Assembly: GCA_947564735.1 (NCBI GenBank)
Contig: CANOEC010000010.1
Coordinates: 46,313-110,312, forward strand
From: an uncultured Lachnospiraceae bacterium
Lineage (GTDB): Bacteria > Bacillota > Clostridia > Lachnospirales > Lachnospiraceae
Reading direction: 5' to 3'
Length of the DNA stretch: 64,000 bases
Below the pieces are notes generated by a model. It worked only from the letters and a program-made list of their open reading frames with translations, searched no databases and had not been told where the DNA came from. Below, one piece after another: positions 1-64,000 of this stretch; the stretch's first letter is position 1, and every line of letters begins with the position of its first letter. A program made the translations under genes and the position numbers.

Positions 1-822
1 CACCAGTTGATTATTAAAACGCCAATAATATGCATCGTCTCCCAGCATCGTCGTCACGCTATAACAGATGCCTTCTTCTCCGTCCAAAGTCTCTATCCCT
101 CTGACGTAATCCAGCGCGTCCGTCTCTTCGTCCAGTCCGGGAATGCGGGCATAAATCTCCCTTTCCATTTCTGCCAGTTTCTCATAGTGCCCTTTCTGCC
201 AATCATACACCTGCACCCGGTCATATTCCGGACAAGCAAGATAAATGTCATACCCCTTTGCATCCAGAATGGTAATCTCAAATCCTCTCTGCTCCTGTCC
301 AGCAGAAAAAAAAGGAAGGAATGGTATTGTCTCCGCCGTATAAACAAGAACATTTATGACATACGGTTCGTTGTCACTTTCCTTATACACAACACGTTTT
401 ACCCGCTCCCCGGATACGTTTAACGTTCCCTGCAGCGTCAGGCTGTCCTTCTCTTCATCGTAAATGCATCTTGTAATCTGCAGCGGAGCCGTGGACATCG
501 GTCTGCCGATTACATAAACTCTTAGGAGAAGTGCCAAAAAGCATAATAACAACAGTCCTCCAGCAGCTCCTGCTGCCAGTTTCAGCTTCCTTGTATGTTT
601 CCGCAGCTTTTTAAATCCGTCAATCGCTGCCTGCTCCTTCAAAACCGTTCCATCATCCGCTGCCGGCTGTATTTTTCCCGTCATTTCCTCATAATATTGA
701 CGGCATCTGTCACATTCCTGCAAATGTTCTTTTACGCTGTTCTCTCCCGTCATACTTAATATGCCGTCGATATAGCCGGGCATTAAATCCTGAATGATTT
801 CACAGGGATACGTTCTATTCAT
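1..822 (-). CDS. Anti-sigma factor, zinc-finger type (partial)
   Basis: This open frame begins with ATG at 822 and runs off the left edge, so 274 codons are visible. The N-terminus contains an H-x3-C-x2-C pattern (HLQECDRC, about residues 33-40), as in zf-HC2/ZAS anti-sigma factors. A hydrophobic segment follows at about residues 85-100, then a soluble C-terminal part presumably outside the membrane. The start overlaps the stop of the upstream ECF sigma gene by 8 bases, so the two are probably translationally coupled. By family knowledge it would hold the sigma factor at the membrane until a signal arrives. The signal cannot be read from the sequence. Confidence 0.75.
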   Translation of the reverse strand, partial: MNRTYPCEIIQDLMPGYIDGILSMTGENSVKEHLQECDRCRQYYEEMTGKIQPAADDGTVLKEQAAIDGFKKLRKHTRKLKLAAGAAGGLLLLCFLALLLRVYVIGRPMSTAPLQITRCIYDEEKDSLTLQGTLNVSGERVKRVVYKESDNEPYVINVLVYTAETIPFLPFFSAGQEQRGFEITILDAKGYDIYLACPEYDRVQVYDWQKGHYEKLAEMEREIYARIPGLDEETDALDYVRGIETLDGEEGICYSVTTMLGDDAYYWRFNNQLV

Positions 823-1327
823 ATGCACTCAACTCCTTTTTCATTTTTATCTTTGCCCGATAAAATACTGTCCTGCACCAGTTTTCACTTTTTCCTATAA
901 TCTCCCCAATCTCCCGGAAAGAAAGCGCACCTGTCATGCGGTACATCACTACTTCTCTCTCCGGCTCGGATAAATGATGAATTGCGCGGTAAAGCTCCGT
1001 TCTGTTCTCTTTCTGCAATACAGCATCCTCACCGTCCGGCGCAGCATCATCCGGAATGCATTCCGATAGCTCCACGAAATCCGCCCGCTTCTTTTTGCGC
1101 AGCTCCTGATACAACACATGTTTCGCAATCTGGCAGAGCCATACCGATAACTTGCAGGAACCGTCATAACGGTGAATGGATGTGACTGCACGCAGAAAAG
1201 TCTCCTGCGTAAGTTCCTCGGACCATTGCGCGTTGCGTGTGTGAACATACAAAAAACGATACACCAGCTTGGCGTATTCCTGATAGACCGTGTCCATATC
1301 TATGCTGTTTTTGTCAGATTCCTGCAC
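815..1327 (-). CDS. ECF RNA polymerase sigma factor
   Basis: The 170-residue protein has the sigma-70 region 2 pattern (YRFLYVHTRNAQWSEELTQE) and a region 4 helix-turn-helix near the C-terminus (ALSFREIGEIIGKSENWCRT). The length is typical of extracytoplasmic function sigma factors. It is followed by an overlapping anti-sigma gene, the usual sigma/anti-sigma arrangement, which suggests response to an envelope or extracellular signal. The upstream region (1328-1500) was not found to hold a clear promoter. Confidence 0.88.
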   Translation of the reverse strand: MQESDKNSIDMDTVYQEYAKLVYRFLYVHTRNAQWSEELTQETFLRAVTSIHRYDGSCKLSVWLCQIAKHVLYQELRKKKRADFVELSECIPDDAAPDGEDAVLQKENRTELYRAIHHLSEPEREVVMYRMTGALSFREIGEIIGKSENWCRTVFYRAKIKMKKELSAYE

Positions 1328-1545
1328 GTCGCCACCTCCTCCCGCGTCTGTATTCTCTGCATTGCAGCCGGCTTCCTACTTCTTATATCCCAATTTGGGG
1401 AGATTCGTTACAACTGAGATTGTGATTTTCTTAATATTTCGCCCAGTATCCAGCATTTTGCGGACACAAGGGAATATTTTGTGCGATCTGCCATCTCAAT
1501 TTACCAAAAATTCATTTTGACCCCAACATCATCCTATAACACAAG

Positions 1546-1666
1546 AAAATCTGCTTCGCAGATTATCTTGGGAAGAATGCAGAGCATTCTTCCGCGTTTG
1601 TCGAAATTTTCTATTATAGAACAAAATGCCTTCGGCATTATGTTCGGAAGAACCTTCGGTTCTTCC
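1546..1666. repeat. Cluster of short perfect hairpins (dispersed repeat)
   Basis: Four adjacent palindromes fill the intergenic space. They are AATCTGC/GCAGATT around 1548-1564, GGAAGAATGC/GCATTCTTCC around 1571-1593 (loop AGA), AATGCC/GGCATT at 1625-1639, and GGAAGAACC-TTC-GGTTCTTCC at 1646-1666. Several have the three-base loop TTC. The last two modules recur at 62963-63009, and related modules occur at 7773-7811. They look like modular intergenic repeats rather than one terminator. Function is not evident. Confidence 0.7.
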
Positions 1667-1693
1667 ACTCTTGGGAGAAATTTCCTATAACAT

Positions 1694-1731
1694 AAAAAAA
1701 TGCCACAAAACCCGCTTAAGATTTTGTGGCA
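1694..1731 (-). terminator. Rho-independent terminator of pyrKD
   Basis: Read on the minus strand, GCCACAAAA pairs with TTTTGTGGC (1702-1710 with 1722-1730) and is followed by a run of seven T. It starts 12 bases after the pyrD stop codon. Confidence 0.85.
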
Positions 1732-1742
1732 AAAATATTCTA

Positions 1743-2654
1743 TTATATATTCTCGACCGCCCCAATCAATTTCGTCACATCCTCTATCCCGTAACGCTGC
1801 ATGTACGCCTCAATCCCTTCGACCACCTCTACCGTCGCATAAGGATTGACAAAGTTCATCGCGCCCACTGCCACTGCGCTTGCCCCTGCAAGCAAAAACT
1901 CTATGGCATCTTCCGCGTTGGCGATGCCGCCCATTCCGATAATCGGAATCTTCACTGCCTGAGCCGCCTGATAGACCATGCGCACCGCCACCGGCTTGAT
2001 TGCCGGTCCCGAAAGACCGCCTGTCTTATTGGCAAGTGCAAATTTTCTCTTATGAACATCAATTTTCATGCCCGTAAGCGTGTTAATCATGGACAGTGCA
2101 TCCGCACCCGCTGCCTCTGCCGCCTTTGACATTTCCGCAATATCCGTCACATTCGGGCTTAATTTCATAATCACAGGCTGCTTCGCCTTCTTCTTAATCT
2201 CAGAAGTAATCTCATACAAGCTGTCCGGCTTCTGTCCGAAAGCAATCGCGCCCTCCTTCACATTCGGGCATGAGACATTTATCTCCAGCATATCCACCGG
2301 CTCCTCCGCCAGACGCTCAACCACTTCCAGATAGTCTTCCACCGTCTTGCCACATACATTGACGATAATCTTCGTGTCGTATTGTTTCAGAAAAGGAATG
2401 TCTCGCTTGACGAACACATCAATACCCGGATTCTGCAAGCCTATTGCATTCAGCATACCGCCGTAAGTCTCCGCCACACGCGGCGTCGGATTGCCCTGCC
2501 AAGGTACATTTGCCACCCCTTTGGTCACCACTGCTCCCAGTCTGTTCAAATCTACAAAATCGCTGTATTCCATGCCGGATCCAAAGGTCCCGGACGCCGT
2601 CATGACCGGATTATGCAAGGTTACTCCTGCGATTGTCACTTTTGTGTTTATCAT
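1743..2654 (-). CDS. pyrD: Dihydroorotate dehydrogenase B (NAD+), catalytic subunit
   Basis: This 303-residue FMN protein oxidises dihydroorotate to orotate in pyrimidine synthesis. The family motifs are present: the opening VTIAGVTLHNPVMTASGTFG, the segment LEINVSCPNVK (NVSCPN is typical of the class 1B enzyme with its active-site Cys), and the FMN phosphate-binding IPIIGMGGIANAEDA. It overlaps the end of pyrK by 4 bases. The two subunits form a PyrD2K2 complex that passes electrons to NAD+. The length is normal for class 1B. Confidence 0.95.
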   Translation of the reverse strand: MINTKVTIAGVTLHNPVMTASGTFGSGMEYSDFVDLNRLGAVVTKGVANVPWQGNPTPRVAETYGGMLNAIGLQNPGIDVFVKRDIPFLKQYDTKIIVNVCGKTVEDYLEVVERLAEEPVDMLEINVSCPNVKEGAIAFGQKPDSLYEITSEIKKKAKQPVIMKLSPNVTDIAEMSKAAEAAGADALSMINTLTGMKIDVHKRKFALANKTGGLSGPAIKPVAVRMVYQAAQAVKIPIIGMGGIANAEDAIEFLLAGASAVAVGAMNFVNPYATVEVVEGIEAYMQRYGIEDVTKLIGAVENI

Positions 2655-3439
2655 ATGTCCACCTCTTTCGCTTCAAACACGGGTCCGTCAGTACAGATGC
2701 GTGCATTGTGCACATGGGAATGCCCGTCTATCTCCTTCGTCCTGCACACACAGCCCAGACAGGCGCCCACACCACATGCCATCCGCTCCTCCAAAGAGAT
2801 ATATGCATCTATCTGCTGCTCAGCCGCATATTGTTTGATGGCACGCAGCATCGGCATCGGACCGCATGCCATAATCACGTCTGCATGAAGGTCGTTAACT
2901 CTGATGATATCCATCACATTGCCGTGCACACCGACGCTGCCGTCTTCCGTTGCAATATAGACCTGCCCTTTTTCTCCCAAATCATCCTGCAAAAACAAAT
3001 CCTGATTCCGATACCCCAGAAGAATCTGCTTCTCTGCGTCCAGTTCCTTTGCAAGCTGTAACATCGGCGGAATCCCGATACCCCCGCCCATCAGAAAAAC
3101 CCGTCTGCCTTTCGCCGCTTGTATCGGGAACCCGTTGCCGAGCAAGCCCAGAAGCTCTAACGTATCCCCTGCTTTATAAGAAGAAAACTCTGCCGTACCC
3201 TTACCGGCAATGCGGTAAACCAGCCGCAGTCTGCATTGGTCTTTGTCCGCTTCACAGATACTGATTGGTCTTGGGAGCAGCGTCGCTGCGTTCTTCGGAT
3301 ACACCGCAACAAACTGCCCTGCACGGACGTCCTGCGCAAGCTCCGTCTCCAGCCACAAATCATATATCTGTTCTGCAATCTGTTTTTGTGAAAAAATTGT
3401 CGCTTCCACTTTCTTTTTCGGTACTACCTGACTGTCCAT
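2651..3439 (-). CDS. pyrK: Dihydroorotate dehydrogenase B, electron transfer subunit
   Basis: A 262-residue protein with a ferredoxin-reductase-like fold. It has the FAD-binding segment LLPRPISICEAD, a nucleotide-binding GGGIGIPPML, and a C-terminal cluster region (ACGVGACLGCVC, then ARICTDGPVF) whose four cysteines fit the [2Fe-2S] site of PyrK. It transfers electrons from PyrD FMN to NAD+. The gene is first in the pyrK-pyrD pair. A GA-rich ribosome binding site precedes ATG 3439. Confidence 0.95.
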   Translation of the reverse strand: MDSQVVPKKKVEATIFSQKQIAEQIYDLWLETELAQDVRAGQFVAVYPKNAATLLPRPISICEADKDQCRLRLVYRIAGKGTAEFSSYKAGDTLELLGLLGNGFPIQAAKGRRVFLMGGGIGIPPMLQLAKELDAEKQILLGYRNQDLFLQDDLGEKGQVYIATEDGSVGVHGNVMDIIRVNDLHADVIMACGPMPMLRAIKQYAAEQQIDAYISLEERMACGVGACLGCVCRTKEIDGHSHVHNARICTDGPVFEAKEVDI

Positions 3440-3490
3440 TCTTTCGTTATCCTCTTTCTATGTTTTCATTCATACTGCCGTTTCCCTACC

Positions 3491-3519
3491 ATTATATCTA
3501 TTTTTTGATTTCCTCACAA
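3491..3519 (-). promoter_or_regulatory. Predicted promoter for pyrKD
   Basis: On the minus strand, TTGTGA (3514-3519) is separated by 17 bases from TATAAT (3491-3496), about 50 bases upstream of pyrK. No PyrR-type attenuator or purine-type riboswitch was recognised here. Confidence 0.5.
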
Positions 3520-3566
3520 GCCTCAACTTTCTTATAATCGGCTTGTCGGCAGGGAAATTTTCTGCA

Positions 3567-3607
3567 CAAAAAATCAGAGTGTACAGTCTTGTCCCATACA
3601 CTCTGAT
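3567..3607 (-). terminator. Terminator of the flagellin gene
   Basis: ATCAGAGTGTA (3573-3583) pairs with TACACTCTGAT (3597-3607). On the minus strand the stem is followed by a T run. It lies just downstream of the flagellin stop. Confidence 0.85.
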
Positions 3608-3639
3608 ACATTTTCACATCCTTTGCCCTTTCCTCTGCC

Positions 3640-4794
3640 CTATTGCAGCAGTGACAATACGCCTTGATTACTCTGATTCGCCTGCGCAAGCATAGACGCG
3701 CCTGCCTGCGCGAGAATATTATTGTTAGAATGTTTTACCATCTCTGCCGCTATATCCGTATCCCTGATTGCAGATTCCGCCGATGCCGTATTCTCAACAA
3801 TATTATCCAGATTGCGAATCGTATGCTCCAAGCGGTTTTGTACGGCGCCCAGATTAGAGCGTGTCTCAGACACATCAAAAATCGCACTTTTGGCAAATGC
3901 ATTTAGAGCCTGAAAACAGCGCACATCCGGATCCTCCAGCTTCAGATCCTCCTCGGTGCCTCCCGTCGTATTCGCCGGATACGTGTTTGTCAATCGTTCT
4001 TTTATCGCGTCATCCGTAATCGCACTATAGGAAAAGCTATGAAATGCCGTTAAGTCAGAAGCCGACAACACATGACTGTGCCCGGCGCCGGGCTGCCACG
4101 GCGGAACCATACTTGCATTCCAATATTCCTTTTTCGCCCAAGTTGTGCCACTGCCCGGAAGCCATATACATCCTTCCGCGCCCACCGGATAAGGAGCCTC
4201 TGAAGGCTTCGGAATATCCGTCGCATTACACAACGGACTATCGTTGGTCGTCTGGTAAAAGATTCCCTTGGAAAGCGCGCTTGCTATCAAATCATTGGTA
4301 CACATATTGCCTATAGTAATGGCAATATGCTGTCCTGCTTCCGCGCCCACCTGTAAACCTTTATCTAGGAACGTACCGTCCAGCAGATTCTGTTCATTAA
4401 AAGTCGTAGTGGACTGGACTCTGTCAATCTCTTTCATCAACTGTCTGACTTTCAAGGCAATATACCCTCTGTCAGTCGAAGTCATCGTTGCATTGGCGCC
4501 CTTTACTGCCAGTTCGGCGATACGCTGCAGCATATCATGCACCTCAATCAGTGCACCTTCCGCCGTCTGCACACATGAAATACCGTCTGCCGCATTCGCA
4601 GACGCCTGCGTTAATCCCCTCACCTGTCTGCGCATTTTCTCTGATATGGCAAGTCCTGCCGCATCATCCGCCGCGCGGTTAATCTGATATCCCGAAGACA
4701 GCTTCTCCGTAGATTTTGCCTGATTGGCATTCGTCAGATTGAACATACGATTGGCATTCATTGCCGTAATATTGTGTTTAATAACCATAGGCAT
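3640..4794 (-). CDS. hag: Flagellin
   Basis: A 384-residue flagellar filament protein. The N-terminal D0/D1 helices are clear (IKHNITAMNANRMFNLTNAN, then LSSGYQINRAADDAAGLAIS), and so is the C-terminal D1/D0 part (RNLDNIVENTASAESAIRDT, ending GVLSLLQ). The central surface region (about residues 170-290) is variable and resembles nothing I recognise. The chain contains five cysteines, for example in GISCVQT, GNMCTND and EGCIW, which is unusual because flagellins are normally cysteine-poor. The gene is monocistronic, sits between pyrimidine genes, and has its own sigma-28-type promoter and terminator. Either Met1 or Met3 could start translation. Confidence 0.93.
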   Translation of the reverse strand: MPMVIKHNITAMNANRMFNLTNANQAKSTEKLSSGYQINRAADDAAGLAISEKMRRQVRGLTQASANAADGISCVQTAEGALIEVHDMLQRIAELAVKGANATMTSTDRGYIALKVRQLMKEIDRVQSTTTFNEQNLLDGTFLDKGLQVGAEAGQHIAITIGNMCTNDLIASALSKGIFYQTTNDSPLCNATDIPKPSEAPYPVGAEGCIWLPGSGTTWAKKEYWNASMVPPWQPGAGHSHVLSASDLTAFHSFSYSAITDDAIKERLTNTYPANTTGGTEEDLKLEDPDVRCFQALNAFAKSAIFDVSETRSNLGAVQNRLEHTIRNLDNIVENTASAESAIRDTDIAAEMVKHSNNNILAQAGASMLAQANQSNQGVLSLLQ

Positions 4795-4857
4795 CCCTTC
4801 CTTTTTACATCGCTTCCCTGCGTCCGAAACAGAAACAATATATATAAATTATATATT

Positions 4858-4885
4858 GTATCGACCAAAAAGCAATAAACCTTTA
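4858..4885 (-). promoter_or_regulatory. Sigma-28 (SigD/FliA)-type promoter for flagellin
   Basis: Minus-strand TAAA (4882-4885), a 16-base spacer and GTCGATAC (4858-4865) match the TAAA-N15/16-CCGATAT pattern of flagellar sigma factors. The AT-rich untranslated leader is about 60 bases long. Confidence 0.65.
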
Positions 4886-4940
4886 GCCATATTTTACAAT
4901 CGTTGTCTTTTTTCTTTTTCCGCACGGTATCACTATATCG

Positions 4941-5633
4941 CTAATCCATCATCAACTGTACCAGCTTGTTGATGTGGATAGCCATAATATCCAGACAGTC
5001 TACCGGGCAGTTGCCCGCATTCAATATGAGCGGAAGCTCCGTACAGCCTAATATCACCGCCTCAATCCCCTGCTCCTTTTGCATCTTTGTGATGATACCA
5101 ATCAGCTCTTCTCTGGTAGAATCTTTTACGAGTCCGTATTCCAACTCTTTGGAAATCCTCTCATTCACAAGAAGCATGTCCTCTTCAGAAGGCGTAACGA
5201 TAGCAATGCCTTTGTCCCGAAAAGTTTTCTTGAAAAAGTCATGCCGCATCGTAAAAATCGTCCCCAGAAGACCGACTTTGCGATAACCGCGCAAAACTGC
5301 TGTTTCGCTCACCGCTTCCGGAATACTGATAAACGGAACCGCTGCCTGTTCTTTGATTGCATCGTATACGACATGCATGGTTCCTGCAGTGAATGCAACA
5401 ATCTCTGCACCGCCATCTACCAGATGACTGACTGCGTCTGACAGATACCGGCTTAACTCCTCATAGTTTCCCTCCGAGACATATCCCAGCGCTTTATACA
5501 AGTTTACGCTTTCAATCGAAATCTCCGGGAAGGCTGTCCCGCCTGTCTTCGTGTGAATCTGCCCGTTGATTTCCCTATAGTATACAAGTGTCGATTCCGG
5601 TCCCGTTCCGCCGACCAATCCCAATTTTTTCAC
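4941..5633 (-). CDS. Aspartate/glutamate racemase-family protein, altered active site
   Basis: A 230-residue protein if started at GTG 5633, which has an AAAGGA site upstream; the longer frame to 5789 would run into pyrC. The opening KLGLVGGTGPESTL is typical of the Asp/Glu racemase family (YgeA-like). The family uses two residues as acid and base, normally Cys/Cys or Thr/Cys. The second, Cys197 in LGCTELPL, is present. The first motif reads AGTMH at residues 83-87 where family members have CNTxH or TNTMH, so the first catalytic position is Ala. It may be a racemase with altered chemistry or a non-racemase homologue. Confidence 0.7.
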   Translation of the reverse strand: MKKLGLVGGTGPESTLVYYREINGQIHTKTGGTAFPEISIESVNLYKALGYVSEGNYEELSRYLSDAVSHLVDGGAEIVAFTAGTMHVVYDAIKEQAAVPFISIPEAVSETAVLRGYRKVGLLGTIFTMRHDFFKKTFRDKGIAIVTPSEEDMLLVNERISKELEYGLVKDSTREELIGIITKMQKEQGIEAVILGCTELPLILNAGNCPVDCLDIMAIHINKLVQLMMD

Positions 5634-5763
5634 TTTTGCCTGTCCTTTCTGCTCTGCAAAATTTATCGTTGTTTTCGTAAAAGTGTTCCCATGACATTGC
5701 CTTCCATCTGCAAACCACTCCCGCCGCCCCGCTTCACGGCTCTTCTTTTTCCACGGACAACTG

Positions 5764-7074
5764 CTACCGCCGATACACCACCTTACCACCGCAGATCGTA
5801 TAATTCACCACCCCCGGCATTTTCTCTCCGATAAAAGGAGAATTTGCCGATTTCGAGGCGAAAACATCTACTACCCACTCTTTATCCGAATCGAATATCA
5901 TCAAATCCGCCGGTCCGCCCTCCGCAACGTAACCCGCACCGAGATGATACAGCTTCGCCGGCGCGGCGCTCATTCTTTCAATCAACTGCATCATCGACAG
6001 GTATCCCTTATTTACCAGTTCCCGAATCCCCAGTGAGAAGGAAGTTTCTAAGCCGATGATACCGCTCGGCGCTTCCGTAAACGGTCTTGCCTTCTCTTCT
6101 GCACTGTGAGGTGCATGGTCGGTGGCAATCATATCAATGGTGCCATCCTTTAATCCTTCTATGATTGCCAGCCGGTCAGCTTCTTCCCGCAGAGGCGGAT
6201 TCATTTTTGCAAGAGTACCGTGCGCAATCACCGCGTCCTGCGTCAAAGTAAAATGATGCGGTGCTGCCTCCGCGTGGATGTGGCTGCTTATTTTCTTCGC
6301 CTGCCGTACCAGTTCCACCGCTTCCTTCGTACTGATATGCTGTATCGACAAATCTGCTTCTTCTTCCAGCGCAATCTTCAAATCCCGTTCCACCATGGAG
6401 ATTTCCGCCTCTCTGGGGGAACCGCCTATCCCGTAATGTCCGGCTGCCTTGCCGGCATTGATACCGTTGTTTGTAATCAGTGCCGGATTTTCTTCATGGA
6501 GGCTGACCGGGCACCCGCATTTTGCAGCCTGCCGCAGAGCCTCCCGCAATAATTTTTCATCCATAAGCGGTATACCGTCATCCGTAAATCCGACCGCACC
6601 CATTTTGCATAAAGTCTCCATATCCGTCAGTTCTTTTCCATGAAGCCCTTTTGTCACATTGGCGCAGGTATAGACATGAATGTCCGTCTTCCTGCCTTTA
6701 TCCAGCACATATGACAACGTTTCCGGATTATCCACTGCCGGTTTTGTATTCGCCATCAAAACCACGGAAGTAAAACCGCCCTTTGCCGCCGCGCGCGCCC
6801 CCGTAAAAATGTCTTCTTTATGCGTGAATCCGGGGTCTCTGAAATGTACATGCACATCCACCAGTCCCGGCGCAACGCTTTGACCATTTAAGTCAATCTT
6901 TTCATTTCCATGCACGTCACATTCCTGTTCCCCGCTGCGCACATTTTGCCATTCCTCTTCCAACGCTCCTTTTGGCGCGATGCGGTGAATTTTATCATCT
7001 TTTATCAGAATGTCCCGATACCCTTCCGTCCCCGATACCGGGTCAATCAACCAACCGTTTTTTAAATAAATCAT
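5764..7074 (-). CDS. pyrC: Dihydroorotase
   Basis: A zinc amidohydrolase that cyclises carbamoyl-aspartate to dihydroorotate. It is 436 residues long from ATG 7074, which has GGAAGG upstream; an upstream in-frame extension to 7206 overlaps the next gene and lacks family similarity. Metal-binding motifs are visible: DVHVHFRDPG, the aspartate-rich FTDDGIPLMD, and the C-terminal IATDHAPH. It belongs to the class I (bacterial pyrC/AllB) type. The neighbours pyrK and pyrD support the pathway assignment. Confidence 0.94.
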   Translation of the reverse strand: MIYLKNGWLIDPVSGTEGYRDILIKDDKIHRIAPKGALEEEWQNVRSGEQECDVHGNEKIDLNGQSVAPGLVDVHVHFRDPGFTHKEDIFTGARAAAKGGFTSVVLMANTKPAVDNPETLSYVLDKGRKTDIHVYTCANVTKGLHGKELTDMETLCKMGAVGFTDDGIPLMDEKLLREALRQAAKCGCPVSLHEENPALITNNGINAGKAAGHYGIGGSPREAEISMVERDLKIALEEEADLSIQHISTKEAVELVRQAKKISSHIHAEAAPHHFTLTQDAVIAHGTLAKMNPPLREEADRLAIIEGLKDGTIDMIATDHAPHSAEEKARPFTEAPSGIIGLETSFSLGIRELVNKGYLSMMQLIERMSAAPAKLYHLGAGYVAEGGPADLMIFDSDKEWVVDVFASKSANSPFIGEKMPGVVNYTICGGKVVYRR

Positions 7075-7198
7075 AGTCCCTTCCATTCTGCCGATGTCCG
7101 GCGTCTTTTTGCTTTTCCTGCTTTTCACGACGACATAACATAGTTCCTTCTCCGCCTCTTCGTATAGCAGATTATGTTCCTTTATCTTACCACAGTCT

Positions 7199-7627
7199 TT
7201 AGTCAAACACCACCGGTTTGTCGATAAACTCCGTCTTAATCACTATGTAGGGATAACTTGCCACCGGTTTACTCTTCTCTTCCGGCGACGGTCCAATCAG
7301 GTTGGTATCCACATAAATCGCATTGGCAGTTTCATACAAATCGTTTACTGCAATACTGTACCCACCGGTCTCCTGCACCCCGTATCCCACGCAAATATAA
7401 AGAAATCCCTTATCCTCGAAGGTTATCTTAAAGGCATCCGATTTTTTCTGCTCAATCTTATTAAACAGTTCCTCCGGCAGATTATCTTCCGCAATCACCG
7501 TACACTCCAAATCCTTAATCTTTTCCATCGTATCCTGTTTCTTTCCGCACGCAAATACCCCCATACACATCAGACAGACCAGAAAGACACTCAGAATCCT
7601 TTTCTGATATTCGTATAAACCACTCAT
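7199..7627 (-). CDS. Small predicted lipoprotein, unknown function
   Basis: A 142-residue protein with an N-terminal hydrophobic signal (RILSVFLVCLMCMGVFAC) ending in a lipobox-like GVFAC at about residue 27, so it is probably lipid-anchored outside the membrane. The mature part has no domain I recognise. The start has GGAG about 8 bases upstream. It is transcribed divergently from the plsC region. Confidence 0.65.
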   Translation of the reverse strand: MSGLYEYQKRILSVFLVCLMCMGVFACGKKQDTMEKIKDLECTVIAEDNLPEELFNKIEQKKSDAFKITFEDKGFLYICVGYGVQETGGYSIAVNDLYETANAIYVDTNLIGPSPEEKSKPVASYPYIVIKTEFIDKPVVFD

Positions 7628-7772
7628 ATGTTTTTCACTCCGACAATTAACTCTTATTACTTAATTTATTATCCAGACACACCGTCTATTCCTATTGATT
7701 ATCATATCAACATTTCTTCGGAATTGTATAAGCTGTTTCTATTGATTATTGGGGCATCAACCTATATAATAA

Positions 7773-7811
7773 AACGAGCGGAGCTCGTTTGCGTGATTCG
7801 CTGCGCGAACT
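7773..7811. repeat. Short hairpin repeat modules
   Basis: AACGAGC-GGA-GCTCGTT (7773-7789) is followed directly by an ATTCGC-TGC-GCGAA module. Similar modules in the same order occur at 63043-63083. They lie just before the ribosome binding site of plsC. Confidence 0.6.
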
Positions 7812-7843
7812 ATTTTATCTATTTTTTTATAAGGTGGTATCAT

Positions 7844-8578
7844 ATGATTCGATTAATCTTAGTTGCTCTTTTTGTTGTCATATTTTTGATTGTAAGTCTG
7901 CCGATTCAGCTTGTGGAGCTTATCATTGGCAAATTCAATCAGGATGTCAAGGACCGTAGTTCGCTGGCAATTGTCAACTGGGCGTTCCGGGTGGTTCTTT
8001 TTCTCTCCGGTACATCCGTGACCGTACTCGGCGAAGAGAACGTCCCGCAGGACGAAGCTGTCCTGTATGTGGGAAACCACAGAAGTTATTTTGATATCAT
8101 CATGACTTATGTACGTGTGCCAAGACCCACCGGATACATGGCGAAGGTCGAGATGCTGCGCTATCCGTCCCTGTCCACATGGATGAAATATCTGCACTGT
8201 ATCTTTTTGGACAGAAGCAATATCAAAGCGGGAATGAAATCCATTCTGGATGCTATCGACAAGATTAAATCCGGCATTTCCATCTGTATCTTTCCGGAGG
8301 GAACCCGGAACCGCACGGACGAGATGTTTCTGGAATTTCATGACGGCAGTATAAAAATTGCCGAGAAATCCGGCTGTCCCATCGTTCCAATCAGCATCAA
8401 CAACGCCGGCGCTATTTTTGAAGACCATATTCCTTGGATTAAAAAGGCGCATGTCGTCATTGAATACGGCAAGCCTATCTATACCAAAGATTTGAGCAAA
8501 GAAGAGAAGCGTCGTCTCAGCGCGACGGTACAGAATGTCATCAAAGAAAACTATATCAAAAACGAAGAGCTGGTCTGA
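7844..8578 (+). CDS. plsC: 1-acyl-sn-glycerol-3-phosphate acyltransferase family
   Basis: A 244-residue membrane-associated acyltransferase that would convert lysophosphatidate to phosphatidate. The start at 7844 follows AAGGTGG and opens with a hydrophobic helix (MIRLILVALFVVIFLIVSLP); the longer frame from 7628 has no ribosome binding site. Catalytic NHRSYFD (HX4D) and substrate-binding FPEGTRNR are present, as is the third family block IVPISINNAG. It appears monocistronic, with a terminator overlapping its 3' end. Confidence 0.9.
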   Translation: MIRLILVALFVVIFLIVSLPIQLVELIIGKFNQDVKDRSSLAIVNWAFRVVLFLSGTSVTVLGEENVPQDEAVLYVGNHRSYFDIIMTYVRVPRPTGYMAKVEMLRYPSLSTWMKYLHCIFLDRSNIKAGMKSILDAIDKIKSGISICIFPEGTRNRTDEMFLEFHDGSIKIAEKSGCPIVPISINNAGAIFEDHIPWIKKAHVVIEYGKPIYTKDLSKEEKRRLSATVQNVIKENYIKNEELV

Positions 8579-8599
8579 CCGCTCTTCGTTTTGCTTTTT
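8561..8599 (+). terminator. Terminator of plsC
   Basis: AACGAAGAGC (8561-8570) pairs with GCTCTTCGTT (8581-8590) and is followed by a T-rich tail. The stem includes the last codons of plsC. Confidence 0.8.
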
Positions 8600-8619
8600 C
8601 CATATTCTGTCTCAGCAGA

Positions 8620-10206
8620 CTATTCCCCGCTTACTTCAACTTCTCTCCCTGCCTGCAGCTCTTCCATAATCGCGCTCATCATCAATACCAGCTCCGCATT
8701 GAGTTCCACTTGCTTCATGATACCAAGTTTCTCATCGATATCAACATAGTTACGGCTTCCTGCTCCGTCCAGATAGCTGATTGAGCGAAGATTCCGTCCC
8801 AGCATATAATGCAGATGATTTTCTAACACCGTGGCATATTCATGATTTGTGATGATATGATCCACCACCGCCAGACGTGTAATATCCCGCAGCAATGCGG
8901 CTGTACCGCTTTCCTCTTCATCCATGCTCACCAGAAATTTAGAATTTTTGGAAGCATAAGAAATATTCTCCCCTTCCAGCATCAATATGTCAATCATGGT
9001 CTCACATGTATTCACGTCTACCCTCTGTTTGGTGGACAAATACGTGACGCACCCCCAGAAAATAAAATCATTCTCCATGTCCTCCAGCGGATTCTCCGTC
9101 AGATAATTCAGTATCACATTGTGATAGCCATATCCACCGGTCGCACGATACAATTCCGTGGAAGCATAGAAATATTCTTCCGGCGAAACATCCTTTAAAT
9201 ACTGTCCTGCATTACGATATGCCCTGTCTGCAGCCTTCAGACATCTGGTAGCAAATTCCCTGTCATAATTCTGATACAAATAACTGAATTTTGCCATGGT
9301 CGCCGCAAACTGGATTGTTGCATCCATGGTAATCCCATCAATATACAGCAGGTAACTCACCGCAGCATTATCCACACTGTTAACAGCAGAATACACTGCT
9401 CCGCTGGTCGAATCCTGCATCTTAAGAAGCCAGTCAACCTCATATTTCACTTCATCCAAAATATCCGGTATCCCGTTTCCACTCTCCGGTATCCCTAAGT
9501 CATCGTCAAACATCTGCGGATACAGTTCATATGCCAGCAGCAGATAATTCACCGTGCGGCATCCTGTTGGCACGTCCCGGGTATATGCTTCGTCGATATG
9601 CCAGCCTCCCGATACATCCATTTTAACATCCGCAGACTCTTTGAGCTGCGCCTCTTTGGAATGACATGCATTATGCGCAGCTTCTTCTGCCAGTTCCGAA
9701 GAAAGTGTCAGCCCGCACCGATTATAATAGTATTGTTTCAGCGCTACATCATACAGCTCTTCATAAGGATTCTCCTCTATCACGAACGTATAGGACTGTC
9801 CGATTACCTCCGCCTCTATGTAATATCTGCCGGGCGTCTGAAGGGAAGTAAAATCCCCGTAACTGACAAGTACACCCTCTTTCTCGTCATATCCTTTCTG
9901 CACGATTTCTCCCGTATAGACTTTCACACCGCTGTCCACATCAACTACCGCAAAAAAGTCCGGTAGTAATTCACCTTGAAACAACGCTATTTTACTGCTA
10001 TTCTGCGCATATCCGACTTGATCTGTCAGAATGCTTGGAAGGCTTTCCGGCACTTCATAGTCAAACTCCGGAGACAATCCAAGCGTGGTAAACCCTTCAT
10101 CAACATTCCTTGTGTCAAAGGAAAACTCCGACGCATAGGCACACCCCGCTAACAGCGGTATACAAAGCACTATGCCAATTAATTTTTTGAAAAATCCGTT
10201 TCTCAT
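8620..10206 (-). CDS. GH9-like secreted protein, probable pseudoenzyme
   Basis: About 528 residues from ATG 10206; a GTG at 10278 is an alternative start. A signal sequence (KKLIGIVLCIPLLAGC) ends in a lipobox, suggesting a lipoprotein. It is followed by an immunoglobulin-like N-terminal domain (LPSILTDQVGY, the usual CelD/GH9 linker) and an alpha-toroid glycoside hydrolase family 9 domain. GH9 enzymes carry GGWHDAGD, whose two Asp activate water. Here the motif is GGWHIDEA (about residues 200-207). The C-terminal acid normally found in the NEVAIxWNA motif is also missing (IMKQVELNAELV). The fold is recognisable, but hydrolysis of beta-glucan is doubtful; a binding role is possible. Confidence 0.7.
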   Translation of the reverse strand: MRNGFFKKLIGIVLCIPLLAGCAYASEFSFDTRNVDEGFTTLGLSPEFDYEVPESLPSILTDQVGYAQNSSKIALFQGELLPDFFAVVDVDSGVKVYTGEIVQKGYDEKEGVLVSYGDFTSLQTPGRYYIEAEVIGQSYTFVIEENPYEELYDVALKQYYYNRCGLTLSSELAEEAAHNACHSKEAQLKESADVKMDVSGGWHIDEAYTRDVPTGCRTVNYLLLAYELYPQMFDDDLGIPESGNGIPDILDEVKYEVDWLLKMQDSTSGAVYSAVNSVDNAAVSYLLYIDGITMDATIQFAATMAKFSYLYQNYDREFATRCLKAADRAYRNAGQYLKDVSPEEYFYASTELYRATGGYGYHNVILNYLTENPLEDMENDFIFWGCVTYLSTKQRVDVNTCETMIDILMLEGENISYASKNSKFLVSMDEEESGTAALLRDITRLAVVDHIITNHEYATVLENHLHYMLGRNLRSISYLDGAGSRNYVDIDEKLGIMKQVELNAELVLMMSAIMEELQAGREVEVSGE

Positions 10207-10294
10207 TCCAGCGGCTGCTCTTTCATCTTTATTACCGAAAGCAGCCGGCAGATGTACCGCCTCTGCCGCACTGCTCACCGTCTACTTGAACATC

Positions 10295-11479
10295 TTAACA
10301 CAAAAGTCCGCATTCTTCATCATAATATACAATTTTTCCTTCAATAATTGTACAAAGTGTTTTTGTAAACACCTCCATCGGATTGCCGTTAAAGATTGCA
10401 ATGTCCCCATCTTTTCCTACCGCCAGACTTCCCACACGGTCATCAACGCCGCAGATTCTGGCAGCATTAATCGTGATTGACCGAAAACCGTCTTCTGCGG
10501 ACATGCCCTCTTTTACCGCCAGTCCGGCACAGATTGGCAGAAACTGTATTTTAGAAACAGGATGGTCGGTCGTGACCGCCGTCAGAATACCATTTTCACT
10601 AAGCAGTCCCGCCGTCTTAAATGCCATGTTGCGGACTTCTATCTTGTTGCGGCTCGCCATATCCGGACCCACAATCGCCGGAAATCCGGATTCCCTTATT
10701 TCATCTATAATCAAATGCCCCTCACTGCAGTGGTCAAGTGTCATCTTCAGCCCAAATTCCTTTGCGACGCGGATTGCTGTCAATATATCATCTGCCCTGT
10801 GCGCATGGGCTTTTAATGGTATTTCCCCGCTTAAGACCGGAAGCCAGCATTCGTAACGAAAATCCGGCGTCGTCTCCGGATTTTCATTAACTTTTCTCTC
10901 ATATTCCCTCGCTCTTTCCAGCTCTTCCCTAAGCTTTGCAGCGATTGACATACGGGTAGCCGGCGAAGTACCCTGCCCCGAATAATTGACTTTGGGATTT
11001 TCCCCGAACGCCACTTTCATCGCCGCCGGCGCCTTGACAATCATCTGGTCGATACATCTGCCATGCGTTTTTAATACGGCAAACTGACCACCCACCACAT
11101 TAGAGCTCCCCGGTCCAATCATCGCGGAAGTAATCCCCGCTTTGATTGCATCATGAAATGCATCATCCATCGGGTTAATTGCATCAATTGCCCGCAGATA
11201 GGGCGTCACCGGATCCACATTTTCATTGCAGTCGTCGCCTTCCATGCCTTTCTTTTCCTCCGTAATACCCATGTGGCAGTGCGCCTCCATGATTCCGGGC
11301 ATGACTAGATTTCCCCGCGCATCAATCATCTGTACATGTTCGTCGCTTCTCAGTTTCTCCTGACTGCACTCCTTCATGTCCCCGATAGCTGTAATTTTAC
11401 CATGTTCTATCTGTATATAACCGTCGGCATAATCGCGACCTTCCATTGTCTTTATATTGCCATGAATGATAACCAGCAT
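10295..11479 (-). CDS. Metal-dependent amidohydrolase (imidazolonepropionase-like)
   Basis: A 394-residue enzyme from ATG 11479, preceded by AGGAG. The amidohydrolase opening is present (MPGIMEAHCHMG, an HxH metal site), as are later metal ligands in HAHRADD, LDHCSEGH and VTTDHPV, followed by a C-terminal GSLAVGKDGDIAIFNGNPME that rebuilds the small beta-sandwich. This matches the subfamily annotated as amidohydrolase or imidazolonepropionase-like. The actual substrate cannot be told. It ends 88 bases upstream of the GH9-like start and may be cotranscribed with it. Confidence 0.85.
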   Translation of the reverse strand: MLVIIHGNIKTMEGRDYADGYIQIEHGKITAIGDMKECSQEKLRSDEHVQMIDARGNLVMPGIMEAHCHMGITEEKKGMEGDDCNENVDPVTPYLRAIDAINPMDDAFHDAIKAGITSAMIGPGSSNVVGGQFAVLKTHGRCIDQMIVKAPAAMKVAFGENPKVNYSGQGTSPATRMSIAAKLREELERAREYERKVNENPETTPDFRYECWLPVLSGEIPLKAHAHRADDILTAIRVAKEFGLKMTLDHCSEGHLIIDEIRESGFPAIVGPDMASRNKIEVRNMAFKTAGLLSENGILTAVTTDHPVSKIQFLPICAGLAVKEGMSAEDGFRSITINAARICGVDDRVGSLAVGKDGDIAIFNGNPMEVFTKTLCTIIEGKIVYYDEECGLLC

Positions 11480-11571
11480 GTCCCGTCTTCTCCTGTCATT
11501 AGAAAATTTCGCATAAATCACCTCATTTGGTAAGCTTTTCCTCCTGCGTCAGACCAGCTTTTGGCAGCTTA

Positions 11572-12570
11572 TCAATGTAACTGGCTCATAGGATTCACCG
11601 GTTCCCCGTCTTTTGTCAGTTTGAAATACACATTTGTCCCTTCCATACTGTAGTATTTCGTCGGAGATGCCACAGTACCAATCTGATCGCCGACATTCAC
11701 ATAACTGCCCTCTGAGACAGTGATATTCTCTAGCTGCCCGTATGTCAGCTCATATCCGTTACCCAAATCCATCACCACCGTATTTCCGGTTTTCCGGTCA
11801 TATCCGACAGAGGTCACCCGTCCATCTGCTGCCGCCGAAATGCCTGCTCCCTGCTGCGCTCCAATCACAATTGCCGGATTGTACTTATACTCCTGCAATG
11901 TGGGAAAATAAATCGTCTTGTCCATGCTGTAATTAATCAGCACATCTCCCACGATCGGCCACACCAGCCCGTCCTCTTCGTTAAAATCAAGGGACGGCTG
12001 CACCGTCGTTGAAATTGCCTCTGCTGTCTCTGCTTCTGCGACGCCGGACGCCGTATCCACAGATTCATCAAACATGCCCTCTTCTTCCTCATCGCTTTTC
12101 TTGCTTTTTTCGGAGACTTCTTTCTTACTGCTCTCCTTCTTTTCGCTCTCTCTTCCCTTTTCCTCTGTTTCCGCTTCTTCATCCGAAGCCTTGTCGGGCT
12201 TCTCACTCTCTTCTGCCGGTTTTCCGTTTACATCTGTCGGTTTTCCACTCTTGGATGAAGTTCCGGACTTCTCGCCAGTGTTTTCCACCTTCTGAGAATT
12301 TGCCTCTTGAAAGCTGGGGTCGTAATCCAAATCATCCGTTCCGACCTCCGCGAACAGAGTATCCAGCTCTTCACCGGACATCAGATTTTCGGCTGTCGTA
12401 CCGCTTCCCTTTTCAATCGCCTCAAAATCTAACACATAATCTTCTTTTTCCGCTCTGTTGCTTCTTTGTACAAAAATACCGGTTACTGTCAATGCCGTTA
12501 ACACAAGAACCGACGATGCCAACATAATGAATCTCTCTTTTCTAACACCATTTCTATTTCTTCTTGCCAT
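11572..12570 (-). CDS. spoIIQ: M23/LytM-domain protein, SpoIIQ-like, degenerate active site
   Basis: A 332-residue membrane protein with one N-terminal transmembrane helix (MLASSVLVLTALTVTGIFV), a long charged Lys/Glu/Ser-rich linker (about residues 90-190) and a C-terminal LytM domain. In active M23 peptidases zinc is held by H...D and HxH. The corresponding positions here read MDLGNGYELTYGQL and NVYFKL, with no histidines, so hydrolase activity is unlikely. B. subtilis SpoIIQ also lacks catalytic histidines and acts as a channel and zipper protein in the forespore membrane. The adjacent spoIID-like gene supports a sporulation role. An AGGAGG site precedes the start. Confidence 0.75.
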   Translation of the reverse strand: MARRNRNGVRKERFIMLASSVLVLTALTVTGIFVQRSNRAEKEDYVLDFEAIEKGSGTTAENLMSGEELDTLFAEVGTDDLDYDPSFQEANSQKVENTGEKSGTSSKSGKPTDVNGKPAEESEKPDKASDEEAETEEKGRESEKKESSKKEVSEKSKKSDEEEEGMFDESVDTASGVAEAETAEAISTTVQPSLDFNEEDGLVWPIVGDVLINYSMDKTIYFPTLQEYKYNPAIVIGAQQGAGISAAADGRVTSVGYDRKTGNTVVMDLGNGYELTYGQLENITVSEGSYVNVGDQIGTVASPTKYYSMEGTNVYFKLTKDGEPVNPMSQLH

Positions 12571-12655
12571 GAAACCCTGCCTCCTATTTTCATGTTTGCT
12601 TTAAAAGCTTTTCGTAAAAGTTTACATGGTGTTAGTCTTACCCAATTTTGACATG

Positions 12656-13645
12656 TTATTCAATTTTTGCTAATTCTGTCCCGAAAAAAAATTCCTTCAG
12701 TATCTGGTCATAGGTTTCCCCGTTCAACGCCCTACAGTTTGCACCGTATTGACTCATTCCGAAACCGTGTCCGATACCGGTCACATGAAATACCATCTGC
12801 GTTTTCTCCCGGCTGACTTCAAAAGACGCCGACGGCAGTCCAAATAAATGCCGGAAATCTTCCCCGTCAAGCTCTCCAATCTGATTTTCCCCTTCAGCAA
12901 ACGACACCTTTGTCACATATCCTGCCGCATCATAGGTAAGCTGTATTCCCTCCCATAAGCCTTCCACCGAATATCCGTCATCCAGGTACGGTTTTAAAAC
13001 ATACAGATAATTTACTTTAGAAACGGTCACAACACTGTTAAAGTCCTTAGCCGCTTTATCCTGTGCACATGCAATGCTTGTCAGATACGGACATTTCTCC
13101 GACTCCCACATTTCATCTGCATTTCTTGTCTGCCCGTTGCTGAGTTTAAAATAGGATGCCTGAATCGGTTCCCCCTGATAAGAAAGATAGAGTCCGTCAG
13201 TCTCTGCTACCGCCTCTTTATAATCCCCAAGCTCCTTTCTTGCAGCCAAATCCATTTCATACCACTTCTCCAGCCCCTCACCCGATAGGATTAGGCGCTC
13301 GCTTTCCTCCTCCATGAGCATCTGTACAATCTCCGTTCTAAGAAGCACTGCCTGCGCTTTTAACGCCTCCTTCTCATAATCTCCGGGCATTACATCCGCC
13401 AATTTATACACAAGATATTCTTCCAGCGGAATCCTCCAGACGCCCCACCCCATATCAGCTTGTACTTCATAATTCGTGGCATCCCCCGACTTTTTTGCTC
13501 CGCTGCTTAGGGACAGCGCATCCTTATCCACACCCGCATGCCCCCACAGACATGCACACACATATGGCAGTAAAAAAACAAACAAAAGAAATCCTGCTGC
13601 ATCTCTTTTGTTTGTTCCTTTTAAGACGATTCTATTTTCATTCAT
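12656..13645 (-). CDS. spoIID: SpoIID/LytB-domain protein, catalytic Glu replaced
   Basis: About 329 residues from ATG 13645, with an N-terminal membrane helix (DAAGFLLFVFLLPYVCACLW). The SpoIID domain is clear (RIPLEEYLVYKLADVMP, then EALKAQAVLLRTE, and near the end VTGIGHGFGMSQYGANCRAL). SpoIID is a lytic transglycosylase needed for engulfment. Its catalytic Glu lies in the AAEMP-type motif, which here reads LADVMP, so Val replaces Glu. It lies 85 bases upstream of the SpoIIQ-like gene in the same direction. It may be a structural homologue, or another residue may take over. Confidence 0.8.
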   Translation of the reverse strand: MNENRIVLKGTNKRDAAGFLLFVFLLPYVCACLWGHAGVDKDALSLSSGAKKSGDATNYEVQADMGWGVWRIPLEEYLVYKLADVMPGDYEKEALKAQAVLLRTEIVQMLMEEESERLILSGEGLEKWYEMDLAARKELGDYKEAVAETDGLYLSYQGEPIQASYFKLSNGQTRNADEMWESEKCPYLTSIACAQDKAAKDFNSVVTVSKVNYLYVLKPYLDDGYSVEGLWEGIQLTYDAAGYVTKVSFAEGENQIGELDGEDFRHLFGLPSASFEVSREKTQMVFHVTGIGHGFGMSQYGANCRALNGETYDQILKEFFFGTELAKIE

Positions 13646-13726
13646 GCGGCACCTCACATATTCTATTCCTATGTGTGCGCCTTATGTTTTATGTCTTACG
13701 ACACCCGGACGAAGCCTTGTTTCCCG

Positions 13727-14833
13727 CTACCTTGCCAAATCCAAATGCTGTACCGTAGAGACATTACCGTTTTCATACAGGAAAATACCCGTATTTCTAA
13801 TCATTGCATTATTATGGTTATCTTTCTCAGAGTTTAGGGCAAATTGTGTAGATACATTATGAAGTCCGATTGCCCCTACCCCTAAGTCAGACAAATGATA
13901 TAATTTATCATTTCCATCCTTATCCTTCGTCCAGATTAACAGCTTCTTCCATATCTCATCCGCCTCGTCAATCCATCCGTTGCCGTCTGAATCATACTTC
14001 GCTAAATCTGCAAAACCATCGCCGGACTTTGTCCCGAAAAGCTCTCCGCCGTCATTAATGACTCCGTCGCCGTTTAAATCAAGCGCCAAGAAGCCGCTGC
14101 CGGATTTTAGCGAAGAAATCTCTTCCTCTTTACCGTCCTGATCCAAATCAAAGAAAAATTTCTGGTCCGATACCTGCGCAATATCCGTATCCAGATTGAT
14201 GACAAGCGGATCGCAGTATGTCACCATTCCAGTACTGTACGTCTCCTCGTAATACTCTTCAAACCTGCGGCTCATTCCAACCTCAAGATTAAAAGAAAGC
14301 TCTCTTCCGTCCGCAGTCTTCACCATGCCCGTCGTGGAAAATGTCGTTTGCTCTTCTTCCACGTGATAATACTGGTTCGTTAACGTATTGACCCGGTAGA
14401 CCGGCGTCCTGCTGCCGCTGTTTGCCGCCATCTCCCACAAATCATCCCTGTCTCTGCGGAAATCGAAAAAAAGCTCCATCAGAAACTCGATGCACCGCTG
14501 TCTGATTGTCATCAGCGTATCTTCCGGGGTATTTCTCTCCTTCACCTTGGTCGCATTGGACAGATTCTTAAAATGTGTCGTGATATCTTCCAAGTTCGCG
14601 CTGTTCTCCTCATTCTCTTCGGTCCGTTCAGTCTGCTCTTTCTCTTCTCCGCTGCTTACCAGACTCCCAAGAAAGCTGCCTAAATGATTCTGCCCACTGT
14701 TTAGACCCGCTAAACTGCCCGAAAACTGCCTGCCGGATGCTCTCACTGATTTGGATGTTACAGAAGAATATCTTCTGGTCGATTCCATTCCAATCACACT
14801 GGAATCAATTCTCACCTTTCCCTCCTTTTGCAA
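13727..14833 (-). CDS. Protein with EF-hand-like calcium-binding loops
   Basis: A 368-residue protein without an obvious signal peptide. The N-terminal third is rich in Ser and charged residues. The C-terminal half has Asp-rich loops: DLDQDGKEEE, DLNGDGVINDGGE and DSDGNGWIDEADE. The last two fit the DxDxDG pattern of EF-hand or dockerin-type calcium sites. I do not recognise a family with a known function. It is transcribed in the same direction as the downstream spoIID/spoIIQ-like genes, with an 81-base gap. Confidence 0.6.
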   Translation of the reverse strand: MQKEGKVRIDSSVIGMESTRRYSSVTSKSVRASGRQFSGSLAGLNSGQNHLGSFLGSLVSSGEEKEQTERTEENEENSANLEDITTHFKNLSNATKVKERNTPEDTLMTIRQRCIEFLMELFFDFRRDRDDLWEMAANSGSRTPVYRVNTLTNQYYHVEEEQTTFSTTGMVKTADGRELSFNLEVGMSRRFEEYYEETYSTGMVTYCDPLVINLDTDIAQVSDQKFFFDLDQDGKEEEISSLKSGSGFLALDLNGDGVINDGGELFGTKSGDGFADLAKYDSDGNGWIDEADEIWKKLLIWTKDKDGNDKLYHLSDLGVGAIGLHNVSTQFALNSEKDNHNNAMIRNTGIFLYENGNVSTVQHLDLAR

Positions 14834-14896
14834 AGACCTCTATCTACGCCTGTCTGTGCCACCGACTGCACCTTCCCTGATGCATTGCAATAGAAA

Positions 14897-14943
14897 GGAC
14901 GGCATCCTCAAAGAAAATCCTTTTTCCTCAAAAAACACCGTCC
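14897..14943 (-). terminator. Possible terminator downstream of the hydratase gene
   Basis: GGACGG (14897-14902) pairs with CCGTCC (14938-14943), with inner CCTCA/TGAGG pairing. The T tail is weak. The remainder of 14834-15065 shows nothing recognisable. Confidence 0.3.
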
Positions 14944-15065
14944 ATGGTCTGTACATCATTCAGATTCAAGAAGCAATCGTCTGGCCAAGAGCAACCGCCC
15001 CTCGTATTTTATATATCGGATGCCTGTTACAATTCCTTTAGTCAATAAATGGAAGACTAATAATC

Positions 15066-17363
15066 TTATCCGACTCTGTTATAATTAATCAGACATCCTT
15101 TCAGAATAATCTGACGCTCCTCATCCGTCAATTCACCGAGACACAGCTCAAACTCCGTCAGTTTCTCTTCTTCTACAGACACCGTATACGCCTTGATTAC
15201 ATCCGCTTTCTCTTCCACCGCTTTTCTGATATCCGGGAAAAACAGATAATCAAGATTCTGAAACGGCAAATCGCCCTCTTTGATTAAGAAAGGAAGCATT
15301 CCCCAGTTGATGAGGTTGGAACGATAACGCTTCGTTGCATATTCGTTCGCAATGTTTGCCCAGCCACCGAGTACCTTCTGGCAGCTTGCCGCCTGCTCTC
15401 TGGCGGAACCGTCACCCGGCTTCACCGCAAAAATCGTGGAACCGAATCCCGTATTCTCGTGAGAAGCATCCGCAAAAGTCTTCTTAATCACATTCATGAC
15501 CGGCTTTACATCCGGGTGCGCCTGACAGGGATGCTCGCCCTGCATTCTCGCCTTCTCCGCCCTCTGAATATCCTTGGCGCGTCCCACATACTCCGGGTCT
15601 TTTCTGGATAACGTGAACTCGGCAAGTCCCAGCGGATTAGAACGATAGGAGGAAGTCTCGCCGGAGGGAATCAGCTCATCCGTAGTAGTCACCGGATCGT
15701 GAATCTCCGATACCACACGCAGTACCAGATTATCCGGCAAAGCGCCCATCGCAGGCCAGTCCTTGATATTGGGACCAAACTGAATCTCTACGCTCTCGTC
15801 CGCCACACCCTTAGAATCAAATACGCGGTTCTTATAAATATTGGCGTCAAAATGATATTTATATCTGTTAAGTTCTGCGTCAAATTCTGTTGCAGGCGTC
15901 AGCACTCCTTTGTTTGCCGCCGTTGCCGCAATCGAACGGGCATCCATCAGCGCCACGGACGAAATTTGTCCATTCTGCAGTTTGGAGCCTTCCCTGTTCG
16001 GGAAATTCCTTGTAGAATGACGGATACTGAAAGCATTGTTTGCCGGTGTGTCTCCCGCACCGAAGCAGGGACCGCAGAACGCTGTTTTCAGCACTGCGCC
16101 TGTCTCCAAAATTGCCGCCGCGCAGCCATTCTTAATCAGTTCCATATATACCGGCATGGATGCAGGATATACACTTAACGTAAAGCCATCGGAACCGATG
16201 TAAGAGCCCCTCAAAATATCCGCTGCCGCACAGATATTCTCGAAACCGCCGCCGGCACAGCCTGCAATAATACCTTGGTCAACCATGAACCTGCCGTCCA
16301 CTACCTTGTCCTGCAAAGAATAGGGAACCGCGCCGTCCAAGCTGACCTTCGCCCGTTCCTCCACATCGTGAAGTACGTCTTTTAAATTAGCATTCACTTC
16401 ATCAATCGTATAAGTATTGCTGGGATGGAACGGCATTGCAATCATCGGTCTTACCTTGGACAAATCCACCGTAATCATGCCGTCATAATACGCCACCTCA
16501 CCCGGATTCAGTTCCTTATAATCCTCTGCCCTGCCATGGATATCATAAAATTCCTTAATCTGCTCATCTGTTCTCCAGATAGAGGATAAACACGTCGTCT
16601 CCGTCGTCATGACATCAATGCCGATACGGAAATCAGCGCTCAGTGCCGCCACGCCGGGACCTACAAATTCCATCACTTTGTTTTTCACATAACCATTGGC
16701 AAACACCGCACCGATAATGGCAAGCGCCACATCCTGCGGACCCACGCCCTTCACCGGTTCGCCCGTCAGATACACGCCTACGACGCCCGGCATATTAATA
16801 TCGTAAGTCTGAGATAATAACTGTTTTACCAGTTCCGGACCGCCTTCGCCCATCGCCATCGTTCCTAATGCACCATAACGTGTATGGGAATCGGAACCTA
16901 AAATCATCCTGCCGCCGCCCGCAAGCATCTCTCTTGCATACTGATGTATCACCGCCTGATGAGGGGGCACATAGACACCGCCATATTTCTTGGCGCAGGT
17001 CAACCCAAACATATGGTCATCCTCGTTAATCGTACCGCCAACGGCACACAGAGAATTATGACAGTTGGTCAACACATACGGAATCGGGAATTTCTGAAGC
17101 CCCGACGCTCTTGCCGTCTGGATAATCCCTACAAACGTGATGTCATGGGAAGTGAGCTTATCAAACTTAATCTTCAGCTTGTCCATATTGCCGGACGTAT
17201 TGTGCTCCTGCAAAATCCCGTATGCAATCGTATTCTTTGCCGCTTCCTCCTTGGAAACATCCCTTCCTGTCTTACTCTTAATCTCCGCCGCAGCATCCGC
17301 ACTCTCCGGAATCATCTCCGTCCCGTGAAGCAGATATACGCCGCCCTCTGCTAATTTAACCAT
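15066..17363 (-). CDS. Aconitase-family hydratase (YbhJ-like)
   Basis: A 765-residue protein from ATG 17363 (AGAGGAG upstream). It matches the aconitase superfamily branch annotated as hydratase/YbhJ. Features include [20 protein letters not shown], cysteines that can ligate a [4Fe-4S] cluster ([14 protein letters not shown] and [15 protein letters not shown]), and a C-terminal swivel domain with [20 protein letters not shown] followed by GMLPF. The substrate is uncertain: true aconitase is about 890 residues and differs at the N-terminus. It is probably monocistronic with a structured leader. Confidence 0.82.
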
Positions 17364-17409
17364 AGTAACTCCTCTCTGTAAACAATCATGTAACTCCATG
17401 TCCTCTGCG

Positions 17410-17488
17410 GAGAATGCACGCTTTTCGCATTCTCTTAGACATGGTCTAGTTATACATAGACATCGTTCTTTGATGTCTTAGTATAACT
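17410..17488 (-). promoter_or_regulatory. Structured leader of the hydratase gene
   Basis: Two hairpins lie 47-125 bases before the start codon. One pairs 17448-17464 with 17472-17488 (17 bp, two mismatches, seven-base loop). The second pairs GAGAATGC with GCATTCTC (17410-17417 and 17427-17434). The phrase ACATGGAGTTA occurs twice, once before the hairpins and once after them just before the ribosome binding site. No known riboswitch class was recognised. Confidence 0.45.
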
Positions 17489-17550
17489 CCATGTCTTAGT
17501 ATACAAGATATACTCCCCCCGCGCAAGCATGAGCTGACGTTCATGAGGAG

Positions 17551-17706
17551 TTAACATTTTTCAATATTTTTCGCATTTTCAAAACTCTTATCACCCATTA
17601 CACTTTTCTTTCCATATCCTAAACGCCTTACAATCGCCATACCAATTTGCCCGGCTCCCGCCACAATCAAAACTTCCTTGGAGAGTTCTTTTTTTATTTC
17701 CTGCTG
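17551..17706 (-). pseudogene. Short-chain dehydrogenase fragment (5' remnant)
   Basis: An open stretch of 51 codons reads EVLIVAGAGQIGMAIVRRLG, the glycine-rich NAD(P)-binding start of an SDR protein, then ends in a premature stop. There is no plausible start codon in frame and the rest of the enzyme is missing. It overlaps the end of the aldo/keto reductase remnant. Confidence 0.65.
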
Positions 17707-17885
17707 TCATGTTTGGTCCTGCGTTTCTCTACCATCTTCACAAACCATTCCACCATAGCCAAGTCATAATGAGAGAAAAAAGAGCTTGCCGCTTTGTCCA
17801 GTGCATTGATTGCTGCCATATCCCCATCTGTGGGGAAAATCAAACACATTGAAATTCTCCGCCATACGTTCCTTATGGGTATACG
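17694..17885 (-). pseudogene. Aldo/keto reductase C-terminal fragment, frameshifted
   Basis: Two frames join to give the end of an aldo/keto reductase: THKERMAENFNVFDF in one, then DMAAINALDKAASSFF and SHYDLAMVEWFVKMVEKR in another, ending at 17694. The frame changes near 17840. The catalytic barrel is missing, so this is a decayed gene. Confidence 0.6.
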
Positions 17886-17979
17886 CATGTACGGTAAGGA
17901 AGCAAGAAACAGAAAACAAGAGATAGACCGCCCGCACCGCACTATTCCGAACCAAAGAAACCAACGACCAAAAAACAAG

Positions 17980-18019
17980 CATTGTGGGAAAATCTAAACT
18001 TTTGGATTTTCCCACAATG
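17980..18019. repeat. Perfect 15-bp hairpin
   Basis: CATTGTGGGAAAATC (17980-17994) is the exact reverse complement of 18005-18019, with a ten-base loop. There is no T run on either side. It lies between decayed genes and the sigma factor gene; it may be a transposon end or a bidirectional terminator. Confidence 0.5.
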
Positions 18020-18187
18020 CCGACTACTACGGAAATTCTTCCATTCCATATTTCTTTAAAATCAAAAGGACAAGATAGAAAAAAATACAACCGCATGCTA
18101 AAATAGCGTAAGAAAAATGACAGTAAGAAAAGTTTTCTGTCACAAAACCAAAGTTGTGTTGTCTAATTAAACAGGAGGTAAAAATAT

Positions 18188-19039
18188 ATGAATAAAAAAA
18201 TGAATGAAGAATTACAGGCTTTAGTTGATAAAGCCACCGCAGGGGATAAAAATGCCCTTGAAACGCTTATTGTAGGTGTACAGGATATTGTATTTAATTT
18301 ATCCTTGCGAATGCTCGGTACTTTTGCCGACGCAGAGGACGCCACACAGGACATTTTGTTAAAAATGGTTACTCACCTTTCGTCTTTTAGAGGTGACAGT
18401 TCATTTACAACATGGGTATTCAGTATTGCCACTAATCATTTGAAAAATCACAAAAAGCATATGTTCGCCCACTACCCGTTGAGTTTTGAATATTATGGAA
18501 ATGATATTGAAAACGGAAAAATACAAGACGTACCAGATTTAACACAGAATGTAGAAAAGGATATATTAGCGGAAGAATTGAAAATGTCCTGTACCAATGT
18601 GATGTTGCAATGCCTTGATATAGAGAGCAGATGTATTTTCATATTGGGTACAATGTTTAAAATTGACAGCCGGATTGCAGGGGATATTTTGGAAATGACA
18701 CCCGAAGCATACCGCCAGAGGCTTTCCCGAATACGCAAAAAAATGGCGGATTTTTTAGGACAGTATTGCGGTGAATACGGCAGTGGCAAATGTAAATGCA
18801 AGGATAGAGTGAATTATGCGATACAAAGTCATAGACTAAATCCGTTACAGTTGGATTATATGACAGCCAATGAAATCTCTATTCAGACTATGATAGATGT
18901 GAAAAATGCTATGGAAGATATTGATGATTTATCGCAGGATTTTTCGTTTTGTAAACCCTATCAATCCCCCGAACGCATGAAACATCTGGTACGGGAATTT
19001 TTAGATTCCACACAGTTCTCTATTATCCAAAAAAATTGA
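18188..19039 (+). CDS. Sigma-70 family (ECF-like) RNA polymerase sigma factor with C-terminal extension
   Basis: The 283-residue protein has region 2 (LRMLGTFADAEDATQDILLK) and a TTWVFSIATNHLKNHK segment. A region 4-like helix follows (DSRIAGDILEMTPEAYRQRL). About 80 residues then extend past region 4, starting with a Cys-rich CGEYGSGKCKCKDR. The extension is not typical of ordinary ECF factors and may bind metal or act as a built-in regulatory domain. AGGAGG precedes the start. The next gene (DUF2461) begins 12 bases after the stop, so the two are probably one operon. Confidence 0.82.
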   Translation: MNKKMNEELQALVDKATAGDKNALETLIVGVQDIVFNLSLRMLGTFADAEDATQDILLKMVTHLSSFRGDSSFTTWVFSIATNHLKNHKKHMFAHYPLSFEYYGNDIENGKIQDVPDLTQNVEKDILAEELKMSCTNVMLQCLDIESRCIFILGTMFKIDSRIAGDILEMTPEAYRQRLSRIRKKMADFLGQYCGEYGSGKCKCKDRVNYAIQSHRLNPLQLDYMTANEISIQTMIDVKNAMEDIDDLSQDFSFCKPYQSPERMKHLVREFLDSTQFSIIQKN

Positions 19040-19050
19040 AGGAGAAAAAC

Positions 19051-19734
19051 ATGAACACTCAAATTATTATTGACTACTTATCAGCTTTGAGTATGAACAA
19101 TAACCGTGAATGGTATCATGCAAACAAGGACGATTATAAAAAAGCAAATGCTGAATTTGAAAAGTTGTTACAGACATTGATACTGGAAATCGGGAAATTT
19201 GACAGCAGCATTCTACATAACAATCCCAAAGATCTTACGTTTAAAATTGTAAGGGACACCCGATTCAGTCATGATAAATCACCGTATAACCCTACGTTTC
19301 GCGCTCATATTTCCCCAAAAGGGAAATTGCCTGTTCCTGTCGGCTATTATCTTATGATCAAACCGGGGAATCAATCTTTTTTAGGCGGCGGCTTGTTTGC
19401 GGATATGTTTAAAGACGCTACAACGATGATACGGGATTATATTGTCCAAAACGGAGAACAGTGGGAAAAAATTATCCACGAACCGAATTTTGAAAAATAT
19501 TTCACCGTGCAGGGAACAGCATTAAAAAACGTTCCTGCGGGATATGAGAAAGAGCACCCTCAAGCAGATTATTTAAAATTTAAGAGCTGGTATCTTGAAT
19601 ATCCACTGAAAGATGAAGATGTGAAAAATGTAGAAGTGTTTCTTGCAAAAGCAATAGAGGTTTTCCAAATCATGAAGCCATTTAACGAATATTTGAACAA
19701 GGCACTTGTAAATTTCCAGCTACCGACAAGATAG
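19051..19734 (+). CDS. DUF2461 family protein
   Basis: A 227-residue protein from ATG 19051, which has GAAGGAG upstream. The family pattern is visible: LSMNNNREWYHANKDDY near the N-terminus, FKIVRDTRFSHDKSPYNPTF and then PGNQSFLGGGLF. The biochemical function of DUF2461 is not established. It is coupled to the sigma factor gene upstream. Confidence 0.85.
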   Translation: MNTQIIIDYLSALSMNNNREWYHANKDDYKKANAEFEKLLQTLILEIGKFDSSILHNNPKDLTFKIVRDTRFSHDKSPYNPTFRAHISPKGKLPVPVGYYLMIKPGNQSFLGGGLFADMFKDATTMIRDYIVQNGEQWEKIIHEPNFEKYFTVQGTALKNVPAGYEKEHPQADYLKFKSWYLEYPLKDEDVKNVEVFLAKAIEVFQIMKPFNEYLNKALVNFQLPTR

Positions 19735-19815
19735 ATAAGTAACATATTCAACTTAAAGTTACAAAAAATAATTATAAACCATGTAATGCCATAGGCGGGA
19801 GAAAGGGGATTTTCC

Positions 19816-20262
19816 ATGACATGTACAGAAGCATACAAGGAACACATCATGTATACTTTCCACGGCTTTTGCAAAGTCATTATCCATAATGCAACTATCA
19901 CCGCATGGCGTGACCAGCAAAGGCGGCACAAAAGAGAAATATCCCTTGAATACCTCACAGAAGAAAAGTTTTACCCTTTAGGCACAACAGACGAATATTT
20001 CACAGCATCTGTGGAACGGGGAGCCACATGGCGAGGAGACTGGATATATTTGATATCCCCCGCTTTCAAACAAATGGCTGGCAAAACTGTGGCGGCAGGT
20101 ATGGGAAGAAACCCGAAAAGAATACCTTTCGACCTGCCACACTTATACCAGTATTCTGTAAGGAGTCCGAGATTCTTACGGGAAAGGATCGAATATCAGT
20201 CAATCCGCCCTTTTGCCTCCCGGACATGGATCGTCATGTTCGTGCGGGAAATATCATCATAG
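19816..20262 (+). pseudogene. Mobile-element sigma-like protein, truncated
   Basis: The first 63 codons (MTCTEAYKEHIMYTFHGFCK ... EISLEYLTEEKFYPLGTTDE) resemble the N-terminus of small sigma-70-like proteins found on Clostridia conjugative elements. After TTDEYF the frame continues into unrelated sequence and lacks the region 4 half, so the gene is broken or fused to another fragment. The stretch 20030-20340 has no recognisable product. Confidence 0.45.
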
Positions 20263-20341
20263 TAAAGATGGACAACTTCAGATATACGCAGACCGGAAGA
20301 ATACATGGTGGCAATAACTGCTTTGTGTTTGAAAACAGTGG

Positions 20342-20533
20342 AAAGCGGAGATACAGTCGTTGCAAGCCGAGTATGACAGTATCAGCAAAGAAAAGTCCAA
20401 GACTGCCACAGAGTTAGCTTATGCCGAGGTAATCAGCTATAACAGGAAGAACCTTGAGAGGGAGCTTCAGAACGAGAGCCGACAGCATAACAGACAGCAA
20501 GGTAAGACTAAGCGGAGGGAGGAAGAAATTTAA
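20342..20533 (+). pseudogene. Mobilization-protein C-terminal remnant
   Basis: An open stretch of 63 codons without a start encodes a charged coiled-coil tail (AEYDSISKEKSKTATELAYA, then NRKNLERELQNESRQ) ending at TAA 20533. It resembles the C-terminal tail of relaxase or mobilization proteins of Clostridia elements. This is an inference from style and context; the catalytic part is absent. Confidence 0.35.
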
Positions 20534-20600
20534 TAGAAATATGCGTGTGATTGTGGTATTCTGTTAGAAGTACAAATCGGAAATTGCAGGAGGAACTGAC

Positions 20601-21080
20601 ATGGCTAAGGTTATACTGATGTGCGGTAAAATTTGTAGTGGAAAAAGCTTTTATGCTGATAATATCCGCAAAAACAAATCTGCTGTACTTCTCTCAGTAG
20701 ACGAAATCATGCTTGCTATGTTCGGACAAAATGCCGGAGAAAAACACGATGATTACGTTGACGCTCTTGAAAATTATCTTCTTAAAAAGTCAACAGAATT
20801 TGTTGACGCTGGAATTGATGTAGTTATGGATATAGGTCTTTGGACAAAAGCGAAAAGAAAAGCTGCAAGAGATTTTTACAATTCAAAGAAAATAATAAGT
20901 GAAATACACTATTTGGACATTTCAGATACAGAATGGAAAAAACGCATAGAAAAAAGAAATAACCAAGTATCTAAACATCAAGTTTCTGCTTACTATATTG
21001 ATGAAGGTCTTGCTGAAAAGGCGAACCATCTCTTTGAAAAGCCTGATGGATTTGAAATAGATGTATGGGTAAACTGTTAA
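20601..21080 (+). CDS. P-loop kinase-like ATP-binding protein
   Basis: A 159-residue protein with a Walker A motif near the N-terminus (GKICSGKSFYADN), a DEIMLAMFG segment and DVVMDIGLW as a likely Walker B strand, then a lid-like Arg/Lys-rich helix (EWKKRIEKRNNQ). It fits the AAA_33/zeta-toxin-like kinase group, which phosphorylates small molecules such as antibiotics or sugars. The substrate cannot be determined. Its stop codon lies at the very start of the left attachment repeat, so it is outside or at the edge of the mobile element. Confidence 0.7.
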   Translation: MAKVILMCGKICSGKSFYADNIRKNKSAVLLSVDEIMLAMFGQNAGEKHDDYVDALENYLLKKSTEFVDAGIDVVMDIGLWTKAKRKAARDFYNSKKIISEIHYLDISDTEWKKRIEKRNNQVSKHQVSAYYIDEGLAEKANHLFEKPDGFEIDVWVNC

Positions 21081-21153
21081 ATTCCAGTTTATCTACTAAC
21101 TGATTTAACTTTCCCCTATTTTCAAGGCTTTGCACAATGCCAGCCTCAAAATA
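21080..21153. repeat. Left attachment repeat (att)
   Basis: Positions 21080-21133 match 35198-35251 with one mismatch (ctactaac versus ctattaac). Similarity continues imperfectly to 21153. The repeat starts at the stop codon of the kinase gene. Confidence 0.75.
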
Positions 21154-21160
21154 TGTATCC

Positions 21161-21210
21161 TTTTCCCTTGTTTTTGCCCTTATGGGCATGTTACAAGGGA
21201 AAGTTTTTCT
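21161..21210. repeat. Left-end integrase arm-type repeats
   Basis: TTCCCTTGTTTTTGCCCTTA and the downstream ACAAGGGAAA form an imperfect palindrome. A similar unit in the same orientation lies inside the right end at 35024-35095. Shared inner-end repeats fit arm-type binding sites for the tyrosine integrase. Confidence 0.5.
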
Positions 21211-21219
21211 TATCCAGTT

Positions 21220-22518
21220 TTAATTCATTCCCACAACCTTATCCAAGAGCTTTGCAGATTCCCGCTTTGCCTCCCTTGTTGCGTGTGCATAGACATTCAT
21301 GGTAGTGCTTACGTCCGAGTGTCCTAAAAGTTCCTGCACATCCTTTGGCTGTGCCCCGTTTGATAACAGGTTCGTTGTATAGGTGTGTCTTAATGTGTGG
21401 AAGTGGAATCCTTCTAATTCTGGTACTTTCCTTGCCGCTGTCCGGCAGGCTGTTTCTACGGTGGCAGGAAGTTCAAGACAGCCATCTTCCCTCAGGCATA
21501 CAAAGGAGATTTCCGTATAATCCTCCGGCACATTCTCTGTCATTCCTAAATTGTAATACTCATAATGTACCCGATTTTTCTCTGTAACTTCCCTGTAGAA
21601 ATTCCTGTGGTAGAGTTCGTCATACTGCATACGGTTTTTAAGCTGCTGTTTCCTTGCTTTCTTCAAGATGTCAGCGAGGGCATTGCCAAAATCAACAATC
21701 CGTACTTTCTTCCTTTTTGTAGAGCCGATTTCGTGCTTATGGGTAGCGCCGTTGTAGCGGACACTCCTGCGAACTGTCAGGCATTGTTCCTCAAAGTTGA
21801 TATCCTGCCAAGTCAGTCCTGCCACTTCCCCAAGCCTGAGACCTGTAAAATAGGATATCTGTACAGGCAGGATTGCGTCTTTGCTCCGCTTGCCAAGCTG
21901 TGCAATCAGCTTTTGGTACTGCTCAAATGACAGTGGCTTGACCTTGCCATTGTCGGGGTCCGTTTCTTCCGCAAACAAGTCCATATCGTCCTTTTTATGC
22001 CTCATGACTACATACTGCATGGGATTGAATGTAATGTACTGTTTCGGGAACACCGCAAAGCGGAATGACTGCTGTAATACTGCGGAAAATGCCTTTACAT
22101 AGTCTTTGGAATACCCTTTGGAAACAAAATCTTCAATCGTGCCTCCAAAAGACATGATATCCATGAACTGCTGTAAATGCCCCGAAGTGACCGTTTTGAG
22201 TTTTCGTCTGCTTACAGGGTGCTGTTTAATACGGTTGATCGCCTGAAGATAAGTACCAACAGTGCCATTGCTTAATGTGCCTGTCTTTAATTCTTCCTCT
22301 GCCCATGTGTCAAGTAGCTGCCCAAGCGTGATATTGTCTGCCTTTGCAATGAATTTCTTGCTTTCATAATCCTCCATTGCCTGCCTTAACAGCTTTTCCG
22401 TTTCGCTCTTGCTTTCTGTTCCTGCACATTCTTTCTGTACCAGATTCCCGCTTGCGTCCTCCACATAGAAGCGGTAGTACCATTTTTTTCCTTTCTTCCG
22501 TACTGATCCTTTTGCCAT
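21220..22518 (-). CDS. int: Tyrosine recombinase, phage/Tn916-type integrase
   Basis: A 432-residue integrase from ATG 22518 (GGAG upstream). The N-terminal arm-binding domain opens MAKGSVRKKGKKWYYRFYVE. The catalytic residues are in order: Arg in YFTGLRLGEVAGLTW, the H-x-x-R box in FHTLRHTYTTNLL, His in LGHSDVSTTMNVY, and the Tyr nucleophile in that last motif. It lies at the left end of the element, beside the attachment repeat, and would catalyse integration and, with the excisionase, excision. Confidence 0.93.
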   Translation of the reverse strand: MAKGSVRKKGKKWYYRFYVEDASGNLVQKECAGTESKSETEKLLRQAMEDYESKKFIAKADNITLGQLLDTWAEEELKTGTLSNGTVGTYLQAINRIKQHPVSRRKLKTVTSGHLQQFMDIMSFGGTIEDFVSKGYSKDYVKAFSAVLQQSFRFAVFPKQYITFNPMQYVVMRHKKDDMDLFAEETDPDNGKVKPLSFEQYQKLIAQLGKRSKDAILPVQISYFTGLRLGEVAGLTWQDINFEEQCLTVRRSVRYNGATHKHEIGSTKRKKVRIVDFGNALADILKKARKQQLKNRMQYDELYHRNFYREVTEKNRVHYEYYNLGMTENVPEDYTEISFVCLREDGCLELPATVETACRTAARKVPELEGFHFHTLRHTYTTNLLSNGAQPKDVQELLGHSDVSTTMNVYAHATREAKRESAKLLDKVVGMN

Positions 22519-22642
22519 AATCGTTTCTCCTTTCAATGAACGCATTTCTGCGTATGTAATTCATTGAACAGATATGGCAATCGGAACTGATGAAATGCTT
22601 TCTGCTGATAAGGATAGTATAAAATCTGCTGTCCTTCCATAC

Positions 22643-23257
22643 CTAATCGGGATCTTCCTCTGATAAAAGATTGGAAAGTCTTGCAGCGGCAGCATCAGGA
22701 TTTTTGGAGTAGAGCCTCACTATGTCACCCATATCATTAAGGGCATTTACTGTGTGGGTAATCTCCCGAAGGAACATGATTTCATCATATTCCCTCCCTG
22801 ATTCAAATCCCATTGTCTTTGCAAGTTTGGCGCTTTCCTTGTTTCCTTTAAACTTCCTGCACGCAAGACGGAAAGAGTCCACAAACGATTCATATTCCCG
22901 CAGCATCAGCAACAGCAGGTCTTTTGAAAAGTCTGATTCGGAAGTTTCCATGTCATAAGGCAGCTTTGAAAGAATGGAGGACATGGCATCACGGATTAAC
23001 ATTTCCTTTTTATCCGTAATGTCAGATTCGTATTCCTCCGTTTCGCCTTTTAACCACTCTACGGAAACATGGAGAGCATCTGCCAGACCGTCAAGGACGA
23101 GTTTCTTGGTGTTGTCAATCGTTCCTGCCTCATACCTCTGGATAGTGGATGCGGTGACACCCATTTTTTCAGCAACATAAGGCTGGTTGACGCCCAGTTC
23201 CAGTCTCCGCTGTTTTGCTCTGCCGCCGATTATCTTGCGTAGCTCCTTGTCTTTCAT
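22643..23257 (-). CDS. XRE-family transcriptional regulator
   Basis: A 204-residue protein with an N-terminal Cro/C1 helix-turn-helix (RRLELGVNQPYVAEKMGVTA, then STIQRYEAGTID) and a longer helical C-terminal part of unknown function. It is divergent from the excisionase gene. Two palindromic sites lie between them, so it probably represses itself and the xis/mob transcript as the element's maintenance switch. Confidence 0.85.
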   Translation of the reverse strand: MKDKELRKIIGGRAKQRRLELGVNQPYVAEKMGVTASTIQRYEAGTIDNTKKLVLDGLADALHVSVEWLKGETEEYESDITDKKEMLIRDAMSSILSKLPYDMETSESDFSKDLLLLMLREYESFVDSFRLACRKFKGNKESAKLAKTMGFESGREYDEIMFLREITHTVNALNDMGDIVRLYSKNPDAAAARLSNLLSEEDPD

Positions 23258-23311
23258 GTTGGGTTTCCTCCTTTATCGGTATGGTCAGAGTATATCATAT
23301 CAAAAGCAATA

Positions 23312-23413
23312 TTGCAATATGCAAGTTAAAAATAATTTTTAAAATCACATAACGCTTGACAATAAAATATAAATGGTGTATAGTAAGCATACTATAAAAA
23401 TTGCATATTGCAT
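23312..23413 (+). promoter_or_regulatory. xis promoter with paired operator sites
   Basis: TTGACA (23355-23360), a 17-base spacer and TATAGT (23378-23383) form a strong promoter reading toward xis. It is flanked by related palindromes: TTGCAATATGCAA at 23312-23324 and TTGCATATTGCAT at 23401-23413. These are likely binding sites for the divergent XRE regulator. Confidence 0.65.
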
Positions 23414-23432
23414 TTTAAGAGGAGGAGAATGA

Positions 23433-23663
23433 ATGACAGAAATGAAGATTGCCCTTTCGATTGAGGAGGCAGCCGACTACACGGGTGTTGGTCGGAACAC
23501 ACTAAGGAAACTGGTAGAGTGGAATAAGCTCCCTGTATTAAAAGTGGGGAGAAAGGTACTTATCAAAAAGGACATTCTGGAAATGTTTATGACTGTCAAT
23601 GAGGGAAGGGATTTGAGGGACAAGGGCAATGTCAAAGCCGTCACAAGAAAGCCTGCTGTATAA
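23433..23663 (+). CDS. xis: Excisionase-family DNA-binding protein
   Basis: A 76-residue winged-helix protein. IEEAADYTGVGRNTLRKLVE followed by LPVLKVGRKVLIKKDILE is the MerR-like HTH_17/excisionase pattern. AGGAGGAG lies before the start. It is probably the directionality factor for the integrase. Confidence 0.82.
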   Translation: MTEMKIALSIEEAADYTGVGRNTLRKLVEWNKLPVLKVGRKVLIKKDILEMFMTVNEGRDLRDKGNVKAVTRKPAV

Positions 23664-23685
23664 AATGCAGGCGCATAGTTGCAGT

Positions 23686-23831
23686 GAACTTAAAAAATGC
23701 AATCATTTTTGAAAAAAGAACTTAAAAAATGCAGTCACTTTTGAAAAATGAACTCAAAAAGTAAGTTCACTGAAAAACTGTGTGATATATGTTCCGCCAA
23801 AAATGAACTTAAAAAGTGCAATCACTCTGAA
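23686..23831 (+). repeat. Iteron-like direct repeats
   Basis: A unit beginning GAACTTAAAAAATGCA and containing TCA-T/C-TTTTGAAAAA starts at 23686, 23718 and 23750 (spacing 32, 32); a further copy starts at 23805. The third copy is degenerate. The block lies between xis and the oriT-like site. Regular spacing suggests a protein-binding array for replication, transfer or xis regulation. Confidence 0.6.
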
Positions 23832-24012
23832 TAAAGTCAGTTGACTGCCGGAAACAGCAAAAATGAAATTCAGCATAATCAGTACATCTGGGACAGATAA
23901 GGATAACAAAGACGGGCAGAAATAATAAGACTGCTGATAAAACAAGCATAAAACAGCCGGAAAATTGTTTCCAATATGCAGGAGATACATTTCACTGAAT
24001 ACCCTCGGAGAG

Positions 24013-24080
24013 CCCCCGCAGTATTGGCTTGCCAATACTGCTAGGGGGTTATCATCTATGGCAGAGCCAAGATGATAACC
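24013..24080 (+). other. oriT-like nested inverted repeats
   Basis: CAGTATTGGC-TT-GCCAATACTG (24019-24040) is enclosed by CCCCC (24013-24017) and GGGGG (24044-24048). It is followed at once by GGTTATCATCT (24047-24057) pairing with AGATGATAACC (24070-24080). The site is 35 bases before the relaxase start, where MobV-type elements carry their origin of transfer. The nick position is not identified. Confidence 0.55.
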
Positions 24081-24114
24081 GCACTGCTCCAATATGAAAT
24101 CAAGGAGGAAGGAC

Positions 24115-25395
24115 ATGGGAGAAATCTCTTTCAGCAACCACATCAGCAACAAGAAGAGCGCCATCAACAGCAAGGCAAAACTTGCAGGGGTTGCAAAACA
24201 CAATCTGAGGAAGTATCATTCGCAGGATTACAGCAGGGATAACATCACACTTCTTTATGGGACAACGAATCTCATGCAGGACGTGAAAGATGTTTACCGC
24301 AAAGAGTTTGACGCTGCCCTGCATGAATACAATACGAAGCAGAAAAGACCGGAAAGACGGATTGACGATTATTTTGAACATGTATCCGAAACGGAACAGG
24401 ATATGGCAGTGGAAATCATCATACAATGCGGGGATAAGGGCTTTTGGGAACAGAACATGGATGACAGGATATTTATGAAGCAGGTCTATAAGCAGCTCCT
24501 TGTAAAACTGCAGGAATATCTGCCGGATTTTAAGATAGCCAATGCGGTGATCCACTTTGATGAGGCAAGCCCGCACATGCACGTTGTAGGAGTTCCGATA
24601 GGGAGGGGATTTAAACGGGGGCTGTCAACAAAAGTGTCAAAACGTTCCGTATTCACTCCCCAAGTCCTGTCAGAAGTCTTACAGGATAAAATGCGGGCGG
24701 ATGCAAACCATTATATGAAAGCCATATTCCAACAGGAAGTAAAGGAAAAGAAAAAAGGAAAAAACCATGACCTGACTGTTGCGGAATACAAAGTTGCAAA
24801 AGAAGAAGAGAAAATTGAAAAATTATCAACAGATAAAATAGGATTGGAGGCTGACCTTCTCGTCCTGAACCATAAAAAATCCACTACACAAAAGAAACTG
24901 GAGGAACTGGACGGAGAGATTGAAAGTTCCAATATATTTTTTAGAGCAATCCGACAGATAAAACAGTTTATACAGGCGTATCTTCCCTTTGCACCATTGA
25001 TTGAGGAATTTGCGAACCATGTGGAACGTGGGGCGGATATAGAGGCAGGAAACAGCTTTCGTGGCTTGCTGACCGCACTTGGGGAACTGCTGAATTCATT
25101 CAAGGAGATCATAAAAGACGGATTATGCTGGTTTCCACGCCTTATGCGGTGGCAGACCTCAAAAGGCGAAGTTTCCCCTGTGTTTGAAGATAACAGGAAT
25201 GAAGGCTATTACTACCGGCTTAAATCCTATATGGATATCCATACAAGGCAGGAATACCCGAAAGAACTGATACAGCCGGAAATCAAGCTTGAAAACCGTA
25301 CAGGCACAATAGACCAGTTAGCGCAGAATGTGGAAGCTGTTGAAAAGCAGGTACAGTTTATGGGTGTAAAAATGAACAGGAATCAAATGTATTAG
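24115..25395 (+). CDS. mobV: MobV-family relaxase (Pre/Mob)
   Basis: A 426-residue protein from ATG 24115, preceded by GGAGGAAGGAC. Motif I (KHNLRKYHS) and the metal-binding motif III (HFDEASPHMHVVGVPI) are typical of MobV/Pre relaxases, which nick oriT and lead the strand into a recipient. A coiled coil occupies about residues 210-280 (KEEEKIEKLSTDKIGLEADL and onward). A hairpin terminator follows the gene. Confidence 0.9.
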   Translation: MGEISFSNHISNKKSAINSKAKLAGVAKHNLRKYHSQDYSRDNITLLYGTTNLMQDVKDVYRKEFDAALHEYNTKQKRPERRIDDYFEHVSETEQDMAVEIIIQCGDKGFWEQNMDDRIFMKQVYKQLLVKLQEYLPDFKIANAVIHFDEASPHMHVVGVPIGRGFKRGLSTKVSKRSVFTPQVLSEVLQDKMRADANHYMKAIFQQEVKEKKKGKNHDLTVAEYKVAKEEEKIEKLSTDKIGLEADLLVLNHKKSTTQKKLEELDGEIESSNIFFRAIRQIKQFIQAYLPFAPLIEEFANHVERGADIEAGNSFRGLLTALGELLNSFKEIIKDGLCWFPRLMRWQTSKGEVSPVFEDNRNEGYYYRLKSYMDIHTRQEYPKELIQPEIKLENRTGTIDQLAQNVEAVEKQVQFMGVKMNRNQMY

Positions 25396-25445
25396 ACCTA
25401 GCCAATTATAAAGCAGCAGACTAAAACTAAAATCTTGTAATGCTC

Positions 25446-25480
25446 AAAAGGACATTTCCATTCTTTGAAAATGTCCTTTT
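25446..25480 (+). terminator. Terminator of the relaxase transcript
   Basis: AAAAGGACATTT (25446-25457) pairs with AAATGTCCTTTT (25469-25480). It is symmetrical and may also serve the convergent helicase gene. Confidence 0.75.
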
Positions 25481-25552
25481 GCATATACGAGGATGCGAGA
25501 GTGTGCATATCTCTGAAATAGAGTTTTGGGGCGTGATAAAATGAAGCTGTTA

Positions 25553-27556
25553 TTATGTAAGATTTTGTTTTGCAACCTCTTTTAGCTTATCAATGAGTTT
25601 TTGAGCATCTTTGGATAATGCACCATTTTCATAAGTCTTAATTAGTTGGTTTGGAAAATAGTTCTCATATATATCCATTTTTTTAGACCATGAAATATCG
25701 TAATCCTCAGTGCCAAGCATACCAACATGTTCCCAGAACATTTTCTTGCCACATGGCAGGTAGATAGTAAAGTCAGGATTTATAGTTTTTCCATCTCCAT
25801 ATTCCAGTAATTCCTCGTATTTATATTTAATACCAGATGCATGGAGTAAATCACAAATGATAACCTCGGATTTGCTTCGTACGTTATTACCATCTACGGT
25901 TGTATAGATACGATTCAGTTGATATTTATCCGTTCCTAAATAACGTGCAATTTCCTGATGTAAATACTGGGAGTTAGGGTTATCTTCAAGTAATTTTACG
26001 AAGTAGTTTAATAATTCATGCTTATATTCTTTCTTTTCGGTAATATCATCAAGCATTATTTTCATCTGCTCGTCTGATATGTCAGTTGATGTGACCTCTA
26101 TTACTAACCATCTTTCTAAGGGTTTTTTGAGTTTTGCTTTTCCTCTAATAATAGAATCGTACACTATATCAGATAATTCTTCAGCAGTTATGTTATTTGC
26201 TTTCATTATACGAACAAAGCCTTTGGATCGTGTGCTATCATAGAGTTCTTGTAATTTAGTATCTTGAATATCATATAATTCTGTAAGACCGGAAAAACCT
26301 TTACAGATTATTTTAATTAGACCAGCTTTCATATAGTATGGCAAACATTCTTGAATGTCTTCATTGTCAAAATAAGCAATCACTCTGTATCCATCACGTT
26401 TTCCTATATTCTTGTAGACTTCCTGTAGCTTTGCCTCTGTTGGAAATGACCTGTCTATAAAATGTGTTCTCTTTACATCTATATTCTTATTGGAATATAG
26501 CAAATAGGCATTAGCACCATATCCGTCACGAGCGGCTCGACCAACCTCTTGATAATATTGCTCTGCGGATTCTGGTATCATAAAATGAATCACATTTCTT
26601 ATATCTTTTATATCAATTCCCATACCAAATGCGTTGGTTGCAAACACAAGGTTGATGTTCCCATTACGGTATTGCTCTATAATATCCATTCGTTCTTTTG
26701 AGGACATTTCTCCATGAAACCATGCTGCCTTATAACCTTTAGAGATTGCCTCCTCACATAAGCCCTCTACAGCACGTTCTCCTTTTTTTCGATATACATA
26801 TACCAATGTTTTTTCGTGACGATGGTTTTTAATTATTTCCCAAAATTTATCTTCTTTTTCATCTTCTTTGTTGAATTTAAGAGTATGGAGTTGAATTTCG
26901 TTTCGCATTAAAACAGTCTGTTTGAGGATATTGTGCTTTGAAATATGGAATTCTTCACAAATATCTTTCAATTCTTTTGGATTAAGAGTAGCGGTTAAGG
27001 CTAAAATTCTGCACCACTTGTCAGCACCGAAAATTCTATCCAGAAAATTTGGTATGCGTTTGTAAAATGGTCTAAAACTCATGCCCCACTGGCTGACACA
27101 ATGCACCTCGTCAATTACCAAGAGTTTTATATCTTCTTTTCTTTGTTTCAGGCAGTATTCAAAAAAGCCATCTGTAGCAAATTTTTCAGGACTGGCAAAG
27201 ATAAATTTTGGCGTACTTTTCTTATTGGCAAAATCGGATAATACAGTCATTTGTTTCTTGGCATTTATACCACCATGAATAACCAATGTTTCATATCCCT
27301 GATCATTTAGCTTTTCAGCCTGTTCAGCAATCAATGCAGTCAATGGGGAAACAACCAGTGTTATTCCTCCAACCTCCATAGCAGACATCCAGTAAATTAT
27401 GGATTTACCACCGCCAGTAGGCATAATGCATAAAGTATTATCTTTTTCTACAAGGTTGTTTATAACATCCTTTTGAAATTCTTTTAGTTGAAAATCAAAA
27501 GAAGGAAAGTATTTCCTAAAATCTTTATCCAAATTAAGCAAATCCCATACCTCCAT
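25553..27556 (-). CDS. RecQ-like superfamily 2 helicase with C-terminal nuclease-like domain
   Basis: A 667-residue protein. Helicase motifs are in order: Q-motif region FQLKEFQ, Walker A MPTGGGKSII, motif II VIDEVHCVSQWG (DEVH rather than DEAH), LTATLNPKEL, motif V ATNAFGMGIDI and motif VI QYYQEVGRAARDG. This is the RecQ arrangement. The last 110 residues (from about 558) hold SKSEVIICDLL, INPDFTIYL and WEHVGMLG, which fits a PD-(D/E)XK-type nuclease seen at the end of some helicases. RecQ proteins normally end in RQC/HRDC domains instead. The start overlaps the upstream gene, so the two proteins are probably partners. A role in DNA defence or element maintenance is an inference. Confidence 0.8.
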   Translation of the reverse strand: MEVWDLLNLDKDFRKYFPSFDFQLKEFQKDVINNLVEKDNTLCIMPTGGGKSIIYWMSAMEVGGITLVVSPLTALIAEQAEKLNDQGYETLVIHGGINAKKQMTVLSDFANKKSTPKFIFASPEKFATDGFFEYCLKQRKEDIKLLVIDEVHCVSQWGMSFRPFYKRIPNFLDRIFGADKWCRILALTATLNPKELKDICEEFHISKHNILKQTVLMRNEIQLHTLKFNKEDEKEDKFWEIIKNHRHEKTLVYVYRKKGERAVEGLCEEAISKGYKAAWFHGEMSSKERMDIIEQYRNGNINLVFATNAFGMGIDIKDIRNVIHFMIPESAEQYYQEVGRAARDGYGANAYLLYSNKNIDVKRTHFIDRSFPTEAKLQEVYKNIGKRDGYRVIAYFDNEDIQECLPYYMKAGLIKIICKGFSGLTELYDIQDTKLQELYDSTRSKGFVRIMKANNITAEELSDIVYDSIIRGKAKLKKPLERWLVIEVTSTDISDEQMKIMLDDITEKKEYKHELLNYFVKLLEDNPNSQYLHQEIARYLGTDKYQLNRIYTTVDGNNVRSKSEVIICDLLHASGIKYKYEELLEYGDGKTINPDFTIYLPCGKKMFWEHVGMLGTEDYDISWSKKMDIYENYFPNQLIKTYENGALSKDAQKLIDKLKEVAKQNLT

Positions 27557-28520
27557 CTCTTATCTGCGATTTCATAACAGAAATATCAGCATCATGTTCA
27601 AGGGCAACATATTCAAGGAAAGCATCTACTATGATATAGCGATAATCCGGATCTATGTAAGCATTAAGTTCAGTAGCCTTATCACGAAGAAGTTTGTAGA
27701 TTTCAAAAGCATAATATACAAATAATGTATACGGATAAAAGTAATTCTGCTGGACTACTCCTTTATCTACATCTATCATTAAAAACTCAGAGTCCATAGT
27801 ACAGTTGTATTTCGATTTGCCTGACAAATACCACAATGCCCATAATGCACTTCTGCTACGATTTGGGAAAAGCCCTGGGTATACTTTATACAACATATGC
27901 GTTTTTATACCACCGCCAATTACTCCATAGGCTGTATAATCATCTGTATCCATTAAGTTCATACTTAAATCTTCATAGGTTTCGTAGTTCTCATATTCCT
28001 CTTCATCATAATTTTGGGCATATTCATCAGCAAACTTACATAGATTTGTGACCACCTCCAAGAGCCAATCAGCATCAGCATGACTGAAATTTCCCCTGTA
28101 TTTATCAAGCTCTTTTGCTTTTCTGTTTGCAAGGGTTTTTCGGATAATGGGGCATTCATTTCTAAGGATTTTAGACTTAAAATGATCAGCATCATCAACT
28201 AAATCTTCCAATAGCTCCATATCCATTATCTTTGAATAATCACCTTGATCCTTTTCGTATTTAACTAAGGATTCTTTTATTATCGACTTATAATTAATGG
28301 AGAGTTGTTTGCTGGATATAGGTTTGGTATATTTCCCATCTATACCAAATTTCTTTTGAAGTTTTGTAAAATCTTCATCTGTTAATCCATTTCCGGCGTT
28401 TGTTTCAAGAAAACGCTGGAAATATCCCTCAAAATTCTTCTTGATTTCTCCTAAAACTTTTTTGATATGTTCATAATCGTAACAAGGTTCTTCTACATCA
28501 ATGCCTGCACCCACATACAT
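27534..28520 (-). CDS. Unrecognised partner protein of the RecQ-like helicase
   Basis: A 328-residue, largely acidic and helical protein from ATG 28520, which has GGAGGT upstream. I recognise no domain. Visible features are a Tyr/Glu-rich run (QNYDEEEYENYETYEDL), a possible GKSKY loop in WALWYLSGKSKYNCTMDSEF that is not a real Walker A motif, and an aromatic hydrophobic segment (YFYPYTLFVYYAFEIYKLLR). No signal peptide is seen. The end overlaps the helicase start by 23 bases, implying translational coupling and a shared function. Confidence 0.65.
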   Translation of the reverse strand: MYVGAGIDVEEPCYDYEHIKKVLGEIKKNFEGYFQRFLETNAGNGLTDEDFTKLQKKFGIDGKYTKPISSKQLSINYKSIIKESLVKYEKDQGDYSKIMDMELLEDLVDDADHFKSKILRNECPIIRKTLANRKAKELDKYRGNFSHADADWLLEVVTNLCKFADEYAQNYDEEEYENYETYEDLSMNLMDTDDYTAYGVIGGGIKTHMLYKVYPGLFPNRSRSALWALWYLSGKSKYNCTMDSEFLMIDVDKGVVQQNYFYPYTLFVYYAFEIYKLLRDKATELNAYIDPDYRYIIVDAFLEYVALEHDADISVMKSQIRDGGMGFA

Positions 28521-28607
28521 GGTTTGTACCTCCAATTCTTTTGTTGCTATATCGTTTTGTCATAGCGTGAATCTACTTCGTAAATCAATATGTAAGTTAC
28601 AAAACAT

Positions 28608-28908
28608 ACATGTTGATTATTCCACGCCAAGAGACCCAGATTCCACTGTGGATAGGCTCCACCAGATTTCCTAGTGGTGCCATCAGTTCGCAGAACAGCT
28701 CCACCCTTACTTTTGCTTAATTACCCCCACTCAAATGGGGATTTTGTGTCAATGATGCGCGGCAGCGCAGGCGATAGTCCTTGTCATTGACACAGAAGCC
28801 CCACTTTGAGTATTCTGGGGCATGGCAAAAGGCAAGAGGATCCTACCCGTGTGCAAGTGGATCTCAAACAAATATTGGTAGACTCAGATACGTGGAATAT
28901 TCACATGT
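28608..28908. mobile_element. MITE-like element with a long internal hairpin
   Basis: Terminal inverted repeats ACATGTTGATTATTCCACG (28608-28626) and CGTGGAATATTCACATGT (28891-28908) match with one mismatch and one gap. They bound 301 bases with no coding capacity. Inside, 28729-28755 pairs imperfectly with 28784-28810 over 27 bases, around a TGCGC/GCGCA stem-loop. It lies upstream of the helicase pair. It could be a miniature transposable element or a structured RNA gene. Confidence 0.5.
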
Positions 28909-28986
28909 TGTAATTATAAAGTTTCTATGTTGTAAAAGCAATACAAAATACCGTAAATATTATACAGAACTATTCAAGTGTTTCCC

Positions 28987-29640
28987 TTAAAAATCATCAA
29001 TAACACGGATGAGGTTCTGTTTTGCATACCAGCTGTCGCAGAGAATGATGACATTCTTCTTGCTGTAGAGTGCAGGCATCACCTGTCTGATCATGGAAAC
29101 GGCAAGGTCAAGCTTCGTGGCGTCTTTTTTCCACATGCGATATCCCAGGGGGACGGCAGTGTAAGAGCTCTTCTATCCTTTCCGGACGGGGACGCAGAGC
29201 ATGAGGCTGACAAAGTAGTGGTCGTTAAGGTAATTGGAGCCGTTGTGTGCGGCATGATCGAACGGTTTTGAAACATCTTCAAACTTTGTACCGAATTTTT
29301 CGTCCATGGTATCGTCAACACAGAGGAACACAGGCTGAGTGTCAAGTCTCTGTGGGACAATCTTCAGAGCCAGAGCCGCAGTTACTCCCATAAATCACAT
29401 GTAATCAGCCTTTGCATAGGAGCAGGTATAATAGAAAGCATTGAGCGACTTTTCTGTAATCTTCGATAGGAAATGCCTGAAGAGGAAGCGGATTGAATCA
29501 GCGGCTTCCAATGCTAGCATGGAAAGCACCAAAAGGAAAAGAGCTTTTGCCGTTGGAGCTGAGAACGCGGAAAAATATATGTAAAGTTTGCCAATCACGG
29601 TATTTCTGTTGTATAATAAATTTGACGTACAGGGTCGCAC
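28987..29640 (-). pseudogene. DDE transposase, decayed insertion sequence
   Basis: Fragments of one transposase read in order: ITEKSLNAFYYTCSYAKADY, an in-frame TGA, FMGVTAALALKIVP, QPVFLCVDDTMDEKFG (first catalytic Asp), then after a frameshift near 29175 AVPLGYRMWKKDATKLDLAV and NVIILCDSWYAKQNLI (second catalytic Asp). It stops at 28987 before the Glu region. The protein is IS4-superfamily-like. It has at least one stop, one frameshift and a truncation, so it cannot act by itself. Confidence 0.75.
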
Positions 29641-29727
29641 TCCTTCGTGTATTATTTGAACGCAAACTTATTATACAACGGGGAGAGCTTTGTGCGTCAT
29701 TTTATTTGAAAAACTTGTAAATTGGTG
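29611..29727 (+). repeat. Long inverted repeat, left copy (IS end)
   Basis: This 117-base sequence, upstream of the decayed transposase, is present as a nearly identical reverse complement at 34838-34955. It contains an internal 16-bp palindrome (TTGTATAATAAATTTG and CAAACTTATTATACAA), as insertion-sequence ends often do. Confidence 0.75.
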
Positions 29728-29768
29728 TGCTTTGATCATCCATTATGGATACCTCCTTTGATTTTGAT

Positions 29769-31561
29769 AATCTCTCGGAATCTCTAAGCCGGTAAAATCA
29801 AGGCTTTCAGATCCTTTTTTATTAAAATCCCCCACTTTTTTGCCAAAAACTCTTGACATTTCCATCGAAAAATGCGGCGCTTCGCGCCCTTGATCAAAAG
29901 CATATTTTTCGATCGAAGGCGATTTCATTTGTTACCTGTTAATTCCGGCGGCCATTCCGCCTATCAAAACTTTGTTGTTGATAATCTTCGTAAATATTAT
30001 CCTGATCCGGATTCCATCCCACGTTCTGTCTGGGATATCATTGACCGTTTCTGGAACCTTGATCTCTCCTACACTGATGAAAAACTCAAAAACAAATATT
30101 CCATCTTTGGTCCAAAACCGAGGACTCCTTCCAGCATGCACCGTTCCTATCTGCTCTCTATTGATTTTAAGGTTACTTCCATTACTGAATGGGTTGCAAT
30201 GCTTAAGATCAATCCTCTTTTTGCTATCCTAAGCGGCTTTGAGGTCGGTGATACCCCTGGTGTCGGCACTTTCTACGATTTCTTTGACCGTCTCTGGGAT
30301 TCCGATGATGATAACTTTTCCCCTCATCTCCTTCCTTTAAAATCTTCCGTCAAAAAACCCTCAAAGAAAGGAAATAAAGCTGCTTCTGTGGAAAAACTGA
30401 CGGTGGAACATCTCCTGAAAAAGCTCGAAGCACAGTCTCCTTCCCTGGATGGCCAGCCCTTTGCTTCCCTGTTTGACCTTTTCCACAAAGAATTCCTCCT
30501 AGAGTCTGTTAAGAAAGGGCTTATCAATAACTCCAGCCTTTCCATTGCCGGCGACGGTACACCTGTCGTAACCTCTGCAAGGGAACGGAAACGTCGTATC
30601 TGTGACTGCTCAGAGAAAGGCTTTTCTGACTGCAGCTGCGATCGTTACTTCTCACAGCCTGACTGTGACATTGGATGGGATTCCTCCCGCGAATGCTTTT
30701 ACTTCGGCTATGACCTGTACATGCTTGTCGCCTCTGATTCCGAAAGCGACCTGCCCGTATTCCCTCTGCTGAATCCTGCCTCCCGGCATGACTCACATGG
30801 GTTCCTTTATGCCTATTTTGATATGATAAACTTCCTTCCACAATTCCATGTCAAAAAACTGCTCCTTGACTCTGCACATGATGCCATGCCTATCTATGAA
30901 TACTGTAAAAGAAATGGCATCATCCCATTTATTGACCTCAATGAAAAACGCGACATCAGGACAAAATACAAAGATGACTTCACCATCGGTAAAGATGGCA
31001 TTCCTGTCTGCAGAGCCGGCAGGAAAATGAACCATGACGGTGTGGAGCGGAGCAAATATCGTATAAAATACCGCTGTCCGCTTGCCAGCCGCAGATACGG
31101 CTGTTCCTGTCAGGAGCCATGTTCGGATTCCAAGTATGGCAGGACTGTACACCTTGCCATGAAAGATAACCCAAGGCTGATAAACATCCCTCCCCGGGAC
31201 AGTAGGGAATGGAAAACTGAGTTCAATACCAGAACCTCGGCAGAGCGTTCCAATAAACGCCAGAAATTAGACTTTCTGTTAGAAAGCGGCAGACACCGCT
31301 CTACTAAGATGTGGTACTGCCGCCTCTATCACATCCTGATGTTACAGCATCTGGATGCATGGGATCTGCCATTTGAATCCACCCTACGAAAGTTGATTTT
31401 GAATGCAGCATGATCCTATGACTATCATACCTTATTTTCAGGCATAATGACAGTATTATGTCTATTTTCCATACCCATCTTTTCAATTTAGGATAATATT
31501 TACTTTTCAATGTTCAATGCCAGAACTTTGCTGGCATGATCACTCATAATTCCGAGAGATC
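29769..31561 (+). mobile_element. Insertion sequence with 8-bp target duplication
   Basis: The 1,793-base unit has imperfect ends (ATCTCTCGGAAT at 29770-29781 and ATTCCGAGAGAT at 31549-31560) and contains one transposase gene. The flanking ATTTTGAT occurs at 29761-29768 and again at 31562-31569, an 8-bp target-site duplication. The matching duplication suggests the insertion is fairly recent. It landed beside the older IS end at 29611-29727. Confidence 0.7.
29872..31413 (+). CDS. DDE transposase
   Basis: A 513-residue transposase spanning the insertion sequence. Candidate catalytic residues are Asp in SLSIAGDGTPVVTSARERK, Asp in KKLLLDSAHDAMPIYEYCKR, and Glu in NTRTSAERSNKRQ; the last is the YREK-like region of IS4/IS5/IS1182-type transposases. 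A Cys-rich insertion (CDCSEKGFSDCSCDRYFSQP) and a second one (CPLASRRYGCSCQEPC) could bind zinc. The exact start is unsure because no strong ribosome binding site precedes Met1. The gene is full-length without visible breaks. Confidence 0.82.
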   Translation: MRRFAPLIKSIFFDRRRFHLLPVNSGGHSAYQNFVVDNLRKYYPDPDSIPRSVWDIIDRFWNLDLSYTDEKLKNKYSIFGPKPRTPSSMHRSYLLSIDFKVTSITEWVAMLKINPLFAILSGFEVGDTPGVGTFYDFFDRLWDSDDDNFSPHLLPLKSSVKKPSKKGNKAASVEKLTVEHLLKKLEAQSPSLDGQPFASLFDLFHKEFLLESVKKGLINNSSLSIAGDGTPVVTSARERKRRICDCSEKGFSDCSCDRYFSQPDCDIGWDSSRECFYFGYDLYMLVASDSESDLPVFPLLNPASRHDSHGFLYAYFDMINFLPQFHVKKLLLDSAHDAMPIYEYCKRNGIIPFIDLNEKRDIRTKYKDDFTIGKDGIPVCRAGRKMNHDGVERSKYRIKYRCPLASRRYGCSCQEPCSDSKYGRTVHLAMKDNPRLINIPPRDSREWKTEFNTRTSAERSNKRQKLDFLLESGRHRSTKMWYCRLYHILMLQHLDAWDLPFESTLRKLILNAA

Positions 31562-31686
31562 ATTTTGATGTGGCTGCAAACCCACACCATTATTTTTAGT
31601 ACTTCAAGCAACGCTATAGCTCATTCTATTCTCCCCATCTCAGATGGTGGATTAAAATACGTTTTCATTAAAATTTTAGAAAAAGA

Positions 31687-31715
31687 TTGACACGTATTGA
31701 AATACGTGTTACACT
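31687..31715 (+). promoter_or_regulatory. Promoter with operator palindrome for the hicAB operon
   Basis: TTGACA (31687-31692), 17 bases and TACACT (31710-31715) form a promoter. The spacer is filled by the palindrome ACACGTATT-ga-AATACGTGT (31690-31709). An antitoxin binding there would block the promoter, as expected for autoregulated toxin-antitoxin genes. Confidence 0.7.
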
Positions 31716-31793
31716 GAAGTGGTAGCAAGAGGCCAGTAGACAATGTTGAGTATGCAAAGACATTTGCCAATACTGACTTAGGAGGTTCCTTGA

Positions 31794-31988
31794 ATGAAAG
31801 GTGCTGTTGCTACAAGACATGTCCTAAAAATCTTAGGACAAAATGGCTGGAGAAGAATAAGGGTGAATGGTAGTCATGCTATTTATTCTAAAGATGGAAT
31901 TTCAGTTCCTATCAAGGTAACAAAAAAAGAAATCCCCATTGGTACATTATCCAGCATAATGAAAATAACCGGGCTTAGTTTTGACTAA
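31794..31988 (+). CDS. hicA: HicA-family toxin (mRNA interferase)
   Basis: A 64-residue YcfA/HicA protein. It has the double-stranded-RNA-binding-like fold pattern with catalytic His28 in VNGSHAIYS and the C-terminal IPIGTLSSIMKITGLS. HicA cleaves mRNA and is held by HicB. AGGAGG lies before the start. It is the first gene of a four-gene run. A strong hairpin overlaps its last codons. Confidence 0.88.
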   Translation: MKGAVATRHVLKILGQNGWRRIRVNGSHAIYSKDGISVPIKVTKKEIPIGTLSSIMKITGLSFD

Positions 31989-32000
31989 GCTCGGTTATTT
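31963..32000 (+). promoter_or_regulatory. Hairpin between hicA and hicB
   Basis: AAATAACCGGGCTTAGT (31963-31979) pairs with ACTAAGCTCGGTTATTT (31984-32000), 17 bp with one mismatch and a four-base loop. It covers the hicA stop codon. There is no T run, so it is more likely an RNA processing, stability or translation-control element than a plain terminator. Confidence 0.6.
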
Positions 32001-32018
32001 AAAAGAAAGGATATAGAA

Positions 32019-32414
32019 ATGGAAAAATATATTTATCCAGCAGTGTTTTCTTATGAGGAAGTAATATATATTCGTTTTCCTGATTTTCCAGAATGTGTAT
32101 CAGATGCAGAATGTGAAACAGAAGCATATTCAAATGCAAAAGAGGTATTGGAGTTATGGTTATACGATATGGAATGTAGGGGAATTAGTTTTCCAAGGAA
32201 AAGTGTGTTAAAAGATATTCCTCTATCTGATAATGAGATATTGGTTTTAATTGAGGTTTCCATGCCAGTAGTTAGAGATAAGGTAAAAAATATCTATGTT
32301 AAAAAAACTTTAACTATACCCAAATGGCTGGATGAATTAGGAAAGGCAGAAAATGTTAATTTTTCGCTTTTGTTACAAAATGCGTTAAAAGAATATTTAG
32401 GAGAAAAAAAATGA
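32019..32414 (+). CDS. hicB: HicB-family antitoxin
   Basis: A 131-residue protein. The N-terminal half is the RNase H-like HicB fold (YPAVFSYEEVIYIRFPDFPE followed by AYSNAKEVLELWL). The C-terminal part (TIPKWLDELGKAENVNFSLL) looks like a ribbon-helix-helix DNA-binding domain. It would neutralise HicA and repress the palindromic promoter. Its stop overlaps the next start (ATGA), tying the SEC-C gene to the toxin-antitoxin pair. Confidence 0.87.
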   Translation: MEKYIYPAVFSYEEVIYIRFPDFPECVSDAECETEAYSNAKEVLELWLYDMECRGISFPRKSVLKDIPLSDNEILVLIEVSMPVVRDKVKNIYVKKTLTIPKWLDELGKAENVNFSLLLQNALKEYLGEKK

Positions 32415-33790
32415 ATGTAAATGCATATATAAAATGCAATGTATGTGGATGTGTTACTAGGGTAAAAGTGCAGGCCGGATGGTTGAGAGAGCATCCTATT
32501 GCGATATATTGTGGAGAGTGCAATATTTTGATTGAGGGCACAGTGTTTCAAGATCCTGATGAAGGACAGATTGGATTACAGTTTAAAAATGCTACTAGAG
32601 TATCATATGGCGAAGAGGCTGACTATTTTGTAGAGTCATCGGGTGAGTTTATAACTTTCAAAATGGTTTCCGAAGATGATCCAAGAGTAATGCTGTCATC
32701 TGTTATGACGCCGTTTATCCGAAATGCACATGATGATAAAAATGAAATTTACAGACATAATTTTATGGCACTGTTTAAAATGAAAGAGGATGAATGGAGA
32801 ACTATTCGGAGGGTATTTGAATTATGGAGTAATCATAGTAGTGAACTGTATTTAAAGCAAGAATTGAAAAGAAACTTAATAAAACCGCAAGAAAGTGACC
32901 TCCTTTGGCAAGAGAAGGGATTGCATACTTTGTTTAATAGGGTTGGAAAATTCATGAAATATGACGAGGGAAAATTAGATGCAATTATTACAAGTATGAA
33001 GAAACTGCCATATAGGGAAGTGAAAGAGTTATTGAAATTTTTAAGTTCAAAAGAATATCTGGTTAATTGTAAAAGAAGAATATATGAGATTACTAATCAA
33101 TATATTGACAAGTTTCAATATATGATGCCGGCATATAAGGAGTTGCTAAAAGAGGTAGAGGTAGATTATAGTAATTTTGGAATTACAACAACATCATTTG
33201 AAATGCTCAAAGATTTTTACATTAGTTGTTATGAATTATTGGGAGATATGGTTCCGATTCTTAATGGGTTAAATAATATTTTACTACGGAAAAGATATAA
33301 TGAGAGTACGGACACAAAAATAAAATATGAGGATCTTTTATATAAGCCGAATTCATTAAAAGTGAAAAAATATATTCCAGAGGAAGGATTTTCAAAATTA
33401 GTTTCAATAAAGTTTAATGAAAGGATGAGGAATGCCATTGGGCATTATGACTATAAAATAGAAGGAAAGAGTCAAAAAATTTTGTATACAAGAAATACAA
33501 ATCATACTGAGCATAAAGAATATGAGGATGAAATCTATTTATTGGAGTTTACCATAGATTGTTTGAAATTATATCAATCTGTAGTATATATGGAAGAAAT
33601 AATTTATTTACTGGAAACGGCAGATTATAGCGGAAGTGGAGAAAAAATATCTTATTTAAAAAAGAAAATATATCCAAATGATCCATGTCCATGTGGGAGT
33701 GGAATGAAGTACAAAAAATGTTGTGATAAATTGATTGATAAGTACTGCAATTATATAGAGGTAATGGGAGGTATAGATAATGCCATTTGA
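32411..33790 (+). CDS. SEC-C motif protein with RX4H (HEPN-type) motif
   Basis: A 459-residue protein. The N-terminus has a two-knuckle zinc-ribbon pattern (IKCNVCGCVT and IYCGECNILIEG). The C-terminus has a SEC-C zinc motif (DPCPCGSGMKYKKCC, about residues 423-437). Between them, RNAIGHYDY places Arg340 and His345 in the R-x4-H arrangement of HEPN ribonuclease domains. By analogy it could bind and cut RNA, but this is unproven. It is linked to hicB by a 4-base overlap and to the next gene by an 11-base overlap. I know no named system with this order. Confidence 0.65.
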   Translation: MNVNAYIKCNVCGCVTRVKVQAGWLREHPIAIYCGECNILIEGTVFQDPDEGQIGLQFKNATRVSYGEEADYFVESSGEFITFKMVSEDDPRVMLSSVMTPFIRNAHDDKNEIYRHNFMALFKMKEDEWRTIRRVFELWSNHSSELYLKQELKRNLIKPQESDLLWQEKGLHTLFNRVGKFMKYDEGKLDAIITSMKKLPYREVKELLKFLSSKEYLVNCKRRIYEITNQYIDKFQYMMPAYKELLKEVEVDYSNFGITTTSFEMLKDFYISCYELLGDMVPILNGLNNILLRKRYNESTDTKIKYEDLLYKPNSLKVKKYIPEEGFSKLVSIKFNERMRNAIGHYDYKIEGKSQKILYTRNTNHTEHKEYEDEIYLLEFTIDCLKLYQSVVYMEEIIYLLETADYSGSGEKISYLKKKIYPNDPCPCGSGMKYKKCCDKLIDKYCNYIEVMGGIDNAI

Positions 33791-34556
33791 TTCGGAAGAT
33801 GTAATGTATAAAGCTCTTGCTGAAATATTAGATGTTGATTTATGGATTATTCAGTTAATTGAACCATATATAGGAGAGGATACTGGAAGTTCAAAAGAAG
33901 AATGGCATTATGGATATTATGCTGAAATTCCATCTTATGAAAGTCTTGATAAAACAGTGCAGGAAGAGATAGAAGAACAAATAGATATTGAAACGTTTCC
34001 GTTTGGTCGAACACTGTATTTTACAGATGGAGAGTTATCAGAAACTAAAGCCGACCCATTAGGATGGCGTACTGATTTCGAAGCTGAAGAATATTATCAA
34101 AAGAACCCCCTTCAGAAAGATAATGTTATTGATGAATTATATTCAATATCAAAAAAATTGAGAGTATATGATGACGCAATAAATACCAAGGCTTTGCTAT
34201 TTAGCGCTTTTAGTATTACGGAGAGCTATGTCCGTTCATTGATTTGGGATAAGATACCTGATTTGGATAGCGAGGTAAAAAATACGAAACTACGCAAGAT
34301 ATTGAAGAAACATTTGTACGACAAATTAAGTAGAACTTCTGGAAGAGAAGAATTGTATAAAGAATTTACAAGTAAAACATTAAAAAAAATTCCCTTTAGT
34401 GATCCATATAGGAATTCGTTGGCACATGATGTCGGACAAGCACAAGTAATAGAAGGAGATATTATAGTAAAAGATAAAAATGATAAAGAGTGCAGGCACA
34501 ATATGGATGCAATTATAAATGATTTAATAGTTTATGTCCAAAATGTGGATAATTAA
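33780..34556 (+). CDS. Putative HEPN-domain protein
   Basis: A 258-residue protein. The C-terminal helical region carries YRNSLAHDVGQAQ, giving Arg211-x4-His216, the RX4-6H motif of HEPN nucleases and their inactive relatives. The helix before it (ALLFSAFSITESYVRSLIWD) is typical of the HEPN/RiboL-PSP-like four-helix bundle. The acidic N-terminus is unrecognised. The start overlaps the SEC-C gene by 11 bases. It ends the operon. A protein-binding or RNase role beside HicAB is an inference. Confidence 0.6.
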   Translation: MPFDSEDVMYKALAEILDVDLWIIQLIEPYIGEDTGSSKEEWHYGYYAEIPSYESLDKTVQEEIEEQIDIETFPFGRTLYFTDGELSETKADPLGWRTDFEAEEYYQKNPLQKDNVIDELYSISKKLRVYDDAINTKALLFSAFSITESYVRSLIWDKIPDLDSEVKNTKLRKILKKHLYDKLSRTSGREELYKEFTSKTLKKIPFSDPYRNSLAHDVGQAQVIEGDIIVKDKNDKECRHNMDAIINDLIVYVQNVDN

Positions 34557-34837
34557 ACAGACATTTGAAATATAGCATATATTTTCATTCATCTGTATAA
34601 CTTTCCTAAATGTGAATGTTGAAAAATGGAATGTTAAATTTAAATTGAGCGTGAAGGAATGCAAAGACTTTTTTAAATGGCAATTACGAGTCAAGCGCAT
34701 AGTGACTGGAACCAAGATAAACTTATAAACTTGTTTTGCAATGCCTATCAGGCGTTATTAAAAAGATTTGCTCTATTTTATGGGAGATTTCCCGCTGGGG
34801 TGTAGCGTTTCTTTTATAGGCAATGTAATAATAATTT
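34557..34837. other. Non-coding stretch, nothing recognised
   Basis: AT-rich sequence between the HEPN gene and the inverted IS end. No gene, clear promoter or RNA family could be supported. Confidence 0.5.
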
Positions 34838-34955
34838 CACCAGTTTACAAGTTTTTCAAATAAAATGACGCACAAAGCTATCCCTGTTGTATAATAAGTT
34901 TGCGTTCAAATAATACACGAAGGAGTGTGACCCTGTATGTCAAATTTATTATAAA
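34838..34955 (-). repeat. Long inverted repeat, right copy (IS end)
   Basis: Reverse complement of 29611-29727 with few differences. No transposase remains beside it. Together the two copies enclose the complete HicAB/SEC-C/HEPN operon and the later insertion sequence. Confidence 0.75.
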
Positions 34956-35023
34956 TAAAGAAAGCATTTCAATCAGTTCTTCCTGTCCTGTTCATTTCAT
35001 GTTATAATTTGTTACAGGTTTTT

Positions 35024-35095
35024 CTTTCCCTTATTTTTGCCCTTATGAGGGTTCGTAACATGAGGGAAAAGGATATAACACAAGGGAAAATCTAA
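35024..35095. repeat. Right-end integrase arm-type repeats
   Basis: TTCCCTTATTTTTGCCCTTA, CATGAGGGAAAAGGATA and ACAAGGGAAAATCTAAGGGC repeat the AAGGGAAAA and AAGGGCAAA words found near the integrase at 21161-21210. They probably serve as arm-type sites of the recombinase. Confidence 0.45.
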
Positions 35096-35197
35096 GGGCA
35101 AACTCACATGCTATAAATTTAGCAATTTCAAGGGTTTGCGAACTTTTTGGAGATAAGATATAACAGTTATTAAATGTTATAAATTAGGTCTTATCAG

Positions 35198-35273
35198 AAT
35201 TCCAGTTTATCTATTAACTGATTTAACTTTCCCCTATTTTCAAGGCTTTGCGGTATGCCAAACCTCAAAATAT
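35198..35273. repeat. Right attachment repeat (att)
   Basis: Second copy of the 54-base direct repeat, with one mismatch to 21080-21133. It marks the right boundary of the element and abuts a blaR1 fragment. Confidence 0.75.
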
Positions 35274-35475
35274 TGCACCAAAAGAATGAAAGCATTGGTA
35301 TCACCATGCGGTGACTGCTGTTGCGGCAGGGAAATAGAATGGGTTATGGTCCGGTCGATTGTCTGATAGGCTTTTCCTATCAAGTTTGTTTCTGGTCCAA
35401 AAGGCAATAACAGCCGTACAACAACAATGAGCCAGAAAAAGACATAGGCAAAAACATTTTCAATAAAATGTTCAT
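35273..35475 (-). pseudogene. BlaR1/MecR1-type (M56) sensor fragment
   Basis: The start MNILLKMFLPMSFSGSLLLY at 35475 is typical of BlaR1-family membrane peptidases but ends early. A second frame continues with FFWLIVVVRLLLPFGPETNL, then loses homology at the attachment repeat. The protease and sensor domains are missing. The start overlaps the BlaI fragment by ATGA, the usual blaI-blaR1 arrangement. Confidence 0.7.
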
Positions 35476-35594
35476 TTTTCTGTTCTTCCTTTCTCCAAGA
35501 GTTTTTTCAATTCCTCATATTCTTCGTCTGCCAGTAGGTCTCCAGAAATCAAATCGGAAGCAAACCATTTTGCATTTCCTTCATAAATTTTGTA
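35472..35594 (-). pseudogene. BlaI/MecI repressor C-terminal fragment
   Basis: An open stretch ends in SGDLLADEEYEELKKLLEKG, the C-terminal dimerisation part of BlaI-family repressors. The DNA-binding half is absent upstream, where a stop codon interrupts the frame. Confidence 0.65.
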
Positions 35595-35702
35595 TTAAAA
35601 TAACAGACAGCACGCTCCGCGAACTGTCCTTATATTAATAAGAACCGTTTTGAACGTATAGTTGAAAACGGTTCCAAATGATAAAATTTTTTCTATTTTA
35701 CG

Positions 35703-36001
35703 CTTAGAACTTACATCGTAAAATCTCTGCAAATTCTTCTGATATCTTTTTCGCATTTTCATTTTTCCAAAATGCACAATAATTTCGTTTGATTGGCTCA
35801 TTTCCCCGATACAATGGAATCCTCATAATATTTGTTCCAAGCTGTCCACTGTAACAGCGTAAAAACCAACTCCCTTTCCAATGCCTGTATCTGCTGTGAT
35901 ATGGCGGATTGTAAGATATTACATTCATAAGCTGCTTCCGAAAAACTATTGTTCTTCACAACAGCTTGAAAATATTTCATCTGTCTTAGCAAAACATTCA
36001 C
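35703..36001 (-). pseudogene. LysR-family regulator, truncated
   Basis: The N-terminal 45 codons (MNVLLRQMKYFQAVVKNNSF then CNILQSAISQQIQALEREL) are the LysR helix-turn-helix. The reading frame is then broken and only short pieces such as MSQSNEIIVHFGKM follow in another frame. The effector domain is lost. It is divergent from the C45 hydrolase gene, which it may once have regulated. Confidence 0.7.
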
Positions 36002-36166
36002 CTCTGTTCAACATTCCTACTGTTTTCCATTATATTTAATCAAGTATGGGCATTCAAGAACAGATTTTGACAGTATTTTCTCTCATTCGTATTTTAAGTT
36101 TTTCTTGTCCCTTCTTTATAAAATTCCCCGTATTTTAGAGGACACGTATAAACCAATTTTATTTCA

Positions 36167-36235
36167 TTGACATAAATTTTTTATTTTGATAGCATTTTAA
36201 CCAGAGCAGGCGCCTACTCAAAAACAGTAGGAGGA
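36167..36235 (+). promoter_or_regulatory. Promoter and RBS-masking hairpin for the C45 hydrolase
   Basis: TTGACA (36167-36172), 17 bases and TAGCAT (36190-36195) form a promoter. CCTACT (36213-36218) can pair with AGTAGG (36226-36231), which overlaps the AGTAGGAGG ribosome binding site. Nothing else was recognised in 36002-36166. Confidence 0.5.
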
Positions 36236-36244
36236 ACAAAGATA

Positions 36245-37255
36245 ATGTATCATGGAAGATTTAGAAAAAGCCATTATGAAACAGGTTATAACTGGGGAGC
36301 CCTGTTATATAAGCACGGCAAAAAAATAGACCGGAACGTGACCTTGCAGGCAACTCAGGAACGCAGACTATTTGCAAAAGAATGTCTGCCCATTTATGAG
36401 AAATATTATCCCGAAATTTTGGATGAAATCAGAGGCTTGGCAGACGGACAAAGAGGCAGCTACGAAGATTTTTATACGTTTCTGTTAAGCATGTATTGTT
36501 TTGAGGTCAATAATCATTGTACTTGTTTTGCATTTGCAGATAAGGAGCATTTTATATTTGGCAGAAACAGCGATTTTCTTGTTGCACTGGAAAAGCTCTA
36601 TATGAACTGTCTGTATAAACTGAATGGCGTGTATGGTTTTAACGGAAACACGACGGCTTTTATCGAAATGGAAGACGGGATAAATGAACATGCTTTAGCA
36701 GTTGGTCTTACCTTTATATACCCTAAGATGATAAACGCAGGTTTTAATTCCGGTATGCTGGTGCGGTATTTATTAGAAAAATGCAAAACCGTTGATGAAG
36801 CGATTGAACGTCTGCATATGCTTCCCATTGCTTCACAGCAGACGTTGACGGTTATGGATCATTTTGGTAATTGTGCTGTCATAGAATGTAACTGCAATCA
36901 TGTTGAGGTAATAAGACCCACCAAAGAGCATCCTTTTGTCGTGGCTGCAAACGGTTTTGTTTCCCCAAATATGATTGAATACAATCATCATAACATAGAT
37001 GACTGGCGCTCAAGCGAACGATATGCTACCGCTTACCATGCGCTAATGAAAAATGAAAACAATTATTCTTTGGAACTGGCACGGGATATTTTATCCGGCA
37101 AATATGGGTTCATGTGCCAGTATGAACGAAAGAAGGGCGCCGATACCGTATGGTCAGTCATTTATGATGTAAAAAACAAAAAGATTTATAGAGTTGAAGG
37201 GAATCCGTCACGCAAGAAATTTATTGAAGATACCAGAATAGGTAACTTCCTTTGA
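36245..37255 (+). CDS. C45-family acyltransferase/hydrolase (penicillin acylase-like)
   Basis: A 336-residue Ntn-hydrolase of the acyl-CoA:6-aminopenicillanate acyltransferase (AAT/C45) group. The family self-cleaves to expose a catalytic Cys; here NNHCTCFAFAD offers Cys92. Further family signs are IFGRNSDFL, GLTFIYPKMINAGFNSGMLV and VMDHFGNCAVIECN. The substrate is an amide or beta-lactam side chain in relatives but cannot be assigned here. It has its own promoter and terminator and is divergent from the LysR remnant. Confidence 0.82.
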   Translation: MYHGRFRKSHYETGYNWGALLYKHGKKIDRNVTLQATQERRLFAKECLPIYEKYYPEILDEIRGLADGQRGSYEDFYTFLLSMYCFEVNNHCTCFAFADKEHFIFGRNSDFLVALEKLYMNCLYKLNGVYGFNGNTTAFIEMEDGINEHALAVGLTFIYPKMINAGFNSGMLVRYLLEKCKTVDEAIERLHMLPIASQQTLTVMDHFGNCAVIECNCNHVEVIRPTKEHPFVVAANGFVSPNMIEYNHHNIDDWRSSERYATAYHALMKNENNYSLELARDILSGKYGFMCQYERKKGADTVWSVIYDVKNKKIYRVEGNPSRKKFIEDTRIGNFL

Positions 37256-37288
37256 ACGACTGAAAGGATTCAAGGCAGTACATGACAT

Positions 37289-37328
37289 AGGAATAAGCAT
37301 CCTCAGTTTTCGGATGCTTATTCCTTTT
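37289..37328 (+). terminator. Terminator of the C45 hydrolase gene
   Basis: AGGAATAAGCATCC (37289-37302) pairs with GGATGCTTATTCCT (37312-37325) and runs into a short T tract. Confidence 0.88.
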
Positions 37329-37398
37329 TGTAATTATGACAGTGTCTTTTCAGTGCATAAATTTAACTTTTCTGTTTCCAATTCAATAACCTTTTTGT

Positions 37399-38988
37399 CT
37401 ATTCTTTGAAACAAACCTCTATCTCCGGAAGCCTATAGCCAGCGGGGACAGAACACCTTTGCCAATGGCTGTCTACACTTAACCAGTTGCACACCTTTGC
37501 AGAGGAAAATGGCAGAAACGGATAAAGCAGCACCGCCAAGTTTGCAATGATCTGCACACATTGATATAACGTGTTGGCACACAATGCCGCATTGGCTGTT
37601 CTGGTAATCCAAGGCTGCTGTGTATCAAAAAACTTATTTGCTTTTCTGATGAATCCGAATATCGTATCCAGAGCATCCTTGAACGCACCGCCCTCTATTT
37701 GCTTCCCCACAGTTACAAACAGTTCATCTATCTGTCCGTTCATCACCGGATTGTCCGCTCCCTGCGGAATCACCCCATTATAATATTTGGTGATAAAAGC
37801 CAAAGAACGGTTTACAAAATTTCCGTATGCCCCAAGCAGTTCTCCATTATGGCTCTTAACATACTCCCTCCAAGAAAAATCAGCATCTTTTTTCTCCGGT
37901 CCATTTGCCAAGAAAAAATACCGAATAGAGTCCGCCTCATATTTATCCAGCAAATCTTTTACCCAGATGGCGTAATTCTGGCTTGTAGAGATTTTTCTTC
38001 CTTCAAGTGTCAGATATTCGCTTGATACAATCTGGTCGGGCAAATGCCATTTCTTATCATGTGCCAGCAACAAGGACGGCAAAATGATGGTATGGAACGG
38101 AATATTGTCTTTTCCGTGCACATAATAATGTTTCGCATCCTTTCCCCAGAGTTTTTCATATGCCGTGTTCCCTTCCTTTGCTGCAGTTTTACAGGCAAGT
38201 CTGCTTGCAGACAGATAACCTAACACGTTTTCTGCCCAAATATAAATTGTTTTACCTTCATATCCGTCTTTGGGCACTTGTATGCCCCACGCCAAATCCC
38301 TTGTTAACGCTCTATCCCTTAATCCTTCCCCGATATATCTGTTGGTAAATGCTATAGCGTTTTTGCGCCACTGCGGATGATCGTTTACCAATTCTTCCAA
38401 TTCCTTTTGCAGCTTGGTAACCGCAAGGTACAAATGCCTTGATTTTCTAAAGCTGATGTTTCTTCCGCATACCGCACAAACCGGCTGCACAAGGGTTTCA
38501 GGTTCCAGTACCATACCGCAAAAATCACACTGGTCGCCCCTCGCATCTTTCCCGCACTTCGGGCATTTCCCTAACACAAACCGATCCGCCAAAAAGGTAT
38601 CGCAGCTTTCGCAATATGCCTGCGGAGACTCTTTTTCATATACATATTCACTTTCATAGAGTTTCTTATGAAATTCCTGTACAAATTTCTTGTGTTCATC
38701 CGATGATGTTTTTGTATACACATCGAAGCTGAACCCTAATCTATGAAAACAATCTACAAACTCCTCATGATAAAAATCGCTGATTTCCTGCGGCGTCCTG
38801 CCTTCCTGCTTTGCCCTGATTGCAACCGGTGTCCCATGACAATCACTCCCGGAGACAAAATATACATGGTCTCCGACAGCCCTATGGTATCTTGCCAATA
38901 CATCACCGGGCAATAATCCGGCGATATGCCCTATGTGCAATGAACCATTTGCATAAGGCCATGCGCCTCCAATTAAAATATTTCTCAT
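37399..38988 (-). CDS. metG: Methionyl-tRNA synthetase, MetRS2 type
   Basis: A 529-residue class I synthetase that charges tRNA-Met. It has the HIGH signature (GSLHIGHIAGLLPGD), a four-cysteine-pair zinc insert (YCESC, CPKC, CDFC, CAVC), an active-site block VHGKDNIPFHT, and a KMSKS counterpart reading GRKISTSQ. It lacks the C-terminal EMAP/Trbp tRNA-binding domain found in many Clostridia MetRS. The sequence style matches MetRS2 enzymes of Bacillus anthracis and Streptococcus pneumoniae, which tolerate MetRS inhibitors. It may be a second MetRS in this genome. A T-box leader precedes it. Confidence 0.88.
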   Translation of the reverse strand: MRNILIGGAWPYANGSLHIGHIAGLLPGDVLARYHRAVGDHVYFVSGSDCHGTPVAIRAKQEGRTPQEISDFYHEEFVDCFHRLGFSFDVYTKTSSDEHKKFVQEFHKKLYESEYVYEKESPQAYCESCDTFLADRFVLGKCPKCGKDARGDQCDFCGMVLEPETLVQPVCAVCGRNISFRKSRHLYLAVTKLQKELEELVNDHPQWRKNAIAFTNRYIGEGLRDRALTRDLAWGIQVPKDGYEGKTIYIWAENVLGYLSASRLACKTAAKEGNTAYEKLWGKDAKHYYVHGKDNIPFHTIILPSLLLAHDKKWHLPDQIVSSEYLTLEGRKISTSQNYAIWVKDLLDKYEADSIRYFFLANGPEKKDADFSWREYVKSHNGELLGAYGNFVNRSLAFITKYYNGVIPQGADNPVMNGQIDELFVTVGKQIEGGAFKDALDTIFGFIRKANKFFDTQQPWITRTANAALCANTLYQCVQIIANLAVLLYPFLPFSSAKVCNWLSVDSHWQRCSVPAGYRLPEIEVCFKE

Positions 38989-39065
38989 TTTACATACCTC
39001 ATTTCTTGTTTTAAGTGATAACTTGGTTTTATGCCATCAAAAATCTCTTGATTTTCTACAATAAA

Positions 39066-39375
39066 AAAACCCTCCTCTCTGAAAAAAAATTTTTTTTCAG
39101 GGACGAGAGCCATTGCTTCGTGTTACCACCCTAATTTATCCATACCTCACGATATAGACCTCATCAACTACGGACGAGAAATGATTCGTCGATAGTCTAT
39201 CACAGTAACGGGTGAATCCGTCGCAGCCTTTGCCTAATAGCTTCGGTGCGCAGCTCCGAGACCATTTTCAATAGTTTCTTCTGCATCTGTTCTCACCTAT
39301 CCAGATTCTCTGTAGCATATCCGACTATTTACTCTTCTCTTCATTGCCTTTGCTATATTTCCTGTATTTTATAAT
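39066..39375 (-). promoter_or_regulatory. T-box riboswitch upstream of metG
   Basis: The minus strand carries the T-box sequence AATTAGGGTGGTAACACG (about 39119-39136). It is followed by a terminator made of CTGAAAAAAAA/TTTTTTTTCAG and GGGTTTTTTT. The stem I specifier region reads GAACAGATGCAGAAG, consistent with an ATG (Met) specifier. A promoter-like TAGACA/TAAAAT lies just upstream. Uncharged tRNA-Met would turn the gene on. Confidence 0.85.
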
Positions 39376-39544
39376 ATATCTTTCCATTTGTCTACCCGTT
39401 ATGTCCTTAAAATATTCCTGTTCTTGCACATGCAGATTGTTTCCATAACCGTCTTCCTTGTCATTCCATACAGCTTTGTCTGCTCATTAAAAACTTTACA
39501 GAATCATCCCCAATTTATTTAGATAAATCAGCAATGCATAATCC

Positions 39545-40441
39545 TTATCTGTTATTAACAGTTATATTTTCACTCAACTCCACCACCAATTCCGAAGATA
39601 TTCCCGAAATACTTAATTCATCTTGTCCGCTGGCAATATTCTCGAACTCGATTCTATTGCCATCCTTCACATAGACAACATCACATTTTCTCCCCTTATT
39701 CACAACACTTACCAGATTTTCTTCTGCAATATGCACCACAGACTTTGCTTTCCACTGGTTCACATCAAGTCTGCCTGTAATCTTATCAATCGTTATATCA
39801 TAATCTGTTTTCCCAGTAAACTCCATGCTTCCACTGCTGCCAGAAATCGACACCTGCTCTGCATCCCCGTCGTATTCCAAGCGGCGAAGGTGCAAGTCCT
39901 TTATCACAAGATTTTTTACGGAAGCTGCAATTTCACAATGATCGGAATATTCCAAAGGCATACAAATCTCTACCGTCAATGAATCTTCCGCCTCATAAAT
40001 GCTCAACTTGTTTTTCTTCAGACAATTCACATCCAGCCTGTTTTTTTTCTCATCAAGCCTTATCTTGAAAATAGTGTCAATATCCTCAAGGATTTCTGAA
40101 GAAAGTCTGATATGCAGCTTTTCATCCATACCCGATGACAGTATCATCCATGCTGCGCTTCCGATACTGATATCAAAATGTTTCGTACAATCAATATCAT
40201 AAATTGTTTCACTGGTATAAACAGTTTTTTCTTTCTGAATTTTCACTGTGTCGATTAACAGTTCATCCAGAGTTATCTTAAAAATCTCAGCTATCACTAA
40301 CATATTCTCCACATCCGGCAGGCCTTTGCCCGTTTCCCACTTCGTAATTGCCTGTCTGGAAACACACATTTTCTCTGCAAGCTGCTCTTGGGAGAGTCCC
40401 TCATTCTTCCTAAGCTCTCTTAATTTATCTGAAAAACCCAT
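39545..40441 (-). CDS. XRE regulator with C-terminal DUF4097-like domain
   Basis: A 298-residue protein. The N-terminal helix-turn-helix is clear (NEGLSQEQLAEKMCVSRQAI then KWETGKGLPDVENM). After a linker, the C-terminal half consists of short beta-repeats (IRLSSEILEDIDTIFKIRLD ... VSISGSSGSMEFTGKTDYDI), like DUF4097 beta-helix domains. It lies 22 bases from the end of the ABC permease gene in the same direction and probably regulates that transporter. Confidence 0.8.
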   Translation of the reverse strand: MGFSDKLRELRKNEGLSQEQLAEKMCVSRQAITKWETGKGLPDVENMLVIAEIFKITLDELLIDTVKIQKEKTVYTSETIYDIDCTKHFDISIGSAAWMILSSGMDEKLHIRLSSEILEDIDTIFKIRLDEKKNRLDVNCLKKNKLSIYEAEDSLTVEICMPLEYSDHCEIAASVKNLVIKDLHLRRLEYDGDAEQVSISGSSGSMEFTGKTDYDITIDKITGRLDVNQWKAKSVVHIAEENLVSVVNKGRKCDVVYVKDGNRIEFENIASGQDELSISGISSELVVELSENITVNNR

Positions 40442-40463
40442 GGTTATCCTCCAACTTTTGTGC

Positions 40464-42701
40464 TTAATCTTTAAATAATGAATATGCCGTAATGCGCTTA
40501 ATCGGTGCAGCCAAAAACACGCTGATTACAAAAGAAACAACTGTATATGCCAAAACAAATATAATCAAAATCCATATCGAAATCTCAAAATGGTTCTTCA
40601 TCGCTCCAATCAAACTAAAAATACTTTGATTCATTGCCGGAAGATACCATATAGAGAGCACCGCTGAAACTCCTGCTGAGATTACTGTTATTGGCAAAAA
40701 TTCCAATGCTGTTTTTATAGTAAGCTGTCTGCTTGTATAGCCAACTGCCTTATAAATACCAAATTCTGTCTTTCTCCTGTTTAGTATAGAACCTAGGATA
40801 ACATAAAGTACAAGTAAAACCAGCAAAACAGAAATCGCAAATAATACCACTGTCACTACAGACACAATCCCTGCATAAATTTTACTGCTATTTTCAGCAA
40901 GCCTTTCATAATTGACACTTGTCGCAATCAGCTCCTGTCTCTTCTCCTCATACTCTGCGATAAATATATCGGCTGTTTTATCTTGAAGATACACATAAAC
41001 TGTTCCTACGCTGCCACCTATTCTATCATAGCCTCCTTCTGTCAGCTCACACACTTCTCCTGCATAATTGATGCTCTGAACATAACCTGTAACAGAAAAT
41101 CCTGCCGTCCTTTCGGAACATGAAATTTCGATTTCACTTCCAATTGGATATTTTTCTGCAAGAGCATTTCCAACTGCTATTTCATTTTCTTTTTTAGGAT
41201 TTCGACCTTCATAGCAAATATCATTTCTTACTTTACAAAAATCCTCACATACAAATGCAGTCAGGCTTCCATCCGGGGAACTTACCTGTGCAGTGATATA
41301 TTCTAACACGCTCTCTGTGCGGTTATCCTCCAAAAGTACATTTTTAAGTTCCTGCATTTTCCCACTTTCTGCTGTAAAAATGACGGACGGAGATTCCTCT
41401 GACAATGTCTTCATAAAGTTGTCCGGCTTTAAACCCACATTATACAAAAGTGTTCCTGCAAAAGACAACAACACCATAATTCCAAAGGAAACCGCAGCCA
41501 ACAAAATATTCTGCCCAGCACCTTCCTTTCCTATAATCCCTCTGATTGCGTTAATCGGTTCTAATCTATGTATCTTCCTTGATGAAATGTAGGAAAATAA
41601 CAAGATTGATAAGCTCAGCAGCAACAGCACAAGTATAAAAGCTCCCACATCAAAAACGGGTGTATAGGAAAATCCCGACTGAATTGCAAGGACATTGGCA
41701 ACCGCCGGCAAGAGCAGATAGGACAGTACGATTCCGAACACAGCTGCAATGCCGCCGACAAGCGTATATGGCATAACCGTTGAAAGGATAATCAGCCCGC
41801 TTGTATATCCAACCGCCTTAAGCACACCCATCTGTGCCAGCTCATCCTCTATGGCGGAGCGTATCCGAAAATCACTTAAAAATACGCTCACAGTCAAAAT
41901 AATCGCTGCAAGTGCAAGAAATATCACAATCAATAAGGTACAAACCATTGTTCTTGTCTGTCTGGAAACCTCTCTGTCACTTACACTTAATACGCTTATG
42001 CCCTTATTTTTCAACAGCTCTGTAATAGAAGTCTTTATCTCTTCCAAATCAACGCCTTCCTCAATAATAAGTGAATACTCCACTATTTTGTTTTCTATAT
42101 GCTCCTCCGCAAATTCGCTGTAAACCGCATCAGGCAGATACGCTCCTATCAGCCCTGTTCCATAATTTCCATACTGCATTTCCGAGACAGTACCACCAAC
42201 CTTGCAGATAAAATCCTCCCCATTTATGGAATAAGTAATATAATTACCCACCGAAAAACCACCCAATTCCTTCATATAAACAGGAATATAAATAAGCCTT
42301 TCATCTGTTTCATTTTCCGCTGAAACTTCAAGCCGATTTATCCTCCTATCCGCATCGAGATTATAAAATACTGTATTCATATCAAAATCGGCATCCGCAA
42401 ATTCTCGAACGGTTGCAGCTACAAGTACACCTTCATGCTTTTCTGCTGTCATCACTCCGCCTATTTTCTCTATTTCTCCGATGATTGTGTCAGAGTACTC
42501 CATCTGCGAAATCATAACATTAACATCCGCTGTACCAAGCTCTGTAAACCTGTCATCATAGGCAGAAAAAGTCTGAAGCGCAAGCACAAGGGCAATATTC
42601 ATAATCACCGCCGTCAAGCAGATGATGATTCCAAAGGAAAAGAACTGTCCCTTCATTTTATTTAGGTTGTGTTTTATAAGAGTAAATGCCTGTTTCATCA
42701 T
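40464..42701 (-). CDS. FtsX/MacB-family ABC transporter permease
   Basis: A roughly 745-residue protein whose ATG overlaps the stop of the ATPase gene (TAATG). It has an N-terminal transmembrane helix (GQFFSFGIIICLTAVIMNIA), a large extracellular domain, and two FtsX modules with groups of helices (around residues 260-380 and 620-740; for example GYTSGLIILSTVMPYTLVGG and GYTSRQLTIKTALEFLPITV). This is the organisation of peptide- or antibiotic-handling ABC exporters (BceB/YhgE-like). The substrate is unknown. Confidence 0.85.
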   Translation of the reverse strand: MMKQAFTLIKHNLNKMKGQFFSFGIIICLTAVIMNIALVLALQTFSAYDDRFTELGTADVNVMISQMEYSDTIIGEIEKIGGVMTAEKHEGVLVAATVREFADADFDMNTVFYNLDADRRINRLEVSAENETDERLIYIPVYMKELGGFSVGNYITYSINGEDFICKVGGTVSEMQYGNYGTGLIGAYLPDAVYSEFAEEHIENKIVEYSLIIEEGVDLEEIKTSITELLKNKGISVLSVSDREVSRQTRTMVCTLLIVIFLALAAIILTVSVFLSDFRIRSAIEDELAQMGVLKAVGYTSGLIILSTVMPYTLVGGIAAVFGIVLSYLLLPAVANVLAIQSGFSYTPVFDVGAFILVLLLLSLSILLFSYISSRKIHRLEPINAIRGIIGKEGAGQNILLAAVSFGIMVLLSFAGTLLYNVGLKPDNFMKTLSEESPSVIFTAESGKMQELKNVLLEDNRTESVLEYITAQVSSPDGSLTAFVCEDFCKVRNDICYEGRNPKKENEIAVGNALAEKYPIGSEIEISCSERTAGFSVTGYVQSINYAGEVCELTEGGYDRIGGSVGTVYVYLQDKTADIFIAEYEEKRQELIATSVNYERLAENSSKIYAGIVSVVTVVLFAISVLLVLLVLYVILGSILNRRKTEFGIYKAVGYTSRQLTIKTALEFLPITVISAGVSAVLSIWYLPAMNQSIFSLIGAMKNHFEISIWILIIFVLAYTVVSFVISVFLAAPIKRITAYSLFKD

Positions 42702-43462
42702 TACCACCCCATTTCCGCGGTAAAACGTTCCAGCTTTTCTGTCCGCATAGGATGATCCGACTCATATTTTCCCAAGTTACATTCCCCAAAAATCTCCCCA
42801 TCCTTGATATAAAGGATACGACTTCCACGCAACGCAGATTTTTTATCGTGTGTGACCATAACAATATTCTGTCCCTGCTCATATAAAGAAGTAAGCACAT
42901 CCAAAACTGCAGCAGAATTTGCAGAATTGAGTGCTCCTGTCGGCTCATCTGCAAAAAGCACGTTTGGATGATTGATAACCGCCCTCACGATTCCTGCCCG
43001 CTGTGCCTCTCCACCGGAAACCTGCGAAGAGTTCTTCTTCCATGTAAGTTCCGGAATGTTGACCAGCGAAAACAGTTTCTTTGCATTCTCACGAATATCC
43101 TCTCTATTTTTATTTGTCAGTACCCCTGCTGTTATCACATTATCCATCAGACTCATCTTATCAATCAAATAAATCTGCTGGAACACAAAGCCACATTCCT
43201 TTCGTCTGAACACAGCCAGCTTATCACTGTTCAGCTTTGTAATATCAGTACCGTCAAACAAAATTTCTCCGCTGTCAGGCTTATCCATTCCCGATAAAGA
43301 ATACAGCAGCGTAGACTTTCCTGCTCCGGACGAACCCATGATAACTGTAAAATCACCTTTATAAATATCAATGTTCAAGTCAGAATAAATTGTCTGGACG
43401 TTCTCGTCCTTGCCAAAGGATTTTTTCAAATGTCTGGCTGATATGACAACTTGTTTATTCAT
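42701..43462 (-). CDS. ABC transporter ATP-binding protein (LolD/MacB type)
   Basis: About 253 residues from ATG 43462 (MNKQVVISARHLKKSF); the longer frame has no support. Walker A GSSGAGKSTLL, signature VSGGEAQRAGIVRA, Walker B VLFADEPTGAL and the switch His in VTHDKKSA are present. It pairs with the permease that follows. A degenerate T-box-like leader lies upstream. Confidence 0.92.
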   Translation of the reverse strand: MNKQVVISARHLKKSFGKDENVQTIYSDLNIDIYKGDFTVIMGSSGAGKSTLLYSLSGMDKPDSGEILFDGTDITKLNSDKLAVFRRKECGFVFQQIYLIDKMSLMDNVITAGVLTNKNREDIRENAKKLFSLVNIPELTWKKNSSQVSGGEAQRAGIVRAVINHPNVLFADEPTGALNSANSAAVLDVLTSLYEQGQNIVMVTHDKKSALRGSRILYIKDGEIFGECNLGKYESDHPMRTEKLERFTAEMGW

Positions 43463-43594
43463 AGTAAGATTCCCCTTTATTAGTTGTTTATTTTCATGAA
43501 CACAGCAATAATTTGTACTTGCACAAAAATTGCCGTTGTACAAATATCATCCCCGAGTCACCAGTGGAATGATGCAGTAATCATAACCAGAAAA

Positions 43595-43765
43595 GAGCGC
43601 GTAACACCACCAACAATCATATACAAAAAGCAGTTTTCTGTGCTACTTTCCGTTGCATCGCCTTGGCATAACAACTTCGGTTCGCAGATCCAAGACCATT
43701 TTCAATAGTTTCTTCTGCATCTGTTCTCACCCATCCAGATTCTCTGTAGCATATCCAAATGGCGC
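43595..43765 (-). promoter_or_regulatory. Degenerate second copy of the Met T-box leader
   Basis: Positions about 43670-43760 repeat stem I and the specifier region of the metG leader (GAACAGATGCAGAAGAAACT and flanks) almost unchanged. Downstream, TTGGTGGTGTTACGCGC around 43597-43615 resembles a weakened T-box sequence. No strong terminator is visible before the ABC ATPase gene. It is either a decayed duplicate or a diverged regulator of the transporter. Confidence 0.6.
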
Positions 43766-43864
43766 CTCGAAGCACAATATCTTGAAAAATCCCGGAAAAA
43801 TCTGTAAAATCAATGGTATGCGACATATTGTCGGATGATAATATTGGTAAAGGAATGATAGTCT

Positions 43865-46339
43865 ATGCCAGATAAAATCGAAATCAGAGGCGCCCGTGTC
43901 CATAACTTAAAAAATATAAATGTAGATGTACCGCTTCATCGAATAGTCGGTATTGCCGGCGTGTCAGGGAGCGGAAAATCCTCTCTTGCACTGGGCGTTT
44001 TGTATGCCGAGGGTTCCAGACGGTATCTCGAATCTCTCTCGACTTACACAAGACGGCGCATGACATACGCCTCCGCCGCCGATGTGGACGAGGCACTGCA
44101 TGTTCCCGCCGCGCTTGCGCTCCACCAGCGTCCCGGCGTTCCCGGCATCCGCAGTACCTTCGGTACAGGGACGGAGCTTCTCAATAACCTGCGTATCATG
44201 TACTCAAGGCTTGCCAGCCATCCCTGCCCCAATGGGCACTATCATGTTCCTACCATCGATGTTGCGGCAGACAAAGAACTGACCTGCCCGGAGTGCGGTG
44301 AAAGTTTCTATCCGCTTGGCGCTGAAGAACTGGCTTTTAACAGTCAGGGAGCCTGCAAACGCTGTAGCGGTACGGGAACCGTGCGGACAGTGGATGAATC
44401 CACGCTTGTTCCCGACGAGTCGCTGACCATAGACGAGGGAGCCGTCGCTCCGTGGAACTCACTCATGTGGTCACTGATGACCGACGTCTGCCGGGAAATG
44501 GGCGTGCGGACAGACATACCATTTAAGGATTTGACAAAAACCGAAAAGGAAATCGTCTATCACGGTCCCGCTGAGAAAAAACATATTCTGTATAAGGCAA
44601 AAAACAGCAATACGGCGGCTGAAATGGATTTTACCTACTACAGTGCAGTCTATACGGTGGAAAACGCACTTTCCAAGGTCAAAGATGAAAAGGGCATGAA
44701 AAAGGTGGAAAAATTTCTCCATGAGGAGGTCTGCCCGGAATGTGGCGGAACAAGGCTGTGTGCGGCAGCAAGGGCGCCGAAAATACGCGGTGTTTCATTG
44801 GACGAGGTCTGTAAAATGCCTCTTTCCAGTCTGGTAGAATGGGTTAAGGGTGTTCCCGGCAGTCTGCCGGAAGAAATGCGCCCCATGGCAAATACCATAT
44901 GCGATTCCTTTTTTCTTGCGGCAAGACGGCTGATGGAGCTTGGGCTTGGCTACCTGTCCATTGACCGTTCTGCGGCTACTTTGTCCACAGGAGAACGTCA
45001 GAGAATGCAGCTGGCAAGGGCGGTGCGCAACCGTACTTCGGGTGTGCTGTATGTGCTTGATGAACCCTCCATCGGACTTCATCCCTCTAATATCATAGGG
45101 CTTGTGGGCGTTATGCGCGATCTTGTTGCAGACGGAAACTCCGTGATACTGGTCGATCACGATACACAGATTTTGCGGGAGTCGGATTGGTTTATTGAAA
45201 TGGGTCCGTCCGCAGGCGCTGACGGAGGAACTGTGATTGCAGAAGGAACGCTTACCCAAATAGAGCAGAATGGTCAGTCCGTCATCGCACCGTTCCTGTC
45301 AGAACATTCAGATATCATACGCAGGAAAGCTGCACCGGAAGAACTGTTTTCACTCGGCACTATACACCTTTCCACCGATGCAATCCATACTGTCAAACCG
45401 CTGGAAACGGATATTCCAAAGGGCAGGCTTACCGCCGTCACGGGAGTCTCAGGTTCGGGCAAAACCACGCTGATTCTGGAAAGTCTGCTGCCCGGACTTC
45501 AGTCTGCCATTGACGGCAGGAAACTCCCGGCTCATGTGAAGGCAGTCAAAGCGGACGGGATACAGCAGGTAAAACTGATTGACGCCACGCCAATCGGAAT
45601 CAATGTCCGCTCCACCGTTGCCACCTATGCCAATGTGCATGACGAGCTGCGAAAGGTCTTTGCAAAAACTGCCGATGCCAAGGAACATGGATATAAAGCC
45701 GGGGATTTCTCATACAATACCGGCAGTCTGCGCTGCCCCACCTGCGACGGAACAGGCACGGTCAATCTGGATGTACAGTTTTTGCCAGATGTGGATATCC
45801 CATGCCCCGACTGCCACGGAACACGTTATAAGAAAGAGATTTATCAGATGAAGTGGAAAAACAAATCCGGGGCTGAGTATTCTCTCCCCGGACTAATGGC
45901 TATGGATATAAAGTGTGCCATGACAGCCTGCATTGGTTTAAAAAATGTGTACAGCCGTATCAAAACGTTAGACGATCTGGGTCTCGGCTATCTGACACTC
46001 GGTGAAGCAACGCCTTACCTTTCCGGCGGTGAGGCGCAACGTCTGAAGCTCGCTTCAGAAATGGGCAGACAGCAGACAGACAGTGTATTCATTTTTGACG
46101 AGCCGACCATCGGTCTCCACCCTAAAGATGTACAGACGCTTCTTGCAGTGTTTGATACGCTTGTCGCAAACGGCGCAACTGTTATTGTGATTGAGCACGA
46201 TCTTGACCTAATCCGCAACGCAGACTATGTGATTGACATGGGACCGGGCGGCGGCGAAGATGGCGGGCGCATTGTCGCTGTCGGTACGCCAAAAGAAATC
46301 GCCGCCAATCCCAAAAGCATCACCGGGCAATATCTATAA
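43865..46339 (+). CDS. UvrA-like excinuclease ATPase, short (UvrA2/DrrC type)
   Basis: An 824-residue protein with two ABC ATPase halves. The first has Walker A GVSGSGKSSLALG, signature LSTGERQRMQLAR and VLDEPSIGLHP. The second has GVSGSGKTTLILE, YLSGGEAQRLKLAS and IFDEPTIGLHP. Zinc modules are present (CPECGESFYP ... CKRCSGTGTV and CPTCDGTGTV ... CPDCHGTRY). It is about 120 residues shorter than housekeeping UvrA, as in UvrA2 proteins that lack the UvrB-binding domain and are linked to drug tolerance. It is divergent from the ABC transporter operon. Confidence 0.88.
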   Translation: MPDKIEIRGARVHNLKNINVDVPLHRIVGIAGVSGSGKSSLALGVLYAEGSRRYLESLSTYTRRRMTYASAADVDEALHVPAALALHQRPGVPGIRSTFGTGTELLNNLRIMYSRLASHPCPNGHYHVPTIDVAADKELTCPECGESFYPLGAEELAFNSQGACKRCSGTGTVRTVDESTLVPDESLTIDEGAVAPWNSLMWSLMTDVCREMGVRTDIPFKDLTKTEKEIVYHGPAEKKHILYKAKNSNTAAEMDFTYYSAVYTVENALSKVKDEKGMKKVEKFLHEEVCPECGGTRLCAAARAPKIRGVSLDEVCKMPLSSLVEWVKGVPGSLPEEMRPMANTICDSFFLAARRLMELGLGYLSIDRSAATLSTGERQRMQLARAVRNRTSGVLYVLDEPSIGLHPSNIIGLVGVMRDLVADGNSVILVDHDTQILRESDWFIEMGPSAGADGGTVIAEGTLTQIEQNGQSVIAPFLSEHSDIIRRKAAPEELFSLGTIHLSTDAIHTVKPLETDIPKGRLTAVTGVSGSGKTTLILESLLPGLQSAIDGRKLPAHVKAVKADGIQQVKLIDATPIGINVRSTVATYANVHDELRKVFAKTADAKEHGYKAGDFSYNTGSLRCPTCDGTGTVNLDVQFLPDVDIPCPDCHGTRYKKEIYQMKWKNKSGAEYSLPGLMAMDIKCAMTACIGLKNVYSRIKTLDDLGLGYLTLGEATPYLSGGEAQRLKLASEMGRQQTDSVFIFDEPTIGLHPKDVQTLLAVFDTLVANGATVIVIEHDLDLIRNADYVIDMGPGGGEDGGRIVAVGTPKEIAANPKSITGQYL

Positions 46340-47491
46340 AAGAGCTGCTCCAAACAGTTCTTTCGCGCCCTTCATCTTCTCAATGACTTTTACACCAAAC
46401 GGACAGCGCTGCTCACAGGCTCTACAGGCGATGCATTCATCCGCATGATGTTCCATCTGCCGGTAATGCTCCTGCAGCGTCGGCGGCACTTCCGGCTGCA
46501 TGACAGCCATATCGTAAAACTTATTGACCATGGCGATATCTATCCTCTTAGGGCAGGGTGCACAATGCCCGCAGTAGGTACACTGCCCGCGGCTGTATGC
46601 GTGCTGCGGAGCCGAAGCAAGGACGCTGGCATAATCCTTTTCTTCCTCACTTGCCGTCTCGTAGGCGCAAGCTGCCCTGACATGCTCCGGTGTGTCATAG
46701 CCCACCATGACACTGGCAACCGCAGGACGCGTAAGCGCATAATGCAGGCACTGAACCGGTGTCAGCGCCACGCCAAAAGGAGAAGTGCCGGCATCAAACA
46801 GCCGCCCTCCTGCATACCCTTTCATCACGGTAATGCCAACCCCCTTTTCCTCGCAGATCCGGTACAGCCGTTCCCTCTCCGGTGCGATTCCGTGGAGCGT
46901 CTCATCATATTTCTCTGAAAACAGCGTATTGATATCCTCGCTCCCCGGCAGGATGTCAAAGGCAGGATTGATGGAAAACAGCAGCATCTCTATTTCCCCG
47001 CTTTCTGCCGCTTTTGCTGCGACAAACGGATTGTGGGTGCTCATACCCACATGCCGGATCATGCCATCCCGTTTCAGCTTCCGCACATATGTAATATAGT
47101 CACTGTTCATAAGCTGTTCAAAATCCGCATCCTCATCCACAAAATGAATCATCCCTAAATCCACATAATCCGTCTGGAACCGTTCCAGTAAATCTTCAAA
47201 TGCAGTCGCAACATATTTCATATCTCTTGTGCGCACATACTGCCCGTTCTGCCATGTGGAACCGATATGTCCCTGAATGATCCACCGCTTCCTATCCCCT
47301 TTTATTGCCTTTCCAATATTAGAGCGCACATTAGGTTCGGACATCCAGCAGTCTAAGATATTGATTCCTTCTTCCACGCAGGCATCAATAACAGCCTTTG
47401 TCTCTTCATATCCATGGCGTTCCAGCCACTCTCCGCCAAGCCCGATTTCGCTGACTTTCAAGCCAGTCTTCCCTAAATCCCTGTAAATCAT
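46334..47491 (-). CDS. Aldo/keto reductase with C-terminal 4Fe-4S ferredoxin domain
   Basis: A 385-residue protein. The N-terminal aldo/keto reductase barrel is marked by MIYRDLGKTGLKVSEIGLGG and VDLGMIHFVDEDADF. The C-terminus holds two cysteine clusters (CTYCGHCAPCPKRID and CIACRACEQRCPFGV) for iron-sulfur clusters. This is a common oxidoreductase type in anaerobes; the substrate is not known. Its end overlaps the convergent uvrA-like gene by 6 bases. Confidence 0.9.
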   Translation of the reverse strand: MIYRDLGKTGLKVSEIGLGGEWLERHGYEETKAVIDACVEEGINILDCWMSEPNVRSNIGKAIKGDRKRWIIQGHIGSTWQNGQYVRTRDMKYVATAFEDLLERFQTDYVDLGMIHFVDEDADFEQLMNSDYITYVRKLKRDGMIRHVGMSTHNPFVAAKAAESGEIEMLLFSINPAFDILPGSEDINTLFSEKYDETLHGIAPERERLYRICEEKGVGITVMKGYAGGRLFDAGTSPFGVALTPVQCLHYALTRPAVASVMVGYDTPEHVRAACAYETASEEEKDYASVLASAPQHAYSRGQCTYCGHCAPCPKRIDIAMVNKFYDMAVMQPEVPPTLQEHYRQMEHHADECIACRACEQRCPFGVKVIEKMKGAKELFGAALL

Positions 47492-47604
47492 GATTCTTCA
47501 CCTTTGCCTTTCTATTTTTCTACATGCTTTTTATATAATGCGGCAGTCCTAATCGACCGCCACATTTACTGTGCAAAGCATAATTCCTGTCTAACCTCTC
47601 CCTA

Positions 47605-48915
47605 TCAGACAACATACTTCCTGTAATACTGATAATCCGACTGCAGGCAGTTTACCCGAAGCCTTACGCCCTCCTCCAGATACTCCGACTCATACACGAT
47701 TCCATTCTCATTCAGATAAGAAACCGCCCTTCCGTCCGTATAGGGAATCAGCATTGTGCATTCCTCATATCCGCCGGCTAATTGCTTCTCAATCAGACAT
47801 ATCAACTCTTCCATCCCAATCCGGCTCTTCGCCGACAAATAAATGCTGTTGCCGTTCATGACCGGCAGACGCGCACATAGCTGTTCCTGCGCCACACCGG
47901 CAAGCCCCGGCACATCATCAGGCGATACCAAATCCGTCTTATTATATACATAAAGCATCGGGATACCCTCGGCTCCCAGCTCCTTTAACGTCTGATTTGT
48001 CACCGTAATCTGTTCTCTGTAATGCGGGTCGCTGTAATCCACCACCTGTATGAGAATATCCGCCTCCCTTGCTTCTTCCAGCGTGGAATGGAATGCTTCT
48101 ACAAGATTGTGGGGCAGCTTATGGATAAATCCTACCGTATCAGAGAGCAGAAAGGTATGGTGATTCTCCGGCTCAATCTTACGCACGGTCGTGTCCAGCG
48201 TGGCAAACAGCATGTCTTTCTCCATCACCTTTTTATCTTCCACGTCAACCTCATCGCTTCCATATAATTCCAGCATGGCATTCATCAACGTGGATTTGCC
48301 CGCATTCGTATATCCCACCAAGGCGACCCGCGGCATTCCCGCTCCTGCACGGCGTTTACGCTGGGTCATACGCTCCGCGCTGACATCCTTCAACTCCCTT
48401 CGCAGCTCCGTCAGCCGGCGTTCCAGTATACGCCTGTCCAGTTCCAGCTTCTTCTCTCCGGCGCCTTTGTTACTCAAAGCGCCACTTCCGCCGCCCTGCC
48501 TGCTTAAAGCCGCATGAAGCCCGACCAGCCTTGGCAACATATATTGCAGTCTCGCCACCTCCACCTGCAGCTTCGCCTCTCTCGACCTTGCCCTGCTGGC
48601 AAAAATATCAAGAATCAGCGTGCTCCTGTCCAAAACCGGCTTATCCAAACGTTCCTGCAAATTTCTTAACTGCATGGGCGAGAGCGAATTATCGAATATG
48701 ATGACGTCCGCACCGCATTCTATCGCCAGTTCTTTTACCTCTTCCACTTTGCCTGTCCCGATATAAAATGCCTTGTGTACCTCCGGCAGCGTCTGCTCCG
48801 CTATCCCTGCCACCTCCATATCGCAAGCCTGTGCCAGCGCCCCCAGTTCTTCTAGGGACAACTGATAATCCTCTCCGTCATTTAAATTGACTCCTACCAA
48901 AAAAGCTTTTTCCAT
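47605..48915 (-). CDS. hflX: Ribosome-associated GTPase HflX
   Basis: 436 residues from ATG 48915 (AAAGGA upstream), although the frame stays open to 49155. It has the N-terminal HflX domain (LVGVNLNDGEDYQLSLEELG), a coiled-coil linker with SRQGGGSGALSNKGAGEKKL, and a GTPase domain with G1 GYTNAGKSTL, G3 DTVGFI and G4 NKTD. HflX splits stalled ribosomes; relatives give resistance to macrolides and lincosamides. It lies behind a 417-base leader with a peptide-coding attenuator. Confidence 0.92.
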   Translation of the reverse strand: MEKAFLVGVNLNDGEDYQLSLEELGALAQACDMEVAGIAEQTLPEVHKAFYIGTGKVEEVKELAIECGADVIIFDNSLSPMQLRNLQERLDKPVLDRSTLILDIFASRARSREAKLQVEVARLQYMLPRLVGLHAALSRQGGGSGALSNKGAGEKKLELDRRILERRLTELRRELKDVSAERMTQRKRRAGAGMPRVALVGYTNAGKSTLMNAMLELYGSDEVDVEDKKVMEKDMLFATLDTTVRKIEPENHHTFLLSDTVGFIHKLPHNLVEAFHSTLEEAREADILIQVVDYSDPHYREQITVTNQTLKELGAEGIPMLYVYNKTDLVSPDDVPGLAGVAQEQLCARLPVMNGNSIYLSAKSRIGMEELICLIEKQLAGGYEECTMLIPYTDGRAVSYLNENGIVYESEYLEEGVRLRVNCLQSDYQYYRKYVV

Positions 48916-49203
48916 AAATATATCATTCCTTTCATCCTGCGAGCCGCAATACAGCTGCCAAAACAATACCCATGATTCCTTCTCAATCTGTCTAAACAGC
49001 CTCTGCTTCCTTCTCAATCTGTTGAAACAGCATTGTCGTTTAAACGTCTGACAATTAACGCTTCCCCAATAAAATGCAACAAAAAAAGCAGTTCTTATCC
49101 CAAAACGGAATTTTCCTGCTAAAACGATGCAATAAGACAAACAGTACAGAAACAACGAGCGTCAAATCTGTTCTATAGGCATATGACAATTTTTATTCGT
49201 ACA

Positions 49204-49227
49204 CAAAAAAATCCCATTTACATGAGA
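49204..49227 (-). terminator. Intrinsic terminator in the hflX leader
   Basis: On the minus strand TCTCAT-GTAA-ATGGGA is followed by seven T. It is about 105-130 bases after the predicted transcription start and nearly 300 bases before hflX, so it acts as an attenuator. AATTTTTATTCGT within the peptide gene and ACGAATAAAAATT just beyond the terminator are perfect 13-base complements. Confidence 0.75.
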
Positions 49228-49243
49228 CTACCTATTTGCTTTT

Positions 49244-49300
49244 CTACTGCCCCTGAACACGGGTGCGAGCACAACGAATAAAAATTCCCACGACACTCAT
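49244..49300 (-). CDS. Leader peptide of hflX
   Basis: A short frame of 18 codons reads MSVVGIFIRCARTRVQGQ, starting at ATG 49300 with AAAGGTGG at 49303-49310. It is correctly placed between promoter and attenuator. It contains Arg-Thr-Arg, the +X+ pattern at which macrolide-bound ribosomes are known to stall, and GIFIR, similar in style to Erm leader peptides. Stalling would change RNA folding and allow read-through into hflX. Confidence 0.65.
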   Translation of the reverse strand: MSVVGIFIRCARTRVQGQ

Positions 49301-49338
49301 AGCCACCTTTCTGCTTTAGATTCTCTTTGAATATGCTA

Positions 49339-49368
49339 ACTATAGCATATGTACTTTCTCATTGTCAA
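49339..49368 (-). promoter_or_regulatory. Promoter of the hflX transcript
   Basis: Minus-strand TTGACA (49363-49368), an 18-base spacer and TATAGT (49339-49344) with an extended -10 TG. Transcription would begin near 49332. Confidence 0.8.
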
Positions 49369-49404
49369 TCATCAGTATTTATAATCTACTGCGATTTCCT
49401 AAAT

Positions 49405-49446
49405 ACAAAGAAAGGGAAACCGCAGATGCGATTTCCCTTTCTTGTA
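49405..49446 (-). terminator. Terminator of glgP
   Basis: A long hairpin with stems AAGAAAGGGAAA and TTTCCCTTTCTT (about 49408-49443) lies 25 bases after the glgP stop. Confidence 0.75.
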
Positions 49447-49469
49447 TTTTTGATACTTCATTCAAGATC

Positions 49470-51980
49470 CTATTTATTTGTTACAGCCTTCTTATCTGTT
49501 ACGACCGGCTCCTTCGGAAGCACAACTTTATCAAGCTTCCAGATATCATCCACATATTCCTGAATGGTTCTGTCCGAAGTGAACTTGCCGGAACATGCAA
49601 CGTTTAAGATAGCGCTCCTTGCCCAGCCGCTCTCGTTTCTGTATGCGGCTTCCACTTTCTTCTGCGCCTCGGCATACGCCTTGAAATCCTTCAAGATAAA
49701 GTATGTATCTGCCTTTGACGTACTCTGTGTATTTAACAGTGAGTTGTAAAGCGGGCGGAACAAGTCCGGATCATTGGGCGCATAAGTACCGTTAATCAAC
49801 TGCATCAGAACCTTTCTCACATCGGGATCATTGTTGAATATCTCTGTAGGATGATAACCACCGTAATTCTCGTAGCGGATAACCTCATCAGAACTCAAAC
49901 CAAAGATAAAGGCATTCTCCTCGCCAACTTCTTCTACAATCTCAACGTTTGCTCCATCCATTGTTCCGATAGTCAACGCACCGTTCAACATAAACTTCAT
50001 GTTTCCGGTTCCTGACGCTTCCTTACTTGCCGTAGAAATCTGCTCCGATACATCCGCTGCCGCAAAGATAATCTCAGCGTTGGACACTCTGTAGTTTTCA
50101 ATGAAAACAACTTTAATCTTACCGTTTATCGCCGGATCATTGTTGACTACATCCGCTACGGCGTTAATCAGTTTGATAGTCAGTTTCGCAGTATGGTATC
50201 CTGCCGCCGCCTTCGCACCGAAGATAAATGTCCTCGGGAAGAACTCCATATCCGGATGCTCTTTTAACTCATTATATAAGTACATAACATGCAGAATATT
50301 CAACAACTGACGTTTATACTCATGCAGTCTCTTAACCTGTACATCAAAAATGGAGCGCGGATCGACTTCGATACCGTTATGCTCTAAGATATATTCGGCA
50401 AGACGTACCTTGTTCTGATACTTAATGTTCATGAACTCCTGCTGTGCTTTCTCATCGTCGGCATAAACTTTAAGCTTATTGATTTTCGGCAGGTCAGTAA
50501 TCCAGTCATTGCCTACATGGGCGGTAACCCAGTCAGCCAGCAGCGGATTCGCATGCAGCAGGAAACGCCTCTGTGTGATACCGTTCGTCTTGTTGTTAAA
50601 CTTCTCCGGCATCATCTCATAGAAGTCTTTCAATTCCTGATTCTTTAAAATGTCTGTATGTAATCTCGCCACACCGTTAACAGAATAGCCTGCAGCAATT
50701 GCCAGATGCGCCATCTTCACCTGTCCGTCATAGATAATCGCCATCTTGCGCACTTTTTCATGATTGCCCGGATACATCTGCTCAATCCGTGCCACAAATC
50801 TGCGGTTAATCTCCTCAACAATCTGATAAATACGAGGTAACAGTCTGGAGAACAATTCAATCGGCCATTTCTCAAGCGCCTCAGACATAATCGTATGGTT
50901 CGTGTAAGCACAGGTCTTGGTGGTAACCTCCCATGCCTCGTCCCATGTCAGATAGTGCTCATCCATCAGAATACGCATTAACTCCGCAACTGCAACAGTC
51001 GGATGAGTATCATTCAACTGGAACGTAACCTTCTCATAAAATTTCTTAATATCATCATGCTTGCGCATATATTTTGCTACCGCTTCCTGAACGGATGCAG
51101 AGATAAAGAAGTACTGCTGTTTTAAGCGAAGCTCTTTACCGGCATAATGGTTATCATTCGGATATAATACCTCTACGATGTTTCTCGCAAGGTTTTCCTG
51201 TTCAACCGCTCTCTGATAATCGCCCTTGTCAAAGGAATCTAACTGGAAGCACTCCACCGGCTCCGCATCCCAGATACGAAGCGTATTCACGATGCCGTTG
51301 CCATATCCTACTACGGGAAGGTCATACGGGATTGCACGCACTACCTGATACCCTTCCTGCTTAAAATTGCTTCTTCCATTCTCATCTACATAAACATTGA
51401 CATATCCGCCAAACTTGACCTCTTTGGCATACTCCGGTCTTCTCAGTTCAAAGGGATTCCCGTCTTTTAACCAGTTATCCGGCACTTCTATCTGATATCC
51501 GTCCCGAATCTCCTGTTTAAACATGCCATAACGGTACCGGATGCCACAGCCGTAAGCCGCATATCCCAATGTTGCCAGAGAATCCAAAAAACATGCTGCA
51601 AGACGTCCCAAGCCGCCATTTCCGAGCGCAGCGTCAGGCTCTTGATCTTCCACTACATTAATATCAATCCCTAATTCCGCAAGCGCCTCCTCTACAGCCT
51701 GATATGCCTGCAGATTAATGATATTATTACCGAGGGCACGCCCCATCAAGAATTCCATGGACAAATAATATACCATCTTCGGGTCTTGTTTGTCGTACTC
51801 CTTCTGAGTCGTTAACCACTGATCCACGACTGCATCCTTGATTGCATAGGACACTGCCTGAAAAATTTGTTGATCCGTTGCTTCCTCAAGGGTCTTTCTG
51901 TAAAGCGTCCGCACATTATATAGTACGCTTCTTTTAAAAAGCTCTGTATCAAAGGTTGTTTTTACAGCTTTCTTCGCCAT
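49470..51980 (-). CDS. glgP: Glycogen/starch (alpha-glucan) phosphorylase
   Basis: 836 residues from ATG 51980 (CGAGGAGG upstream). It releases glucose-1-phosphate from alpha-glucans using pyridoxal phosphate. GT35 features are plain: YYLSMEFLMGRALGNN, the nucleotide-site region EPDAALGNGGLGRLAACFLD, the KRLHEYKRQLLN block, and the PLP-lysine motif EASGTGNMKFMLNGAL. A promoter-like TAGTCA/TATAAT pair lies upstream of the start. It is transcribed alone. Confidence 0.96.
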   Translation of the reverse strand: MAKKAVKTTFDTELFKRSVLYNVRTLYRKTLEEATDQQIFQAVSYAIKDAVVDQWLTTQKEYDKQDPKMVYYLSMEFLMGRALGNNIINLQAYQAVEEALAELGIDINVVEDQEPDAALGNGGLGRLAACFLDSLATLGYAAYGCGIRYRYGMFKQEIRDGYQIEVPDNWLKDGNPFELRRPEYAKEVKFGGYVNVYVDENGRSNFKQEGYQVVRAIPYDLPVVGYGNGIVNTLRIWDAEPVECFQLDSFDKGDYQRAVEQENLARNIVEVLYPNDNHYAGKELRLKQQYFFISASVQEAVAKYMRKHDDIKKFYEKVTFQLNDTHPTVAVAELMRILMDEHYLTWDEAWEVTTKTCAYTNHTIMSEALEKWPIELFSRLLPRIYQIVEEINRRFVARIEQMYPGNHEKVRKMAIIYDGQVKMAHLAIAAGYSVNGVARLHTDILKNQELKDFYEMMPEKFNNKTNGITQRRFLLHANPLLADWVTAHVGNDWITDLPKINKLKVYADDEKAQQEFMNIKYQNKVRLAEYILEHNGIEVDPRSIFDVQVKRLHEYKRQLLNILHVMYLYNELKEHPDMEFFPRTFIFGAKAAAGYHTAKLTIKLINAVADVVNNDPAINGKIKVVFIENYRVSNAEIIFAAADVSEQISTASKEASGTGNMKFMLNGALTIGTMDGANVEIVEEVGEENAFIFGLSSDEVIRYENYGGYHPTEIFNNDPDVRKVLMQLINGTYAPNDPDLFRPLYNSLLNTQSTSKADTYFILKDFKAYAEAQKKVEAAYRNESGWARSAILNVACSGKFTSDRTIQEYVDDIWKLDKVVLPKEPVVTDKKAVTNK

Positions 51981-52167
51981 TTGTGTGCCTCCTCGTTTAC
52001 TCTTAGTTCTGAAAAACACTGTCAATTTCAACTCCATTTTATTATTATATATTGTATTTTGGTTTTTGACTATAAGCAATATGCTTAAATTGTCAGAAAT
52101 TACTACCTGTTTTTTGCGTAAATTACTTTCAGTGCCTAATTTGTCTGGGAAAAACATCCTTTTACTC

Positions 52168-53760
52168 TTAATATTCATAGAGCAGCCTAATTGCTCCACT
52201 CGACAAATCTTTACAGAAACATGCACTCCTGCCGCGCTCGTATCCATCCCGCCAGCCGATACTGTACTCCGTGCTGTAGACTAAATCCGTCACTTTAAAA
52301 AACAATTTTCCCTCAAGATACTCAATCCCGTCAATCTGCTGTACCACATGACCATCCTCATGTGTTCTGATTCCCAGTTCTTCACTTTCCTGCCCGGTAA
52401 GCAGAACATAGCAATTGCCGGAAGTATCAGGATAAATCGTCACCAGATCACCAGTCGGATATCTCTCTTGATTTCTGACCGTATGCACGTAAGGCTCTTC
52501 ATAGGGACTGTAGGGCATCCGCATCACAATGTCCGGTTCTTCTTCTCCAGATAAACGAACCTGCCTAACTCCTTCCAGCCCCGTCGAAGTGTTTTCATCA
52601 ATCAATGTACAATAAAGGAATCTATTGCCGCCGTCATCATACAAATAGAAATTACGTTCATAAGAAACCGCTTCCAGCCTGCATCTGCTACCGTCCCTTT
52701 TCATACTGTAAATCGGACCGCCAGTATACATCCCTCCGGTTCCATTGTAGGAGCCGGCGGAAAAATAAAGATCGTCTCCTAATATTTGGAAACACGGAAT
52801 ATCTATAGGCGTCTCAAACATCAACATGTCTAAATAGTCCTCACCGCCCATACACTCCGCATATTCCTCGCGAGTAATCGTTTTCAGTTCATGCAGATTT
52901 CCCGCATAATCCAAGGAACACAACGTCACGTCATAAGCGTCCTCACCTGCATCTTTTGGGTAATAAAAGCAAAATAGTTCCTCTTCATCCGCCTCCAGAT
53001 AAACCGCGTACTGTTCCATCAGTACGTGCACCTCTCCGCTAAGCGCATCAATGTATGCCAACCCGTCATTCGCAGTCTGACAAATGACTCTGTCGCCTTT
53101 GACTGCAAGCACCCTTGCCAAATCATACTGCCTCACATCACTTCCATCTAAAGCGCAGGAATAAACTACATAATTGCTGAACCGCTGAGCATTACCATTC
53201 ACTTGCTGTTTCGTATATTTTTGTGAGTAAAGCCTGTCATCAGTGATAAACATTTCTCCAAAGCCATAATCCACACCAAGCTGCGATATGCTTCCGTCGG
53301 GCTCCATACACATAAGCTCCTTTTCAGTATCCGCAATCGGTTGGAAATCCGCCCACAGTCCACCGCTTTCCATGTCTTCATCAGAGTACTGTCTGTAATA
53401 TATTTTACCATCCCATGCTGCATACAGCTTATTTTCCATCGCCGGAATGTCTGACAGTTGATCTGTCACGGGACTGCATCCGTACAACTCGATGTCATCC
53501 CCTAACGCCTCCTCCTCGAATGTTGCTCCTTCCGATATATTTTCTTCTGAAACAGTTTCTTCGAGAGCAGCTTCTTCAGATACAGTATCCTCCGATACGG
53601 CTATTTCGGATACTGTTTTCTCAGATAACAATGTTTCTGTCGATGCTGCACATCCTATCAAAAGACAACCGTCCAGAAACGCAGCTCCTACCGCTAACGT
53701 CCATCTGTAACTGTGGCTATACCTTCTCCACACCAATGGTAACCTTCTCTCCGTTGACAT
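52168..53760 (-). CDS. Predicted lipoprotein with TVSE repeats and beta-propeller-like body
   Basis: About 530 residues; the start is uncertain because candidate starts overlap the last codons of ileS (53717-53760). A hydrophobic segment ends in LLIGCAAS, a lipobox. It is followed by a repetitive acidic stretch built on TVSE (KTVSEIAVSEDTVSEE ... ETVSEENIS). The body has repeated strands such as GKIYYRQYSD and GDDLYFSAGSYNG that resemble DUF5050/beta-propeller proteins. Function is unknown; surface location is likely. Confidence 0.6.
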   Translation of the reverse strand: MSTERRLPLVWRRYSHSYRWTLAVGAAFLDGCLLIGCAASTETLLSEKTVSEIAVSEDTVSEEAALEETVSEENISEGATFEEEALGDDIELYGCSPVTDQLSDIPAMENKLYAAWDGKIYYRQYSDEDMESGGLWADFQPIADTEKELMCMEPDGSISQLGVDYGFGEMFITDDRLYSQKYTKQQVNGNAQRFSNYVVYSCALDGSDVRQYDLARVLAVKGDRVICQTANDGLAYIDALSGEVHVLMEQYAVYLEADEEELFCFYYPKDAGEDAYDVTLCSLDYAGNLHELKTITREEYAECMGGEDYLDMLMFETPIDIPCFQILGDDLYFSAGSYNGTGGMYTGGPIYSMKRDGSRCRLEAVSYERNFYLYDDGGNRFLYCTLIDENTSTGLEGVRQVRLSGEEEPDIVMRMPYSPYEEPYVHTVRNQERYPTGDLVTIYPDTSGNCYVLLTGQESEELGIRTHEDGHVVQQIDGIEYLEGKLFFKVTDLVYSTEYSIGWRDGYERGRSACFCKDLSSGAIRLLYEY

Positions 53761-56700
53761 TCCACTCCTTGGATACCGCAAGCTTCTCGCCTGTCACAAT
53801 CGTCTCCGCAAGCACTTTACCGGAAATTGCCTCTGCATTGTTCTGTACAATTCCGGCAACCTTATCATTATCACAGATAGACACTTTAATATGATCCATC
53901 ACCTCGAAATCCGCATCCTTACGCATCGTCTGAATCTTGCTGATGACTTCATATACGAAGCCTTCCTCAATCAGTTCCGGTGTCAGATTCGTGTCAAGCA
54001 CAACGGTAACGCTGTTGTCAGCCTCCGTCACATAACCGTCCTTCTGCGCCATATCAATCAAAAGGTCTTCTTCCGTGAGCGCCACTTCCACGCCATCCAC
54101 AACAAATTTCAATACGCCTGCCGCCTTCAGCTCTTCCATTGCCTGCGTGCCATCCACTGCGCTTAAGTGCGCTTTGATTCCGCCTAACTGTTTACCATAC
54201 TTCGGTCCTACCGTCTTAAGCTGCGGTTTGAAGCTGTAGGTTGTAAACGCGGACACATCATCACTAAATGTAATCTCCTTCACATTCAGCTCATCCTTGA
54301 TGATTTCTTGATAGAAGCCGCCAAGTTCATGCGCTGCCTTGACAAACATGGTGCCAATCGGCTGACGGTTCTTGATATTCGCCGTATTACGCGCTGCCCG
54401 TCCCATCACAACGATTTTCAAGACTTCCTCCATGTCTTCTTCCAGCTTCTTGTCAATCATCTTCTCATCCGCCGTCGGGAAATCGCACAAATGAATGCTT
54501 TCCGGCGCGTCTGCATCAATACTTTTCACCAGATTCAGATAGATTTCTTCTGTCATAAAAGGAATCATCGGCGCCGCACATTTACAGATTGTGACAAGGG
54601 CTGTGTACAGCGTCATATATGCATTAATCTTATCCTGCTCCATGCCCTTTGCCCAGAAACGCTCACGGCTTCTTCTGACATACCAGTTACTCATCTCGTC
54701 CACAAATTCATCCAAGACGCGTGCCGCCTCCGGGATTCTATAATGATCCAGATGGGCATCCACTTCCTTAATTACCGTGTTCAGTTTGGACAAAAGCCAT
54801 TTATCCATGACCGGAAGCTTATCGTATTCCAGACAATACTTGGTCGCATCGAAATTGTCGATATTCGCATACAGTACAAAAAATGCATAGGTATTCCACA
54901 AGGTGCCAAGGAACTTACGCTGCCCCTCCTGCACCGCTTTGCCGTGAAATCTGTTCGGCAGCCATGGCGCGGAATTGATATAGAAATACCAGCGGATTGC
55001 GTCCGCCCCGTAAGTTTCGAGCGCTTCAAAGGGATCCACCGCGTTGCCCTTGGACTTACTCATCTTCTGTCCGTTCTCATCCTGCACATGTCCCAAGACA
55101 ATGACATTTTCAAAAGGCGCACAGTTAAACAGAAGCGTAGATTCCGCCATCAGAGAATAGAACCATCCGCGAGTCTGATCCACCGCCTCGGAGATAAACT
55201 GTGCCGGGAACTGTTTTTCAAATAACTCTTTGTTCTCAAAAGGATAGTGATGCTGTGCAAAAGGCATTGCCCCCGAATCAAACCAGCAGTCGATGACCTC
55301 CGGCACGCGCTTCATGACCTTGCCGCAGTCGGGACAAGTAATCGTGATCTCGTCGATATAAGGTCTGTGCAGCTCCACCGTCTTAGCCGCCGGGTTGCCG
55401 GATAGCTTCTCCAGCTCTTCACGGGAGCCGACAGACTCCATGTGTCCGCACTCTTCACATTCCCATACATTAAGCGGTGTGCCCCAGTAACGGTTACGGG
55501 AAATGCCCCAGTCCTGAATATTCTCCAGCCAGTTGCCGAAACGTCCCTCGCCGATGGATTCCGGAATCCAGTTGACCGTCTTATTGTTGCGCACCAGATC
55601 GTCACGCACCGCCGTCATCTTGATAAACCATGACTCACGCGCATAGTAGATGAGCGGTGTATCGCAGCGCCAGCAGAACGGATAATCGTGCTCAAACTTC
55701 GGCGCGTCGAACAGCTTGCCCTCTTTGTCCAAATCCTTTAAGATTTCCGGGTCTGCCTTCTTCACAAACAGTCCCGCATAGGGCGTCTCCTGTGTCATTT
55801 CGCCTTTGCCGTCTACGAACTGCACGAAAGGCAAATCGTACTTGCGCCCTACCTGCGCATCGTCCTCACCGAAAGCAGGCGCGATATGAACGATACCCGT
55901 ACCGTCTGTCATTGTGACGTATGTGTCGCAGGTTACAAAATGCGCTTTCTTCTTCTGCTTTGCCGCCGCTTCTCCCGCACATGCAAAGAGCGGTTCGTAC
56001 TCTTTATATTCCAAGTCTGTTCCAACGTAAGTCTCCAATACTTCATACGCCGGCTTGTCCTCACCGGACAATTTCCCAAGCACCTTGTCCAACAGCGCCT
56101 GTGCCATGTAATAGGTGCGCTCATCCGCCGCTTTTACCTTGACATACGTCTCATTCGGATTCACGCAGAGCGCCACGTTGGAAGGCAGCGTCCACGGCGT
56201 TGTCGTCCATGCAAGGAAATACGCATCCTCGCCCACCACTTTAAAACGTACCACGGCAGAACGCTCCTTGACCGCCTTATACCCCTGCGCAACCTCATGG
56301 GAGGACAAGGGCGTACCGCAGCGCGGGCAGTAAGGCACAATCTTAAAGCCTTTGTATAATAATCCTTTATCCCAAATCTGCTTGAGCGCCCACCACTCGG
56401 ACTCAATAAAATCATCATGATACGTCACGTAAGGGTCATCCATGTCAGCCCAGAAACCAACTGTGCCGGAGAAGTCCTCCCACATGCCCTTATATTTCCA
56501 GACAGACTCCTTACATTTACTGATAAAAGGGTCTAATCCGTATTCTTCAATCTGCTCCTTGCCGTCCAAGCCCAGAAGCTTCTCCACCTCTAACTCTACC
56601 GGCAATCCGTGGGTATCCCATCCTGCCTTACGGGGAACCATATACCCTTTCATGGTACGGTATCTGGGAATCATATCCTTGATGACGCGGGTCAGCACAT

Positions 56701-56872
56701 GTCCGATATGGGGTTTACCGTTCGCCGTCGGCGGTCCGTCGTAGAATGTGTAGGTTTCTCCCTCCTTGCGGGAATCCATACTTTTCTGAAAAATATCATT
56801 GTCTTTCCAGAACTGACAGACTTCCTTCTCTCTGTCTACAAAATTAAGGCTTGTGTCAACTTTTTGATACAT
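53717..56872 (-). CDS. ileS: Isoleucyl-tRNA synthetase
   Basis: A 1051-residue class I synthetase that charges tRNA-Ile and edits valine. It has HIGH in GKPHIGHVLTR, editing-domain segments (WTTTPWTLPSNVALCVNP; TGIVHIAPAFGEDD), KMSKS in GQKMSKSKGNAVDP, and the anticodon-binding C-terminus. The length and DUF5915-like C-terminal part fit the eukaryote-like (type 2) IleRS, which is naturally mupirocin-tolerant. A T-box leader controls it. Confidence 0.95.
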   Translation of the reverse strand: MYQKVDTSLNFVDREKEVCQFWKDNDIFQKSMDSRKEGETYTFYDGPPTANGKPHIGHVLTRVIKDMIPRYRTMKGYMVPRKAGWDTHGLPVELEVEKLLGLDGKEQIEEYGLDPFISKCKESVWKYKGMWEDFSGTVGFWADMDDPYVTYHDDFIESEWWALKQIWDKGLLYKGFKIVPYCPRCGTPLSSHEVAQGYKAVKERSAVVRFKVVGEDAYFLAWTTTPWTLPSNVALCVNPNETYVKVKAADERTYYMAQALLDKVLGKLSGEDKPAYEVLETYVGTDLEYKEYEPLFACAGEAAAKQKKKAHFVTCDTYVTMTDGTGIVHIAPAFGEDDAQVGRKYDLPFVQFVDGKGEMTQETPYAGLFVKKADPEILKDLDKEGKLFDAPKFEHDYPFCWRCDTPLIYYARESWFIKMTAVRDDLVRNNKTVNWIPESIGEGRFGNWLENIQDWGISRNRYWGTPLNVWECEECGHMESVGSREELEKLSGNPAAKTVELHRPYIDEITITCPDCGKVMKRVPEVIDCWFDSGAMPFAQHHYPFENKELFEKQFPAQFISEAVDQTRGWFYSLMAESTLLFNCAPFENVIVLGHVQDENGQKMSKSKGNAVDPFEALETYGADAIRWYFYINSAPWLPNRFHGKAVQEGQRKFLGTLWNTYAFFVLYANIDNFDATKYCLEYDKLPVMDKWLLSKLNTVIKEVDAHLDHYRIPEAARVLDEFVDEMSNWYVRRSRERFWAKGMEQDKINAYMTLYTALVTICKCAAPMIPFMTEEIYLNLVKSIDADAPESIHLCDFPTADEKMIDKKLEEDMEEVLKIVVMGRAARNTANIKNRQPIGTMFVKAAHELGGFYQEIIKDELNVKEITFSDDVSAFTTYSFKPQLKTVGPKYGKQLGGIKAHLSAVDGTQAMEELKAAGVLKFVVDGVEVALTEEDLLIDMAQKDGYVTEADNSVTVVLDTNLTPELIEEGFVYEVISKIQTMRKDADFEVMDHIKVSICDNDKVAGIVQNNAEAISGKVLAETIVTGEKLAVSKEWNVNGEKVTIGVEKV

Positions 56873-56918
56873 GATGTACTCCTCTCTGATTAAATCAATT
56901 TACTCTGCTTATGCGCGC

Positions 56919-57235
56919 AAAAAGACCCCGTCCGTAAAAGGACGAGGTCAATACTCTCGTGATACCACCCGTTACGACGTACCACCATCTCCATGGTTAT
57001 ACGGTTCCCGATAACGGCAGGATACCGTCAGAGCCTACTGCCTTTGTCCGCCAAGATGAAATACGTCCATGTACCGCCGGAACATCATCCAAAGGACAAC
57101 TAAGGTTCGGTCTGAAACTCGGAAGTGATTTTCACTTATTTCCTACTCGCACCGGTCTTGCACCCTCACCGGCTCGCTGTGCCTTTGGGAAATCAGCTAC
57201 TGTCTTCTTCAACGTCTGTGTCTGTTCTTACCTAT
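56919..57235 (-). promoter_or_regulatory. T-box riboswitch upstream of ileS
   Basis: The minus strand contains CGTAACGGGTGGTATCACG (about 56958-56977), the T-box sequence. It is followed by a terminator stem GACCTCGTCC/GGACGGGGTC with a T run. The specifier region GAAAATCACTTCCGAG offers ATC (Ile). Stem I lies near 57120-57230. Confidence 0.9.
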
Positions 57236-57237
57236 AT

Positions 57238-57267
57238 TTTATATTACATCTTGCTTGTTGTTGTCAA
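57238..57267 (-). promoter_or_regulatory. Promoter of the ileS leader
   Basis: Minus-strand TTGACA (57262-57267), 18 bases and TATAAA (57238-57243). The stretch 57300-57540 beyond it shows nothing recognisable. Confidence 0.65.
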
Positions 57268-57540
57268 GATGCTTCCTGCTAATGCACCAAAATCCATAAA
57301 TATTTTTTGATGCACTTATCTATAATCCGCCTTCTATATTCTCTGTCCTCCAATGTAGCAGTCCCTTTTTTCTAAACTATTTTCCCCTTCCGCTTTCAAA
57401 AATGCATCTTTATCACAATTCCATCATATCCCAACCCGTTTGTTTTCGCAATATCAACCCGTGATATTTTATCATTTCAATCCGTAACATTCTTACTTAT
57501 CATAAAACATCTTCCGACAAAACAGGCTGTTGCACAGCTT

Positions 57541-57615
57541 TTATTCCATGCAACAGCCCTATGTACTTGCAGTCTCGCCTTCTTCTCAAGATACGCAATC
57601 CATTCTTTCATTACG
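57541..57615 (-). pseudogene. Duplicate fragment of the downstream GRAM/PH-like gene end
   Basis: The minus strand reads VMKEWIAYLEKKARLQVHRA, close to the C-terminus of the gene at 57948-58328 (KEWIAYLSEKARL and the bases after its stop). No upstream coding part remains, so it is the relic of a duplicated gene. Confidence 0.5.
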
Positions 57616-57651
57616 GAACCCTTATGCTACAATACTGCATTATTTACAATA

Positions 57652-57894
57652 TCAAATCCCAGATAATAAATGTTTTGCCTTAAGTGTATCTTTCTTTTTT
57701 ACCAAAATTTTGTAATAATCCTTCACATTGCCGTCTCTGCATAAAGCAGGGCTCCTATTACCCAAAAGCCTTAAACTATTATTAATGATATCTGTTTTGT
57801 ATGAAATTCCTTGCTCATTCAACAGATTCTCAGCAATCAAGAATTTTTCCCTTTCAGAAGTAAAGTATACTTCTAGCCAATTACCAAATAACAC
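57652..57894 (-). CDS. Small DUF2007-like protein
   Basis: An 80-residue protein. The pattern WLEVYFTSEREKFLIAENLL followed by NEQGISYKTDI fits DUF2007 (putative signal-transducing, ferredoxin-fold) proteins: one short strand, a helix carrying EA/EN, and a second strand. The role is unknown. It lies between two copies of the neighbouring gene end. Confidence 0.55.
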   Translation of the reverse strand: MLFGNWLEVYFTSEREKFLIAENLLNEQGISYKTDIINNSLRLLGNRSPALCRDGNVKDYYKILVKKKDTLKAKHLLSGI

Positions 57895-57947
57895 AGCATT
57901 GTTCCTTCCATACGATTTTCGAGATATTTCCGCAACAGCCTATGTAC

Positions 57948-58328
57948 TTACAGCCGCGCCTTTTCGCTCAGATACGCAATCCATTCTTTTCTCTTCATTA
58001 CGGAACACTTATGCTTCACGGTCTTGCCATTCTCCGGATTCTGGCAGATTACCTTGATTCCGGTAGGAATGATGGGAATCAGCCCGCCCACATTGACCTT
58101 CTTCAGCTCCTTGATATCACTGTATTTCACAGCAAAATTGCTGGTGCCCAGCAGACCGCCGACAAAGATAAACTTCTCGTTTGTAAAGAAATAATTGCCC
58201 CTAATCTGCGACATCATCTCCCATAAGTCGCCCTTGGTATGCTCAACAATATGGTCGTCAGCGCCCATATACCCTGCCTCTCTAAGAGATGATTCCCACT
58301 TTTCCACTTCTTTTGGTCCTAATTTCAT
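57948..58328 (-). CDS. PH/GRAM-like domain protein
   Basis: A 126-residue protein with alternating strands (GNYFFTNEKFIFVGGLLGTS then NFAVKYSDIKELKKVNVGGL) and a C-terminal helix (KRKEWIAYLSEKA). This is the layout of bacterial PH or GRAM domains. Function is not known. Confidence 0.6.
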   Translation of the reverse strand: MKLGPKEVEKWESSLREAGYMGADDHIVEHTKGDLWEMMSQIRGNYFFTNEKFIFVGGLLGTSNFAVKYSDIKELKKVNVGGLIPIIPTGIKVICQNPENGKTVKHKCSVMKRKEWIAYLSEKARL

Positions 58329-58452
58329 ACATTCTCCACCCTTTCACATCAAATTTTTTTCATAATATCATAAAACCCTGAGAAATTCTATGAAAAAATT
58401 TTATGCGGGTGTCTCTGACGTATCAGTTCATCCTTCCATGTCAGCGATATTA

Positions 58453-59115
58453 TTACACAATCCTCCCATCCTCAATCCGCACAATGCGGTCGGCAAGCTG
58501 CGCAATTTCGCTATTATGCGTAATCATGACAATCGTCTGATTAAACTTGTTCCCGGTGCGCTTCAAAAGCCCCAGCACATCCGCACTCGTCTTACTGTCC
58601 AGATTACCGGTCGGTTCATCCGCCAGTACAATTGCCGGTTTTGTGATAAGCGCACGGGCGATTGCAACGCGTTGCTGCTGCCCGCCGGACAGATGATTCG
58701 GCATGCTGTGAAGCTTATCCTCCAGCGCCAGCATATGCACAATCTCATCCAGATATTTTTCGTCCGCTTTATCGCCGTCCAGCTCCACCGGCAGGACGAT
58801 ATTCTCATACACATTCAGAATCGGCACCAGATTATAGCTTTGGAAAACAAAACCGATATTCCGTCGCCGGAAAATAGTCAGTTCTTCCTCGTCCTTCTTC
58901 GCCAGTTCATTCCCCCTCACAATCACACTCCCCGCCGTAGGCGTATCCAGTCCGCCCATCATATGGAGCAGTGTAGACTTGCCGCTGCCGGAAGTCCCTA
59001 CCACAGCCACAAACTCCCCCTGCTCCACGCAAAAATCCACTCCGTCCAGTGCACGGATGATATTCGGCTCTTTCCCATAATACTTTTTCAAATCTATTGT
59101 CTGTAAAATACTCAT
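58453..59115 (-). CDS. ABC transporter ATP-binding protein (MacB/LolD type)
   Basis: 220 residues from ATG 59115 (GGAGG upstream). Walker [17 protein letters not shown], signature [15 protein letters not shown], Walker [13 protein letters not shown] and ITHNSEIAQ are present. It follows the permease gene by 112 bases. That gap encodes an in-frame relic (GFNPEEFEIPHSKVMAVSVE) reading into the ATPase, perhaps the remains of another gene. Confidence 0.92.
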
Positions 59116-59227
59116 ATTAATCCTCCACGTCAGAGCAGCCTCCTTCTTGCCCTGCAATTCTTCCACACTGACCGCCATGACTTTGCTGTGCGGAATCTCA
59201 AATTCTTCCGGATTAAAACCGGCTCTA

Positions 59228-61792
59228 TTACGTCTGCTCCCTTAACCTCTCCACAATGCTCTTCCGGTTCATCTTCCGATAGAAACCAAGCGGCACAAGG
59301 ACTGCCGCCGCCAGCATCATGGGCAGACATAATCCCACAGGCAGCAATGTGAAATGATAACGAAACGCCCACATATTTCCGACAAGCTTCTCACAGATAA
59401 AATACCCGATTCCCGTTCCAATCGTAGCGGTAATAAGCGCTGCGCCAAGGATATAGGCGGTTCCTTCCCACACAAGCATCTGTTTCATCTGCTTCTGCGT
59501 CATACCCGCTGCGCCGAGCACTGCCATTTCTTTTTGCCGTGCCAGCATGGAAGTAACCGTCACATTAATGAAATTCAACAGACCAATCAACGCCAGAATC
59601 ATACCCAGCACACCGCCTATAACGCTATATGTGGCTTTGCTTTCCTGAAATTCTTTTTCATAAGTCCGATAGGAGAGATAGTCCAAATCCTTCTCCACAT
59701 CACGGCTGTAGTCTTCCATCCATTCTTCCGCTGCTTCCCGGTACTCGTCCGCAACATTGAAAACAGCCGTCATGGGCTGTGTTTCGCCATACAATTCCCG
59801 ATAGCTTTTTTCCGGAAGTATGACAGTCAGTCCCAAATCAACTGAATAGTGCGTACCGGCGTCACCCTCTATACTGCCTACGGCAATGACCCGGTATGTG
59901 TGAGAGTTGCCACTTATATCTGTCATAACAATTTCTTCCCCAATCCGGTATAATGGCGAATCGCTCTCCGCATCCCTCCCGTGATAATAGAAATCGTCTA
60001 CAATCACACCTTCCCCGCTTTCCCACAATGCTTCATCCACCTCGCCCTTCGTAAGCGTCACAAGTTTCAGCGCGGAAGCATCCAGCCCGTATGTAATTGT
60101 TTCGATACTGCGATATTCTACCAACCGGTTCTCGCAGTCCTCCATGTAACGTGTCCCTGCCGCCTGCGATGTCCTTTCCTGCATCACCCTCTCTATGACT
60201 TCATCCGGAACCTGCTGGCGAATCTCCCCCGCATATACATAAACGCAGTCTTCCAATCCCGGTCTTTTTTCGATTTCCTGCATCAGCTCATTGCTGATGC
60301 CGTTCAGATTCTCTTCTTCCGGCAGCCCTGCCATATGGAAAATGGTATAATCCGATACGCAGAAATCCGCCACTGCATACTTGTCGATATACGTCTCCAA
60401 ATCAAACCCCCTCACCGCCGTATACGTCGTATTCAACAAAATCATGCCCAGTGACAACGACAGGATAACGAATACCGCTTTTCTTCTGTTCCGCCTCAGA
60501 TTTCCCATTGCCATTGTAAACGGCGTCGTTTTTCGGCTCCTTTTCCTTTTATATCTGACGCCATTGTCATTTTCCACATATCTGACCGCCTCCATCGCGG
60601 AAATCCGCGCAGCATATCTGCAAGGCTTCAAGCTGCTGATATACACTGTCAGCATGGAAAAAAGAACGGCTCCGCTCAAAACAAGCGGATTGATTCTGTA
60701 AATTCCCGTCACAACAATATTAACTTCCGTCAAGACATACGGCAGAAGCAACCGCCCGACGGCATATCCGGCAGCCAGCCCGAACGGCATTCCCATGAAG
60801 GCAAGCCGGAAAGCCTGTTTCCTTACGATACTCTTAATCTGCCTGCCACTCGCCCCTATGGTACGGAGCATTCCGAAGAACCGGACATCCTGCGCAACGG
60901 AAATGGAAAACATATTATAGATGATCAGATATCCCACAAAGACAATTATCCCGATTAGCAGCGCCGCCGCCAGCACGAAGGTAATATCTATTTTTTCCTC
61001 GGATAATCCCAATCCGCATGCCGGATTGACTTTGATTGGCAGTTCATAGATACCGGATTCTTCTCCCAATTCTTCCAGCAATTCATTCATCTGCATTTCC
61101 ACATTCCATTCGCTTGGAAAATAAATATCTGCACAAAAAATTCCGCCGTACCTGCCGCTGTCATAAACGTTTTCATGCGATGCAGGGGCAATGTCATCCG
61201 CATAAGTCTCGCTCACCCAGACCATCTGCGCTCCTGCCCGTTCCTCTCCCTCCCAGAACCCGCACAGCCGGAAATCCCTTTCATGCAAAACCCCATCTAC
61301 CGAAATACACAGATGAACCGTCGTTCCCAATTCACACGGAAGTCCCAACGCCTCAAGCACCAGCGTACTGGTGGCAATCTCATCTTCTTCCTGCGGCATG
61401 ACGCCCGCAGACGGATAGCACTGGAAGCTTTCTGCGGAACCGTCCTGCGCATACCGCACCTCCGTGCCAAGCTCTGCCAGTTCCTCATTCACCGCCATTC
61501 CGACCACCCTTGTATAATAGACCGCTTTTGGCTTTTCGCACTTCTTAAGCAGTTCATATTGCTCCTTCGTCAAGAACTTCATGTTACCGTGGGCTGTTCC
61601 ATGATATATCTGCAGGACCTGCTTGTACTGGTCGATGAAACCTCCCGCCACCGCAAACAACGCAGCAAACAGAATTGTCGTCAGTATCACCGCGAAAATA
61701 ACAAACGTATTTCTCCCTTTATTGGCGCGAATCCGCTGCACCGCCAGCCTCTTCACGACAGCATTCGTGTTATTTTCCAATGGAAACGTCAT
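59228..61792 (-). CDS. FtsX-family ABC transporter permease
   Basis: About 854 residues from ATG 61792 (GGAGG upstream). It has an N-terminal helix (NTFVIFAVILTTILFAALFA), a large extracellular domain, an FtsX helix trio in the middle (about residues 255-390) and another at the C-terminus (VIGGVLGMILALIGLLNFIN, then ILGAALITATIGTGIGYFIC). It works with the downstream ATPase. Relatives export peptides or regulate the envelope; the substrate is unknown. Confidence 0.88.
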   Translation of the reverse strand: MTFPLENNTNAVVKRLAVQRIRANKGRNTFVIFAVILTTILFAALFAVAGGFIDQYKQVLQIYHGTAHGNMKFLTKEQYELLKKCEKPKAVYYTRVVGMAVNEELAELGTEVRYAQDGSAESFQCYPSAGVMPQEEDEIATSTLVLEALGLPCELGTTVHLCISVDGVLHERDFRLCGFWEGEERAGAQMVWVSETYADDIAPASHENVYDSGRYGGIFCADIYFPSEWNVEMQMNELLEELGEESGIYELPIKVNPACGLGLSEEKIDITFVLAAALLIGIIVFVGYLIIYNMFSISVAQDVRFFGMLRTIGASGRQIKSIVRKQAFRLAFMGMPFGLAAGYAVGRLLLPYVLTEVNIVVTGIYRINPLVLSGAVLFSMLTVYISSLKPCRYAARISAMEAVRYVENDNGVRYKRKRSRKTTPFTMAMGNLRRNRRKAVFVILSLSLGMILLNTTYTAVRGFDLETYIDKYAVADFCVSDYTIFHMAGLPEEENLNGISNELMQEIEKRPGLEDCVYVYAGEIRQQVPDEVIERVMQERTSQAAGTRYMEDCENRLVEYRSIETITYGLDASALKLVTLTKGEVDEALWESGEGVIVDDFYYHGRDAESDSPLYRIGEEIVMTDISGNSHTYRVIAVGSIEGDAGTHYSVDLGLTVILPEKSYRELYGETQPMTAVFNVADEYREAAEEWMEDYSRDVEKDLDYLSYRTYEKEFQESKATYSVIGGVLGMILALIGLLNFINVTVTSMLARQKEMAVLGAAGMTQKQMKQMLVWEGTAYILGAALITATIGTGIGYFICEKLVGNMWAFRYHFTLLPVGLCLPMMLAAAVLVPLGFYRKMNRKSIVERLREQT

Positions 61793-61978
61793 ATATCCTC
61801 CACCCCGCTTTATACTTTTATTTTTGTTTCCCATGTATCATAAAGGATAAATATTACAGAAATGTCCGAAGAAAATTTTAATCAATATTAGAATACCAAA
61901 TAGAAGAGCTGCATAAATTCTCTGTCAGAAAACTTATGCAGCCTTTGCTGCGAGTGATTAAAAATTCTTCTCACACTA

Positions 61979-62527
61979 TTATTCAAAAATCTGCTGCTCC
62001 ACCTTCAGTTTTTTCCTTTTACGAAAAAGGCGGAATGCTCCGCATGCGCAGGCAGCAGCAATCAAAAGATTTACAATACCGAGAAGATTGATATAATTGT
62101 GATGCTGAATCGCTTGAAAAAACATGAATATATTAAAACACCCCATATATAAATTCAACCCGCCAAGCAGCGCGATAAAACGGATGACCCGCGTCAGATA
62201 ACGGACACGGGAAGCATTGTCCGAGAATAACTGAAAGTCTTCTCCCGATACTTTTTTGCGAAAATATACCCAGCGCGACATAACCCCCACCTGCTCTGCA
62301 CCCGTCTCCTCCAGAAACGTAATATACTTTTCATTTTCTACCCTTCCGAAATGATTCTCTAAAAAATCCAGACATATTTTATACGCACCCGGAACACAGT
62401 CCTCAAATTCATACCGGCACCATCCTACGGCGACTAAAGCCAAACCCTTCGCCGCCATTTCATTCAGCCACTTCTCCTCCTTATCAAAATCCCATACCCA
62501 GAACCATTTACGAACTACCTTTCTCAT
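61979..62527 (-). CDS. DUF2812 domain protein
   Basis: A 182-residue protein. The opening KWFWVWDFDKEEKWLNEMAA is the DUF2812 hallmark. Two hydrophobic helices follow (RVIRFIALLGGLNLYMGCFN; INLLGIVNLLIAAACACGAF), then a basic tail. It overlaps the padR gene by 4 bases, the usual PadR/DUF2812 pairing. The molecular role is unknown. Confidence 0.85.
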   Translation of the reverse strand: MRKVVRKWFWVWDFDKEEKWLNEMAAKGLALVAVGWCRYEFEDCVPGAYKICLDFLENHFGRVENEKYITFLEETGAEQVGVMSRWVYFRKKVSGEDFQLFSDNASRVRYLTRVIRFIALLGGLNLYMGCFNIFMFFQAIQHHNYINLLGIVNLLIAAACACGAFRLFRKRKKLKVEQQIFE

Positions 62528-62877
62528 ATTCTCTCCCCCTGTCCTTGCAAAATACGGGTTCCATTTTCAAGAAGCTCCTGCAGACGGACAATCTCGTCCT
62601 GCAGCATCCTTTTCCCCTGCTCTGTAATGAAATACTCTTTCTTCCTGTTTCCTTTGTCATGAGAAAAACATTTGTCGGAAATGGCTTTCTCTGACACTGC
62701 CACAATCCACCCTTTTTCCAAAAGTGTATTGATTGCGCCATATAGCGTGCCTGCTGCCAGTTTCACTCTGCCGCCGGAAAGCCGCTCCACATTCTGCATG
62801 ATGCCGTAACCGTGCATCGGCTCCATGAGTGATAGCAGAATATAATAAACCGCCTCTGTCATCGCCGGATTTGCCAT
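62524..62877 (-). CDS. PadR-family transcriptional regulator
   Basis: A 117-residue winged-helix protein. MTEAVYYILLSLMEPMHGYG followed by LAAGTLYGAINTLLEKGWI and RKKEYFITEQGKRMLQDEI is the PadR pattern. AGGAGGAG precedes the start. Palindromic ATATCG sites in its promoter suggest autoregulation. It may respond to membrane-active compounds together with the DUF2812 partner and perhaps the ABC transporter nearby. Confidence 0.9.
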   Translation of the reverse strand: MANPAMTEAVYYILLSLMEPMHGYGIMQNVERLSGGRVKLAAGTLYGAINTLLEKGWIVAVSEKAISDKCFSHDKGNRKKEYFITEQGKRMLQDEIVRLQELLENGTRILQGQGERI

Positions 62878-62908
62878 TTGCTCTCCTCCTTTTATATCGT
62901 TTCACGTT

Positions 62909-62959
62909 ATATCGCCTGACGATATAATTATTATAACGGAAGCCGATATAGTTTGTCAA
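62909..62959 (-). promoter_or_regulatory. padR promoter and operator
   Basis: Minus-strand TTGACA (62954-62959), 18 bases and TATAAT (62930-62935). ATATCG-N5-CGATAT (62909-62925) lies just past the start site; a further ATATCG lies in the spacer and another in the untranslated leader. Confidence 0.7.
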
Positions 62960-62962
62960 TAG

Positions 62963-63083
62963 AACATAATGCCTTCGGCATTATGTTCGGAAGAACCTCC
63001 GGTTCTTCCACGCTTTGGGCAATTTCCTATTCTACGAGAAAAAATCGAGCAAGCTCGATTGCGAGATTCGCTTCGCGAACTCG
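62963..63083. repeat. Cluster of short perfect hairpins (dispersed repeat)
   Basis: The order is AACATAATGCC-TTC-GGCATTATGTT (62963-62987), GGAAGAACC-TCC-GGTTCTTCC (62989-63009), AATCGAGC-AA-GCTCGATT (63043-63060) and ATTCGC-TTC-GCGAA (about 63066-63079). The first two equal modules at 1624-1666; the last two resemble 7773-7811. Confidence 0.7.
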
Positions 63084-63112
63084 TACATAAACGTAGAAGT
63101 TTCCTATTTTAA

Positions 63113-63148
63113 AAAACTGCCCTGAAAAAAAAATTTCAGGACAGTTCC
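63113..63148 (-). terminator. Terminator of the chemotaxis receptor gene
   Basis: Minus-strand AACTGTCCTGAAATT pairs with AATTT-type and CAGGGCAGTT sequence, then a T run. The stem includes the receptor's stop codon. Confidence 0.75.
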
Positions 63149-64000
63149 TCCACCATTGCAATCGCTTGTTCAATTATATTCTGGAACGTTTCAATCAGTA
63201 CGCCTTTCTTACTGTCATCAATATCCATCCTGTCAATGATATCACTATAGACTCCAGCAGTCCCCACAAGGGACTCTTCCACCTGCTTCATATATGAGCG
63301 ATTCCGCTCCACCGCATTTTCAATCGCTTCCCGAACCTCAACCGTGCCCGAAGCGCTTTTCTTCACATCATCAAAATATCTACCTGTCTGCTCAATACTC
63401 TTAATATTGCAAAGCACTGCTTCATCGGACGCTTCAATAAACTTGTTCAGTTCATTGCTTTGAAGTTCTACTTCCTGAATGCTCGCATGAATGCTCTCAA
63501 CCATGGTCCGACTCGTCTTTGCAAGCTTACTCACCTCCATCGCGACAACCGCAAAGCCCTTACCCTGTTCCCCTGCTCTCGCCGCCTCGATGCTTGCATT
63601 CAGCGCCAGAAGGTTTGTCTGGTCAGCAACCGCTTTGATTCCCTTAAGACTTTCACTGATTTTATCCAGCGCCTCCTGTAACAAATCGAAGGTCTGGGAC
63701 ATATTCTTAAAATTCTCCTGCAAAAGATTAGAATCCTGTCTTAATTGTTCCATCTGTCGCTGCGCCTCAGAAACAGCCGCATCTATCTCTACCTCCACAT
63801 CGTTAAAGTGGTCTGCTGCCGCTGTTATTTCCTGAAACCCATCCTCCAGTGCACTCACCTCGCCCTGCGGTCCGGTCATTTCTTCCTTCAATCCCGTAAG
63901 TCTCTCCGTCGCATATCGCATCTGCTGTGTCGTCTGGAAAACATCCTCGGCAAGTTCGTTGACCACCTTATATACGCTTGTCATTGCATAATTCAAAGGA
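63136..64000 (-). CDS. Methyl-accepting chemotaxis protein, C-terminal part (partial)
   Basis: The frame is open to the right edge of the window, so only about 287 residues of the C-terminus are visible. The signalling hairpin tip is intact ([20 protein letters not shown], then [20 protein letters not shown]), flanked by heptad-repeat coiled coil. It would contact CheA and CheW. The sensor and membrane part lies outside the window. It fits a motile organism, as does the flagellin gene. Confidence 0.88.

Follow-up and report, generated by a model that had tools for sequence, protein, structure and literature searches.

A zinc-ribbon/SEC-C protein with a conserved HEPN-like motif, encoded behind hicAB in a Lachnospiraceae cassette bounded by inverted repeats

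The window analyzed here, a 64,000-nucleotide stretch of a contig from an uncultured Lachnospiraceae bacterium of the gut, carries four genes in head-to-tail order (Table 1): hicA, hicB, gene 3, which encodes a zinc-ribbon/SEC-C protein of 459 residues, and gene 4, whose product has 258 residues. An earlier note on this DNA had described them as four coupled genes behind one promoter with a palindrome, and both the open reading frames, spaced by 30, -4 and -11 bases, and the sequence confirm this arrangement. The two parts of a type II HicAB toxin-antitoxin pair are present, a HicA toxin domain (PF07927, 51.3 bits against a cut-off of 27) and an adjoining HicB antitoxin (PF15919, 34.4 bits against a cut-off of 27). 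The C-terminus of HicB appears ribbon-helix-helix-like when judged by eye, which would place the protein in class 4 of Gerdes 2024 (PMC10865869); the sections of that paper used here describe hicAB classes 3 and 4 as operons with a DNA-binding HicB, and they place toxin-antitoxin loci near transposases and in defense islands. As in the operons of those sections, hicA precedes hicB and a palindromic operator, putative here, lies in the promoter region; unlike in them, two more genes overlap serially after hicB. Neither HEPN nor SEC-C occurs in the text of Gerdes 2024.

Table 1. Features of the hicAB cassette, with positions in the window
Feature	Position	Strand	Evidence
Left 116-nt inverted repeat, cassette boundary	29612..29727	.	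96% complementary to right arm
Sigma-70-type promoter, TTGACA-17-TACACT	31687..31715	+	Sequence reading
Palindromic operator candidate ACACGTATT-GA-AATACGTGT inside promoter	31690..31709	.	Sequence reading; identical in L001
hicA, mRNA-interferase toxin gene, 64 aa	31794..31988	+	PF07927 E 1.3e-13; phrog_353 'toxin' E 3.1e-13
17-bp RNA hairpin across hicA stop codon, possibly terminator-like	31963..32000	+	MFE -23.7, z -7.4
hicB, antitoxin/repressor gene, 131 aa	32019..32414	+	PF15919 E 2.8e-8; phrog_497 HicB-like E 7.4e-32
Gene 3, 459 aa	32411..33790	+	SEC-C PF02810 E 2.1e-8; phrog_13366 E 8e-12
Gene 4, 258 aa, near-orphan	33780..34556	+	RN-x3-H; PADLOC RTasHEPN E 0.0068 over 136-219
Right 116-nt inverted repeat, cassette boundary	34838..34953	.	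96% complementary to left arm

The -35 element lies at 31687-31692 and the -10 element at 31710-31715, and the 17-nt spacer between them contains the palindrome. Taken as a class, promoter-like sites in the region show no excess over shuffles (21 against a mean of 19.9). Two features escaped the earlier note. The first is the hairpin across the hicA stop codon (in kcal/mol, the minimum free energy given in Table 1 was reached by 0 of 200 shuffles), where a pattern scan places a terminator-like site on the minus strand only (31990-31973) and an Rfam search of 29000-36500 returned no match. Because this strong hairpin spans the stop codon, a single transcript from hicA to gene 4 is less certain, and the structure may stop transcription ahead of genes 3 and 4. 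The second is the pair of inverted repeats that enclose the segment; within its own genome the repeat occurs in these two copies only (E 0.001), and it is absent from the plasmids searched. The sole other copy of the operon that we found, L001, has both repeat arms, an unchanged hicA and the same hairpin sequence.

Gene 3 begins with a zinc-ribbon-like part with four cysteines (C9, C12, C34, C37), continues with a HEPN-like region carrying RN-x3-H (R340, N341, H345) and ends in a SEC-C motif at residues 423-438. The Arg340-x4-His345 pair of gene 3 and the Arg211-x4-His216 pair of gene 4, read earlier from the sequence, are present as RNAIGH and RNSLAH. A loose R-x4-6-H means little by itself because it is frequent in composition shuffles (n=5000), arising in 64% for gene 3 and 34% for gene 4, and we rejected it as HEPN evidence on its own; the stricter R[NDH]-x3-H arises in 4.0% and 2.0%, respectively. 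Support for the gene 3 motif comes from its conservation. R340, N341 and H345 are identical in 15/15 aligned copies (the window, L001 and 13 others, three of the copies being incomplete), as are E275, N289 and R293, and the four N-terminal cysteines are kept in 12/12 copies that reach that end, while the longer alignments show 24-31% identity to the window protein. The gene is under purifying selection: dN/dS is low in 6 of 7 pairs, for example between the window and L001 (dN 0.009, dS 0.052), L037 and L038 (0.028, 0.095) and L041 and L045 (0.068, 0.55), but L037 and L054 differ by 7 nonsynonymous changes and by no synonymous one.

Longer relatives of gene 3 occur in at least 3 of 391 other genomes, a lower bound, as the gene-order search was limited to four scored candidates in each genome and SEC-C motifs crowded that list. 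Eight plasmid loci (L037-L039, L050-L054) were opened out of 29 plasmid records; on Enterococcus and Lactococcus plasmids the relatives carry no annotation beyond 'SEC-C metal-binding' or 'hypothetical'. Residues 171-401 match phrog_13366, of unassigned function, a match that omits both metal-binding ends, and PADLOC matches are restricted to the SEC-C end. In phage records gene 3 has one match, to the SEC-C end only, and its E. faecalis relative has none; viral scans with two relatives gave no match, and one with the L041 protein found nothing beyond its own contig.

The sections of Anantharaman 2013 (PMC3710099) used here describe a HEPN R-x4-6-H motif with a polar residue after the arginine, and an R and H pair that is required for catalysis in some of the proteins studied. 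Like the HEPN defense and abortive-infection RNases of those sections, genes 3 and 4 have R-x4-6-H with a polar N after R; unlike them, no described HEPN family reaches cut-off here, whether for gene 3, its scanned relatives or gene 4, and the likeness is at the motif level. The earlier suggestion that gene 3 may be a HEPN-type RNase is supported at the level of motif and family, where single relatives give sub-threshold matches, and not at that of a recognized HEPN family. Among nine members scanned, the best of these is to pEK499_p136 in L047 (E 0.0054, below cut-off), followed by Csm6_6H in L009 (E 0.0055) and, in one member, Cas13a (E 0.0086); the matches depend largely on the motif itself, and the window protein has no HEPN match. 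A gene 3 model of residues 216-412 built from 3 sequences was poor (mean pLDDT 49.7), and with it Foldseek gave no significant match, the best among the top 50 of 68 being an MCL-1 entry that is not HEPN (E 0.79). Against solved structures gene 3 returned only SEC-C, SecA and YchJ zinc motifs with chance rows, and its profile three chance matches. Profile comparison of the gene 3 region put the probability at 1.8% for a RiboL-PSP HEPN protein and at 0.4% for gene 4. PF18735 has 1 match in 101 genomes, at the unrelated locus L094. SEC-C does not occur in the text of Anantharaman 2013, and in the literature searched (mostly open-access, without preprints) nothing links SEC-C to HEPN, phage or abortive infection.

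For gene 4, the part of the same claim that holds is the motif, RN-x3-H present once in the C-terminal half (R211, N212, H216), together with one sub-threshold HEPN match; no family reaches cut-off. That match is to the RT-associated HEPN profile of PADLOC (RTasHEPN, PDLC03820), in which gene 4 residues 136-219, the motif included, align with profile positions 4-92, at an E of only 0.0068, and no reverse transcriptase was found among the six neighboring proteins scanned with Pfam, a set that does not cover every nearer open reading frame. The profile itself has 0 matches in 101 genomes and none in 14 control genomes. Gene 4 has no Pfam match and no match among solved structures, and a poor model of residues 112-258, built from one sequence (mean pLDDT 48.2), gave a best Foldseek E of 3.2, with AbiV at E 7.3 among chance-level rows. 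No relative was found in 396 further genomes from the bacterium's family or in 397 more from its phylum, nor in plasmids, phages or viral contigs, where the viral-contig scan reaches close relatives only. In L001 gene 4 has decayed, with a premature stop and small deletions, next to intact hicA, hicB and gene 3, and we therefore rejected it as an antitoxin required by gene 3.

The reading that we favor, with a probability of about 0.5, is that gene 3 encodes a HEPN-like RNase that is mobile, serves in phage defense and rides here behind an ordinary autoregulated hicAB, with gene 4 as a second passenger. The mobile element named in the earlier note is supported, and so are defense-type neighbors: a GmrSD-type gene lies 26 nt upstream of the gene 3 homologue in L045, GmrSD-like and 175-aa genes lie upstream of it in L041, and Shedu sduA lies 36 nt upstream of it in L047. 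That nuclease-type defense genes precede the relatives in three loci also agrees with a different view, in which the products of genes 3 and 4, though HEPN-like, would be no nucleases and would act as RNA-binding or regulatory partners of enzymes encoded nearby, for instance as subunits with an antitoxin-like or sensing role beside GmrSD, Shedu or HicA. The two metal-binding ends of gene 3 would fit nucleic-acid or protein binding, and the L045 copy is without the SEC-C end. We consider such a partner role unlikely, however, as R340 and H345 are invariant in every aligned copy, including those of the eight plasmid loci, none of which has a nuclease-type defense gene directly upstream, an absence that also counts against the reading we favor.

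The earlier note had put forward hicAB and both HEPN-like proteins as a candidate defense module, to be given up if homologues lacked linkage of the two downstream genes to each other or to hicAB; within the loci examined that linkage fails. None of the 13 other gene 3 loci (the eight on plasmids with L041 and L045-L048; L001 was also included in the test) matches hicA, hicB or gene 4 by tblastn at E 0.01, with this operon's own proteins as queries, which a very divergent hicAB could escape. Nor do any of 29 other hicB loci, taken from 102 matches listed, match gene 3 or gene 4 (tblastn at E 0.001; flanks of about 1.5 kb, three loci shorter than the rest); as gene 4 would often be out of reach of such flanks, this test is informative mainly for gene 3. 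The linkage of hicAB to gene 3 is seen in two closely related loci only, the window and L001, and we rejected hicAB-gene 3-gene 4 as a conserved unit. A true four-part system, in which HicAB and the two HEPN-like proteins would cooperate (with gene 3 kept in check by HicB or gene 4, say, or the RNases acting one after another during infection), would suit the overlapping frames, the single promoter with its palindrome and the three genes kept intact in two genomes, but it has against it both sets of loci, the decay of gene 4 beside an intact gene 3 and the hairpin that separates hicA from the remaining genes, and it strikes us as quite improbable. A chance assembly, cargo that landed behind hicAB in an inverted-repeat element with no role tied to hicAB or defense, would agree with the bounding repeats, the narrow linkage and the decaying gene 4, yet we give it little credence given that the hicB and gene 3 frames overlap in both genomes, that gene 3 dN/dS is low and that defense genes neighbor it at three other loci.

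Gene 3 is one of a mobile family of zinc-ribbon/HEPN-like/SEC-C proteins and, in the reading that we favor, most likely works alone, as a phage-defense RNase set off by infection or stress. Its two metal-binding ends may recognize RNA or a phage product, upon which a HEPN-like dimer would cleave RNA using R340 and H345 and the infected cell would stop growing; gene 4 would be a second HEPN-like protein, dispensable for gene 3. The hicAB pair would function as an ordinary autoregulated toxin-antitoxin pair with genes 3 and 4 as passengers expressed behind it. HicB bound to the palindrome would repress the promoter, and its depletion would both free HicA and raise transcription of the whole set, and in this way hicAB may give the cassette regulation and stability.

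A bolder version, which we regard as a long shot, is that gene 3 represents an undescribed mobile zinc-ribbon/HEPN/SEC-C RNase family serving as an interchangeable downstream add-on to defense operons unrelated to one another (GmrSD, Shedu and HicAB), with the HicB operator raising the add-on exactly upon antitoxin loss in infection. The gene 3 family is little studied and is found beside several different anti-phage genes. Were gene 3 an RNase, a plasmid protein of Enterococcus and Lactococcus that now carries a generic annotation would become a candidate phage-defense effector, and its position behind GmrSD, Shedu and HicAB would be a case of one effector joined to different defense operons.

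All four reading frames lie where the earlier note had placed them, with gaps of 30, -4 and -11 bases, and Pfam matches confirm HicA, HicB and, in gene 3, the SEC-C motif; the Pfam search gave no match for gene 4. The promoter TTGACA-17-TACACT does contain the palindrome described, a perfect 9+2+9 repeat, and a passage of PMC10865869 places HicB binding in studied operons at this kind of promoter palindrome. Because the C-terminus of HicB reads by eye as ribbon-helix-helix-like, the hicAB pair would fit Gerdes class 4. The mobile setting was likewise correctly recognised, since the region around the operon encodes a tyrosine integrase, an HTH protein, a Mob/Pre relaxase and a RecQ-like helicase. 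The further proposal, that the four genes form a defence module, is unsupported. In tblastn searches (E 0.01), hicA, hicB and gene 4 had no match in any of the 13 other gene 3 loci, most of which include at least about 5 kb of flank, and were found only in L001, which holds the only other copy of the operon found. Within the family, 64 of 200 genomes, counting the window's own, have a hicB relative (E 1e-8), and none of the 29 hicB loci examined besides the window's own, whose flanks of about 1.5 kb bear mainly on gene 3, matched gene 3 or gene 4; the next same-strand reading frames after hicB are of varied kinds. A search with the operon DNA matched six of 61 genomes: its own (4.5 Mb) in full, the other five in short pieces at the SEC-C motif only.

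Two features absent from the earlier note concern the cassette itself. The hicAB cassette is bounded by 116-nt inverted repeats matching at 111 of 116 positions, and no further copies of the repeat were found in its own genome. The operon is separated from the left repeat by an insertion, missing from L001, that has the 8-base repeat ATTTTGAT on both flanks and whose transposase-like reading frame matches DDE_Tnp_1 (PF01609) below the cut-off. Together, the integrase, HTH protein and relaxase genes resemble part of an integrative mobilisable element carrying the cassette. On the same element, the RecQ/DpdF-like helicase, which matches PADLOC PDC-S68 at its C-terminal end, and the protein overlapping it, which has no Pfam or PADLOC match, are a possible defence pair.

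Features of the operon and its surroundings in the window
Feature	Coordinates	Strand	Remark
Tyrosine integrase, HTH protein, Mob/Pre relaxase	21220-25395		
RecQ/DpdF-like helicase and overlapping protein	25553-28535	minus	second protein 333 aa
Left inverted repeat	29612-29727		116 nt
Insertion	29769-31561		513-aa transposase-like ORF
hicA	31794-31988	plus	
Hairpin	31963-32000		over hicA stop codon
hicB	32019-32414	plus	
Gene 3	32411-33790	plus	459 aa
Gene 4	33780-34556	plus	258 aa
Right inverted repeat	34838-34953		116 nt

The second feature is a 17-bp hairpin (MFE -23.7 kcal/mol, z -7.4) at the end of hicA. As its 3' side is T-rich, it may reduce transcription into hicB and genes 3-4; a pattern scan found a terminator-like site there on the minus strand only. 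A stem-loop at this stop codon recurs in L071, L073, L078, L080, L081, L084 and L090. Among the ten loci, window included, whose hicA was recognised by a loose pattern, eight fold below -10 kcal/mol, compared with 44 of the 96 stop codons used as controls; the mean z is -2.4 against -0.55, and z falls below -3 in only two of the ten against 10 of the 96 controls. The stem-loop may be a device placed between hicA and hicB.

Gene 4 was found only in the window and, decayed, in L001. It had no relatives in plasmids, phages or viral contigs (the viral scan reaching close relatives only), in 396 other genomes of the family or in 397 others of the phylum. Its residues 136-219 match PADLOC RTasHEPN (E 0.0068) and residues 131-203 match phrog_24923 (E 0.022); a single-sequence model of residues 112-258 reached a mean pLDDT of 48.2, and Foldseek with this low-confidence model returned chance-level rows only, AbiV (E 7.3) among them. 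The L001 copy is cut short by a premature stop and also has several small deletions; L001 comes from an uncultured Lachnospiraceae MAG, in which single-base gaps could be assembly errors, which would not account for all of the damage. Relative to the window, hicA is unchanged there; hicB differs by one synonymous and two nonsynonymous changes, gene 3 by 13 and 10, respectively. In the L001 strain, therefore, gene 4 is not required for keeping gene 3 harmless.

Gene 3 belongs to a wider family. Longer homologues were found within the order in at least three of 391 other genomes (G175, G204, G382), within the class in one of 340 others (G975), on one viral contig (L041) and among plasmids in 28 of 72,556 records, the 28 all belonging to Enterococcus or Lactococcus (29 records with an E. 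faecalis query). R340, N341 and H345, and likewise E275, N289 and R293, are identical in all 15 aligned copies (window, L001 and 13 others), and I343 is kept in 14, although several near-duplicates and three incomplete copies (L047, L048, L053) mean that these are not 15 independent lineages. Cysteines 9, 12, 34 and 37 are kept in all 12 copies reaching them; the SEC-C cysteines are absent in the L045 and L047 copies, and the last is a histidine in L041. Values of dN/dS are about 0.12-0.29 in six of seven pairs, the seventh (L037-L054) having seven nonsynonymous and no synonymous changes.

The HEPN-type assignment in the earlier note is likely correct for gene 3, and gene 4 is a candidate. No HEPN family passed its cut-off, either for gene 3 and the relatives scanned or for gene 4. 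The conserved RN-x3-H agrees with the published R-x4-6-H motif, in which, according to PMC3710099, the R is mostly followed by N, D or H, and this counts for gene 3 as a HEPN protein. Sub-threshold matches came from three families, each in one of the nine members scanned: pEK499_p136 in L047, Csm6_6H in L009 and Cas13a in one further member. The window's gene 3 has none of these, its sole match in the scanned region being DUF6509 (E 0.0028). A model of residues 216-412 built from three sequences has a helix order compatible with HEPN, which carries no weight at its mean pLDDT of 49.7, and Foldseek with it gave nothing significant among the best 50 of 68 matches.

The five non-plasmid loci are a small sample with no matched control; in three of them the homologue of gene 3 comes after either a known defence gene or a neighbour of such a gene. 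In L045 a GmrSD-type gene (PADLOC; GmrSD_C E 1e-23 on the C-terminal part) lies 26 nt upstream. In L041 a 1015-aa protein with PADLOC matches of the same kinds is followed by a 175-aa gene 97 nt upstream of the homologue, and a helicase matching PADLOC C3a193 (E 7.7e-270) lies downstream on the other strand. In L047 a Shedu gene, SduA (E 2.4e-164), precedes a frameshifted copy by 36 nt; both are followed by a protein of 214 aa (7864-8508) that matched neither Pfam nor PADLOC. Downstream in L046 are a gene with a PIN domain and one for a small Swt1-like HEPN protein (9516-9854; 112 aa; PF18731 E 4.5e-8), and no defence neighbour was seen in L048. Directly upstream in the eight plasmid loci, whose annotation is incomplete, there is no nuclease-type defence gene; in both Lactococcus plasmids the homologue is preceded at about 0.4 kb by a Fic-family gene, L039 has a PemK/MazF pair downstream, and in L054 the opposite strand carries an AbiGi-family gene some 1.6 kb upstream. 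We found no description of this family or its neighbours in the literature searched, and we regard the gene 3 family, together with its neighbours, as the most valuable finding of this analysis.
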